Origin: Branchiostoma lanceolatum
Taxonomy: Eukaryota > Chordata > Leptocardii > Amphioxiformes > Branchiostomatidae
Assembly: GCF_035083965.1 (NCBI RefSeq)
Contig: NC_089738.1
Span: 19,747,234 to 19,811,233 of the forward strand
Direction of reading: 5' to 3'
Length of the DNA stretch: 64,000 nt
The notes under the pieces are model-generated. The model was given only the letters and a program-made list of their open reading frames with translations, was not told the origin of the DNA and did no database searches. A program made the translations under genes and the position numbers. The first letter of the stretch is position 1; every line of letters begins with the position of its first letter. This document shows positions 1-64,000 of the stretch, piece by piece.

Positions 1-695
1 GAGCACCGTAATGAACCAAATTGCTCGAAAAGAGTAGGGATCCTTCCCGGTGTGAGTGGATCATATAAATCTGTCCTGATATGCAGCCTGTACTGTTCAG
101 TACAAACCTGGTGTGTTACGTCATGAGGCGGTTTACCGGGTTACCGGGTTACCGACTGCGTAGACTTCAGACGAGGCGAAATTGATGCTGATCACGGTGC
201 AGAACGAGGTCTTTAAACGCCTGTAATAACACGCCGGTTATTGTGTGCAGTAAAGGCTTATTGCCTATTTTATTTGGTAAAAGATTGACGACTACAAAGC
301 GTGCCTTAATTATAGCAGTATATCAAACAGTCTTAGCGATAAAACGTACCAAGTTTCAGATCTTATAATCTAGCCGCTCCGAATAAGTGCAGTAATTAGG
401 CGTTCCACCTAACTGATGTGGCAAAAAGGTTTTGTTTTTTCACATCAATCGCCAGGCAATATATTCAGGTCAGGAGTCCGAGTAATACCAAATACTTTCT
501 AAGACGTGGTACATACCGCTTTCTCTGCTTAACACAGTCTTCTCACCTTCTCACACTATTGCTTAACACAGTACCTGGGGAAAGAGTACAAGTCGACTAG
601 CCCCTTGCTGTATTCATTTGCAAAAGTTGTATGGCCCAAGGGCTTCGAATCGGAGATGGGCGCAGCCGTAGCCACCATCATGTTCTGTGCAGGGC

Positions 696-954
696 CAACT
701 TTAACTTTCACTTTTCCCTCCTTCAAGACGTTAACTTTCACTTTTCCCTCCTTCAGATGCAAAGAGATCAGGTATCCCAATGACCTTCCCACCACTTTAA
801 CTTTCACTTTTCCCTCCTTTAAGACGTTATCTAACTTTCACTTTTCCCTCCTTCAAGGCGTTAACTTTCACTTTTTTCTCCTTTAAGACATTATCTTACT
901 TTCACTTTTTTCTCCTTTAAGACGGTATCTAACTTTCACTTTCCCCTCCTTCAG
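696..954 (+). repeat. 30-bp minisatellite with a copy of the next exon's start
   Basis: A pyrimidine-rich unit of about 30 bp (TTAACTTTCACTTTTCCCTC core) recurs about seven times before the first visible GALNT exon. At 753-800 it includes a diverged copy of that exon's splice acceptor and first ~40 bases (AGATGCAAAGAGATCAGG against AGGTGCAAAGAGATCAGG at the true exon). Confidence 0.8.
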
Positions 955-3900
955 GTGCAAAGAGATCAGGTACCCCCATGACCTTCCCACCACCAGTGTC
1001 ATCATCACCTTCCATAATGAGGCGTGGTCCACCCTCCTGAGAACCGTGCACAGCGTCTTGGAGACGTCTCCGGCCAGGCTCCTTGAGGAGGTGGTCCTGG
1101 TGGACGACTTCAGCGAGCTGGGTGAGTTCACCTTTAACCTTATTGCGTGTGGTCACGTGGTCGTGACGTTGTTTTGGCGTCCGCCATGATAATTCGGGAT
1201 GGAATATTTTGTTTGTTTTTTCTCTGAAGCAGCCTTGTTGTAGTCTTAACGCTGAATTGCCAGGTCTGTTTGAAATTTACATATCGGCACACATGAACAA
1301 CATTGTGACGGAACACATGATCATATTCAAAAACAAAAGATTCAAAATTAGTATGGTGTGTCAGGATCACATTTCCTAACCGGGGCCCGGTCGGGCTCTT
1401 CGTGGAAACGAAAAATCAAAGTGTATGTCCATAGATTCGCAGAAGCTATGCTATTAAAGAATTTGGGGTACGTTTTGTCTTTTATATCATAGTTTTCGTT
1501 CCCAAAGACTGCCCGGCCGGCCCCGGCTTGGAAATGTGACCCTTAAGCATAAAGAGTACGTCGATCTGACAGAATCGTTTAGTCTAACCGTTGAGTCTAA
1601 CCGTTGAGATCGTGATCGGAGTCTCTGACAAACAAAGATTTCAGCGATCAGGATCTCTGCTAGAGTGCAATCGGCGATTCATCCGGTGGAAACCACGATC
1701 TGAGTCTGTAAATTCTAAGATTATATTCGCTTAAGAGACGGTCAGAATTTTTCAACTTCGATTTATGTCACTTCTTACCAAGGGCTTCACTTGGAACATA
1801 GGATTTATACACGGTTTCAGAAGAGCCACACGCCCTAATGGCTTTTTGGTCTTTATTTGACTTTAATGCTAATAACAGCTCACTACTAAGCCGTGGCATG
1901 TCTTGTAGGCACGTTGTCTTTGCGTAAGAACCTACGTCCATGTCATCTAGGATAAGCCACGCTACTGGCGCAAGACCCGAACACCCCATTTTCAAAAGGT
2001 TACGATTTACATCAGGCAGGCCGTCTGCTTGCCGTAGTAAACTCTAATGCTCGCACCTTAAGCGGTTGCGTGGGACGTTTCCGACAGCTTTCGGCAGCAC
2101 CAGGCAAACGTCTGGCACCTTTTCGCCCGCCCCCGCATAGGTCTTCAAAAACCTGGTGAAAAAAGTAGAATTGTAGTCCCTACTAGACTCCGTAGGTTGC
2201 TGGAAAATGGTAGAAATTGGCCGAATAGAGATACAACATGCTAGAGAAGCTAGCATAACATGCTAGAGAAGCTAGCATAGTGTAATGCAAGGCCAGTGAA
2301 CTCCTTTAGCATGCATGTTATATATGTCTATTCGGCCAATTTATACTATTTTTTCTAGCGACCTACGGAGTCTGGTATACGTAGAGACTACCCGCATTGG
2401 TGTTCACAAGACTTCTGTGTTGGTGAAAAAACAGTAGCATTGTATTCTCTTCCAGACGCCGTGGGTTGCTGACAAAATAATAGAAATTCGCCAGAGGAGT
2501 TAGAGGGCTAGGAGTAACCACCTGCATCCAGCAGACAAATCTGAACACGTCCTGTGATGAAATATTTCCCCTACTAACTCCTGCAATTTGTTTCAGCCCG
2601 GAAAGAGGTCAATTACAGACTAACAGAGCTGGGCACGTAGCAAGAATACAGTAATTTACCAGCAGAGTTAGTCACCAGTAGAAGTGTATATTTTTCCTAT
2701 TAGGCCATTTTTTCTTGTATTTTTCAGCCTGAAAAGTAGTAAAATTCTTGATTTGTTAAATGTTACTTAATTTTAGCTAATTTAACGGTCACTGGTCAAC
2801 AGCTAAAGTTTCATCATAGCAAATCTGTGATTACTAATATTTGAGACAGTGATGTTCGTTCCCACCGTTAAAATGGAGTGCTGTTACCTACTCAATTTCC
2901 CCCAACCGCTATATTTTCCTACCGCTATATGAAAGTGATTTACAGTATAGTACTTCGTCAAATTCAACAAGGTTTTAAGAGAGAACAAGCTTAAATCAGT
3001 CAATCCCTCGCGTTTGTCCCCCATACGTCCCTGGTCAAGATTGTTTGGCGTGATCCGGAGCCTCAATATTTGCAATTGGTAGCATAGCTATATTTGCAGG
3101 GGCGCTTTTTTCTCTCTGTTCGTTTCGCCACTTGTGTTAAAAACATGATAGGCTACCGCACACCGTGGTTTGAATATTGGCGGAAAAAATAAACGATTTG
3201 CGACGGAACAAGCTAAAATCCATCCCTCGCGTTTGTCCCCCATACGTCAAGATTGTTTGCTGTGATCCGGCGGCTCAATATTTGCAATTTTCTCGCCCAC
3301 GAAGTCGCCTTATTACGGCGCCGAACCCATAAAGGGGTTTTACAGCCGCTTAATGTACCGGAAAGCAATCATCACGCCGTACGTGAGTGGATTCGTGTGT
3401 CATCAAACGGGCTGAAGCGATTCCCGTTCCCGCTCTTTAAACGGCAGCGATTGTAAATATTGTCGTCATGGGGACGAGCTGAGAGAGACAGGGACGCCAC
3501 CTGGCGTAATCGTAGCAAACTGAAGCCGGAGCTCGAGCTTGTTTGATGAACTGCTGAAGCGATTCCCGTTCCCGCTCTGTATTCAAATGGCAGGGATTGT
3601 AAATATTGTCGTCATGGTGACGAGCTGAAAGAGGCAGGGACACCACCTGGCGGAATCGTAGCAAACTGAAGCCGGAGGTCCACCTAACGCGATTCCCGTT
3701 CCCGCTCTTTAAACGGCAGCGATTGTAAATATTGTCGTCGTGGCGATGAGCTGACAAAAGCAGGGACGCCTCCTAGCGGAATCGTAGCAGACTGAAGCCC
3801 GAGGTCGAGATTGTTCGATAAACGGCTTTATTTTTGGCAGCGCCTCTGGGACGGTGCCTCGCATATGGTACACCGATGAAGTTAATACTTGTTCTATCTT

Positions 3901-6900
3901 TCAGATATCTTAAAGGAGTGTTTAAAGACCCATGTGTTATATGTGACACCTGCCACAGTGCACACGTGCACAGATCACCTGAGGGAGCCGTTAGAGATTT
4001 ACCTGCGTTAAGTGTACGTGAGAGTGAAAGTGACCTCACACCTGTCCTCACCTGTTGCAGATCACCTGAAGGAGCCTTTAAAGATGTACCTGTGTTAAGT
4101 GTGAAAATGAAAGTGACCTCACACCTGTCCTCACCTGTTGCAGATCACCTGAAGGAGCCTTTAAAGATGTACCTGCGTTAAGTGTGAAAGTGAAAGTGAC
4201 CTCACACCTATCCTCACCTGTTGCTGATCACCTGAAGGAGCCGTTAGAGATGTACCTGTGTTAGATGTGAAAGTGGTATCACACCTGACTTTACCTATTC
4301 TAGATCACCTGAAGGAGCCGTTAGAGATGTACCTGTGTTAAGTGTACGTGAAAGTGAAAGTGATCTCACACCTGTCCTTACATCTTCTAGATCACCTGAA
4401 GGAGCCTTTAGAGATGTACCTGTATTAAGTGTGAAAGTGAAAGGGATCTCACACCTGTCCTTACCTCTTCTAGATCACCTGAAGGAGCCTTTAGAGATGT
4501 ACCTGTCGCAGCTCAGGTTCGTGCGGCTGGTTCGGACCACTCGGAGGGAGGGGCTCATCAGAGCGAGGCTGCTGGGGGCTGCGCATGCGCAAGGAGAGGT
4601 TCTCACCTTCCTGGACTCGCATTGTGAATGTCACGAGCAGGTTTGTTTGCTTATTTTTGTTTTTGTTTGTATTTAAGGATTTGTAAGAGCTAAATGTGGG
4701 ATGTCCTGGTGGCTCAGCTGGTAGGAGCCTCACAGTTGAGCTCCTGGTTCCAATTAGTTGGTGACTTGGAGACCCCGGTTCAAGTCCTGGGGTCAGGATA
4801 ACGGTTGAGGCTGCACATTCTTTCGGAAGGGACCCGTCGGTCCCGTGTTCGAAGAGGTGCTTCGAGCACGTTAAATGGGAAGGGCTAGCAACCGCTGTCT
4901 GTCCTCACTAAACAGTAGAATATACTCTGCGACTGAACTGGCAAGGAAACTTGCTTCCCTATGCGCCAATGGGCACTACATACAAGTGCTAAAGTAGCTT
5001 TTCTACTGCGAGTCAGGCATACATCTCTGCCTAGGCTAGTCGTAAGCCGGTCTAATACTTCTCTTTTCCAGTGGCTGGAACCACTGCTGGCCCGGATTGC
5101 CGAAAACCGGTCCAATGTCGTTACACCGGTGATTGACGTGCTGGACTGGAAGACGTTCGAGTACCAACACACCATGGAGGTATGTCTGTTTATATCTATA
5201 TCCATATCTATATCAGATTATATACATGTTAGAATTGATAGATAAACATCTTAGAATACAAGGGGCACAGACAAACGAAATGTATTTAATGTACAGTAAT
5301 TTATTGATAGATATGACTTACGAAAACGTCTTGACCTCCCCAGGTGCAGCGCGGCATCTTCGACTGGCGGCTGACCTTCACCTGGGGCCTCATCCCGGAC
5401 TACGAGCGCAGCAGGAGGAAGTCTCCCGTGGACCCCGTCAGGTACGCACGGACTGGTGACGTCAGTTCCGCATGGTCTTAAGGCGTCGTTACGCACGGAC
5501 CGGTGGCGTCAGCTGGCATGCTTTGATGACGCCATTATAAAAGCGCAGACTGATGACGTCAGTCGGAATACTTTCATACACGTGATTTGATTGATTCCAT
5601 TTTGTGATCGGACGTCACCAGAGTCCATTTGCTGTCACAGATACTATATGATGGTTGTTTAAAACATGAAGAGTTAAGCCTACTGCAGTATGAATTTTCA
5701 TGTATATGATGATGTCATAATTACGCAACTTTCGGGTTTAGCCATCCGAAATGGTAGACAATACTTATGTTAGTGCAAAGTTTAACATTCGTCATATTAT
5801 ACAAAAAATGATTACGAAAACAGACCCTCCTTGGCGCAGATAACCCCTATGTGCGTCAGGTACAGGTTTATCCATTCAACAAGGCTGACAATATCTACGT
5901 CACAGTCACATGAGTGCAAACACTGTCTCCCCTGCAGGTCCCCGACCATGGCGGGGGGTCTGTTCGCCATCGACAAGTGGTACTTCGAGCACATCGGCAC
6001 GTACGACGCCGGCATGGACGTCTGGGGAGGCGAGAACCTCGAGATGTCCTTCAGGGTACGTCTTGGAACCATTCACGTCTTAAAGCCTTCACGTCTTGAA
6101 TCTTTAGGCAGATTTGTTTAAGTCTGAGTTCCAGCCTTGTTGAAGGGCTGTGTGAAGAAAAGAGAACCTCGAGATGTCCTTCGGGTTACGTCTCAGACCC
6201 TTCACGTCTTAGACCCTTCACGTCTTAGACCCTTCACGACTTAAATCCTTTACATCTTAGACCCTTTACGTCTTAGACCCTTTACGTCTTAGACCCTTCA
6301 CGTCTTAGACCCTTCATGTCTTAAATCTTTCATGACGTCACAGAAACTTCTAGACATACTAGCTAGCAGAGGAGTCATTTCTGTGACGTCACGTCTTGTT
6401 GCTGAGTTGTCCCACCAAAGAGCGTCCAGGAGACCACGGGAAAAACATCTTAGGGACCACCAAAAATGGGCCAGATTGTCCTTATGTAGAGGTGATCACA
6501 GGTACCGAAGCAGGTTAACCGTTAAGCTTTACTAACTTTGTTGTATTGTCTTGCCCGTCTCAAGATCTGGCAATGTGGCGGGAACCTGGAGATCATGCCC
6601 TGCTCCAGGGTGGGTCACGTGTTCAGACCTCGTTCCCCGCACTCGTTCCCAAAGAAGAATGAGGTTCTGGTGAACTCGCTGCGGCTGGCGGAGGTCTGGA
6701 TGGGCGGCTACAAGGAGATCTTCTACCGGAGAAACCCGCACGCCAAAACGGTAAGTACGGCTGGTAAATGTTATGTTGTTGATGCCGTAAACGGAGAACT
6801 GAACATGAGACCATATCAGCTTGGTATAGTCGAACAGCTAGTAAGAGTGCCTTGTTATTGTTATGAATAGGTGACCACAATGAAATATTTTGCATGGTAA

Positions 6901-9875
6901 ACGGTATGGTCAGTATGGGTAACAAGTGTCCTTTGACAGCGGCCAATCTCACAGAAAACCATTTCTGTCACCTTTCGTACGTCATTTCCGGTATCTCTGA
7001 CGTCATTTCTTTGACCCTTCAGGAGAGGTACGGTGACCTGATGACCCGATTCACAGCAAACCGTTTCTGTCGTGTCTTACGTCATTTCCGGTATCTCTGA
7101 TGTCATTTCCTTTCCCCACATAAGAGGTTCGGTGACGTTTCGGCCAGGTTGGACCTGAAGGACAAGCTCCACTGCAAACCGTTTCTGTCACGTTTTACGT
7201 CATTTCCGGCATCTCTAACGTCATTTCCTTTCCCCCACAGGAGAGGTTCGGTGACGTGTCGGCCAGGTTGGACCTGAAGGACAAGCTCCACTGCAAACCG
7301 TTTCTGTCATCTCTTACGTCATTTCCGGTATCTCTGATGTCATTTCCTTTCCCCACATAAGAGGTTCGGTGACGTTTCGGCCAGGTTAGACCTGAAAGAC
7401 AAGCTCCACTGCAAACCGTTTCTGTCGCGTTTTACGTCATTTCCGGTATCTCTGATGTCATTTCCTTTCCCCAACAGGAGAGGTTCGGTGACGTGTCGGC
7501 CAGGTTGGACCTGAAAGACAAGCTTCACTGCAAACCGTTTCTGTCGCGTTTTACGTCATTTCCGGCGTCTCTAACGTCATTTCCTTTCCCCAACAGGAGA
7601 GGTTTGGTGACGTGTCGGCCAGGTTGGACCTGAAGGACGAGCTCCACTGCAAACCGTTTCTGTCACGTTTTACGTCATTTCCGGCATCTCTAACGTCATT
7701 TCCTTTCCCCAACAGGAGAGGTTCGGTGACGTGTCGGCCAGGTTAGACCTGAAGGACAAGCTCCACTGCAAGTCGTTCAAATGGTTCATGGAGACCATCA
7801 TGCCGGACATGTACGTACCGGAGGACAGGCCCGGCCGGTCGGGCGCGGTGAGTAGGACTCGTTTATTATCAGAAAACGACGAAATTAACAATAAAGAAAC
7901 ATTTTCGCACATGTTCAGTTTTGTTTGCGGCACATGTCCGAACCATTGGCCATTGCTTATATGACATATTGATAGCCTCTACCAGGCTCAAGACGTGGCT
8001 GGAAAGAGTTAAGTAATCGGCCAAATAGACAGATAACCTACCAGAGGGTCAGCCGATAGATACAGTTTGCAAACTTTTCCTGTAGGTTATCTGTCTATTC
8101 GGCCGATTTCCACTCTTTCCAGCCACGTCTGGATTCTGGTAGAGGCTAACATATTGAGGCGAATTGCATCATTTGCACTCGCAGACAGCTTATTACCTTA
8201 CAGGCCTTTACAAGGAGCCTTCCCCTAAACAAAACGGTCGTGTCGTAGACATTTGAAGTAGTTGTAAACGGCACTAGATTTGGTTACCATCAGCTTACCT
8301 GATATATGGATCTTTTCTGTAGTTACGAAACAGTGCCTCAAACCTCTGCTTCGACTCGGAGGGCGCAGAGAATGCCGGGAAGAGACCCACCATGTGGGGA
8401 TGTCACGGCATGGGCGGGAATCAGGTGAGGTCACTTGAGTTCAACATAATTGCCTAGGAAGGACCCAATGACGAGACGTCGTTCCAACAGTTTACTGCTC
8501 ACATCACTACACCGTCGTTTTGTGGTTTGAAAGAGAAAATGTAAAGAATAGAGGAAACATGTATACTGCTGTAGCTGAATTGGTTCCAATTAGTTGGCAA
8601 TTGGGACGCCCCGGCTCGAATCCGGGGAAGGGCATCCTGGTTGAGGCTGCATTCGTCTTTCGGAAGGGACGTAAACTGGGGGTCACTACAACAGTAGTTT
8701 GTTCCGCTGATGGGCACAACCTAAAACTTTTCGAGTCAAAATTGAAAGTCTAGGTGGCCTCTATAAACAGCCTCATTGCTCAGATGGAAACCGACTGCCT
8801 GTACTTAAGATAAATAACGTCATACATTCTATTTCCTTCCATGTCCAGTACTTCGAGCTGAACAGCCGCGAGGAGTTCCGGCACAACACGGGCGGGAAGG
8901 AGATGTGCATTGAGGCGCAGGGCGGGGAGTTCGTGGTGCTGATGCACTGCACGGGGGGAAATAACGTCCCGGCGCAGCAGAAATGGCAGATCAGAGAGGT
9001 GAGGGGTCATAGTGCAGAGTTCGGGGTTCTGAAGGGTCACAGTTCAGTGTTTGGGGTTCTAAAGGGTCATAGTTCAGAGAGTGTGCTGCTGATGCACTGC
9101 ATCTCTGCTGACAACGTCCCGGCACAGCAGAAATGGCAGATCAGAGAGGTGAGGGGTCAGAGTTTAGATTGGTTCGTGGTGCTGATGCACTGCATGGGCA
9201 ACAACGTACCGGCATAGCAGAAATGGCAGATCAGAGAGATAAGACCAAATTTCTACAGCCTACGGACGCCACGAACATGGCTAAAAGTCAAAATGTTTTT
9301 ACCCAAAGAGAAGTTAAAAACCATTACCTGTAACATTCAGCTCCAAAGTACCAACATATACAAAACAAAAGCCCTTTTATAGCTACGTTTACCAAGGGTA
9401 CCAAATCTAGTTGACAACGTACAAATGAGCAAATATTAAAGATACAACTCTAGGTACAAATCATAGTTTGCGGTCCGCTAGTTATAAAGGGTTTGAGTTT
9501 GAGTCGCAGCACCAAACGGCAGACCAGAGACGTAAGGGGTCATGGTCCGGAGTTCAAACATCAGACGGTTTACAGGTTGTGGTTTTGATGTTTTATGTAG
9601 AGGGAAAGATTCATGAATTTTTTGTCCGTAACAGTTTTTTCCAGTCATATCAAGAACGATGTTCAAGGTTACATGCTAATTTCCTGAGCTAACGAATATC
9701 TATAGTTATGCTGACATGACCTCTGACATTGCCCTTTGTGCAGGACGGCTCCGTTTACAACGCCTACCACAGCAAGTGCCTGCACTTTGACCCCGAGGAG
9801 CGACAGGAGAAGAAAGAGGTCAAGGCCGTCCGCTGCACCGGGCAGGACTCGCAGCGCTGGAGGTTCGACGCCTGA
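955..9875 (+). CDS. GALNT12-like: Polypeptide N-acetylgalactosaminyltransferase, GALNT12/GALNT4-like (5' end outside window)
   Basis: This Golgi type II enzyme moves GalNAc from UDP-GalNAc to Ser/Thr and so starts mucin-type O-glycans. Ten exons join in frame with GT-AG sites: 955-1121, 4474-4640, 5072-5179, 5344-5441, 5938-6055, 6565-6750, 7716-7847, 8323-8424, 8849-8998 and 9744-9875 (TGA). They give about 452 residues; the cytoplasmic, TM and stem exons lie upstream of the window. Visible family motifs are [16 protein letters not shown], the metal/donor DxH motif as [45 protein letters not shown] and GHVFR. A C-terminal ricin-type (beta-trefoil) lectin domain follows, with CHGMGGNQ and QxW repeats (QKWQI, QRWRF). 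The spellings [10 protein letters not shown] and VPEDRPG fit the GALNT4/GALNT12 branch best, judged from memory. Four exons (first, second, seventh, ninth visible) are flanked by tandem copies of their own edges, and a weaker case follows the fifth. Confidence 0.93.
1361..1546. mobile_element. Foldback element (MITE)
   Basis: The two ends are imperfect inverted copies. The left arm reads CACATTTCCTAACCGGGGCC and the right arm, reversed, reads CACATTTCCAAGCCGGGGCC; the match continues into GGAAACGAAAA-like sequence. A partial copy of the same family sits at about 41845-41885. No coding capacity. It lies in a GALNT intron. Confidence 0.7.
2175..2390. mobile_element. Foldback element (MITE)
   Basis: Inverted arms: GACTCCGTAGGTTGCTGG with TTGGCCGAATAGA on the left, and TCTATTCGGCCAA with AGCGACCTACGGAGTC on the right. 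The centre holds a direct repeat, AACATGCTAGAGAAGCTAGC twice. A related half-copy lies at about 2450-2510. No target duplication is clear. Confidence 0.65.
2985..3295 (+). repeat. Direct repeat pair in GALNT intron
   Basis: A block of about 85 bp containing CCCTCGCGTTTGTCCCCCAT and GATCCGG...CTCAATATTTGCAATT appears at about 2995-3080 and again at about 3215-3290. Confidence 0.7.
3415..3830 (+). repeat. Tandem repeat, ~140-bp unit, three copies
   Basis: GATTCCCGTTCCCGCTCT followed by GATTGTAAATATTGTCGTC starts near 3419, 3558 and 3689. Each copy runs on into a conserved AATCGTAGCAnACTGAAGCC segment. It lies inside the first visible GALNT intron and I see no exon in it. Confidence 0.8.
3974..4473 (+). 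repeat. Exon-edge minisatellite: six copies of a GALNT exon start with its acceptor
   Basis: The splice acceptor and first ~30 bases of the exon at 4474 (ATCACCTGAAGGAGCC) recur upstream at 3974, 4061, 4144, 4227, 4304 and 4391, with units of 77-87 bp. Five copies keep the AG immediately before the exon-like sequence; the 4227 copy has TG. Each copy then diverges into GTTAAGTGTGAAAGTGAAAG filler. Confidence 0.92.
4695..4905 (+). mobile_element. tRNA-derived SINE
   Basis: The head carries an A-box-like TGGCTCAGCTGGTAG and a B-box-like GGTTCAAGTCC. It is followed by a body shared with other copies in the window (GTTGAGGCTGCA, TTTCGGAAGGGAC, GTCCCGTGTTCGA, ACGTTAAA). A related partial copy lies at about 8571-8710 and a 3' fragment at about 29890-29990. 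Confidence 0.7.
6056..6340 (+). repeat. Exon-edge copy plus 18-bp tandem repeat
   Basis: Just after the GALNT exon ending at 6055, the last ~20 exon bases and donor (AACCTCGAGATGTCCTTC) reappear at about 6166. They are followed by about eight units of CTTAGACCCTTCACGT-type sequence that is related to the intron start. Confidence 0.75.
7019..7715 (+). repeat. Exon-edge minisatellite: six copies of a GALNT exon start, 119-bp unit
   Basis: The acceptor and first ~65 bases of the exon at 7716 (GAGAGGTTCGGTGACGTGTC) recur upstream near 7023, 7122, 7241, 7360, 7478 and 7597. The regular spacing of about 119 bp is not a multiple of three. Copies at 7241, 7478 and 7597 keep a full CCCCAACAG or CCCCCACAG acceptor; those near 7122 and 7360 read CACATAAG instead. 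Confidence 0.92.
7973..8148. mobile_element. 176-bp foldback element with 9-bp target duplication
   Basis: The ~65-bp arms are inverted: TAGCCTCTACCAG...ATCGGCCAAATAGACAGATAA against TTATCTGTCTATTCGGCCGAT...CTGGTAGAGGCTA. Flanks 7964-7972 and 8149-8157 are both ACATATTGA. Long arms with a 9-bp duplication are typical of Mutator-like elements. Non-autonomous. Confidence 0.85.
8571..8712 (+). mobile_element. Partial tRNA-derived SINE
   Basis: It shares TTCCAATTAGTTGG, a B-box-like GGCTCGAATCC, GTTGAGGCTGCATTC and TTTCGGAAGGGACG with the copy at 4695-4905. It is truncated at its 3' end. Confidence 0.65.
8999..9240 (+). repeat. Exon-edge copies: the 3' end of a GALNT lectin exon repeated twice
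   Basis: After the exon ending at 8998, its final ~60 bases plus donor (CAGCAGAAATGGCAGATCAG, then AGAG|GTGAGGGG) recur at about 9088-9160 and 9178-9240. The second copy has an in-frame stop (CCGGCATAG) and a lost donor (GATAAG), so neither is a working exon. Confidence 0.88.
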
Positions 9876-12683
9876 GAAAAATGTTTCCCTCTAAAACACG
9901 GACACAAAATTCCAGACGTGGACCCTTGGGAAAAATTTACCATTTTCAGGCTTCAATTTAGACAAGGCATTTACCTTATTGGAATAATTGGACAGTTTTC
10001 AACACGAACCATCAATTTACTGAATTTTGGGCCAGACCTCCGGCCTTCTTCAACTCGACTGACCCGATCGCATTGAACACGTGATACCGTTGCTCACGTT
10101 AGATCACGTGATCAATGCGGTCGGGTTGGCCTTCCCGAAGAAGACCACAGAAAATTAGGTGCAATTTTTTTTTTCGGGGGGTGCAAGAATCATGTTCAAG
10201 AAAACGTGTATTTCCAAAGAATATCGAACACGAGATGTCGGGTGTTGCAAGGGCCTCCTCAGAAGTCTTTTGGCGCTGGTGTCACAAATAGCTTCTTTCT
10301 AAATCAAAACCTAATACATTTGATATAATACGTAGGCTGTAGGGCATTGCGGGTAAAGTGCAGGTAGAGATATGTGAATCTCAATGAGATCAGATTTCAG
10401 AAATGACTTACTAAGAAAGTCTCAGAAGACCACGGTAACAATATGCATTTCCTTTTGAAATTTAGGTACCTTCTCCGTGCATTGGCAATGGTTTTAACAC
10501 GTTAGGCACATTGACAGCTTAACGTGTTCTAGCAATTTATAGTAGAATGCATGGCTACTCCTGCAATTCGTAGCTGTTAGAACCGAATAACTCTCTTTAT
10601 AATTAATGGTAAGTGCAAAATTGACACACCACAAGTGCAACCTTAGTATCTATTAACATCTTCCTTCCTGACTGGATGCCGATTGAATAGATGTTGCTTT
10701 TGCTGTAAAAAGATTCTAATGATGGAATATTATGGGGACCAATGACGTTCTCGTATCAAACTACAGTTACAATTAAATAAGACAAAAAGTTACGGATTCA
10801 AAACTTAGATGTAGATATTTGAGAGAAGGAAGCAGGTAAAGAGAGATGATGTACATATTTCATAGAAAGGAAATTTATGGTGCAATCTTATAAGATTTCT
10901 ACAAAATTGTCTACTTTCTTAAATACCCGCCTGTCCAGATGTATAGACCCCATTGTGCCTCAATAGGATATGCTGCAGAAGTAGGATGATACGAATTATG
11001 AAGGGGTTTCCAGGGTCTTTGGCAGTAAAATTAGCTCCACATTGAAATTACGGCTGTGGCATTAGTTCTGATTGTAAGGGTGGCATTCTCCTGGCACACA
11101 ACATCTGATACTAAAGAACGATGAAATTTTCGATTGTTCTACAATAGGTTTTGTATGAATGGTGTGCCCAGTTCTGACAGATCGTGTCCGTCACGATAGT
11201 TTTCGTCCATTTGGATTACTTAGTGAAGACATTAGAATTTATCTGTCAGTAAGATTTTCAGCAACTTCCAGATGCTGTTTGCCCATTTGTTGATTCAGTC
11301 CAAAACCGCGTACGTGGGATATACCACCCATGAAATCGACTTGACGTGACCTAACGGTGGGATCAAAACTAAATTTCTCGTTGCGACAGGCCGAACGCCT
11401 GACCTTTGACATATCAGGGTGCTGTAGCTAATGGGCTTGACCTCTGAGGTCGGATTGAAAACATATCATGTCCTTTATTAGAAAGACGTTTGTGTGTTAC
11501 TTCACGGCCACCATGTTGGTTGGTTGAAGAAACAAATTGTCATACCTGCAAATCTGCATACGTTAAAGTGACTATGAATTGCATACAAATTCAAATTGAC
11601 CTTCCGGTTTAACCATACAACACGGCGGACAACGCTTACGTCATAATCACGTGAGTGCAAACACTCCATAGATTACCTAGGAAGAACTTTGTAACAATAC
11701 GATTGGTTATTACCGAACTCGGTGTATTGTAGTGATAGGAGATGAAATTGCATATTTTTAGAGTAGGAATGATTTTAGACCATTCTGGTCAGTACTTTGG
11801 TTGTCATGGATATTACTATCAAAAGAACATGCGGCTTCAACGGAAGCCAAACATTCCCATAACTTTACAGCGAAAGATGACAGCACCAAATACTTCATTA
11901 GCGAAAAGTCAGAGCAGTCAGGTATCACTAAAGCTGCTCAATAGTTCATTTGTTCGTCTGCCGTTGATATCTTGGAACATTTGTCAGTTTCTATCAACAG
12001 AACCAGAAACCGGTAGATCAGAAACATGGAAGCTTTGTTTTAGGCGTAATGATATATCTATGTTGCAGTGAATAGTTTTAGTCAAAAATATGTCTCTTTG
12101 TTAGGAATTTCATTTCTCTGAGTTTGACACTCTGTGTCTTTTAGTTCTCATGTCTAAACTTCGTTTGAATTTGTAATTAACTTTGATGAGATGCAAGACA
12201 ATCTAAAGGAATTGAAAGAGAAATGTGTGCAATTATTAGCCTTTTCTGTAAATCTTGCAAATGTAAAAAGAAAGGAATATGGCTGAAACGTTACGTAACT
12301 GTAATTGATTTTAATTAGTATCTGTCTATTTACTACTCGAAACCCTATGTCTGAACATATCATTTTGTTTCATTAGTGTTCCCATGTGTGTACAGGGTAG
12401 GAAATACTTGTAGACAAAAATTGAAGAAATTAGTTTGTAGCATTTTAGCAGATTAGAGAACCGTGGGAAGATGGATATCACGCGGTTTCATGCAATTAAA
12501 CTGTTTTTTCGTTAATCAATAAACTTACTGATGTAATAGAACTGCCATTGAGGTATTTATCGCAATTACTTGCCTTCGAGTGGCTTATTATTGGCTTTGA
12601 TGTAATTATTACTATTGTAAATTCCCTTCATGTAGTGTCTTTTAATGTAAAATTTGGCAAAGTGGCAGTGTCATTGCAAGACG
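9876..12683 (+). other. GALNT 3' UTR and intergenic DNA; one hairpin
   Basis: AT-rich with no supported gene. At about 10038-10145 an imperfect ~100-bp palindrome has arms rich in GACCCGATCGCATTG and CAATGCGGTCGGGTT. It would lie in the GALNT 3' UTR if the transcript extends that far. An open frame at 11742-12071 has no recognisable domain. Confidence 0.5.
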
Positions 12684-12719
12684 TTCCACTGCACGAAATG
12701 GCCTCGTTTCCCGGCGTAT

Positions 12720-13330
12720 ACGTACCGGGATTTTTCTGTATTTTTGTCGGATACTGACGGATACTGACGGATACATGCGGATTCGTGTAAGGTATCCGAC
12801 TATTTCCGCACCGGTATATGGAATATTTCCTGAAGAATCCGAAAGTAAGGGATTTTCGACGAATACGGAGCCGTACACTGTACGGAAATGCCACCGATCC
12901 TGACGGATACGAACAGGAATTTTTCTGTATTTTTGGCGGATACTGACGGATACATGCGGATTCGTGTAACGTATCCGACTATTTCCGCACCGGTATATGG
13001 AATATTTCCTGAAGAATCCGAAAGTAAGGGATTTTCGACGAATACGGAGCCGTACACTGTACGGAAATGCCACCCATCCTGACGGATACGAACCGGGATT
13101 TTTCTGTATTTTTGGCGGATACTGACGGATACATACGGATTCGTGTAAGGTATCCGACTATTTCCGCACCGGTATATGGAATATTTCCTGAAGAATCCGA
13201 AAGTAAGGGATTTTCGACGAATACGGAGCCGTACACTGTACGGAAATGCCACCGATCCTGACGGATGCGTACAGGGATTTTTCTGTATTTTGAAGAAAAT
13301 GGTGAATACTGACGGATACAGGTGGACAAA
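12720..13330 (+). repeat. Subterminal tandem repeat, ~179-bp unit, ~3.4 copies
   Basis: The units contain GGATTCGTGTAAGGTATCCGAC, TGGAATATTTCCTGAAGAATC and GGAGCCGTACACTGTACGG in fixed order, with matching positions near 12778, 12957 and 13136. Overlapping open frames here are by-products of the repeat. It is the left arm of the transposon. Confidence 0.9.
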
Positions 13331-13834
13331 ACAACGAATCCGTAACGGATCCGACTATGTGCTTGCATTACTAATTTAACTATACCTAAAACATCATTTT
13401 GAATGACAGGAAGTTTGGGAAAGCCTGTATGTAACATATGTATCATTTCATATCTCAACATAATGTATTTCTAAGTTCAAAAACTATCAAATACAATACA
13501 ATACGGAAGTACTATGTGGCTAAATGATCCATTTCATTTGAGACAGGCTGAGGGACATCCACATACTCAAAGCACCACTGCATATGCAGGTTAATGTCGG
13601 TAAATTGGGGTTGTGCAAGCACAATGTTCTGACAAATTATGAAATGTATTACAATTAACACCATCACAACATTGTGGTAATATTTACTACTGTATAGTGC
13701 CCTTGGACCAAAATCATCTACATGTTCTAAATATTCCACTAAAGTAATAAAAACCTTATTTGTGACCAGCTCTTCGTCTAAAAGCCATCAGATACAATTG
13801 TTTCAAATACAGAGGTTGAAAATAGAAAGTAACA

Positions 13835-14335
13835 TTATACTGTCTGAAGAACTCCCATGATGACACGCCACATTTTAAACGTAAGTAGCATATGCCGTGG
13901 AACTGCATGTGTATAATCGTCCTCTCCCCATTCTCTGACTACATCTGAGTTCACTTCTTCCATGCACTCTTGGTAAGGGACAGACAAGGCTGATTTCTTC
14001 TGTATCTGCATGTTGGACTCAGCTTGGAGTCCATCTTGTGATGAACCAGTTCCTATATGATAAAACCAAATGATGAATAAATATCAATTCACGTATTTAA
14101 GGAACATGTCACATGATTTTGACATGGGCTTCGTTTCATCACAGCAGCTACAAAAAAACACGGGACAATGGATATCCATCATGCCTCTCTCAGCTAACAT
14201 TGAAGTGTACCGATGATGGACTTACCAAAGGAGCCTGAGGTACTCAGCAGCTGAGCATCTGACAGTTGATTGCTTTGTTCCCAGCCAAGGTCCTCACAAT
14301 ATGTGCTGCATTTGTGAAGGAAGTATCTGCCGATG
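13835..14335 (-). CDS. Two possible exons of an unknown gene carried inside the transposon
   Basis: On the minus strand, 14335-14226 is open from an acceptor (CAGTACAG) to a strong donor (TTTG|GTAAGT, phase 1). 14052-13835 begins after an acceptor (ATATAG) in the matching phase and ends at TAA. Together they encode about 109 residues, including FLHKCSTYCEDLGWEQ and ECMEEVNSDVVREWGEDD. I recognise no domain. Matching phases across the intron argue for real exons, but the segment is short. It could be a captured host fragment or part of the element's own gene. Confidence 0.35.
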
Positions 14336-15259
14336 CTGTACTGGATATATATATATAAATGGAAACAATGACAAATATTAAACATATCACATACTCGCAT
14401 GTGTAAAAAAATGAATCTGGGCATCGTTGAATTGACTACGTAAAACTTACATCTATAACTTGAATATGATATTAATCCAACATGCACAGCTATAACTGAA
14501 TGAAATAATCACTGAGGCACACTACTGCCTCCTTATAAGTTCTAGTTCACTATCCACAAACTGTGGGATCTTTGTGGGACAAATACTTATGACATTTTCT
14601 TCCCTTCCATATCTTTAATTATCTTTCCCTCCACTGCTTGCTATTTTGTATCTGAAACGTTAACCAGACACACATGTCTGATGACCATTGGCAAGAATGA
14701 ACAAATTGAAATTTTAAATTTCCTAGATCCTAACGCCGTAAAAGGGCAGGTCGGCTGGAGAATTCTTATGGTCATGCGAATGCGATGATATGTCAAGCCA
14801 CAATAGGAGGATAACTGACGTCAAAACTAGTTAGAAACGGGAATTTTTCAATTTGTACTTACCAAAGGGCAGTCCCTCAAAATGATGAATCAACTCCCTA
14901 CCAGCGTTTACAAGGGGGGAGGGGGGCGACGAATATTGCATGCACGAAGAAGACAACGTCGCAATTCCGTGCGTTTGAGTTTACACCGAATTCCCTTCGA
15001 CTCTCAAGTCACTCAAAAATCACTGGTCGACCATGGTAGACTCTGGCGATGCCATGTTAAGCACAGAAGGTGATGAAACGCCGTTCTTGTCTGTGCTGTT
15101 AACCGAAAGAAAACCGTTAACGTTTGTCGCGCCCAGAAGTGTCTTGTGGGTAATTTGGATATCCGACACGAATCCGTGTTCCGTACACGTCAGGATCCGA
15201 GACAGCTCATGACTTCTAACATATTGGCAAATCTGAACTTCTAACATATTGGCAAATAC

Positions 15260-16130
15260 ATAAAAAAATGAAAGATCCGAGTAGATATTTTATCTGTACC
15301 CGAAACGTATCCAGACGTATACGGCATCAGAATTGCTGGATCTGAGGTGTTCCTGGTATTTGTCCGAATTTGCTCGGAAACGTTCCGTATCTGTACCCGA
15401 AACATATGAAGGATCCAGACGTATACGGCGCGGGAATTGTCGGATCTGAGGTGCATCGGATCCAATCGGAAACGTTCCGTATCTGCTATGATGCGCAATT
15501 CCGGATCTGTTGGATTCGTCAGGATCTGAGATCATGCCGCGTGCCGTGCAGTGTGTATTTGTTGGTCAGGATCCGAAGCAACTACCGACAAACAATCCAA
15601 ACATCTCTGCCATATTGACAAATATCTAGAAACGAAGGATCCGCGCAAATATCCTCAGGTATCCGACGCGCATCACGGATCCAGACGTATACGGCGTCGG
15701 AATTGCCGGATCTGAGGTGTACCTGGTAATTGTCTGAATTTGCTCGGAAACGTTCCGTATCTGTACCCGAAACGTATGAAGGATCCAGACGTATACGGCG
15801 CCGGAATTGTCTGATCTGAGGTGCATCGGATCCAATCGGAAACGTTCCGTATCTGCTATGATGCGCAATTCCGGATCTGCTGGATTCGTCAGGAAATGAG
15901 ATCATGCCGTGCCGTGTGTATTTATTCGTCAGGATCCGAAGCAACTACCGACATACAAACAATCCGAACATTCCAAATATCAAAAAACGAGGGATCCGCG
16001 CAAATATCTTCGGGTATCCGAGGCGCATCACGAATCCAGAAGAATACGGCGTCGGAATTGGTCGGATCTGCGGGCACTTCAGTATCCGAGCAGTGAACTG
16101 GGATTTTTCCGGATTCGCTCGGAAACGCCA
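15260..16130 (+). repeat. Subterminal tandem repeat, ~350-bp unit, ~2.5 copies
   Basis: GATCCAGACGTATACGGC, GCTCGGAAACGTTCCGTATC and CTATGATGCGCAATTCCGG recur in order at about 15308-15600 and 15675-15950. A shorter third copy follows to about 16130. It is the right arm of the transposon. Confidence 0.88.
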
Positions 16131-16450
16131 TGAGGCCCGATTCCGGATACGTCGGATCCGTCAGGATACGTGGCCATTTCGTGCAGTGTTCTTTGATACG
16201 TTAGGTTATTTTTGAGCTAGAAAGAATAAGCACAGATTGTAAGGAAATAAAATTGATGAGTTACAATACACTGTCAACGTATTTTCCTATTTCCTCGTTA
16301 ATGTTAACATCACCTAAAAACCTACTAAGCGTAAAATGCCAAGCAAAACATGAAATAAGTAGGTATAGAATTGGCACAGAATTCTGTTCCAATGTCAACT
16401 ACAGCATGGCACAAATACTTAACTAGCATTTCGTTGGCCTTACACGAACA

Positions 16451-19357
16451 TCAAACTACAGTCTCCATTTCAACGACGTCATGTGGAAGCAGTGCACGTC
16501 TTAGTTGCACCAGCCTCTCTTCTATCCCTTCTGGAGTCGGTCTGGTATCTGGAACGTCGCGCCAACACGACCTCATCAGTCCGTACAGGTCCTCTGGACA
16601 TCCCGGCGGCCTCTCCATCCGTTTTCCTTGCCTCAGGATCCCGACCATCTGAAGAAAGCTAAGCTGCATCCTGCCATCGTAGCATGGATCTTTCCCCAGT
16701 GTGGCGATCTCCCACAGCAGCACGCCGAAGGACCAGACGTCACTCTGACAGGTGTATTCGCCGTTCTCGATGGACTCCAGCGCCATCCACTTCAGCGGAA
16801 GGAATTCGTCAGCGCCTGGACGGTTGCATCGGACATACTGAGTGGTGGCGTAGACATCTCTGGCCAGTCCAAAGTCAGCTAACTTGGCCATGTCATCGGC
16901 AGTGATGAGGACGTTGCGAGCGGCCACGTCACGATGGGCGATTCTCAGGCGTTCCAGCTCTTGAAGAGCTCGTGCTATGTGGACTGCGTATCCAAGAAGG
17001 TTCCCGAGTAAGCCTTCCTCATGGATGTTTCCTAGTCGGCGTAAGAAACCCAAGAGATCGCCTTTCGGGGCATATTCCAGAAGAATGTACTTCTCCGCAG
17101 ACTTGGTGATGAGCCCAACAAGTCGAACAATGTTAGACTCACGACAGTCGCCATCTCGTTGTTGGTGCACAGCTACCAAAATGGCTGCTTCTCTGTAGAA
17201 GTCTCGATAGGACTGTGAGTCCTCGACGCGAACTGTCTTGGCGGCCACGGCGAGCTTTCCTTGAGGCGTGAGCAGTTGCCCTTTTCTGACAAGCCCGAAC
17301 ATCCCTTCTCCTATTAGGGGACCAGGAGTAAGCTGGCGGATCTTCTTCTCCCAGCGTCGCAGCCAGCCCGGCTGTAGGCTCTGCGCTAGATCCTGCTCCA
17401 TTCTCCTCAGCTCGAAAAGTATCTTGTCCTCCTCGCCTGTGTCGGGCACAGAGCAAGCCAGGATACCCGTTTTGTAGAGTATTGCCATCACTATGGCAAT
17501 AAGTAAGACTAAGGAGCCTAGTGGGAGCAGGCTTTCGAGCGGCGGTTCATCTGTGCTTGTCGGCCATTGGTCACATTTCTGTCCCGTCCATGGCGTCACG
17601 CATGCGCAGCTGCCGTCCACGTTGTTACATGTAGCATTGTTCCGACAGTCACAGACCTGCAGACATAGCATACCGAATTTCCCGTTCATACACGGTTTGC
17701 TACAATCCTTTCCGTACCATCCGTCGGTGCAGTCGCACTTCCCGTCGCTAGGGCTACAACTCGCACCATTTTGACAGCTACAGTTCATTGCACAGTCTAT
17801 ACCGTAGGTGCCATTGGAACATATTGTCTGACACCTGGTTTCTGTCCATCCCGGCGGACAGACACAACCAGCCCAACGGTCACAGCTGGCACCTTGTAGG
17901 CAATCACACCATTGGTTGGCACCATTGAGCACAAACGTGGTGTTGAGTGTTCTTCCCCGGGTGTCTCGGACCTGGCAGGTGTAGGGTCCACTGTCGGTAG
18001 GTTGTATGTTGAGAACCTCAAAGTCAATCTCACTCACACCAAAGCTGACTTTCTCTGTCGCATTTGGATATCTTACCGACATGCGTCCAACGTCGACATG
18101 GTGTGCCTTGCAATGAAACTTGATGTTTGCGGAAGTGTAAATATCACGAGGATCGCTAGGTGTCGTCGTGATGGAGACGTCCTGTTTGGGAATGTCACAG
18201 GCCACACCTTTCCAGCCGGGCGGACATTTGCAGGCGCCGTTCAACCCGTGACAGCGGGCGCCGTTCTTACAGATACAGTTTCTATGACAATGAAAGCCAT
18301 ATTTTCCAACTGGGCAGCCCACTGGCTTTATGTTTATGTCAATATATTCGATTAATCCTGATATGGCGATGGAATTATCTCTAATCGTAAAATTTATGTC
18401 TGGTGGCACTTTGCAAGAAAATGATCCTGTTTTTGTTGTAGGAAATGACCAGGACCACATCACGATGATGTTGAGATCTCTGTTTTCAACGATGTATTGA
18501 GGAACATACTTTTTTAAGGGGTCAAGGGCTGTTGTGCCCTCCCACCACTTGAGATGATACAGATCTATAACACTGCTAGATGGTATGGAATCAGACGTGC
18601 ACGTCAGTTGGTTAATATCCTTATCCAACAGTTGTTGCAGTGTTGTCTGAACATCGGGGTTTGTGTCGAACGAAACTATACGGACGCTACAATCGCTGTT
18701 GTCTGTTTGAACCTTCCATTCGGCAGGGGTTCTTATTTTCCAGAGGTCAGAGGTGTTACTATACTCCTGACTACCGATTAAAATGTCTCCACTTTCGGTC
18801 ACTACTTCCCCACTCAGCTCTAATCGGAATAACAAATCTCCCGGCTCACCTTTTGGCTTAATCGGAGTTTCACACGTCTCGTTATACACAGGAGGATAGT
18901 CCTCAACGTCACTCAACTCTACCTTAACGCTCGCGTTGTGAACTCCGCTGCGGATTGTGAGCAGATATGCCGGCTGTACTGACCAGTCCAGCGGGTTGGC
19001 GACCACAATAGTGCAGTTCTTCGTCACATTAAAGCGGCCGTGCGGATCTCCCTCCATTTTGGCACACGGAAGTTCCGCTTTTTGTCCAGTCGTTGGTTGT
19101 TGTGACGGGCTGAAAATGTTCTCATCGACAGCGACGTTTTCTGGTGCGGAAACGCTGAACTCCTGGGCCCGAGCAGAACAAAGAAGCCGGACAGATACAA
19201 CCCAGAAACCTTGTTTGCGCGACAGGCTGAGAATGGTCTCCCCAACAGCGACGTTTTCTGGTACGGAAACGCTGAAATTTGGACTCCTAGTTGAGACGCC
19301 AAAGCAAAATTGCAAGCAGCATGCTACAACAAGTAATGCCTGAAAACCTGTTGCCAT
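16451..19357 (-). CDS. Receptor tyrosine kinase with EGF and Ig domains, copy 1 (intronless)
   Basis: One uninterrupted frame of 968 codons from the ATG at 19357, chosen because a signal peptide starts there (MATGFQALLVVACCLQFC); the frame is open 31 codons further upstream. Order: signal peptide; FSVSVPENVAVGETIL; a second, duplicated FSVSAPENVAV segment preceded by a signal-like stretch; a unique extracellular region; an EGF/laminin-type module (CPVGKYGFHC...CPPGWKG); an Ig-like domain ending YTCQVRDTRGR; three more EGF modules; a TM segment (LGSLVLLIAIVMAILY); and a kinase domain. Kinase landmarks are IGEGMFGLVRK, AVAAKTV, HRDVAARN, DFGLARD, LPLKWMALESI and SDVWSFGVLLWEI. HRDVAARN replaces the usual HRDLAARN. 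The C-lobe spelling RMERPPGCPEDLY resembles the FGFR/RET/Tie group. The ligand is unknown. An almost identical inverted copy lies at 21542-24376. Confidence 0.9.
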   Translation of the reverse strand: MATGFQALLVVACCLQFCFGVSTRSPNFSVSVPENVAVGETILSLSRKQGFWVVSVRLLCSARAQEFSVSAPENVAVDENIFSPSQQPTTGQKAELPCAKMEGDPHGRFNVTKNCTIVVANPLDWSVQPAYLLTIRSGVHNASVKVELSDVEDYPPVYNETCETPIKPKGEPGDLLFRLELSGEVVTESGDILIGSQEYSNTSDLWKIRTPAEWKVQTDNSDCSVRIVSFDTNPDVQTTLQQLLDKDINQLTCTSDSIPSSSVIDLYHLKWWEGTTALDPLKKYVPQYIVENRDLNIIVMWSWSFPTTKTGSFSCKVPPDINFTIRDNSIAISGLIEYIDINIKPVGCPVGKYGFHCHRNCICKNGARCHGLNGACKCPPGWKGVACDIPKQDVSITTTPSDPRDIYTSANIKFHCKAHHVDVGRMSVRYPNATEKVSFGVSEIDFEVLNIQPTDSGPYTCQVRDTRGRTLNTTFVLNGANQWCDCLQGASCDRWAGCVCPPGWTETRCQTICSNGTYGIDCAMNCSCQNGASCSPSDGKCDCTDGWYGKDCSKPCMNGKFGMLCLQVCDCRNNATCNNVDGSCACVTPWTGQKCDQWPTSTDEPPLESLLPLGSLVLLIAIVMAILYKTGILACSVPDTGEEDKILFELRRMEQDLAQSLQPGWLRRWEKKIRQLTPGPLIGEGMFGLVRKGQLLTPQGKLAVAAKTVRVEDSQSYRDFYREAAILVAVHQQRDGDCRESNIVRLVGLITKSAEKYILLEYAPKGDLLGFLRRLGNIHEEGLLGNLLGYAVHIARALQELERLRIAHRDVAARNVLITADDMAKLADFGLARDVYATTQYVRCNRPGADEFLPLKWMALESIENGEYTCQSDVWSFGVLLWEIATLGKDPCYDGRMQLSFLQMVGILRQGKRMERPPGCPEDLYGLMRSCWRDVPDTRPTPEGIEERLVQLRRALLPHDVVEMETVV

Positions 19358-19494
19358 ATTTTTGACAGCGTTTTCCTCCTCTATATCAACTGGAAGTTTG
19401 GCTGCTAGAATATCTGAGCGACTTCTCCAAACGGTCGTGTTCTTATACACATGGAGTGCGGAACTACTATTTAAGTTGAAATAATCATTAACAG

Positions 19495-19875
19495 ATGTAT
19501 ATTCATAATACAGAGAGGTTTACAATACAGTTCCTCAATACGTCCTGCATAAGTCACAACAGCCGTGCTGAAGTGTTGTATAACTGACTCTGAAGTTGAT
19601 TGCAAAACTTCTTTTTTTAAATCTACAATGCAGAGAGGTTTACTATACAGTTCCTCAGTGAGTCCTGTATACATCACAATGTAAGACGCAATTGAACTGA
19701 AGTGCTGTAGAAGTGACCCTGAAGATGTTTGTGAAACCCTTTTTTTTTATTTACAATACGGAGAGCGATACTTTACAGTTCCTCAGTGGGTCTTGTATAA
19801 ATCACGATGTAGGACACGGTCGTGCTGAAGTACTGTATAACTGACTCTGATATTGTTTGCGAAACTTTAAACAAC
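19495..19875. repeat. Tandem repeat upstream of RTK copy 1, ~125-bp unit, three copies
   Basis: The word TACAGTTCCTCA(A/G)T(G/A)(A/C/G)GTC recurs at about 19526, 19646 and 19776, followed each time by CTGAAGTnnTGTA and GTGACTCTGA-like sequence and a T tract. It lies just 5' of the kinase gene on the minus strand, where the promoter or 5' UTR would be. Confidence 0.75.
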
Positions 19876-20703
19876 TTCTCTTTCACATGAAACGTACTAC
19901 CAGAGGCCACATACTGTTTGTTCCGTCACAGATATCACAAATGGGGGCAGGTCCACACACCTTACAGTGTTTTGGGAAGTAAATTTGATCATAAATGGGC
20001 AGGTTTACACAGGAAGTATTTCGGGAGAAAAAATTGTACCTTTTGAAACACAGAGAAGGAACCTTTGCATATACCCTCCATATCTAGTAGTTTCATAGAA
20101 TAGAGTTGGAATTTGGACGCGGAAGCCCTTTAGAACGTGCCTGTTTACACAAAATGTACACTCCCGAATTCGTAAGGGAGATCCCCCGCGAAAGGCAGCG
20201 ACATGTGACGTCAGTCGTTTTTTAATCCAATGTTGTAATTGGCGGAAGCGGAGGTATCTTTACTGACCTGCGAAGCATAACACGTCTGTCCACATATTGT
20301 ATGTAGACGATAGAAAATGATATTAAAGGCAACCAAAGCAATATAAGGGCCAAAAAAATGGAAATGAAAAATTGCTGAAATCTTTATGGTAGTGACATTT
20401 ACTAACATTGTTTAGCACATTTGCGTAATAACTTCACACTTTTAGGATTTTAAAACCACGCAAGATCGTACCGTACGATGATCCCCTTAGTTTCACGAGC
20501 CTATTTAAACTCCGGCCACTATTTTCACATCACAACAACGTCGTATTTTTGCATCATGGACGTTGCTTTACATTGTGGTAGTGTTGTTTGAACTAACCAT
20601 GTATAGAAATGACTAAATGAATTAACTTTCAAAATTCGATTTTTCGAACCCTAAAACTGCTTGGGTTGTCAATTTTTGTCTTGCTTGAGTTGCCCTCAGA
20701 GAA

Positions 20704-20943
20704 ATGGTCTGTAGGCACCTGGACGCTGACTTGCCACGCAGCTTCGAACTTTTTCATCTTCTTCCTTTAAATACTTCGTTCTTACGAATTTTCCTCTGTT
20801 GGTTTGGATTTAAAGCAAAACTTCAGTGTGCCGAGGGAGATCCGTGCGACGAAATTTGCCCTATTGTTGTCTCCGACACGCTGGATTGGTCAAACACAGG
20901 ACAGGCACAGAGAATGACCCGGGTCCTCACATCTGTGACGTAG
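20704..20943 (+). pseudogene. Remnant of a third RTK copy (extracellular N-terminal part)
   Basis: The frame at about 20812-20905 reads KAKLQCAEGDPCDE...CPIVVSDTLDWS. It lines up with KAELPCAKMEGDP...CTIVVANPLDWS in both intact kinases. Flanking sequence has diverged, the frame stops at 20943 and no kinase follows. It shares strand with copy 2, which begins 600 bp downstream. Confidence 0.6.
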
Positions 20944-21229
20944 AATACCATGCCATTGGTGGGTAATGACCTCTGAACTTTTAGGACAAGGACAGGGACA
21001 GTGTTTGAGTTCAAGGCTCTAAGTTTTGTTCTATATGACCGAATTTGCTTACAATATGTTTTGTTCAAGACCTTAAGTTCTATCTATATGACTGAATCTG
21101 CCTACTTTATGTTTTGTTCAAGACTTTAAGTTTTATTTTGTACGACTTAATTCACCTACATTATGTTTTGCTCGAGACTTTATGTTTTGTTTACACGACT
21201 TAATTTGCTCACTATCTTAAATCAAGCGA

Positions 21230-21470
21230 CAGCATGTTCTTATACACGACATTCTGTTATGACATATACGGATATCATTATCACCATTACTATGCTATTA
21301 TTATCCATTTTATGTATTGTTTATCCCTTAGCATGATAAGCGTACCTCTGTATTTATAATTGTCCATACTTGATTTGATTTGATTTGTAACGCACACGTG
21401 ACAGGAAGCGTTGTGCCACCGATTTTAAGGTGAAATAAAGTTCAAAGTTCAAAGTTCAGGGACGAGGAAG
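21230..21470 (+). mobile_element. Probable LINE 3' end with short tandem tail
   Basis: AT-rich sequence ends in GGTGAAATAAAG followed by (TTCAAAG)n (21428-21457). A heptamer-repeat tail after AATAAAG is typical of CR1/L2-type LINE 3' ends. No reverse transcriptase is present. Confidence 0.5.
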
Positions 21471-21541
21471 CGGAATGAAAACCAGTGTCGTCACCACTGT
21501 GGTCTGTTTTCAACACTTAAGATACAAGTGAAGATAAAAAT

Positions 21542-24376
21542 ATGGCAGAAAACTTAAAGGATTGGCTTGTTGTAGGTTTCTGGGTTTTTGTCCTACTTCT
21601 GTATCCTGCTCGGGCCCAGGAGTTCAGCGTTTCTGCACCAGAAAACGTCGCTGTTGGGGAGACAATTTTCAGCCCGTCGCGCCTACCAGGGACCCGGGCT
21701 GGACAAAAAGCGGAACTTCCGTGTGCCAAAATGGAGGGAGACCCGTACGGCCGCTTTGACGTGACGGAAAACTGCACTATTGTGGTCGCCAACCCCCTGG
21801 ACTGGTCAGTACAGCCGGCATATCTGCTGAAATTCCGCAGCGGAGTTCACAACACGAGTGTTAAGGTAGAGTTGAGTGACGTTAAGGGCTATCCTCCTGT
21901 GTATAACGAGACGTGTGAAACTCCGGTCAACACTAATGGTGAGACGGGAGATTCTCTACTTAGTTTTACGTTAAGCGGGGAAGTTGTGACCGCAACCGGA
22001 GAGGTTTTCTCAAGCAGTCAGACAAACACCAAAGTCGATGACGCTACAAAATATCCTCCTTGGATGACCCACACAGACAACAGCGACTGTAACATTCGCA
22101 TCATTTGGCACACCATCTACGTTCCTAGCTTGGAAACTTTAATAGATCTATGGGACGGAGGATTCCGTCAGCTCACATGTACTGCTGGTTCTCATCTACC
22201 CAATGTTTCCATACACTTGCACAGGCCCAACAAATACGACGAGTCAAAACTTGCTTACTTAAGAAAATTTGTTCCGAACTCTGTCCTACACAACTCATTC
22301 ATGAATTTTTTCTTAATGTTTTCCTGGATATTTCCTACAACAAAGGAAGCGTCGTATAGCTGTGAAGTTCCAAGTGTCCCAATCAGATTAAAAGATATCG
22401 TAAAGGTTGATTCAGACTTTCAGCCAAAGGCAAGGGTTGAATATCTGGACATACGAATAAAACCAGTGGGCTGCCCAGTTGGAAAATACGGCTTCCTCTG
22501 CGACAAAACTTGCATCTGTAAGAACGGCGCCCGCTGCCACGGATTTAACGGTGCCTGCAAATGTCCGCCCGGCTGGAAAGGTGCGGCCTGTGACATTCCA
22601 AAACAGGACGTCTCCGTCACGACGACACCTAGCGACCCTCGCCACATCTACATTTCCGCAAATGTCAAGTTTCATTGCAAGGCGCACCATGTCGACGTTG
22701 GGTACATGTCAATTATACTTCCAAATGGGACAGAGAAAGTCAGCTTTGGTATAAATGAGATTGACTTTGAGGTTCAGGACATAGAACCAACCAGCAACGG
22801 ACCCTACACCTGCCAGGTCCGAGACACCCGGGGAAACACACTCAACACCAAGTTTGTGCTCAATGTTATCAACTGTGCTCCAGACAGAAAAGGTGCCCGG
22901 TGTGATGTAGTGTGTGATTGCCTACAAGGTGCCAGCTGTGACCGCTGGGCTGGTTGTGTCTGTCCGCCAGGATGGACAGGAACCAGGTGTCAGACAAAAT
23001 GTTCCCATGGCACGTACGGTAAAAACTGTGAGAGGAACTGTAGCTGTCAAAATGGTGCAACCTGTGGCCCTAGCGACGGAAAGTGTGACTGCACTGACGG
23101 ATGGTACGGAAAGGATTGTAGCAAACCCTGTAAAGACAGCAAGTTTGGTATGTTATGTCAGTGGGATTGTGCTTGTAAGAACAATGCTACATGTAACAAC
23201 GTGGACGGCAGCTGCGCATGCGTGACGCCTTGGACAGGGCGGAACTGCGACCAATGGCAGACAAGCACAGATGAACCGCTGCTCGAGAGCCTGGTCCCAC
23301 TGGCCTCCTTAGTCTTACTTGTTGCCATAGTGATGGCAATACTCTACAAAACGGGCATTCTGGCTTGCTCCGTGCCCGACACAAGCGAGGAGGACAAGAT
23401 ACTTTTCGAGCTGAGGAGAATGGAGCAGGATCTAGCGCAGAGCCTACAGCCGGGCTGGCTGCGACGCTGGGAGAAGAAGATCCGCCATCTTACTCCTGGT
23501 CCCCTGATAGGAGAAGGGATGTTCGGGCTTGTCAGAAAGGCACAACTGCGCACACCTGAGGGAGAACTCGCCGTGGCCGCCAAGACAGTTCGCGTCGAGG
23601 ACTCACAGTCCTATCGAGACTTCTACAGAGAAGCAGCCATTTTGGTAGCTGTGCACCAACAACGAGATGGCGACTGTCGTGAGTCCAACATTGTTCGACT
23701 TGTTGGGCTCATCACCAAGTCTGCGGAGAAGTACATTCTTCTGGAATATGCCCCAAACGGCGATCTCTTGGGTTTCCTTCGCCGGCGAATAGGGGACATC
23801 AATGAGAAAGCCCTACTGGGAAACCTTCTTGGATACGCAATCCACATAGCACGAGCTCTTCAAGAACTAGAACGCTTGAGAATCGCCCATCGTGACGTGG
23901 CCGCTCGCAACGTCCTCATCACTGCCGATGACGTGGCCAAGTTGGCTGACTTTGGACTGGCCAGAGATGTCTACGCCACCACTCAGTATGTCCGATGCAA
24001 CCGTCCAGGCGTTGACGAACTCCTTCCGCTGAAGTGGATGGCGCTGGAGTCCATCGAGACTGGCGAGTACACCTGTCAGAGTGACGTCTGGTCCTTCGGC
24101 GTGCTGCTGTGGGAGATCGCCGCGCTGGGAAAAGATCCGTGCTATGATGATGGCAGGATTCAGCTGAGTTTTCTTCAGATGGTCGGGATTCTGAGGCAAG
24201 GAAAACGGATGGAGAGGCCGCCGGGATGTCCAGAGGACCTGTACCGACTGATGAGGTCGTGTTGGCGCGACGATCCAGATACCAGACCGACTCCAGAAGG
24301 GATTGAAGAGAGGCTGCTGCAACTGAGACGTGCACTGCTTCCACATGACGTCATTGAAATGGAGACTGTCGTTTAG
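21542..24376 (+). CDS. Receptor tyrosine kinase with EGF and Ig domains, copy 2 (intronless)
   Basis: One uninterrupted frame of 944 residues from an ATG followed by a signal peptide (VVGFWVFVLLLYPARAQ). Approximate residues: FSVSAPENVAVGETIF 30-45; EGF-like module 311-352; Ig-like domain 360-443 (FHCKAHH...YTCQVRD); three EGF modules 443-570; TM 583-608; kinase 645-925. The glycine loop (IGEGMFGLVRK), lysine (AVAAKTV), HRDVAARN, DFGLARD and SDVWSFGVLLWEI are all intact, so the kinase should be active. Activation-loop tyrosines (DVYATTQYVRC) are the likely autophosphorylation sites. It differs from copy 1 mainly outside the kinase and TM regions. The N-terminal segment duplicated in copy 1 is single here. 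No introns, unlike typical chordate RTKs. Confidence 0.92.
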   Translation: MAENLKDWLVVGFWVFVLLLYPARAQEFSVSAPENVAVGETIFSPSRLPGTRAGQKAELPCAKMEGDPYGRFDVTENCTIVVANPLDWSVQPAYLLKFRSGVHNTSVKVELSDVKGYPPVYNETCETPVNTNGETGDSLLSFTLSGEVVTATGEVFSSSQTNTKVDDATKYPPWMTHTDNSDCNIRIIWHTIYVPSLETLIDLWDGGFRQLTCTAGSHLPNVSIHLHRPNKYDESKLAYLRKFVPNSVLHNSFMNFFLMFSWIFPTTKEASYSCEVPSVPIRLKDIVKVDSDFQPKARVEYLDIRIKPVGCPVGKYGFLCDKTCICKNGARCHGFNGACKCPPGWKGAACDIPKQDVSVTTTPSDPRHIYISANVKFHCKAHHVDVGYMSIILPNGTEKVSFGINEIDFEVQDIEPTSNGPYTCQVRDTRGNTLNTKFVLNVINCAPDRKGARCDVVCDCLQGASCDRWAGCVCPPGWTGTRCQTKCSHGTYGKNCERNCSCQNGATCGPSDGKCDCTDGWYGKDCSKPCKDSKFGMLCQWDCACKNNATCNNVDGSCACVTPWTGRNCDQWQTSTDEPLLESLVPLASLVLLVAIVMAILYKTGILACSVPDTSEEDKILFELRRMEQDLAQSLQPGWLRRWEKKIRHLTPGPLIGEGMFGLVRKAQLRTPEGELAVAAKTVRVEDSQSYRDFYREAAILVAVHQQRDGDCRESNIVRLVGLITKSAEKYILLEYAPNGDLLGFLRRRIGDINEKALLGNLLGYAIHIARALQELERLRIAHRDVAARNVLITADDVAKLADFGLARDVYATTQYVRCNRPGVDELLPLKWMALESIETGEYTCQSDVWSFGVLLWEIAALGKDPCYDDGRIQLSFLQMVGILRQGKRMERPPGCPEDLYRLMRSCWRDDPDTRPTPEGIEERLLQLRRALLPHDVIEMETVV

Positions 24377-25400
24377 GCATTTTAAAACAAAGTTTAAAAA
24401 AAGCAAAAAAAACAACAGCTAGGACCAAAGATGATGGAGACGACCTCCATTCAGATGCTTGAGCTGCTTTGCACACCGTCATTGAAGTGGAGACTGTCCT
24501 GTGTTAGTCTTGAGTACTATTTGAAGTTAAGGTATTGTTAATATCTTTTTGTCTACATTTGTAGCATTAGCAATGATGTTTGATAACTTTGGCTAAGATT
24601 ATTACGACGTATTTTCTGTTTAAAAACCTACCAAGGAATTGCACCCAGCTTGTAGCAAAGCGGAAATGTGTATCTAATGTTATAACGTGTCTCGTGGCTA
24701 CATTGTGTGTCCACGTAACTCTTCAAACGATCCTTGTTTAAATCTGACGTAATAAATGTGTTACTTGACGCTTGTGTAGACTGATTGGGCCTCCTACCTG
24801 AGAGCTTGTGACTTCCGTTTGTTGACTTTAGGACTGCCTTTGCTACCGAATCGCTAGTATTCAGTCCACTACATGCCTTCAACCCCAAGCTCGATACTGA
24901 ACAAGTGAATTTCCAGGAGCGTACGTAGAGAGATTATCTAGAAAGTTAACAATATACACGACGACAGAAAATCATGAATTTTTTTTCTTTAATGCAAAAG
25001 GCAGTCCTTGAGTATGGTATACAACCCTAACAGTGATACCCCAGGCACTGAAACGTATTATTGCAATGCTGTTTATTCAGGAGACAAATGCATATATAAA
25101 CCTTTTTTCACTGTTTTCCATTGTCAACGCCCCCTAACATGTACAAAAGCACTTTATCACATTACCATTCTTTATATCTACAGAGTCGCAACAGAACTTA
25201 ACCGATAGAGAATATCTAAATACTAGTCCATGGTTGTTCATGAACTGAAAGATATTATATAACTATGTATTCTATAGACCAGTGACTTTTGAAAGATAAT
25301 AGCTTCTGACTGACAACTTGACACTTGACAGTTGTGTCAACTTGACACTTGACATGCGTGTGACACAACAGTCGAGATCCACTCTAAAATCCCTGACTTA
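24377..25400. other. Sequence downstream of RTK copy 2
   Basis: An A-rich stretch (24385-24415) follows the stop. At 24478-24508 the last ~30 coding bases plus a TAG recur in diverged form (GTCATTGAAGTGGAGACTGT against GTCATTGAAATGGAGACTGT). No gene is seen in the rest. Confidence 0.6.
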
Positions 25401-25404
25401 GTAT

Positions 25405-25907
25405 CTTAAATATTGGACCAGTCTTTTTGGCGACGCCACCAAGGCGGAACTGGCAGCCAAGATTGTCTCTTTGATTTTGGCCACGCTATCGAGGTGTAAC
25501 CGAGATGTAGCCGAGGCGTAGCCGACCCCTCTGAACACACCCTTAGGTAAGCCACGCCACAAAAGGGTGCTGGCCCTTCAGACTGTCTTCTTGATTTTGG
25601 CGACGCCACGGAGGCTAAGCCATCAACTCAGATAGCGTCCTTGACGCGAGTCCGTTAATCGCGCTGCTATCGGCCGTTCCGGCGCACTGCGGGGTGCCCT
25701 ACCCGTGCGACGGGATTTTTTGGCCACGCCACCGAGGCGGGGCCGCCTGCTCAGATAGTATCCTTGATTTTGGCGACGCCACCGAGGGGGGGGGGCGAAT
25801 TCCGTATTGCTTCGTTGATGGCAAGTCTTTTGATGCCTGAGTCTCTACAGAACGCGCTGTCTTTGCCGTGGCATTTTTGCCCACGCCACAGAGGCGGAGC
25901 CGCTATC
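25405..25907 (-). repeat. Diverged tandem copies of the coiled-coil gene's last exon end
   Basis: Units with GGC(G/C)ACGCCACCGAGGCGG and TTGATTTTGG recur at about 25430, 25480, 25590, 25720, 25770 and 25880. At 25636-25712 the sequence is a diverged copy of the exon at 25912-25990 (CAGATAGCGTCCTTG...GCGAGTCCGTT...GCGCACTGCGGGGTGCCCT). The array is therefore seeded from the C-terminal coding end. Confidence 0.75.
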
Positions 25908-27582
25908 TCAGATAGCCTCCTTGATGGCGAGTCCGTTGATGGCGTTGCTGTTTGCCGGCCTGGCGCTCTGCGGCACGCCCTGCCTGTGCGCATGCGCCGT
26001 GTGCTGCTGCTGCTGCTCCTTCTGCTGCAGCGCCTTCAGCTTGCCGTTCTCCTTCTTCACTCTGCGGCACTCCGCCTCGTAGTACGCCAGCTTGACGCGC
26101 ACCTTGTTCAGGTCCATCTGCATGTGGATCTTCTCCCCCGCCGCCTCGTCCGCCTTCTTCTCCAGGAGCTCCATCCTTCGCACCTTAAAAAAATAAATAA
26201 AAAAATTAACGGTTCTGAGTGGCAAATGTGCTCGATGTTGGCACATCGGCAACCAAATCCGCAGTGTGTTTTTTGGCACACAGTTCTACAGATTAGCCGA
26301 ATAGGCTCGGTGGGCGTCACTCCACCGTCCGGGAAGGTCGTATAGAGTGCATTTCCCAACGGCACAACGTCGGGGCATGGTGAGTATCGAACTCGGGACC
26401 TATTGATTCCGAGTTCGACGCTCTAACCGTTACGCCACGCCGACGTCACTCCGCACCTTGGAGTGGAGTAAATTTAAGTTAAAAGCGACATATGTTCAAT
26501 GTACTGCGAGGATAAATGACATATTCTTATGATGATGTAAGTGTAATACTTATGGTGTCGAACATGTAAGAGCCTCCATGCGGAGAAGATAAACAGCGCA
26601 TTGAACGTAGAGAGACAATCTGTTTAATTTTTTGTGTGAAATAGCAACAAATGCTTTTACGTTATGTATGCTTATTCCCAAGAAAGTTATTGTTTGATAT
26701 GAATAGAAATGTATAGACATGCATGTAATTTAGTTATTCATATACATTTATATACCATTACCGGTAAATCATGGCACCTTGAAAATGCACAATAATAGCT
26801 CTGGTTTATATTAATCTTTATCATATTGTGCAAATTGAAATAAAGATGTACAATGTAAAAAAAACAACCTTGGAGTGCAGCTCCCGCTCCTTGCTGTGGA
26901 TCTCTCGCTGCTTGGAGTCTATCGTGTTGTCCTTGTGCTTAATTATCTTCTCTAGTTTCTTAATTTCGCCCTCGAAGATCACGGCGATTTCCGGCAGTTC
27001 GGTTTGCGTGTCGCGCGTTTCCTTGTTCGGGCCGCGCTCGAGTTTTCTTATCGTCCTGTCCATGTCTTGGATCATTTCGTTCAGCGCCTTCGTCTCCCGA
27101 TCGAATCTCATCTGCTCCTTCTTCACCGCCTTCTGTAACGTCTCAAGATCTCCCTTCGACTTCTCCTGGAACTCGCGGAACTTCTTAGACGTCTCGTATT
27201 CCTTTAAGACGTACGTGTCCTTGTCCTTCGTGACGTCAACGAGTTTGTGTTTGATGTCCTTCTTTTCTCTCATCGCCTCGTAACATTTTCTCTCTACCTC
27301 GTCGAACTTTTTATTCAGCTGTTCTATAGACTGTCTGTAAATATCCGTTTCTGCTAAAGCAGTCTCTTTCTCCTCGGTCGCTTTCTTTAAGTCTCTTTTC
27401 AGGGTCTTAACCTGAAGGTCAAGGTCCTGCTGCTCCTTTCTTAGCGCCTCGTTGTCGTTCTGCAGCTTCTCGTTGAGCGCGAGGAAGAGCTTCTTGAGTT
27501 TGCGCTCGTAGGAGCCGCAGAACTCGCAGGGCTCGATGAACTCCCCGTCGGTGTCGCTGTCCGTCAGGCCCGCCGCGGCCAT
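25908..27582 (-). CDS. Coiled-coil protein, unrecognised
   Basis: Two coding exons: 27582-26869 (the exon itself may start at 27593 after a CCCCTGCAG acceptor) and 26183-25908, joined in phase 0 at HSK|VRR. The product is 329 residues. After a short acidic N-terminus (DSDTDGEFIEP) there is a single CxxC pair (CEFCGSYERKL). Almost all the rest is heptad-rich coiled coil (residues ~30-235 and 240-300), charged and Leu-rich, with a conserved-looking break at GPNKETRDTQTELP. The tail has a polyglutamine/histidine run (QQKEQQQQH). It has no TM segment or signal peptide. The role is unknown; the composition suggests a scaffold or trafficking/cytoskeletal adaptor, but that is a guess. Confidence 0.7.
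26255..26450 (-). mobile_element. tRNA-headed SINE
   Basis: On the minus strand the head reads GTGGCGTAACGGTTAGAGCG (A box) and, about 30 bp on, GAGTTCGATACTC (B box). A non-tRNA body with TTGGGAAATGCACTC and GGTGGAGTGACGCCC follows. It lies in the intron of the coiled-coil gene. The missing acceptor-stem pairing rules out a working tRNA. Confidence 0.65.
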
Positions 27583-27734
27583 CTTGCCGCGACCTGCAGG
27601 GGGGAGAGGCAAGGGTTTAGGAGAAAGGCTAGCACACAAACAAACGAAACGCGCGAACATATTTTTATGTCAGTTTTCCATCACATATCATTGAGTTGGG
27701 GAAAAAATAATCTCCAAGCAGATCCAAAGGTTGC

Positions 27735-28020
27735 AAGGGAGGGAGGGAGGGAGGGAGGGAGGGAGGGAGGGAGGGAGGGAGGGAGGGAGGGAGGGAGGGA
27801 GGGAGGGAGGGAGGGAGGGAGGGAGGGAGGGAGGGAGGGAGGGAGGGAGGGAGGGAGGGAGGGAGGGAGGGAGGGAGGGAGGGAGGGAGGGAGGGAGGGA
27901 GGGAGGGAGGGAGGGAGGGAGGGAGGGAGGGAGGGAGGGAGGGAGGGAGGGAGGAAGGAAGGAAGGAAGGAAGGAAGGAAGGAAGGAAGGAAGGAAGGAA
28001 GGAAGGAAGGAAGGAAGGAG
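27735..28020 (+). repeat. Long GGGA/GGAA microsatellite
   Basis: About 53 uninterrupted GGGA units (27739-27951) change abruptly to about 17 GGAA units (27952-28020). The strand is pure purine over about 285 bp. Open frames of Gly-Arg-Glu or Pro-Ser-Leu repeats on either strand are artefacts. Confidence 0.97.
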
Positions 28021-28511
28021 AGACCAAGGGCACATTCATCAGATTCTGACATGCCGCCGTTTAAGAGCCAGATGCCGCAGACTCTCTGCCGTTTCCCGCC
28101 GACATGCCCAGAAATACCGCCGGCACGTATTCAGTCTTCAGTCCGGTTAATGATTCCTACCACAGGTACATGCCGCGTGCTCCCGGGTTAAACTACATGC
28201 CGGGCACGGTGTGCAAACATCACACCAGCACGTTAGATATGGAACTTTGGTCTAGTGTCCTTCCTGGCAACAGTACGCAAACAAACAGTAGGTTCGACGT
28301 ATATCTGTGTTGGTAGGATTCAATCTGAAGCAGGACCGAACTTGTAATTCCCAGCCGCGTGGAAAAATTGGACATACTTGTGCAAAAATTGAAGCCCAGG
28401 TTTCGGTAAAGTCTGCGGGGAAGAAGCTGACTTTGACCCATCGGTGTGCAGCCGGGTTATCGAACCGAAAAAATGACTTCGGCGGTCGCAAACTTCATAA
28501 CCTAAACCAAA

Positions 28512-28834
28512 AAGGAAAGAAAGGAAAGGGATCTCGAACCAGTTTAGCTCAAATGAACTCAATGAACAGATGAGCTACTCTTCCACTTGTTGTGACAGAG
28601 AAAACAGACGCAATGTACAGTATTTACAGGTTCATTGTACCGCGGAAAATCCCCTAGCTCCTTTCGACAAGCACAATGAACAGTGGACCACGGCTTAACG
28701 TCCCGTCCTAAGGACTGCGACCCTTTCCGGTAGCGTGCATGTCGGGTGAGCGACACAGCCGGGATCGAACCCGGGGCTTCTAAGTTCTAGTTCCAGAGGC
28801 AAGATCGCTAACCACTGGACTACGCACGCTACGC
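28512..28834 (-). mobile_element. Full-length tRNA-derived SINE with target duplication
   Basis: On the minus strand the head reads GTAGTCCAGTGGTTAGCGA (A box) and GGGTTCGATCCCGG (B box). A body of about 200 bp follows, and a CCTTTCCTTTCTTTCC tail. AAACCAAA flanks it at 28504-28511 and 28835-28842. It is the same family as the element forming a TLR intron at 47142-47483. Confidence 0.88.
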
Positions 28835-28842
28835 AAACCAAA

Positions 28843-31800
28843 GATATGGAAGTACGCAACTCATACGGTCTTGAATATACACATAAGTGTGAACGGGCCG
28901 TTAGCCAAACATGTTGTACACAAGCAACTTTTTAGTATTTTCCAATAAGTTGTCCGGCATTAGATTGCTGTTCAGCCACTTGGTCAGAAAATTACCGAGG
29001 AGCGTTAGAATTTTAGATGAACTCGGAGGCGGGCATACGATGCTTCTAGATAGAATCGTCATGGGTCGTATGAAGCTAAACATCAATGATTAGTCCAGCA
29101 ATCAACAAGACCTGTGCGTATTACAATACACTTGTGGAAGGGGGGCATAGTGGTAGAACTAATTTCGAAAAACTAAAAATATTTCAAAAGTACCTTTCAG
29201 TTTCTCAACAAATTCCCGCGTAATCAAAATCTCCTCTACACCAAGCACCGACATCCCAGATCGTCATGGTGGTTCCACATATTTTTCTCACCCCAACAAG
29301 TTCTTACAGGGCGTTAATAGGAGCTGAAGTAACAGTTTAGTTGGCGGTAACTAATTTCAGACCTTGGACCCGATACACAAATATCACCCGATAAAATACT
29401 CGTCACTAGGCAAGGGGAGCGCGGCGACTTAAAATGACGGGGGTACCACAAGAGGCTCAGTAAATTAAACGCTTTGAGGAAACAAACTCTCTGGTCTCAG
29501 GCAACTAGACAAACACTGTCGCCTCGCTATTTCACTTATAAAAACACCATTTCCCCGTTTTCTCCTGTTTAAGGAGTAGAATTAAGACTTAGAAAAACTA
29601 GCCAAGTGCCTGAGGCGACTACTTCAAACACTTTATATAGCGTAGATAAAACAGTCGCGGCAAAAGTTAACAGCATGTGCACGTCTGTAGTATCAGGGTT
29701 ACAACGTTCTTCTGCGCAATGTGTGACCACCTATGATATACTGTAAGTTATAACAGTTATCAATTAGTCGTCGGTACAATATCTAAAAAATATATATATA
29801 TTACCTGTGATCTAGGAATATTGCCACGCGAAGTTGTGAGAACTTATGGAGGATGTTCTGCCCAACTTAAAATGAGTACCTATCTTCGGTTAGGGACGTC
29901 CTCTCAGATGGGGCGTAAAGCCGGAGGCCCCTTGTTTGAGGATAGCAACACCTCGAACACGTTAAAGAACTCGTCAAAAAGTTATACTCGTCAAAAAGTT
30001 ATCAAAACGACCAGGGGTTCGTCTATGTGAGTGGATCAAACCTTACAGTCCGGTCTTACGCAGCTTGTACCTACTGCACAAAACTACTGCGAACCAAACA
30101 AACAAATATGACCTGGTGCCGAGGCCGTCCCTTCTCCCGGTAGGGCCAAGGGCACCCGGGCGGGCCGCAGACGCTGTGTCGCCGCCGCCAGGGCCGGGAG
30201 AGTCCGCGGCGTCCGGTCCATGCGTCACGGCAAACGTCGCGGGGAGAGTCCAGTGGTTAGCAACGCTGCTTCTTAACCCGAGGGCTGGAATCCCAGCTGT
30301 TGCCGCTCTCCCGACTTGCTCAGGGCTGGGGAGGGTCGCGGTGCTGAGGCTGACGTCACACTCACAGCGAACTTTGGCCGAGTTTGTTGATCGTCAGAAA
30401 GTTGCCTGATTCCAATGTCGCCAGAGGGTTGTGCCTACTTTTGCCTGTAAATCAACCCTCTTACATTAGACGGCCGGGCCTAAAAATTACACCTTGGACG
30501 GGTTCCGTTGATTATTTATACACATCACACTGCGTCCTAGTCACAAATCCCGTGTTTTTGTAGTTAAGTAAAGAACCGTTTCATTAAGTTTGCTTTCTAA
30601 ACCGGTCCGGCGCCTTCGTAAGACAGAAAAACAACAGTTTATCCGCCGTAATCCCTGCGCTGTTTCCCTCTCTGCTTCAACTGGACCAACAGGACAAGGA
30701 AGGTGCACAGGGATGGTGACGTCACAGGGATGGTTACGTCGCAGAGATGGTGACGTCACATGACGATGACGTCTAGGATGGTGACGTCAGAGAACAGTGT
30801 CCAGTAAGACTTGCGCTACAACCTTTACATTGACCGATTGACACGTACTGCTCTCCTTCGTTGACTTGACTTGACATATAGAACAAAACCCCAACCGTCC
30901 TGATTGGTAGAGTGACACGTTTACTACTAGTGCATTAACGTTCGATTGAACACTGAAAAGATCTAAAAAGAGTGCCTGTTTGGGGAGGGGACCTGGCAAC
31001 ACTTGTCAACACTTAACGGTAAATTTAGGAGACCCAGTAAGACTTAACGGTTTATTTAGGAAGACGGCAACGCATGAGAACATTGACGCACTTTTCTGTA
31101 CGCGCCACGCTCGAGTTGGGTAAGTTAATGCTATTGTGTGGGCCTTACACCTTAAAGAAAACAGTTCGCCAGTACCGACTGGAAGGTTTCAAATTTTGAT
31201 CAAGCAGTACGTCAAGCCAAGGAGGTTTTCACAATCTTGATAAAAATCTCCTTGCCCTAAACTAACCCATTGTCGCACGCGCCCGGTGTCACCCGACACC
31301 CTGTTGCTTTCTGGCGAGAACAATGGCCGCACCCACAACACAACAGCGCCACCTGTAACCCCTGACCCCTCCCACACACAACACCCCCAGCTGTGACCTC
31401 CGACCTCCTCCACCCGGACCCGTTGCCATGGTGACCAGGTCGTGCCCCATCCGTGACCAGTGTCGGACACAGGACCAGTGCCGGACATAGGTCCCGTATT
31501 TACGGTAAATATCGGAACGCAGAAACCGCGAGACGACAGACACCTGTGCGAGTCGGATCGGTCCTGCTGTTACGTCAACAGGGAAAGTGTTTGGAATGTA
31601 TCCAGTTCCCCTGCTACACCCGCGGGTTGTTACAGGTGGATACTTTTGTAGCAGTTTGAAGAGGGATGGGGGGGGGGGGGCACAAATACCTTATTTTCAT
31701 ATGGTTACGCTGAATGACAAAAGCAAGGGACGGAAACAGGCTTATGAATTTTCACTTATCAATAAAGGTTTTTCCTTAGAAGAGGTCTAACATCATTGAG

Positions 31801-33579
31801 AATGTGTCGTCTGGAGAAAATACATACTTCGCCCCTTGCCATGGGCCGTATGACGTAATTTAGGGAGACGTAAACATCGCTTTATCATCCAGTAGACGTT
31901 GCGATGGAAGATCACATCCTTTTCTGGTTTCCGGGTTCTTCTATTTTAAACACGGACCCATCCCAACTTACCAGCCAGATTTTCTGTCCCAATATCTGCT
32001 CGGAGATCACCTAAAACCTGCCTCAAGATGAACGCGAGTGTTTTCGGGTCACTGTGATAGAATGAAGTGCAATAAACCACATGGATGATTCTATGCTAGT
32101 ATATATTGTACACTTCGTTAAACTTAAAGTAGTCTACAAGCAGGGGTTTTGGTCGGGGGGGGGGCACTCAGTAGTGGCCGTGATTTCTTATGGCAGGCTC
32201 AAATCTCAATAAAGCACACATTTCAACAATTCTGTGCCCCACTTCGTTAAACTAAAGTTAGTTTGCTCTCTGCCAGGATTCTGGGTCCGTTTGTGTTTTC
32301 TTTTGATCCCGTTGGTTAAATAGACAGCATCACCTGGCCTCTGCTATATTCAATCTTACATTAGCTTTTGTTTCAATTATTACATATATCATTAAGTAAT
32401 TGTAGGTGTAGCTCTTTTAATTGTAATTGCAATTGTAATCTAATATATCAAAATTTTCATGTATTTACTTTTGTATTAGGACTCAAGGAAGATTAGTATT
32501 ATTAATGTATTGATCACTAAGGATGATCCTCAATAAAACAAACATAACAAACAAACAATATTGTTTTAGAGAATACGTCACTCGGTTTAGATATGATGTC
32601 ACGAGGAGCTTTAATAAAGGTATAAATAAAACCTAAAATAAGTATTCGTGACAATGTTGAACTGTTTATGTATGCTGGAGATAACAGAAGCACAGACTGA
32701 CAGACGCACAAACTTCATTTCCTTGTCAAGACGACCAACTGTTTGGAGACAGTGTGTCTCCTGGGCTTCTCATTATGTCATGTTTTGCTATGTCTTCTCC
32801 AGTAACGTTAGGGCCAAATGTTTGGGAATCTTTTTTGTACCAAGTTGTTGAGAACTGCAAGTCATAGCTTTGTAACATTACCCAGTATAACATTACAGAG
32901 GTATGGCTGGTCATTCTTCTCAAATATCCATGACCCACTACATTCCCACCACACACAAACACAGGCGGGGGGTGTTTGTATTGAGGGGAGTTTATGAGAG
33001 AAATCGTTAGTATAAGTTCCGTTTCGGCGAATCTTCAACCCCAAACAATCAGTGGATGTGGGGACACCCCCCTGCTTGGAATTCGGTTCTTGTAAAAGTT
33101 TCTACGACTTCCCCGATTGCTTAGCATATTATAGAGGTATAGCCGGTAGTTCTTCACAAATAGCCTTGTCCCACTACATTCCCACACCACCACAAACACA
33201 GGGGGAGGGGGAATAGAGAAACCGTTAGTAAAAGTTCAGTTTATCTATTTTATCAGGGTTGTTGAAAACCGGTCTGTGTGGCCGAACAAGCATTCGAAGG
33301 AAAATAAAGGCTTTGACTTGACTTGACTTGACACGCACAGATGAGAGTAGGGTAATGTGGTGAGACACTGCTTTTAAAACATGGCGGAGGTACAGCATTC
33401 ATCATGTGACTTATCGGCAGTTCAATGCTCCCTAGGGGAAGACCCAGGACATGTCTTTATGAAATGATAGGATAAAGTATGAAATTAAACAGAAAAGGGG
33501 CAAAACTGAACGAATGACATGAATGAACGTTATGGGTAAGTACGGGAGGAAGAATACACAACGCAGAGCTGTGGTCCAT
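28843..33579. other. Intergenic, no supported gene
   Basis: SINE fragments lie at about 29890-29990 (ACGTCC...AAAGCCGG...ACGTTAAAGAAC) and 30235-30330 (GAGTCCAGTGGTTAGCAACG head). A LINE-like tail, AATAAAGG(CTTGA)n, ends at about 33332. Short G runs occur at 31669-31680 and 32155-32164. No splice-consistent coding exon was found. Confidence 0.5.
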
Positions 33580-34060
33580 TTCTAAGTCTAAGTCTATTAG
33601 CCTAAGTTTAGGTCTAAATTTAAAGGTAACTCTTAGTCTAAGTCCAGGTCTATGTCTAAGTATGTTGGTATAAGTCTAATTAGGTCTTAGTCTAGGTCTA
33701 AGTCTGAGTGTGAGTCTAGGTCGAGGTCTGAGTTTAAGTTTTAGTCTAGGTTTAAAACTAAGTCTAGGTCTGAGTCTAAGCTAAGTCTAGGTCTAGGTCT
33801 AAGTATGTTCGTCTAAGTCTAATTAGGTCTAAGTCTAAGTCTGAGTCTAAGTCTAAGTGTAAGCTAGTCTAAGTGGAGGTCTGAGTTTAAGTCTTAGTCT
33901 AGGTTTAAAACTAAGTCTAGGTCTGAGTCTAAGCTAAGTCTAGGTCTAGGTCTGAGTCTAGGTCTAGGTCTGAGTCCAACACTATGTCTAAGTGTAAGTC
34001 TAACTCTGTTTCTAAGTCTAAGATGATGTATAAGTCTAGCTCCATGTCCGAGTCTAAGTT
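33580..34060 (+). repeat. Degenerate hexamer satellite (TCTAAG/TCTAGG)
   Basis: Nearly the whole stretch is built from TAAGTC, TAGGTC and GAGTC words. A longer unit is repeated: GTTTAAAACTAAGTCTAGGT occurs at about 33750 and again at about 33903. Confidence 0.9.
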
Positions 34061-36420
34061 AAGTGAGAAACCACCCTGCCGTCCCGCCCAGACTACTATC
34101 ACATGGTCCGCTTGCCGAGACCCTGACCAGTGCCACAAACCGTGTCCACTGACAATGCTGCCTACCCGCACAAACAACTATAAATAACCTACAACAACCT
34201 AACCTACAAAACCCGCGATGCCGCGATTTTAGACATGTTTACGCGCCCGTTACCATGGAAACGTGTGTATTTTTTGTCTAATTGTATTGATTGTAAAGGA
34301 AAAATTCAGACGGAAGAAAGATTTCGAAGTCAGAGCGTTTTGTCCTGAATGAAACCCGAAGTGTAACTGATACCAGGTTACCAACAACAAAAGGGGTTCG
34401 CTCTTCCTTGCCTAGAGTCCTGCGAACGTTGGCGGGTTCTGGGCCTAGTTTTAGACTTACGGAACCCTTGGTCAGAGTAATGATGAGGAGGTAGGTAGAG
34501 GAACACTTAACGTATGGGATCAGCGTACATAAAGGGTATAAACTTGCCGGAAAGACGAGTTAAGGGCCCGTAACCTTGACATTAAATAAAGGGTAAATAA
34601 CGGCTCCTTAGATGATGTAAGGAGTCGTTCTTAAGGTCTCAGCGGTTTGTTGAGTACTTAAGAAAGACGTCTGGACAGAGGGCGTTAAGGTAACGTTTAC
34701 GTGAAGGTGTGTTTTTTAAGGGTTCTTATCCGCAGCTCAAACAAACCGCACAATGTCACACCTGTGTGCGCTCACCTGGCCACACCTGACGTTCCTGTAC
34801 ACACCTGTACGTCACCGCTGCGTGGGACTGACGTTCCCATCCTCGCAGACACACCTTACAGGACTCACTCCCAACATGTCTGGCTCTCCCGTAGTTTTCC
34901 CTGCCCGTACCTGCCCCGGATCTAGCGGTCCCGGCCCGTCGTCACGGTTAGCAGCGGCGCGAGCCTCTCGGATTCGGCCCGTGATTCGCGGCCAGCCTTG
35001 CATGGCATGACGGCAACAATGACACCGAATCCCCCACCCCATCCCCCGCCAGGAGTCAATGGAAACCCGACACCCGCCCGCCATGGAATAGAACCCCGTG
35101 ACGTAACCCAGGACGCGCAGGACAGGGGGATAATCTAACGGTACCATCGGCGACAAGCGGTTCGGCCTTTAATAAAAACCCTGTACGGAACGATTTGAGT
35201 TGTAGAATCCTTTTCAATCTCACGGAGTATGTCTGATTCAAACATCCATATGGCGCAGTTGATAACTTTAAAAAGGTAAATTGTTTGTCGGTAAACAATG
35301 AAAATTCCTATTGGTCACGGTCAGACTAGCTTCGGTGTTGGAGACGCTTTTCATAAAGTGTGCCTAAAACGCGATCACTTCGCCCGGAGGAGGGTCGGTT
35401 ACAGGGGAGGGGGGAGTCAAAGGCGCACAGGAAAGACTTGTCTGTGTGTGACGACCGCCTGACGTACTCGCAAGGTTCAGGTTTTAGAGAGGTTGCGAGC
35501 TTGAGGATAATCATCATCTACCGGACTAAATCCAGTTTGCTTCAGTTTGAAAACGTCTCTTCCTTTACAAAAAGTTATTTCAGACCACCATAAAACACGG
35601 CTCTGAAATCATTCAGATTTTTTGCGCTACACTAACTGAAATATGATGTCTGTTCACCTTTGTCTTGAAAAGCTGTTAAGGTTATACCCATCGGGGAAGG
35701 AATCACAAAGAAGCTCGTTTCATAAGATATAGTTCTAGGGAAAAAGCGTTCAGCAACTTCAAAATGTTCTGTCAGTCCTAGACTTGGACCACGACGTCCC
35801 GGAAAGGTTGGTCTGGAGTTCAGACAACACGTGAATCGGATAAAGATTGGAACAAACGTTTAACGTTTTTGCGTTCTATTAAAACAAAGCTCCAAATACA
35901 AAAATGTGAGTTGTTTCAAAATACCACACAGATGAAAATGGTACCAAACAATCAAAGAAAGCAGCAGCAAATACGCATGCTGTCTTCCATATCATTCAGA
36001 CCGAGACACCTCGATAAAGGCTCTGATGCCGTTAGAGTCACGTGTTCCCCAAGGAAGGATGCTGGGACCACTTCTCTTCTAACTGAGCGCAAATGACTTA
36101 CTCACGACCAGTTCGAGTCGAATGTGAGGATTTTAGCGATGACTGTTTCTCTAAGGGAGGGATAGGCGAGGAGTGAGGTCTGTCTTATATAACGTTAGTA
36201 GATTAAAGAATAGAGAAAATGAAAAAAAAGAAAGATGATCTCCATGAGTTAGATAATGGTCGAACAAAAATATAATGTTCATGTGTTAGTTGGATTACGG
36301 GCGTACAACATGGTTTGACTTTTCATCGTGTCGAACAAACGCACCGACCGTGTCACGTGTCTGGCTGGCAGTTAACAAGTGCCGACATCGTCTTGCTCGA
36401 GAAATGAAAAATATGACATG

Positions 36421-36580
36421 ACAATTATTTCAACATTTTCCCCCACAATATCCATGTTACGCAACTTGATCTTCATGCAAAGAAAGAAAAGGTGTTCTTG
36501 GATTTTGGTTATTTGCATAAAGATCCAGTTGCGTAATATTGATATTGTGGAAAAATTGCTGAAATTATTTTTAGAGTTTT
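36421..36580. mobile_element. Foldback element (MITE), ~155 bp
   Basis: Arms of about 60 bp are inverted: AATTATTTCAACATTTTCCC...CCATGTTACGCAACTTGATC against GATCCAGTTGCGTAATATTG...AAATTGCTGAAATTATTT. The loop is about 25 bp. Confidence 0.7.
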
Positions 36581-37444
36581 TCTTCATTATAACACCCACC
36601 TTTCCGGCTCGTCCGTTTCCGGTGCTGTAAACTAGTCCTCGCCGACATGGTCTCTCCAATGATGGGTTTCCGTCGCGTGTTTTGCTACACAACTGTGTGG
36701 CAATTCTTCACGATGTGGCAAATCAAACGTTGCGACTCTTATCGCCGGCGTGTAGCAACCTCCTGGGACAGAACGTCAGTGTAGCGACTTGTTTTCTATC
36801 GTTAGTAGCACATTGTAGCCACTTCTTTATATGTAGCAAACCTTTCTTCACATCAAAGGGGCGACTTGTTCTGACATGTTCTCTTTCACTCTTGTAGCCA
36901 CTTCTCCAAATGTAGCGACTTGTCAATATAACCACCTCTCCGCACCAGCTTGTGTAGCGACTAGCTGTTTGTAACAGTTTGAACGCAACAGTCGCGTGTC
37001 TATTCCTGCCCATCTCCTAGCGACCACCCCTTTCATACCTAAGTGCATTTACTCTCCTAAAGGCGTCTATCAATTGCCTGGGAACTTTGTAAGTACATGA
37101 CGTACACGTGCCCTTTTCCTAATCTAATTCCGGTAACCCTTTCTAAGTGTTACATCTCTGATGTAATGTTTCCAAGCAGAGGAAATGTGGCAAATCTAAT
37201 CTGAATGGCTGAGTAAACACATTAGTGTTAGGACTGGGACGATTAGGATCGGTGTACGAGCTTCCTCAAGCTTAAGAGAGAAGGACCAAGAACCCTTACG
37301 GCTGTTCTTTTAAAAAACAAGTAAACTTTTCACGTTGATGAAGGTTAGACATCCAGGTAGTAAGAAACTAAGATAAGCCAAAAATAGTTACTCAAGCAAC
37401 TGGTGCAGTTAGAGTAAACTTTTCTCTTGCACTTCATTTGGTGA

Positions 37445-37508
37445 GGAAATCAAGGACATTATATAGAGTTTGTTTACAGTCGAGTTTGTTCTATATAATG
37501 TCCTTGAG
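37445..37508. repeat. Short inverted repeat
   Basis: AGGAAATCAAGGACATTATATAG is followed within about 25 bp by CTATATAATGTCCTTG and then a direct AGGAAATCAAA. This gives a ~16-bp perfect hairpin stem. Confidence 0.7.
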
Positions 37509-38377
37509 GAAATCAAATATTTTTTTCTTGTTAGTTTCATAAAAACACGCCCCCTCCCCTCATGGTACCTTCCACAGTTAAAACGCTCGCTTGAACATTG
37601 TCATGTTTCGTTGCATCATTCAAATAGTGATAATAAAACTTAATGGATGCAATCAATTCTACAATTTCTTTTTTTTTCTGATAGGTTTGTCAAGCCTTGA
37701 CAACAACATAAGTCTGATGGTCAAAGATAAAGGTCAACACAAGGTCAAACCCAACATGGCGGTACTTCAGTTTTATTGCATCGAAGGTTGATTGCACGTC
37801 GGACGTCAGGTGGAATAGTCCACTTTTCGAATAAGGGTGTACAGTACGATCTCATTACTCTAGGATGAAAACTAACAGTTAATATTTTCTAGGTTTACCC
37901 CCGTATTGATGAATGGACTTGTCTGTGATTATCAACGACATTTCCACCATTTCCCGTCATCCCTCAGAAACCAGTGATAGAACAGGCTGTTTCAGTCTAA
38001 CCAACCAGCAATCTTTTTGACACAAAAGATTAAAAATCAATTTTCTGACAATTACAACTTTTCACTTTCTTTACCACATATTCTCTCATGACATTCACAT
38101 ACAAAAAGATAGAAAAATCATATTGTCAAGACTGCTAAAAAAAAGGTCGCATCCTAAGAATTCTAGATATTCTTTTAACTGAATCATGGCTATAATTTGA
38201 CTCACTTGAAAATGGATCTACCTTGTACCTTAATTCAGAGAACAGCTTAATTCTACATGAAATTCTTCTGTTTCAAATAAAAATGTAACAACAACACCAC
38301 TGTAGACTACTAACAAACCAACAGCCGTCACATTTTGGATGGAGAGTCACATATTCTTTAGTTACTATCCGTATGTT

Positions 38378-39150
38378 TGGTTGACCCACCCTCCTCCAGC
38401 ACGGCTGAATGCCCTCGGCAAACCCTCACGCACCAGCCCTGCTATTCTACCCCCCGATTCTGGCTCCTGGCAACGTTACTGACAATTGCTCATGAATAAT
38501 TAATGAGCTAGCCTTATTTGGCACAAACAGCCGTTATTTTGTTCTCAACTCAAAGTAGCATGTAAGACTTAACATGATTGAAAGATAGCTTCCCAGCGAC
38601 CTTTACAGGTTTCCACAAAATGACCTTGTGCCAATCCTCTGATTGGCTGAAAGCTTTTTGGTGGTGACATCACCAGGAGCCAGAATCAGGGGGTTAGAAT
38701 TGCAGGGCCGATGCCGGGTGGTACTGTGTACCGGTACTGTACGGTAAAAACTGATTAGGTACAGGTCCAAAATACCGGATCATGAAGTGCCGGTACTGTA
38801 CCGATATAAATTTAAAGCAAGTATGTGCTTATTTTGTGACTGATCTCCTGACCTCATGGCCTCATACAACACCAAACGCGACCGAAGTGATACCTTGCAA
38901 CAACGTAACTAATATATGCAATAGCTCATTCAGGCAGGCCGGGAGTTTTGACAGCAAGGCCAAGGGAATTTGGCGGTAGGAAACCTAGTTGTTTTCTTTG
39001 AATAAAGATACTGAAAATATTGAAGAAGTTCACCTGTACCTAAACCACTGTACCGGTACCTGTACCTGATGGTACATTTAGGTACGCAGCACTACCGGAA
39101 GGGTTTGCCGAGCGCATTCGTTTGTACTGGAGGAGGGTGGGTTGACATGA
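38378..39150. mobile_element. Nested foldback elements
   Basis: The outer ends are inverted (ACCCACCCTCCTCCAG...CTCGGCAAACC on the left; GGTTTGCCGAGCGCATTCG...CTGGAGGAGGGTGGGT on the right). Inside, about 38432-38712 is a second inverted pair (CCCTGCTATTCTACCCCC, GATTCTGGCTCCTGG against CCAGGAGCCAGAATC, GGGTTAGAATTGCAGGG). Many GGTACCGGTAC-like palindromic words fill the right half. No coding capacity. Confidence 0.7.
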
Positions 39151-40139
39151 ACCCTGTTACTCTGTGCTACATTACTCTAACACATATAATCTTCTTCTTA
39201 TTTACAATTTGGCATAGATTCACTGACCTTATATTTGTACATGCTATCACGATTCGCAACGTAAAAATCACAGGAAAGAAAGGAAAATTTTCATTGATTT
39301 TTCACATGCGATACAAAAAGCAACAATCATGAAAATATTGTAATAAAATTTACAAACCTTCAATTTTTAGAAGTAAAAAACAAGTTACCAACACAGAAGT
39401 TCATCAAATGTAAACAATCCAAAAAATTAAATGAACAAGAATTCAAAACTCACAATGCTAGTAAGATAAGTAGATGAGACAGAACAAAGCAAATGTCACA
39501 AATATCCATTTTCCCTACATTATGTACATTTCTGTGGTATCACACTTTATCATAGTTAAAGTTGTTCACATCTATTAACAGGAATTTCTTCATGATTTTT
39601 GTACAATTTAGAGTCTAACAGTCACAGACGTCTTGTTCTACCCAACTACTTAAAGATTGTACCATTTGGCAGGAATATATCTTAGCAATTTTGGAGTGGA
39701 AAATAAAATGGTAGCACGTTGTGTTAGCTAAACCAACTCTTCGCCTTCCCTAACAGATGTGCACACTTTCAAAGTACAGCGTAACTTTCTCATCAAGACA
39801 CCTAGCCAATAAGATGGCTCCATTTCTCGGAGGCTTCTGATTGGTTGTGCTCTTGACATCACATCTTGATTGACACTTGCTGAATGTACATGCAGGTCTT
39901 GGTGATTATAAGTTATTTACACTTGATTTCTTGTAATGTTGTCTACTGTGTAGCAGTATTGTATACATTAATAGTGGCTAAGTGATGCCCGTGTACTAAT
40001 TTGTGTTGACCCTTGTCATGCCAAGGGTGCACCAGTGCACCACATGGGTGTGCATTAACTGACACATCAGCATTGGGAGATGGTGCTACAGGCCTATCCA
40101 TGTAGCCCAGAATCTACCTTCATGTGGCCTTTGGGTCTT

Positions 40140-40539
40140 GTTACATGGTGTTCTACTGTGTGTTCTGCTATGTGTTCTATACTGTGTGTTCTTCTGTGTT
40201 CTATACTGTGTGTTCTACTGTGTGTTCTACTGTGTGTTCTATGTATTTGTGTGTTCTACGTGTTTGACTGTGTGTACTATTGTGTGTTCTACAGTGTGTT
40301 CTATGGTTGATTTGTTACTGTTTTGCGTATGAGGTCTTCCATCGTGCTTTGGGTAGATGGGGTTCTACTGTGTGATCTACAGTGTTCTACTGTCTGTTCT
40401 ACTGTGTGTTCTATGGTTGGTTGGTTTCAGTTTTACGTAGCTGGGTTCTTTTGGGTGTTCTGCATACGTGTTCTACGTATGTGTTCTGTCATGTGTTCGA
40501 CTGTGTGTTTCCTAGTAACTGTGTGTTCTACTGCATGTT
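40140..40539 (+). repeat. TGTGTTCTACTG minisatellite with copies of the ALG9 last-exon end
   Basis: Degenerate 10-13-bp units of the TGTGTTCTACTG type run up to the ALG9 stop. Two larger segments at about 40285-40335 and 40405-40450 resemble the end of the ALG9 coding sequence (GTTGGTTATTTTCCGTTTTG on the plus strand). The array therefore includes exon-edge copies. Confidence 0.75.
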
Positions 40540-43500
40540 CTACCGTTGGTTATTTTCCGTTTTGCGTTTGTGTCCCAGCAGCCTGTTGTTCTGGAAGAGC
40601 GTGTAGTCGGCGAACTCCGTATGATGCTTCGACAGGAACGGGATGAAGAACGCCCGGAAGAACGGATGAGATCTGCACGGGAGGGGAGCAGGTCTAAGTT
40701 AGTGATTGTTTGTTTTATTTAAATCTCCATTAGGCCACACCATTTTAATTTCTTGGTTAATGGAATTTTTAAAAAAATGCTAGATTGGAAAATCAACAGG
40801 AAAACAGAATCTCAGAGGAAAGTTTGTACTTTGGTGCACACAATTTCAGGGAGTGAACAGGGTCAGGTGCAAGTTTTTACCCCAGCCTTCTGTTTTCATG
40901 ATTTGTTTTTTGCTAAAATTAAAAAAAAAAATATGTTAACCAAGAAATTAAATTGGTGTGGCCTCAGTGTTTATTTTACATAAATTTCACAGTAGTCTTC
41001 CTGGAGTCCACCTACATTGAATACAATTAAATCACATACAAAAACAAAACTTATACAATTGTTAGACAGTAAATTAAACAAAAACATGATAAACTTAAAA
41101 GTAAGCGGGAAAGGTCAGAGGTCAACATAAGTAACTTTTTTACCCTTGATGTTTTGTAATGTTGCATGCAGTATAAGTGGTAGTGGGATATCTATGTTCT
41201 GGTTTGTGTTTAACTTCCCCTTGTCAAGGGTGTACATGGTACAAGTAGTTTGAATTATTCTATGGAAACCTGTAGGATACAATTAGAACCCTATAGGATA
41301 CCGAAAAATACAGCCTGGACTGGAACACCCTTATATATCAAACCCAAAAATAGTCTGGTCTGGAACACCCATATCAAATTAACGTTATCACCGCCCAGGT
41401 ATGAGATAAAAAATAGTGTGGCCCTAAACTAAAGACAACACCTGTACCTGGCGGCGTCCAGGAAGGGCTGAGAGGCGACGACCGTCCACTCCTTCGTCAG
41501 GCGGGAGTACCGTGGTTCCCGTGGCGATTCCCCGGGAAGGTCAAGGTCGACCAGGTAGTGGCACTTCCGAACGTCGATCTGGACAGGTGGGAGGGAATCA
41601 CAGGGAGGTTATTAAGGTTATACGAGGCAGCTTTCTTGAAGAAAATGACCTGCATGTCTCAAGATGCCTCCACAGAGACACTGATCTTGAGAAACTCCAA
41701 AGAAACGTTAAAGACAGTTTCGTGACTACCTTTCAGTTAGTTCTTTTTCTCATGACAACAAAACGGACAAAACGCTTAGAAAAATACTCCTTGCCATAAA
41801 TCATGTATATTCTTGATATGCATTTTTATTCTTTGTTTTCTCAAACAGCCTGGTCTGGCCCCGGCTTTAAAATGTGACCCTAACAGAAATAAATAAATAA
41901 AAACAAACAAACGTACGTATCGTGACGTCTCCTCCAGGTTCATATCATTCATCTGTGTCGGCACGACCTTCGACCCGTCATCGCCGGGCGCGTACGGTTT
42001 GGGCAGCTGACCTCTGAACTCCGACTGGATGAACTGTAGCTGCCAGCTGGAGAAAATGACATTAAATTTTGTTTGTCAATTGCTTATCCACCCCAAATAT
42101 AAATTACATGTACATCAAGAAATGATAGAAAGAGGCCAGACATAACATGAACCCAACAATTTATGAATTACCACTTTTCAATACATGTAGTTCAATGTTG
42201 TTAAGAAAAGTTGTTCTGTAAAGTTAGACCCACTTTTCCGGCAGGAAGAAGCTGTTAGGGTAGCGGTACCACTCTTTCCCCACACAGAGGTTCACCTCCC
42301 TAACCCTCACCCTAACCCTGACGCTTAGAGTTAGACCCTCACCCTACCCCTACCCCTACCCCTACCCCTAACCCTACCCCTAACCCTAGTCCTAGTCCTA
42401 GTCTTATCAGTAAAGTAAGACTCACTTTTCCGGCAGGAAGAAGCTGTTAGGGTAGCGGTACCACTCCTTCCCCACACACAGGTTCACCTCCCTAACCCTC
42501 ACCCTAACCCTGACGCTTAGAGTTAGACCCTCACCCTACCCCTACCCCTACCCCTACCCCTAACCCTACCCCTAACCCTAGTCCTAGTCCTAACAGTAAA
42601 GTTAGACCCACTTTTCCGGCAGGAAGAAGCTGTTAGGGTAGCGGTACCACTCCTTCCCCACACACAGGTTCACTTCCCTGCTTGGGTCCATCCTGTGCAC
42701 GGCAGGGTCCTCAACAATACGCTGCAGTTCAGGGTACAGGTCCAAGGGGGCGTGGTAGCCTGCACAGGGATCACACGGGCACATCAGCATACAATGTAAG
42801 GGGAAACGTTAAAACACAAACATGAAACAACTTGATGATGACACTTATGACAGTGTGCCAATGTTTGAGGTGTCGGCACAGTTTCCCGGACATTTACTGG
42901 GCTCAAAATTAATTTTTGGGAATAGAAGCACTGATCTCCTTAGAACTTTATCTTAAAGTTTTAACTTTATAAATGCGAGTAAGGTTTGCTTCTACCCCAA
43001 AATTGTTGTAACAGTGTAAAAATATGTGTTTCTTCTTTCACTTTCACCTGTGCGGACCTTTCATTTCCTGAGTAATCAAACAGGAAAACTTCCCCTTTCT
43101 AAACAACTTTCACTTCCCTGTGTCTATTCTGGGCTACTTCCCCCTCTGATCCTTACTGTAAATGCATTTAAGTTTGCGTGGTTTTTATTTCGCGCTAAGG
43201 TGAAAATGGAGTTTTTGCGGTGGTTTAAGTTTGTGGCAGCGCTATAGTCACATACTGCTACAATACTGGAAAAAAATGTTTGCAATGATTTTAACTTCGC
43301 AGTGAAACGGTCGCCGCGAAAACCGCAAACATAAAACCACCGCGAACATTTCTGTATTTACAGTATAATATTCAGGTGTACATGTGTTCAGGTGACAAAC
43401 AGTTCCACAATAGCTACACCTGCACCGAACATTGTCATCTGTAGATCTGATGTGACTACAGGTAAATTCAGCAACACCAGGATTGGGACTGAAACCAGCA

Positions 43501-46500
43501 ACCACAAGACGTCATCATGCAGCTACAAACAGGCCAAGTAAGGCAACAAAAACAGGTGAGGGAAGCTTTCCTCCAAGATTAAAATTGTATTGCGCATCTA
43601 TATCGTAACGGATAGAATTTAAGGTACATTACTTAGCTCTTTCATACAGTAAATATAATATCTACACTATCTTATTTATAGGGAACAGGAACTACAAAAT
43701 AAAGTAACAGAATGATCAGAATGCACAGGAGACGTTGTGCACATTAAATGCTTTTGTCTGAAATAATACAGTCTCGCTTGCGTAGACGATAGAGTCAAGA
43801 GTGCCTGTTGCATGTATTTATATTGGCCTAGATTCAAAATCTTTGCACTGTCTTGTCTTGGTTAAGATGATGTACTAGGTTTTACAAGACTAGTGATGAT
43901 TTTAATTAGATTGTGTCTTTCTTTCAATATCGGTAGAACATGTCAATAGAATTTGTCAGTGTTCATAGAAAAGATCATAATACATGTTAATATGTCAAAA
44001 TCCTCAAATGTTACAGAATCGGATATACATGATTGTACATGTACCGTGAGGTAACACTGGGTAACCACACATTCATGCTAAACATGACCAGAAGGAATAT
44101 ACCTTTTAAGTCAAATTCTAAGTCAGGCTTCTGAGTCAAATCATGTGGACTACTGTCTAGTTCCTTTGACCTTCTAGCAGGTACCAGACACAAAATTATC
44201 CTGTTTCAGTTCCAGTTCTGGTTTCACAATTTCTACCTGACAAGTTGTCGAAAATTTGACCTGCAATTTGACAGACCTGTCGGCAAGGACCCAGGGCTTA
44301 ATTAACAGTGGCTCTGTTTGAATTTAGCATAATTTTTCTTGAAGTTTGAACCTTTATCTATTCACGATAAGCTCAAATGTGCTTGCAGGCCGCTTCTCAT
44401 TGAGGCCATGAGGGAAGAGTTACATGTAACTTGAAATTAAAGGGTCAGACAAAATATAACAGAGATAAGGATTACATTTACATGTATTTGAATTTTAAGT
44501 CCTAATTAACAACATAGCATGCTAAACACAGAAGACATTGGCACAACTGCTTTTGTCATTATTTTGACTTCCTCTACCCGTGCTCCCCCAGGCTATGCTG
44601 ACCCTACTGGAAGTGGCCTGTAGGCTGGTCACCGTGGTGATTCTCCTGATGACTGAAGCCTTGTCGGGTGAGCAGGAACCGGGGCCACATCAAAGGCACC
44701 CAGAGCATTTTATGAGGCTTGAAAACTGGAAATATTCTAGTTGCTGTAATCTTTATGAAATTGACATTTGATGCCACTGTTTACCACATTTGCTTGCGGA
44801 TTTCATATCAAAAGTGCTCAAACCCGGCACAAAAATAAGCTACATGGTGATCTTTTACTTTAAAGCGCCTAGTGTAAATAGACCGATACCATAGCTCCAC
44901 ATAGGACCCCTGAAGCCAAAAGGAAAAGAGGCCGTCCATACTCCACACTTACGAGCATAAAGTGGAAAAGTACTGACAGAAATGATGTGTAACCGAGAAT
45001 ACTGGAAGCAGAACTTTGTAGACGTGTCAACTCGTTAGAGTATGATTATGTATGTGTGTGTGTGTATGTATAATATAATTCAAGAATGTTTACTGTCGTT
45101 GTTTATTGTTTATGACCCTCCAGGCTGTGTTGTTCACCACCGGACTGCGGACTGCAGGTACAGCGGACTCCAGGAGGTCCCCGCCCACCTTCCGCCGGAC
45201 GTCACACACCTGGACCTGAGTGGGAACCACCTGTCCTCCCTCCCCAACCTGACCTTCTCTCACCTGCCTCACCTGCTCTGGCTCGACCTCAGCTCAAACG
45301 TGATTGACGACCTTGAACCTGACGCTTTCGCAAATTTGACCTTGCTGCGGGTGTTGTCTCTCCATGACAACCGACTCAGATCCCTTCCAACCTCCGTCTT
45401 CCGACCGCTTCCAGCGCTCCACTCACTCCAGCTGTCGGGGAACTGGGAACTCTGGAACGTCTTAGCCCCCTTGAACCAAGACATCTGGAAGGACCTGAAC
45501 CTGGAACTTCTTGACCTGTCAGGCAACTCCCTCGAGTCGGCTGCGTTCCCTGACACGTTTTCCGCCATGAAGTCACTGAAGAAGCTTTATCTGTCCGGGA
45601 ATCAAATCCAGTCTTTCTCCAAGACCGACTTTGCTCCGTTCGAAGGACAAGATTTTCAAACTCTTGATCTGTCTCTGAATCCAACGTCTCGAGTCGAGCC
45701 CGGCTTCTTCCAGCTGTTCAAGAGTGTGGATGACCTTGACCTCTCCCAGCTTGACCTCTCACTGTCCGACCTTCAGGGCATCTTTGCCGACCTTGCAGGC
45801 TTGAACTTGACCCGGCTGAAGATGAACGACTTTGAGTTCTCCCCCTCTGTCTTCTCCGCCCTCCGCCCAGACACGTTCGAAAACCTTGCCGGCGCGCCTC
45901 TCCAACGTCTCGGGCTGAGCTCATCCGCAGTCCAAGACATCTCGGACCACTCCTTCCGTGACCTGGCCGAGCTGGTGACCCTTGACCTCTCCCTGAACTC
46001 CCTGTCCCGGCTGCCCCGGCAGGCCTTCAGCGGGCTGCCCAAGCTGCAGGTTCTGGTCTTGAGCTCCAACCCCTTTGAACAGGTCTGGCCATTATTGACT
46101 GATACATATTAGTAGAAAAGGTTTATTTATTGCTAAAACAACATAGCAAGTTAGTACATAGCAGTCAATTGGCTGAATTGCGTATTTCCTGTACAGGTCG
46201 CATTTAAAAACTAGCCATTTACTGTTTATAAATATAATAAATTTTCATTGGTTGAGAGAGATACATCATAATTCTAAAAGACAATTAAGCACAGATCCGC
46301 ACATGTAACGGCAGTGAACTTTAATCCGACGCAACCTTAATCCAACACTTTTCAGTACTCCCCTGTAAGAAAAGACCTAGCACTGATATGCAAAATCTTT
46401 TGACACTCGGAAGACTGCTTCATATGCAGTGATGACTGGAGAAGCGCTACACAATAATGCTACAGTTACAGAAATACTCACAAGGCCGCTTGTTGACTTA

Positions 46501-49500
46501 CGATTCCGCGCTACATTTGCTCAAAAGTGTCGGATTAAGGTTCAGTGCCGTTAATGATAATGCTTATAATATAGAAAGTATGATTTCAAATATTCTTTTG
46601 ACAATGTATCATCAAAAATGATTGCAATTTAGAAATGAATACTAGGAAATGCAAATGAAGTCTAGAAAACTTGAAAAAAGTCTTTGAATGATCTGTTATT
46701 AACATAACATAACATAGTGTTATTAAAATAAGTTTGAAATAAGTAGTACTTTCATGAAACCTTTATGTAGCCTACAGCGTAATTCTGTCATGAAGTTCCT
46801 AAAGGCTGTTGTTTGTAAACAGTTGTTGTTTGTTTGTAAATAATGATTCAGAATAGATAACCGTTCCTCATCAGGTGCCCGGAGAAGTCCTAGCTGCCGT
46901 GTCGCCCACCCTTGAGACGCTAGAACTCAACGACGTTCCCGTCGACGAGATTCACGCTGGGGATTTCGGGAGCCTTCCGAGGCTGACGCACCTCTCGATG
47001 TCGGGCCTACTCAACGGGCGGCTGCAGGAGCTGTCTCCACGCTGCTTCCAGGGTCTACCCGGTCTCACCGTGCTGAACCTGCAGCAGAACCGACTGGTCG
47101 GGCTTCCCGACGGCGTCTTCTCCGGGCTACATAACCTCCAGGTTAGCGTAGCGTAGTGACACTGTGTAGTCCAGTGGTTAGCTATAGCGATCTTGCCTCT
47201 GGAACTAGAAGTCCCGGGTTAGAACACGGCTGTGTCGCTCACCTGACATGCGCGCTACCGGAAAGGGTCACAGTCCTTGGAACGGGACGTTAAGCCGTGG
47301 TCCACTGTTCATTGTGCTTGTCGAAAAGAGCTAGGGGAATTTCCCCGGTACAATGAACCTGTAAATACTGTATATAGCGTCTGTCTTCTCTGTCATGACC
47401 AGTGGAAGAGTAGCTCATCTGTTCATTGAGTTCATTTGAGCTAAGATGCTTCGAGATCACTTTCCTTTCCTTTCTTTTTCCAGGTCCTCCTTCTCAAGGA
47501 GAACAGGATCGCACAGCTCCAGGAGACGTCCTTTTCCGACCTTCCCAACCTGCGAGTCTTAGACCTGTCCGCTAACAATCTCTTGGCCAGTTTGCCCGAG
47601 CGTATTTTCCACCCGCTAAAAAGCCTCGAAGAGCTGAGACTCAACGAAAATTCTTTTTCAAATTTCTTTGGCGCCGTCAAGCTTAACGGCCTCGGCAAGC
47701 TTAGGCGGATGAACCTTACGTCCAACAACTTAGGTTTGCTCCCAATCTTTGACCCAGTCTCGACTCTTGAAGTGTTAGATCTTTCTGACAACCAGGTGTT
47801 CAACGAGAAAGTCACCTACGTTTCGGAGAGGCCCTTTCGAAACTTGTCCAACCTGGTGTACCTGAGTTTAAGTAAGAACCGACTGGAAGTCATACAAAAG
47901 ACCGACACTAGTAGGTTCTTCGAAGGTTTGGGGTCCCTGGAAGTTCTGAAGATGTCCCAAACTGGGGATCCTTGGAAATCTTTTGGCAACACTACCATAT
48001 TCTACGCCTTGCTTGCCTTGAGAGTGCTTGATCTGAGCTCTAGTGGGATCGCCGCACTCCCCAGAAAAGCTTTCCAGGTTCACAGCCAATTGGAGGGCCT
48101 CGATCTGTCCAACAACGAGATCCTCTCATTGCCTGATCAGCTTTTCCCTCCCACTCCGACATCCTTACGAGACCTCAGCCTCAGAAGTAACCGGATATCG
48201 GTCCTGCCGGAGACCAGGTACAACTACTTCGTACGAGGACTCGAGATCTTGGACCTGCGGGAGAACTTCTTCCAGTGCGACTGCGATATCCAGTGGTTCA
48301 TCACATGGGCTAACTCCAGTGGGGTGGTGCAGGGGTGGGAGGGGGGCGCCTACACGTGCAGCAGCCCATCCAGCCTGCGCAACAAACCCTTGAGCAGCTA
48401 CAACCCGGACTGCATGACCTACACCAGCCTCTACGCCTGCATCGTGACCACTTCGCTGATTTCCCTCTACATCCTGACCTGCTTCACTGTCCACAAGTAC
48501 GGCTGGTGGTTCAGTTACGTGTTTTACGTGGCAGGGAGAGCGTTCAGACGCCGCGAGGTAGCCAGGAACCCCGCGCGGAGGTTCCGATACGACGCTTTCG
48601 TCGCCTACAGCAGCCGCGACGAGCGGTGGGTCACGGAGGAACTCGTACGCAATCTTGAGAATGAAGTCCCGAGTTACCGTCTTTGTATCGGCGCTCGCGA
48701 TTTTGTCGGAGGTGTGGCGATAACGGAAAACATCGCAAGGAGCGTGGACGCCAGTCGGAAGACGATCTGCGTCGTCACACACAACTTTGTGCAGAGCAGC
48801 TGGTGTAACTACGAGCTGCAGGCCTCGGAGGGGAGGTACTGGTTTGCTGTTTTTGGTTTTTGTTTAGGCCATGTTGATACGATTATAATTTATATGGAAT
48901 GACTGAATGAACTTTTATCTATGTTATTTGCAATGAGCCTACGGGTAGGAATTTGCAATCAACTTATTTCCTGTAATTCTTTTTTCTTTCACTGTAATTT
49001 AGGTTCACTGTTTTCACTGTCACCTCTGGACTGTGAACTTATCATCCCAGTGAAAAACCAATTTATGATTCCTCCACACATCCTTTCTGTAAATCACTTG
49101 CTGCCATCGTGAAGTTAAAGTTTAGTGAAAATGTCAATTTTTCTTACACCGTGAAATTTTGCTACCGTGAACTTAAAGTGAATTACAGTATCTTTATTCA
49201 GTAGGTAGACAAGAAACAATTTTTGACGTTCTGTGTCTGTAGGTACCACATGTTTGACCCGTGGCGCTCGAACCTGGTTCTCGTGTTCCTGGAGAGGGTT
49301 CCGGACCGCGTCGTGGCGCGACACAAGCAGCTGCGGACCGTGGTGGAGCGTGACACGTACCTCGTGTGGCCGCGGGACAAGCGCCGCGGGTCGCTGTTCT
49401 GGGCGCGGCTGAGAGACGCTCTGGGGGAGCCGATGGATCAGAACGACCAGCTGGATCTGGATCTTATCGAAGAAGACTTTGTCTAACAAAAACTAGAATT

Positions 49501-52234
49501 CTAATCTCAGATGTCTTTTGTGCTATGAATGTCAAAGGAAACAGATCGAACCAGAGACCTCAGAGAGTGATCTCAGAGAACCAAGTTTCTGTCAAGTCCA
49601 GGGCTGTCTCCAGCTTTATTCTTTTTCCTTTCTATTGTTGTTTGGGGGCCCATGTTGTTAATCTTTGCTGTTAAATCTGTCAATCTAAGGTAACAAAAAT
49701 ACCTTTTTATCAATTTCATGTCATAGATAAGGTAACATTTTTCTTTGTCCCATCAAGCAAATTTCCGTCCATAAACAGAGGGACGGGCCCTGAAGACAGG
49801 CCTGGTCAAGTCATGGATTCGGCCTGAAGGTGCAATTCTGAACTGATTAGAATTTAGATTCAACACTCCAGACATTAAGACTTCCTGACTTGAGACTCAC
49901 CCTGGAAGAGCGCGACGGACCTGGACACGCAGAGCAGCCCGTAGAGGACCGAGATCCCGATGGCGACCCAGTTCGACGCGATCGTGTAGTGCTGCCGTTT
50001 TCTCTCCGTCAGCGTGAAGTGGTAAAGTTTCTGCAAGGTTTAGAAATATATATGTTATACTAAATGTTCTAAAAATAAATATATAGTTATCAGGGCTCTG
50101 ATATGGACAGGTAGAGGCTGTTTTCTCTTCGTCAAAGAGAAGACTTCAAGTGGTTCAAGTATCTGAGGCAGAGAAAATAAATGTCAGCCAGTTTATGAAT
50201 GAAAAAACACCTGGTATCACAGTGATGTTTGCTTACCTGGAATGTGGCCAGGGTTACGACAACACACAGCACTACATCACCACCCTCACCCCAGGACCCC
50301 CAGGGCTCTCCCCACCACCCCAGGGCTCTCCCCCACCCCAGGGATTACAGTGATGTGTGCTTACCTGAAACGAGGCCAGGGTGACGGCAGCACACAGGCA
50401 GATCAGAGGGTACACCGGGAACAAGAACCGCTCCTCCTGAGAGTGGTAGGGAACAGGGATGGTTCAGCACAAACTTACAGCATCATCTTACTACTTAAAG
50501 AAGGGTCACATTGACCCCACAAACTTTGAAGCTCTCTGCAACGATTGCAGCACCTGGCGTCAGCTGAGCTACAACGGCGTCACAACTTTTGAAGCTGAGA
50601 GGATAGCAGCCGCTGAGGCCAAGAGGACTAGGAAAGCCCGGCTGCAACAGAACTGATGAACTGAAATGACACTATGTAGATTCGCCCTACTCCCTCGAGT
50701 GGCTGTCAACACAGCATCAGTACAACTTACACTAAGCTCACATAAGGTATGCACAAATAAGCACAACAGGCTGGTGCAGGGTATCATAAACTTACAGTAG
50801 ACATTTTCTAAAAGCTAGGAGTCAGCCAGTCAGGAATGAATGAATGAGTGAGTGAATGAAATAAGAGTACCTTGTGAAGAAGACGAGGACCCAGATGTAG
50901 AGAGAAGACAGGGTGGAGTGAGTGAATGAGTGAGTGAGTGAGTGTGAGTGAGTGAGTGAGTGAATGAGTGAGTGAGTGAGTGTGAGTGAGTGAGTGAGTG
51001 AGTGAGTGAGTGAGTGAGTGAGTCTGTGTGTGAGTGAGTGAGTGGGTGTGAGTGAGTGAGTGAATGAGTGAGTGAGTCTGTGTGTGAGTGAGTGAGTGGG
51101 TGAGTGAGAGAATGAGTGAGTGAGTGAGTGAGTGAGTGGGTGAGAGAGTGAGTGAGAGAATGAGTGAGAGAGTGAATGGGTGAAAGAAGAGTACCTTGTG
51201 CGGCCTAGTGAGTGTACCCAGATGTAGAGCGGAGACAGGGTGGAGTGAGTGAGAGTGTGAAAGAAGAGTACCTTGTGCGGCCTAGTGAAGAAGATGAGGA
51301 CCCAGATGTAGAGAGAAGACAGGGTGGAGTGAGTGAGTGAGTGAGTGAGTGAGTGAGTGAGTGAGTGAGTGAGTGAGAGAGTGAGTGAGTGAGTGAGTGA
51401 GTGAGTGAAAGAAGAGTACCTTGTGTGGCCTAGTGAAGAAGATGAGTACCCAGATGTAGAGCGGAGACAGGGTGGAGTGAGTGGGAGAGTGAGCGAGTGA
51501 ATGAATAATTGAGTGAGTGAGTGAAAGAAGAGTACCTTGTGCGGCCGTGTGAAGAAGATGAGGACCCAGATGTAGAGCGGAGACAGGGTTTGGAGTGAAT
51601 GAATGAGTGAGTGAGTGAGAGAGTGAGTGAGTGAGTGAGTGAGTGAGTGAGTGAGTGAGTGAGTGAGTGAGCGAGCGAGTGAATGAATGAGTGAGTGAGT
51701 GAAGAGTACCTTGTGCGGCCTAGTGAAGAAGATGAGTACCCAGATGTAGAGCGGAGACAGGGTGTAGAGCAGCTGGTGCGTTGGGACGTAGCCCGGCGAT
51801 CGCTGCTTCAGCATGTTGTCAACAAACAGCTGGAAAACAAACGAGAACAACATTTTTAGCACAACATTTTTGCAATTGAAAAAATCTTCCAACGAACACA
51901 AAGAGGAACACATTTTTTTCAGCCTGTTTTTCTTTCCTGTAGTACATATATATATACATATGTCTTGTAGATTCTACACAAATAATCATCACAGTTCATC
52001 TGTATTGGGAATTTTTGTGTGGGACAAAACGACATGGAAACTTACCCCCAGCGGCATGGCCACCAGCCCCATAAGGAACATGTATGTGTGTGACTGTGTG
52101 GGCGTGCATGTGTGTGTGTTTGTTCGCGTACATGTGTGCACATGTGTGTGAGTTTATGTGTGTGTGCATGTGTAGGTGTAAGTAAGTGTGTGAGTGACTC
52201 ACCCCCAGCGGCATGGCCACCAGCCCCATCAGGA

Positions 52235-52279
<45 letters not shown>

Positions 52280-52369
52280 GGTGTGCATGTGTGTGCGAGT
52301 GTGTGTGCACATGTGTGTGAGTGACTCACCCCCAGCGGCATGGCCACCAGCCCCATCAGGAACATGTGT

Positions 52370-52447
<78 letters not shown>

Positions 52448-55400
52448 CTGTGTGGCCGTGCATGTGTGTGCGAGTGTGTGTGCACATGTGTGTGAGTGAC
52501 TCACCCCCAGCGGCATGGCCACCAGCCCCATCAGGAAAACGATGTTGAAGTTGAGGAAGCCGTTTAGGAAGTAGAACGTCCACGGCTCCACACCTGCAGA
52601 TAAACAACACAACATGTAAACAACACAACATGTAAACAACACAACATGTAAACAACACAACATGTAAACAACACAACATGTAAACAACACAACATGTAAA
52701 CAACACAACATGTAAACAACACAACATGTAAACAACACAACAAACATTATGTACCAGCATGGCTCCACAGCTACAAAGTAAAAAACACACCAAAGTCATT
52801 GTTTGTAAAAACATCGAAATCAAACACTAAGACATAAACTAGGCAAATTTGGCTCTCAAACCATCAACTCAACATCCCTGATGTACATCAGGGTGCACCA
52901 ACCTTTTCTTAACCGGGACGGGTGGCGCTATAGACTTCCAACAACTTTTGACCCATTGCCTATGTCACACAATGTGCGACAAGTCATGTGTCCAGAGCAA
53001 TTGGTCAGAGAACTTACGAAGACTGAGTGATTCAGTCAATTTCCGGTGAGTTCAATACTTTGAGTTGGAGAAAGTTCAACCTTCCCAAAACTCAACATCG
53101 CTTGACAACTTGCACTACCGGTAGTTCATGTGTCTTACCGTATATATCCGGCCCGTGGTCGCTGAACACGTTGTACAGGACGATGTTGAGAGGAGCGATG
53201 ACCAGCTTCCCGTAGTACATCGTGTCCACCATCACTAGCGGGACCTGGGACAGAGGAGATGTACTGCTTTTCTCCAAATATCATCATATTTAAGCTATTT
53301 GAGTGACATTTGCATTCGATCCTTACGAGTTAGGGACAACATGTTAAACAAGTTTTTCCAGTTACAATGTTGATCTGTTCTGTCAGTTCATCAAAGTGAC
53401 GCTGAACAAGAGTGATGGATGTTACGCGAAACGTCCAGAAATAAATCTCCGAATTTTTATCCAGTTGTAGAGTTTGTAAAGCTATGTGAGAGAGTGAGTG
53501 AGTGTAGAGTCTGAATTGTCTTTATACACATTTAAGCTATTCACCATAATCCTATGTACCATAGCTATTGAGTTCGTTATTGTTGAAGACTTAAAGCCAG
53601 CTGTAAAGTAAACAATTTTGCTTTGAAAACTTCCCAAACTATAAGTTGTGCTACAGAAAAAAGGGTGAACGTGAGATTCTGATGGATGAATAATGTGGGA
53701 AATAGTAGTACAGTACATGCTTCTATGCCATCATAGATAGATTTCACATGTTTCTGAAGCAGAAGAAAATCATTCTGACTTACCAGCACGAGACACAAGG
53801 AGATGATGACCCACTGGCAGAACAGAGCCATGCGCTGTCTTCTCAACACCAGGTCTACGGCTATGGGGATGCTGGGGGGAGGGGGGCGGTAAAGGTCGTT
53901 AGTTCTCAACACCAGGTCTACAGCTATGGGGATGCTGGGGGAGGGGGGCGGTAAAGGTCGTTAGTTCTCAACACCAGGTCTACGGCTATGGGGATGCTGG
54001 GGGAGGGGGGCGGTAAAGGTCGTTAGTTCTCAACACCAGGTCTACAGCTATGGGGATGCTGGGGGGAGGGGGGCGGTAAAGGTCGTTAGTTCTCAACACC
54101 AGGTCTACGGCTATGGGGATGCTGGGGGGAGGGGGGCGGTAAAGGTCGTTAGTTCTCAACACCAGGTCTACAGCTATGGGGATGCTGGGGGGAGGGGGGC
54201 GGTAAAGGTCGTTAGTTCTCAACACCAGGTCTACGGCTATGGGGATGCTGGGGGAGGGGGGCGGTAAAGGTCGTTAGTTCTCAACACCAGGTCTACAGCT
54301 ATGGGGATGCTGGGGGGAGGGGGGCGGTAAAGGTCGTTAGTTCTCAACACCAGGTCTATGGCTATGGGGATGCTGGGGGGAGGGGGGCGGTAAAGGTCGT
54401 TAGTTCTCAACACCAGGTCTACAGCTATGGGGATGCTGGGGGGAGGGGGGCGGTAAAGGTCGTTAGTTCTCAACACCAGGTCTACAGCTATGGGGATGCT
54501 GGGGGGAGGGGGGCGGTAAAGGTCGTTAGTTCTCAACACCAGGTCTATGGCTATGGGGATGCTGGGGGGAGGGGGGCGGTAAAGGTCGTTAGTTCTCAAC
54601 ACCAGGTCTACAGCTATGGGGATGCTGGGGGGAGGGGGGCAGTAAAGGTCGTTAGTTCTCAACACCAGGTCTACAGCTATGGGGATGCTGGGGGGAGGGG
54701 GGCGGTAAAGGTCGTTAGTTCTCAACACCAGGTCTATGGCTATGGGGATGCTGGGGGGAGGGGGGCGGTAAAGGTCGTTAGTTCTCAACACCAGGTCTAC
54801 AGCTATGGGGATGCTGGGGGGAGGGGGGCGGTAAAGGTCGTTAGTTCTCAACACCAGGTCTATGGCTATGGGGATGCTGGGGGAGGGGGGCGGTAAAGGT
54901 CGTTAGTTCTCAACACCAGGTCTACAGCTATGGGGATGCTGGGGGGAGGGGGGCGGTAAAGGTCGTTAGTTCTCAACACCAGGTCGACGGCTATGGGGAT
55001 GCTTGGTGGGTAAAGTAGAACAACAATGTAAAACATTTTGCCTAAAGATTCATCTCTATTTTCCCTCTAAAGTTCTCTATGAAATACACAGCTGGTAAGC
55101 TGTCCAAAATAGTACTGTAACTGTTATGGTTCATACCAATATCAAAAGCACCATGAATTGATATTGATAAGACCCAGAACTGCTCTTACCCGAGAGCCCC
55201 AGCAAACGGCCAGCCCACAATCGCACTCACCGCTATACTGAAAATGGCCACCTGGAAAAAATATCGAGAAATACATTTGAGAGGAAAAAAAATCAGACAA
55301 GATATTGCATTGTACAGAGAGTAAAAATATGAAGGTGAAAGTACAGAAGTGAAAGTACAGAAGTGAAAGTACTGACCCCGTCGTAATGTGTCCACCATGC

Positions 55401-58342
55401 TGCCATGGCAACCATGGTCCAGATCATGGAGAAGGAGCTCGGCAGGAATGCTGGGAAGGAATCATGTAGAGGTCATACGGAGGTCACACACAGGACTGTA
55501 TGCTTTATACTATAGAACCTTTTTTTACCCTTTTTATTGTAATTATTTGATGTGATTTTGAGTCTTTTTTTACTGGCTGTCATGACACACCTATAACCAT
55601 TGAGGTCATGGGTCATGAGTGATTGAGTGATATTATCCTTATGCAATCTATAATGGCCACAAATTTAAGATACATGGATCCATTTCCTAAACAGTAACAA
55701 ATGCTTACCACTTTGCATTGGATTGCTGTTTTCCAGTCAAAGTTCAGGAGGTCATATGGAGGTCACATACAGGACTGTATACTTTATAGAACCTCTTTTT
55801 TACTCTTCGTAATTATGGATGTAATTTTGAGTCTTTTTTCACTAACATTATCATCCTTATGCAATCTATAATGGCCACAAATTGAAGATACTTGGATCCA
55901 TTTCCTCAACACAAATGCTTACCAGTTTGTTTCTGTTTCTCAAAGTTCAGGGGCTTAATTCTAGAATTCCCACTGGTGCGATGGCCAAAGTGAGAGTGAA
56001 GTTTGACACGTCATATGAAACAGCAGGTTTGTAATCCCACCTGTGGCTGAGATGAACATCCCGGTACTGAAGAGCAGGAAACACAGCGTCATCCTTCCTA
56101 CATGGGCACCAAACTTCTTACAGATGCCCCTTGAACAGCAAATAAAAAGAAGCAGACAGATTAAACATTTTCAGTCGTTTTATATGCCATGTTTTCCAGG
56201 ATAATGGTTTATTGATGGATAGACAGATGGATAGATAAATCATTTAAGACAGAGCCACATGACTAAAACACAGGGCTAGTCATTTTGACAAAGGCTTTGG
56301 GGAGTCAAAATTTGTGATTCTACATTAAGTTGAGTTTGACAGGAAGTTTAACCTGTTGACTACTGCCTCCACCTGTAACTAAGACAACTTTGGTGCCAAA
56401 TGCCTACTTTCGCAGGCAGAAGGTTAAAGTGTTCTCCACCTACTTGTAGAAGTACGCCTCGGCCAAGTTTAACCTACTCAATTTCACCTTACCCTGTAAC
56501 CTAGGGAGGAGGTTTAATTTTTCTCCACCTACTGGTAGAAGTCCCCCTCGGCCAGTGCACAGCGGATGAAGTAGAGGTTTAACCTGCTCAATGTTACCTA
56601 ACCCTGTAACCAGGAAAATGGTGTCCAAAGGATACCTACTTGTAGAAGTACGCCTCTGCCAGTGCGCAGAAGAAGCCCAGGACACAGCGGATGAAGTAGA
56701 GGTCTAACCTACTCAATGCTGCTTAACCCTAGGCCTGTAACCAGGAAACTGTTTAAAGGATACCTCAGCATGTAGAGAGTTAAAACTTAAACTTAGTTCT
56801 AAACCTACTTGTAGAAGTAAGCCTCGGCCAGTGCGCAGAAGAAGCCGAGGACACAGCGGATGAAGTAGAAGATGAGGACCTTGTTGGCCTTGAGCAGCCG
56901 GCTGTGGAAGAGCGCGGGAAGGATGTGCAGCCAGACGTACGCGTACGATCGGAGCCCGTACGCCGGCGAGTACTCCCACGTCTGGAAACCCTTCCCGTAC
57001 ATCAGATAGTGGGTCTGCATGGGGGAAAGGAACATCAGGTAGTGGGTCTGCATGGGGGGAAAAGAACATCAGGTAGTGGGTCTGCATGGGGGGAAAGGAG
57101 CATCAGGTAGTGGGTCTGCATGGGGGGAAAGGAACATCAGGTAGTGGGTCTGCATGGGGGGAAAGGAACATCAGGTAGTGGGTCTGCATGGGGGGAAAGG
57201 AACATCAGGTAGTGGGTCTGCATGGGGAAAGGAACATCAGGTAGTGGGTCTGCATGGGGGGGAGGAACATTTTCAGCTCAAAATCTACAAAAAGAAACAA
57301 TGTAATTGTAACAATGCTGTCTGGAAATCCTTGCTGTAGTGGGTCTGCATGGGGGGAAAGGAACACCTTCAGCTCAAAATGTACTAAATCTGATCTCAAA
57401 GTAACAATGTAATAAATACTGTCAGCCTTGGCATCTAAGTTGCATATCTGGAAATGTTTGCATAACAGTTTGCTGTGGTTTTATTTACATGTACCTGAAC
57501 AGCATGAAGACAGTAGAAACAACATAGACACAGTGCACAAACAGCATAAAAACAGCATAGAAACAGTGCAGAAACAGCAGTTAAACAGCATGGAAGCAGC
57601 ACAAAAACAGCACAGCAACAGAATGGAAACAGTGCGAAAGCATGGAAACAATGCAGAAACAGCACAGAAACAGCATGTACTAGTAAACAGCACACTCACA
57701 GGTTCCCAGTAGTTGTAGGTCTCGTCGCAGTCGGAGATGTTGCTAAGCAACGCGGCGCAGAATCGCGCCGACAGCAGAACTTTGAAGGCCGTGTGGAAAC
57801 TGGGCGCCCAGCAGGACTGGACTGTCACAACCTCCTCCTCTCTTCTGTCACTCACATGGCTCTGCCTGCGGAAATAAATCGACATATGCAGTTCATACTA
57901 ATCTCGCTAGGCGGCAGCGCTGCACTGTACATGCAGCATTCTGCTTTGCACGCACCTCAGCAAAAATCACAGCCGAGCAAGACAGTAAAGCAGATATGGC
58001 GTAAATATTTGCATCACGAGACCTTGCATAGCTGTTTTCTACACCTCTGTGGTCTCTTACCTCCAAACACAGACAATTATAGCTACGTTTTGCGGGTGAA
58101 CAGCTGAATAAACGCCGATTCTATGCACGCATGGCTGGCGGCCGGGGGCGGCACCCCTTCAAATATCCCTCATTCTTACCACAACGGAGGCGATATCTAC
58201 GCTATAGATTTCAGCAAAAATGCCTAAGATTACAGAGAGTGTATTATTTTTTTTCTACCGTTCTCAGCACTTACTTTTCCACGTGGTGAGGCCGTAATCT
58301 AGGCGGCGGCTTGCCCGCTCGGTTTCGCGAACCGCCTGCCAT
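40540..58342 (-). CDS. ALG9: ALG9 alpha-1,2-mannosyltransferase, complete, 16 coding exons
   Basis: An ER-membrane GT22 enzyme that adds two alpha-1,2-mannoses from dolichol-phosphate mannose to the lipid-linked N-glycan precursor. Exons in coding order: 58342-58275, 57865-57700, 57014-56809, 56129-56041, 55450-55377, 55251-55190, 53871-53784, 53244-53139, 52593-52505, 51829-51710, 50436-50365, 50030-49901, 42759-42612, 42046-41917, 41578-41448, 40672-40540. They total 1,812 nt, all phases agree, and the product is 603 residues (human is ~611). Landmarks are the acidic luminal motif [14 protein letters not shown] (~67-78), [52 protein letters not shown]-like [38 protein letters not shown] and KCHYLVDLD near the end. 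Seven exons are bordered by tandem copies of their own edges. Intron 12 holds a Toll-like receptor gene. Confidence 0.96.
40731..40967. mobile_element. Foldback element (MITE) in ALG9 intron 16-side flank
   Basis: Terminal inverted arms: AGGCCACACCATTTTAATTTC...GGTTAA at 40732 and TTAACC...GAAATTAAATTGGTGTGGCCT ending at 40965. No coding capacity. It lies between ALG9 exons 16 and 15. Confidence 0.75.
42225..42611 (-). repeat. Exon-edge array: ALG9 exon 13 end with telomere-like repeats
   Basis: The last ~75 bases of exon 13 with its donor (plus strand ACTTTTCCGGCAGGAAGAAG) recur at about 42230 and 42422, before the true exon at 42612. Each is joined to a block of CCCTAA/CCCTAC repeats. The two 190-bp units are nearly identical. 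Copy donors read GTGGGT and GTGAGT. Confidence 0.92.
43154..43365. mobile_element. MITE with TACTGTAAATG ends
   Basis: 212 bp running from TACTGTAAATGCATTTAAG to GTATTTACAGTA, flanked by T/TA. The interior is inverted (GCGTGGTTTTTATTTCGCG against CGCGAAAACCGC...AACCACCGCGAAC). A short-TIR type inserted at TA. Confidence 0.75.
44595..49486 (+). CDS. Toll-like receptor, five exons, nested in ALG9 intron 12
   Basis: Exons 44595-44667, 45124-46082, 46875-47141, 47484-48835 and 49243-49486 join in frame (964 residues). Exon 1 encodes a signal peptide ([12 protein letters not shown]), starting 3 nt after a CCCCCAG acceptor. The ectodomain has an N-terminal cysteine cap ([15 protein letters not shown]), about 20 leucine-rich repeats ([14 protein letters not shown] type), a single C-terminal cap ([10 protein letters not shown]...YTC...PDC, ~695-745), TM ~748-770 ([17 protein letters not shown]) and a TIR domain ~799-945 ([31 protein letters not shown]). 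It is thus a single-cysteine-cluster (vertebrate-type) TLR. The BB-loop motif reads RDFVGG rather than RDFxPG. Intron 3 is a SINE. The gene is transcribed against its host gene ALG9. Confidence 0.94.
46302..46556. mobile_element. Foldback element in TLR intron 2
   Basis: The left arm AACGGCAGTGAACTTTAATC...TTAATCCAACACTTTT pairs with the right arm AAAAGTGTCGGATTAAGG...TTCAGTGCCGTTAA. About 255 bp, non-coding. Confidence 0.75.
47142..47483 (+). mobile_element. SINE forming the whole of TLR intron 3
   Basis: The 342-bp intron holds the SINE family seen at 28512-28834, head first: GTAGTCCAGTGGTTAGC (A box), GGGTTAGAACAC (B box), the same body, and a CCTTTCCTTTCTTTTT tail. The 7-bp TCCAGGT at 47137-47143 recurs at 47479-47485. 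The exon reading frame is continuous if the intron and one duplication are removed ([11 protein letters not shown]). Confidence 0.9.
48990..49190. mobile_element. MITE-like element in TLR intron 4
   Basis: CACTGTAATTTAGGTTCAC at the left end pairs with GTGAACTTAAAGTGAATTACAGT at the right end (~201 bp). It resembles the TACTGTAAATG element at 43154-43365. Confidence 0.6.
50215..50345 (-). repeat. Diverged copy of ALG9 exon 11 end
   Basis: GTGATGTTTGCTTACCTGGA...GGCCAGGGT at 50220-50275 copies the donor and last ~40 bases of exon 11 at 50355-50405 (GTGATGTGTGCTTACCTGAA...GGCCAGGGT). A CCCCAGGGCTCTCCCC repeat separates the two. Confidence 0.8.
50845..51703 (-). repeat. Exon-edge array: ALG9 exon 10 end plus (GAGT)n
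   Basis: The last ~55 bases of exon 10 and its donor (plus strand AGAGTACCTTGTG...CCCAGATGTAGAG) recur at about 50867, 51190, 51266, 51413 and 51528, upstream of the true exon edge at 51704. (GAGT)n tracts fill the spaces. Long His-Ser-Leu-Thr frames here are artefacts. Confidence 0.93.
52045..52500 (-). repeat. Exon-edge array: ALG9 exon 9 end plus (TG)n
   Basis: The last ~37 bases of exon 9 with donor (plus strand CCCCCAGCGGCATGGCCACC) recur at about 52046, 52201 and 52327, before the true edge at 52501. Pure TG tracts lie at about 52238-52277 and 52366-52446. Confidence 0.93.
52606..52745 (+). repeat. 17-bp minisatellite, ~8 copies
   Basis: AACAACACAACATGTAA repeats without variation next to the acceptor of ALG9 exon 9. 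Confidence 0.95.
53839..55005 (-). repeat. Exon-edge array: 19 copies of the start of ALG9 exon 7
   Basis: On the minus strand each unit reads CCCCCCAG|CATCCCCATAGCC, GTAGACCTGGTGTTGAGA and ACTAACGACCTTTACCGCC. The word CAACACCAGG (plus strand) occurs 19 times from 53844 to about 54981. Most units are 63 bp (21 codons); a few have lost one G and are 62 bp. The copy nearest the exon body (53871) runs into the unique remainder of exon 7. The outermost copy has a different acceptor (TTTACCCACCAAG) and GTCGACCTG, and may be the ancestral edge. Confidence 0.96.
56440..56710 (-). repeat. Three partial copies of ALG9 exon 3 end
   Basis: The 3' end of exon 3 with its donor (plus strand CCTACTTGTAGAAGTA(A/C)GCCTC) recurs at about 56441, 56527 and 56634. 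The copies carry 30-70 bases of diverged exon sequence (for example CACAGCGGATGAAGTAGAGG). The exon itself is at 56809-57014. Confidence 0.9.
57015..57365 (-). repeat. Exon-edge array: ALG9 exon 3 start, 34-38-bp unit
   Basis: Units of CATCAGGTAGTGGGTCTGCA plus a G tract copy the acceptor and first ~15 bases of exon 3. Seven tandem copies run from 57015 to about 57265 and one isolated copy lies near 57340. Exon 3 thus has copied edges on both sides. Confidence 0.93.
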
Positions 58343-58919
58343 CTTGGATTTTTATTTACCTCGTACCTCGAACCCCTTTTCCAAGCTCTGGTGACCAGTA
58401 TGTAAACATAACTTTAGCAGCTCTAATTGGAGAATTTCTGGACTTCAGTGTCTTGCTCGTTCCCTAAGTATCAGCAGTGTAACATCCTTGCTTCTGTTCT
58501 CTGTCAGAAGTTTTTTGTAAAGAGTAAAATTCCACTTTCTTGTTATCAGTGTGGCATGCTGGGATTTTCTCTTCAGGGTGCGGGGTATCATTTTAGTCAG
58601 CCGTTTCTAAGACTGTGTATGCCTGATAAAGAAGAGACTATGAATTCATCAAAAATAGTTTATCTCTTTCCTAAAGTCTGGTTTTGTATCTGAAGATAAT
58701 TTGTAGATGTTACTAATTCAATTGTATTGAATAATTTGCAAAGAATGCTATGCTAGCTGTAAAGTTTTGCACCAATTGACACAGGCACTATTAATAGCAC
58801 ATAAGTCAGCCCTGTCTCTAAAATAGAAAACAAGATGGCGGCGCCCATGGACTGAAGGACCCATTGCATCATTGTGAACTTTGTTCGGCGCGAGAAGTTC
58901 AACATCTCAGCAGTTTTCC
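58343..58919. promoter_or_regulatory. Bidirectional promoter between ALG9 and the desulfhydrase-like gene
   Basis: Only 577 bp separate the two divergent start codons. CAAGATGGCGGC at 58831-58842 is a textbook YY1 site. A second CAAGATGGC, on the minus strand, overlaps the ALG9 start codon at 58338-58346. YY1 sites near start codons are common in TATA-less housekeeping promoters. The 58835 ATG opens a six-codon upstream frame ending at 58855, before the main start at 58920. Confidence 0.65.
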
Positions 58920-59060
58920 ATGCGGGCGGGCCGAGAAGCGGGTCGACTGTTGCTCCGCGCCATGAGCTCGTCTCCCTTCCCGCACTCCGAGGCCCTGGCC
59001 CCGTACACGCCGCCGCCGTGGGCCGCTAAACTTCTTGGGGTGCCCAAGTACCGACTGCAG
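58920..59060 (+). CDS. First coding exon, D-cysteine desulfhydrase/ACC-deaminase-like PLP enzyme
   Basis: The ATG at 58920 opens 47 codons ending at a CAG|GTAACC donor in phase 0. The first ~18 residues are Arg-rich and uncharged otherwise (MRAGREAGRLLLRAM), as in a mitochondrial presequence. Then APYTPPPWAAKLLGVPKYRLQ matches, from memory, the stretch that opens the fold in plant and bacterial D-cysteine desulfhydrases (xPYxPPxWA...LP). No later exon, including the catalytic lysine, is identifiable in the window, so the gene must continue beyond it or across a large intron. Confidence 0.55.
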
Positions 59061-62000
59061 GTAACCATACCGGTTTGTTTACATCGACATTAAGCAACTT
59101 TCCGGCTATGACATGACTAAAAATGAACATAAGCATATATTTTTAAGATGTCAGCTCACGGGACTGGTGATTTTTTATGATACTAATTAACTCCAAAATA
59201 GCAACCACTGAACGTTTTTTCCTGTCAAGAAGCCTTTCTTTCAAGAGATTGTTGTCATGTCCCTAATCTAGTTTAACTGTCTTTTGCAAAATGTGGGAAA
59301 GAACGGCATAGCTATTCCATTTCCCTGTATGTGATCACCAAGTTAACCAAGATTACAGTACAGTGCTATCCTGTTATGCTTTTTTTGTTGTAAGGCCACT
59401 AAGGGATTGCATTTTGTCATTTGTTTGGTTATTGACGTAAAGCTGGCGGCCCCGTGTATGAGGGAGCTTCAGACATAAGCCTCAAGCGTCAAACCTCCTT
59501 GTAAAAGAACCCAACACACTTATCGAAAAGAGTAGGGGTGACCCGGTGTGCTTGGTAGAAAATATGCGAGCCTTGGCAAAGCTGTACCGTAGTACGACTA
59601 TGAGCAGGATGCACTACTAGTACTTACTTGCGATGATAGTCTTGAACAAGAGTGTGCGCAGTAAAGGCAAGACAAGACAAGACTTGAAAAAGCATCTAAC
59701 GATAATTTTTCTAGAATAAGGCGGTTATGAAAGATGAGATTCGAAGTCATGATTAGAATGATATTCCTGAATGTTCTTGTTTTTCGAATCAAGAAACTTT
59801 GAGGAAGGCAATTCTTGTTTTTCTTCATAAATTTTTTCAGACATAAAAGTTACCACTGTCATATTAAACTCTACATAAACCTTGAAATTGGTTGCAAGAT
59901 GAGTTTCTTTCAGCACTAGTAGAGTAGAGTAGAATCTTCAGCCACCCAAAAAGCCATTTGCACAGCTGACCATGCAGACTGTACAGTACAAATATCCCAA
60001 ACAAAGCGGTGTGTGCATCATACTGGCCCCCACGTCACACCCTCTCCATCCCCTGTGTGTGCATGTGTGCTACACTGTCAGATGATTTGCCCCGGACCAC
60101 TGTTTGGTGTGTGGTTAATTAAGTGCCCAGTTGGTTAAGTCTGACAGACTTTTATTCCATCTATTGTAGGTCATCTTTTTGTTGTACGTTCGTCTGTACT
60201 TTTGTGGGTAAGCCGTTACCAGCGAGAGCTGCCTTAGCTGACCCAGTGTAATGACTTATCTTCATTCTCAATAAATACAAATACAGCTGAGAGTAGACTT
60301 GATCAGCCCTAGACTTCTGGTACTATAGTATAGGATGAAGAAATACAATTCAGAACATGTCTGACACCAACAGCCAAGTGTTGTCAAAATGCTGAAAAGA
60401 AGAAGCTGATGTTAGAATGCTTAAAAGATAAGAACAGAAGCTGAAAAAAGCTCTTAAGTCAGAGCCAAGACAGGTGGGGTGACATGGCTGGAGGTCATTT
60501 ACAGGTCAAGTCTGAACCCAGCCCACCCACTGTCCACTTAAGATGATGCAATGTTGGGCGCCTTATCTGTTATCAGCTGACACAACACTGAACACAACTT
60601 CAACACTAAATACACTCACTACCCAGATATGTGCAAACTTTGGCGCCTGGTGGAGTAAAGAACTCTGCAAAACTCTAGTCTCTAACACACTAACTACGCC
60701 GAAATGAAAGGGAGAATAATTCTGCCAGGGGAGTTCATTTGCCTTCAGGAGAAATGTTAACCTTACCAAGGATTGACTTTCCTGGCCATATATTCCTCTT
60801 TTGCTGAATGCTCTGTACCCCATGGGAAGGCCTGGTGGAGGCTAGCATTTAACACAACTTAAGTCTATGATGATGATGATGATGAATGGTTTTTATTACA
60901 CACACAATACAATCAGACCATGACAGTCAACGGACTGAATTGCAGTCAGACTTTACAAAACATACGAGTCATTTTAATTCGTAAAATCTAAATACATATT
61001 TAAAATCAATGGAAGTTAAAAGCGTGACGTAGTGCTAAGGGCTGGGAATCAGCGCTATTACATTTGAGACAGAATAATTGATGTATACATACATGCCTCA
61101 TAAATCAGATAGTAAAGCCATATAAACAGATGGTAAAGTCTATGTTAGCCTAGTAACTTTTGCCATTGCTGGTCAGCATGCATTGGAAAACGGACCAGAG
61201 TTGAACAAGGCTTGGTACAAAGGTAGAGGTTTGTTTCCTGATCAATACTGCTTTTATAGATTTATTACTGCCGGTAGAATTTGCATGTCACCCAGGTATG
61301 AGCAGACATGTGGCATTGTTTGGCTTTGGTGTTACTGGTTAAAACAAGAAGCAAACACGGAACCAGGATTTTGATAGCCAGAACTTCAAACTCTTTACTG
61401 CATTTCTCACCTTGACAGATAGGTGGTGCTTTTGAACCATGGCTGTGTGCTGCTACAGGCATTGTGTAGTTCACTGAGAGATGATCCATTTTGTCACAAT
61501 AGTCAGGCACTTAAAGTAGATTTTGAAGCGGTGGTCAAGTGTACAAAATCCATTTCTTGCACATATCTTTTCCTTTTTGAGCATCTTATCCTTTCCTGAT
61601 CTCAGAAAACTAATGTGAAATACCGGTACCTTAGTCTTGCCTCCTGGACTTTGTGTTTTAGTCCTTGGTAAGGTACTAATAAATCTTGAAATGTTCACCG
61701 TGGTTTTATTGTTTAGACCTCTCAACAGCTAAATCATGACACCACAAATGTGTGTTTTCATTGGAGAAAAACTGTACTACAGTATTGTTTTAACCACAAA
61801 CTTATACATGTATAACATGAAAGCATTCCCAAACTAAGTTCCCACGGAAATAAACAAATTTACAGTTAATATGCTACCATCACATGTATTGCTATGTCTC
61901 TCCTCTCTATCTAAAACAAACTTAAAATGTAAATGAAATAAAGCTTCTTTTAGTAAATATAATGGACAAGATCACAGAAGTATGTTGACATTTTCAATTC

Positions 62001-63174
62001 TTTTATTACAAGAAGTTTCAAGGATAGCCTTTCACTGTTACATTTGAATTTGTTTGGCATGATTATGTACAACATTGCCATGGCAACAGCCTAAAAAAGC
62101 TACCTAATAAACAGAACATGAGGCACTGCGAGACTTGTTTAACCCTTGGCTCCCTAAGTTGAATCACAGGACACATTTAGGGGTCCTGAGACACCCTTAG
62201 AGCACTTAAGGATAAAAATGTCCAACAACTTTGGCAAAGTGCAAATGAATGATTGCATCTCTTATAAATAAACTCGATAAACAAAGCCATAAAGTTTTTC
62301 TGAAGACATGATATTCTTCTATACACACAAACTGTTCTTTCCTATTAACAGAAGCCAAGAAGGCTTAAATAAAACCTCAACTTTATATGCTCAACAAAAT
62401 CATCTACAGGTATTTGGATGAGTGTAACAATCAGCTGAGTTAAACATGATAAAAAATACACAATTTTTTGACACAGTCATCCTTGTAATTCCAACGGATG
62501 TAATCCTATATTTGTTGTTTTAATTCATTTAAACTTCACCAGACCGGAGTAGCCATTTGGCACCCAATTTCCAATTGGTTAAAGAGTTGGGCAGCAGGGA
62601 GAAGGTTAATTGGCTGATCTGAAGTGTTGTATTCAGCCATGGCTGCCCAACTAGCATGAGATGATTACAAAGGGCTAGCCCTGGTAACAATGTCAAAACA
62701 AAACTCAAGAAGTTACATAAAAGAACATTTAACTTGAACTTTGAGTCTCAAGTACAAACAAAGACAAACTTATAATCTAACTCTGTATCCAAAATAATTT
62801 ACCTTCTTATTATTCAACAACATTTTTGCCATCAACTTGCAAAAACAAGCACTTTCCAGCCATTTCATTCACGTGTCTAACTCTAATTCTCTCCTTTCTG
62901 ATTGGATCCTCAAACAAACCAAGGTCCTGATTGGTTCAGCTATACCATGTTTTCATTGGTTAATGCATTTAACCAATGAAAACCCTTCTTAATCCTGGAA
63001 CATTCTTCTAATCCATAGAATATGATGACCATTCCCTACAAGCCCTTTTAAATGCCAATGCTTGCCTACAAATGTACATACGTCCTACATGCTACATTCC
63101 ATTATGTATACGTCATTTACAGGTGATATTTGCATAATATTTGCATAATTTATGTACAGTGCTGCGATTGGTCC
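59061..63174. other. Intron or intergenic DNA, no supported exon
   Basis: A repeat fragment at about 59440-59660 (AAAGCTGGCGGCCCCGTG, CGAAAAGAGTAGGG, CGGTGTG) matches window positions 1-60 in part. (GAT)n lies at 60868-60885. A short palindrome at about 62948-62990 is TTTTCATTGGTTAATGCATT with its inverse. No coding exon is recognised. Confidence 0.5.
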
Positions 63175-63779
63175 TCAGGGTATGTACAGCATGCTGATGA
63201 GGAGGGTTGTCACCATGGTTACGGTGACGAGGGGTGATGTTGTCATCTTCTCGGCAACGTTGTCGGGTGGGGCAGTCGCCTGCATCTGCGAATCAGCTGA
63301 AAAATATCAAGTTACGATTTAGGTTATTGAAATAAACTATTGTAGGTACACAGAAATCGTACATGTTCCCAGAAGACTTGTGCTACTAAAAAACTTAGAC
63401 TGCATCTTAGTAGGTGTGTCCAAGATATGCATGTCTGCAAGGGGAGAAAGGTGTGGCTCAAAAGAAAAGGACTTTCTAAGAGGTACAGATGTAACTACAA
63501 GAAGACTTACTGAAGGTGGCATTGCAACATGTGTGTCATAAGATATGCCCACAAGACTTACCGAAGACAGCGTCCTGGCAGGCCTAGGTTTGTTCTAAGA
63601 CATCACTAAGACAAGACTTGTCAGATGTGTTCTAAGACAAGACTTACCGAAGACAGCGTCCTGGCAGGTGTGCCCGCAGCCATTTGAGCAGCATAGTTGC
63701 CCGGTCGCACAGATGGAGTCGTTACTGCAGGCCTCCACACAGGTGCCCACCTGGCCCGGGGTCACCTCAGGACACTGAC
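63175..63779 (-). CDS. WAP-domain protein, last two exons (5' end outside window)
   Basis: Exon 63779-63648 (132 nt, phase 1 at both ends) encodes one whey-acidic-protein four-disulfide core: QCPEV, GTCVEAC, SICATGQLCC and NGCGHTC give the expected eight cysteines. Exon 63296-63175 follows in phase and encodes a Thr/Pro linker, then a hydrophobic C-terminus (SPLVTVTMVTTLLISMLYIP) ending at TGA. That end suggests a GPI-anchor signal or a C-terminal membrane anchor. WAP proteins are usually secreted protease inhibitors or antimicrobials; which applies here cannot be told. Copies of the WAP exon's end lie in the intron at about 63505-63580. Confidence 0.8.
63500..63647 (-). repeat. Copies of the WAP exon end
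   Basis: AGACTTACCGAAGACAGCGTCCTGGCAGG (plus strand) at about 63556-63582 duplicates the donor and last bases of the exon edge at 63641-63669. A weaker copy (AGACTTACTGAAGG) lies at about 63503, and AAGACAAGACTTG-type words fill the spaces. Confidence 0.8.
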
Positions 63780-64000
63780 CTACACACCATTGGTCAAGGT
63801 TATCACACGGTCTCACACCAAAGTTTGCAGTTGCAGATCAGCTTTGTCTATGCCCATGTTCGACTTACAACTTCAAGCTTTTTTAAGATACATACTTGCA
63901 TAAAAATTCACATATAGAATCTGAAAAATAGTTGACTACATCTAAGAATGACCTTGTTTTAAGTGGTTTGACAGTCATAACCAATCATAAGTTTTGTTGC

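Follow-up and report, generated by a model that had tools for sequence, protein, structure and literature searches.

Animals rarely gain introns, and the traces of how a gained intron arose have usually been lost; the insertion of a transposable element as a ready-made intron has long been proposed and has seldom been caught. Intron 3 of a Toll-like receptor (TLR) gene in the lancelet Branchiostoma lanceolatum raises the question of whether a coding exon can preserve a legible record of such an event. The window, by which we mean the whole stretch of DNA analyzed here, comprises 64,000 nucleotides (contig NC_089738.1, positions 19,747,234 to 19,811,233), and all coordinates below refer to it. 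The original prediction was that the insertion of a SINE had made a new intron in this gene. The composition of the intron, its splice sites, its tail and the leucine-rich repeat (LRR) frame around it support that view at the level of sequence: a SINE very probably entered an AG|GT site, was intron-like at once and became intron 3.

We rebuilt the TLR gene by eye and with a script. The model covers 44595-49486 on the plus strand and has five exons, four introns and an intact frame of 964 residues. The joined coding sequence of 2,895 bases (965 codons) contains a sole stop, which is terminal. The exons are as follows.

Exon 1, 44595-44667, plus strand: start codon, signal-peptide-like by eye, with a GTGAGC donor.
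Exon 2, 45124-46082, plus strand: leucine-rich repeats (PF13855 LRR_8, E 6.6e-52).
Exon 3, 46875-47141, plus strand: leucine-rich repeats by pattern, with CTCCAG at its 3' end.
Exon 4, 47484-48835, plus strand: LRRs, a transmembrane stretch and the first part of TIR (PF01582 TIR, E 4.5e-15).
Exon 5, 49243-49486, plus strand: remainder of TIR by frame continuity, and the stop codon.

The Pfam run covered exons 2 and 4 only, and exon 4 matched both LRR_8 and TIR. The transmembrane stretch was called by eye and from an alignment with TLR3, and the best solved relatives of the exon 4 product were TLR3 chains (E 2.1e-46). With an LRR ectodomain, a transmembrane segment and TIR predicted in a single open reading frame, the gene is, by its domains, a Toll-like receptor.

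Intron 3 and its parts lie in the following order.

Left TCCAGGT target-site duplication, 47137-47143, plus strand: contains the 5' splice site AG|GT.
Intron 3, 47142-47483, plus strand: 342 bp, phase 0, GT-AG.
SINE copy in intron 3, 47144-47479, plus strand: in sense to the TLR gene.
Tail of the SINE, 47460-47479, plus strand: pyrimidine-rich, candidate polypyrimidine tract.
Right TCCAGGT target-site duplication, 47479-47485, plus strand: contains the 3' splice site AG|GT; its first T is common with the SINE tail.

An intron born directly from an insertion is expected to equal the element plus one copy of the duplication, with the duplicated AGGT giving both splice sites and the frame being restored. 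Every base of intron 3 belongs either to the SINE or to one duplication copy. The intron had been described as the SINE and nothing else, and it does consist of 47144-47479 plus one copy of TCCAGGT. The predicted 7-bp duplication across both borders is present as well, at 47137-47143 and 47479-47485; its length is 6 to 7 bp, because the first T of the right copy is indistinguishable from the T tail. The junction from 47141 to 47484, and the numbering of the intron as the third, both hold in the rebuilt model. In sequence, the duplicated AGGT would supply both splice sites, and the frame would be restored.

Joining 47141 to 47484 places the LRR starts at residues 408, 432 and 456, a spacing of 24 residues on either side of the junction. 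The protein reads LQ|VLLLKEN across the junction, which follows residue 433, and no residue is gained or lost; this is what the AG|GT-duplication model requires. The exact 24-residue repeat bears out the claim that removing the element and one duplication restores the LRR frame. If intron 3 were retained, a stop would follow at codon 438, five codons past the junction.

The limits of the element can be read from a second copy elsewhere in the window.

Second SINE copy (copy 2), 28512-28834, minus strand.
Target-site duplication AAACCAAA of copy 2, one side, 28504-28511: 8 bp.
Target-site duplication AAACCAAA of copy 2, other side, 28835-28842: 8 bp.

This full copy had been taken as confirmation of the limits of the element, and it does support them, as it has its own 8-bp duplication and shares the start GCGTAGCG with the TLR copy. 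BLAST aligned the TLR SINE with the minus strand of 28826-28509 at 286 of 324 positions (88%, E 1e-118), and a global alignment of the copies gave 24 substitutions in 307 sites, with indels of 9, 6 and 7 bases. On this similarity, the two copies are clearly homologous, beyond chance. The BLAST match begins at element base 20 (47163), and for the first 19 element bases the correspondence between copies rests on GCGTAGCG. This 8-base element start occurs twice in the window when both strands are considered, at 47146 and at the 5' end of copy 2. Compared with copy 2, the TLR copy carries two additional bases, TA, at its 5' end ahead of GCGTAGCG, plus a 9-base stretch that is missing from copy 2. 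Both copies finish in a CTTTCC-type tail.

A SINE is expected to carry an internal pol III promoter and to occur as dispersed copies, each with its own duplication. Scored against approximate pol III box motifs, which serve for ranking only, the A box matched at 11/11 positions in both copies; the B box was perfect (11/11) in copy 2 and reached 9/11 in the TLR copy. The TLR copy is flanked by TCCAGGT and copy 2 by AAACCAAA. As to a tRNA-like head, ARAGORN found 0 tRNAs in the window, neither copy had an Rfam match with an E value of 1 or below, and what fits are the promoter boxes. Since neither program recognizes a tRNA, the label SINE is based on the promoter boxes, size, tail and duplications. 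Using blastn and nhmmer, we found only two full copies in the 64 kb, and one of the two is the intron. A weak match at 30246-30346 was not counted as a third copy, being under the inclusion threshold (nhmmer E 0.03) and covering part of the head only; it perhaps represents another SINE family with a related head.

We scored splice sites with approximate matrices, and the scores serve for ranking only. On this ranking the acceptor of intron 3 came top among the 4,093 AGs on the plus strand of the window, because the pyrimidine tail of the SINE forms its tract. When 20,000 random 11-mers were placed ahead of CCAGG, 0.075% matched the acceptor score of the tail, and the tail of copy 2 scored equally to that of the TLR copy. 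The proposal that the SINE tail acts as the polypyrimidine tract is thus supported to the extent that the tail could serve in this way. The donor, CAG|GTTAGC, ranked within the top 2.2% of 4,269 GTs on the plus strand and is only middling. Its CAG|GT comes from the target, and positions +3 to +6 (TAGC, with T at +3) come from the SINE. It had been claimed that one target AG|GT supplied both the 3' AG and the 5' GT; both dinucleotides are indeed derived from the target, but the 5' splice site as a whole is only partly so. The SINE adds nothing special to the donor, since random 4-mers placed behind CAGGT reach at least its score in 25% of cases; position +5 is G for both SINE copies. In antisense, the two copies would make better donors (7.5 and 3.9, versus 5.1 and 2.9 in sense) and poor acceptors (-0.9 and -0.4, versus 11.3 in sense). 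No full yTnAy branch site was found within 40 nt of the 3' splice site of intron 3; the candidates upstream of it are a partial ATCAC at 24 nt and TTCAT at 49 nt, the nearest full site.

According to our model, a SINE with a tRNA-type promoter would have inserted, by retrotransposition and in the sense direction, into the codon pair CAG|GTC (Leu-Gln|Val-Leu) within an LRR exon of the TLR gene. The empty site before insertion would have read as the continuous CTCCAGGTCCTC. Duplication of the target TCCAGGT would account for the AG|GT that is seen in the sequence at each end. The left AG|GT would act as the donor, completed by the first bases of the SINE (TAGC), and the right one as the acceptor, which the spliceosome would use behind the pyrimidine tail of the SINE itself. 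Splicing between the two AG|GT sites would return the exact coding sequence that preceded the insertion; because of this exact restoration, the insertion could have been tolerated and become intron 3. The model presumes that there was no earlier intron at this codon and that intron 3 is spliced efficiently. A tblastn search of the window (E up to 1e-3) for a TLR paralogue or an empty site returned only the gene's own exons and internal LRR similarity. In viral contigs, where an animal gene is hardly expected, a 20-mer of the SINE was found in 0 stretches, and the 11 pattern matches to the exon 4 protein included no relative.

Repeats at intron borders are common in the literature. Border repeats of at least 5 bp were reported in 26 of 100 conserved Drosophila introns (PMC3296678), and direct repeats were described at or near the borders of all 213 introns of another survey (PMC11782384). 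Because ordinary introns often carry border repeats, the TCCAGGT duplication by itself is weak evidence, and the rate of 26/100 (PMC3296678) led us to reject it as stand-alone proof. The case is carried instead by the coincidence of the duplication with the independently seen ends of the SINE. Among the junctions examined in the window, 3 of 9 had in-register border repeats of at least 5 bp: three of the four TLR introns and none of five candidates in a glycosyltransferase gene, whose junctions are by-eye models (five of six anchor pairs yielded candidates and one pair none). One of these candidates, 5180-5905, scores badly and may conceal a missed exon. The other repeat-bearing TLR introns, intron 2 (46083-46874) and intron 4 (48836-49242), both lie at AG|GT and have weak donors; their border repeats are CAGGT and AGGTAC, respectively. 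Intron 2 contains an element with 25-bp inverted repeats (46306-46553) and exceeds that element in size; no inverted repeat was found in intron 4. These two introns could, to judge from their borders, be older element-born introns; given the same base rate of 26/100 (PMC3296678), we do not claim that they were born from transposons.

That the duplication agrees with the splice borders by chance, through the splice consensus, and that intron 3 is an ordinary intron merely rich in SINE sequence, would be consistent with the finding that all three repeat-bearing junctions of the nine lie in the TLR gene, with the 213 of 213 introns that have repeats at or near their borders (PMC11782384) and with the position of the first 19 element bases outside the BLAST match to copy 2. 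We nevertheless consider it scarcely credible, as the element ends given by copy 2 meet both borders, within 2 bp on one side and within the T run on the other. An older intron at this codon, into which the SINE landed and of which the remainder was later deleted on both sides, has more to recommend it and is still very unlikely. The gene has other introns (1, 2 and 4), of which introns 2 (CAGGT) and 4 (AGGTAC) also bear border repeats, introns usually have CAG|GT at their borders, and border repeats of 5 bp are frequent (26/100; PMC3296678). However, two deletions would each have had to stop at a limit of the element, leaving in place a 6- to 7-bp duplication across the exon borders, and no other intron sequence is left in intron 3.

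It is also unlikely, if somewhat less so, that the insertion was disruptive and goes unspliced, the allele being a pseudogene or a deleterious haplotype. Splicing of intron 3 is predicted from sequence, and lancelets are described as very heterozygous, at 3.2-4.2% (PMC12500494), so that a young null haplotype could sit in an assembly. Against this stand the complete open reading frame on either side of intron 3 and the top-scoring acceptor. The B box, at 9/11 in the TLR copy versus 11/11 in copy 2, likewise suggests that the insertion is not new and has gathered mutations since. We also simulated the decay of a dead gene. With half of the copy-to-copy divergence assigned to the TLR copy, which speaks against a null allele, about 3.3 stops and 3.1 to 9.2 frameshifts were expected in the coding sequence, and 0 were observed. 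The joint chance of an intact dead gene was then 4e-6 to 0.0013, a range that comes from indel counting: of the three copy-to-copy indels (6, 7 and 9 bases) only one is a frameshift, and the simulation was run with both indel counts and with a frameshift share of either two thirds or one third. This chance was 0.0018 to 0.042 with a quarter share and 0.044 to 0.18 with a one-eighth share, so that the low-divergence settings do permit a null allele. The decay test favors a living gene, with weak support, and is indecisive if the TLR copy of the SINE is young. Birth of intron 3 from the SINE at an AG|GT site stays the reading that we prefer.

The mechanism is already in print, and TLR intron 3 is a new and unusually clean instance of it. 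The AGGT transposon-insertion model of intron gain was set out in a review, which tallies 35 transposon-insertion introns in Oryza, Drosophila, Oikopleura and Zea (PMC3443670). There, as here, a duplicated AGGT target yields both splice sites; the review presents a model, whereas the TLR locus fits it in sequence and has a SINE that would also give the pyrimidine tract. In rice catalase A, a SINE in the coding region is spliced as an intron (Iwamoto 1998, cited in PMC2394776). That precedent shares the coding SINE insertion with our case but concerns a plant gene, whereas the TLR gene is animal and has both borders in duplicated AG|GT. In human, four Alu-made introns have been described, all of them alternative and in 3'UTRs; in SS18L1, mutations within the Alu created the donor, and the exon contributed the acceptor (PMC2394776). 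These are also introns made by SINE insertion in an animal, but TLR intron 3 is coding and its removal would restore the frame exactly.

Doc is an autonomous non-LTR element. In the Doc1053 intron of Drosophila sechellia, a retrotransposon and its target duplication likewise gave a coding intron in an animal, but the right duplication lies 15 nt beyond the border and five residues were added (PMC3296678), whereas TLR intron 3 adds none. Introners were found in 175 of 3,325 genomes; their families range from 5 to more than 2,000 copies in a genome, and most fit DNA transposition. Within animals and land plants they were confined to two groups, both animal (PMC9860276). The words SINE and lancelet are absent from the main text of that survey. 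Introners resemble intron 3 in being element-born, some with both splice sites from the insertion site; they differ in forming many-copy families that mostly moved by DNA transposition, whereas the TLR locus offers one SINE-made intron. The original remark that such births are seldom seen in animals is therefore fair, but it needs these precedents beside it: Doc1053 (PMC3296678), the human Alu introns (PMC2394776) and the Introners (PMC9860276). Among the literature matches listed, judged by titles and abstract openings and with subscription journals mostly outside their scope, we recognized no coding intron born from a SINE in lancelets or any other chordates. What is unusual at the TLR locus is that a SINE, an animal coding exon and exact restoration occur together.

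The TLR locus still allows the source element, its target and the two splice sites to be read in a coding exon, with the protein unchanged, and the AG|GT-duplication model thereby becomes directly testable. The locus further suggests that introns can be seeded by a retrotransposed SINE, and not by DNA transposons alone. A bolder reading, which we hold to be doubtful, is that this SINE family is a retrotransposon-type Introner that has seeded many coding introns. Its tail, with equal acceptor scores in both copies, and its 5' end, with G at donor position +5, would turn a sense insertion into AG|GT into a working intron. Such insertions would often strike LRR genes, as CAG|GT can occur in the codons for Leu-Gln-Val-Leu. 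In the TLR protein LQVL occurs twice, coded with CAGGT both times, and the coding sequence has 15 AGGT sites.

Several other features of the window were recorded. The glycosyltransferase gene matched Pfam Glycos_transf_2, Glyco_transf_7C and, weakly, Ricin_B_lectin, and we take it to be a GalNAc-transferase. Within it, at 7052-7771, a 119-bp unit is repeated in tandem about six times, and every copy includes an acceptor-like site and an exon start (GAGAGGTTCGGTGACGTG...); these copies presumably resemble the exon-edge minisatellites described in amphioxus. The units of three more tandem arrays (3971-4506, 51359-51642 and 52040-52449) seem to include an exon piece and a splice site, a content that was judged by eye for the latter two; in the array at 3971-4506 the repeat extends into the acceptor used in the gene model. 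Arrays that seem to copy exon edges would fit amphioxus. Two long open reading frames lie head to head at 16451-19519 (minus strand) and 21521-24376 (plus strand), with tyrosine-kinase domains (PF07714, E 3.4e-65 and 2.5e-66, respectively). Both have below-cut-off Ig matches, joined in one of them by EGF-type matches, also below cut-off, and on their domain content they look like single-exon receptor kinases. Intron 1 of the TLR gene holds a 105-bp repeat (44689-44793) that is 74% identical to 20322-20424, between the two kinase frames. Finally, a 63-bp minisatellite occupies 53840-55003, with 18.5 copies and a 97% match.
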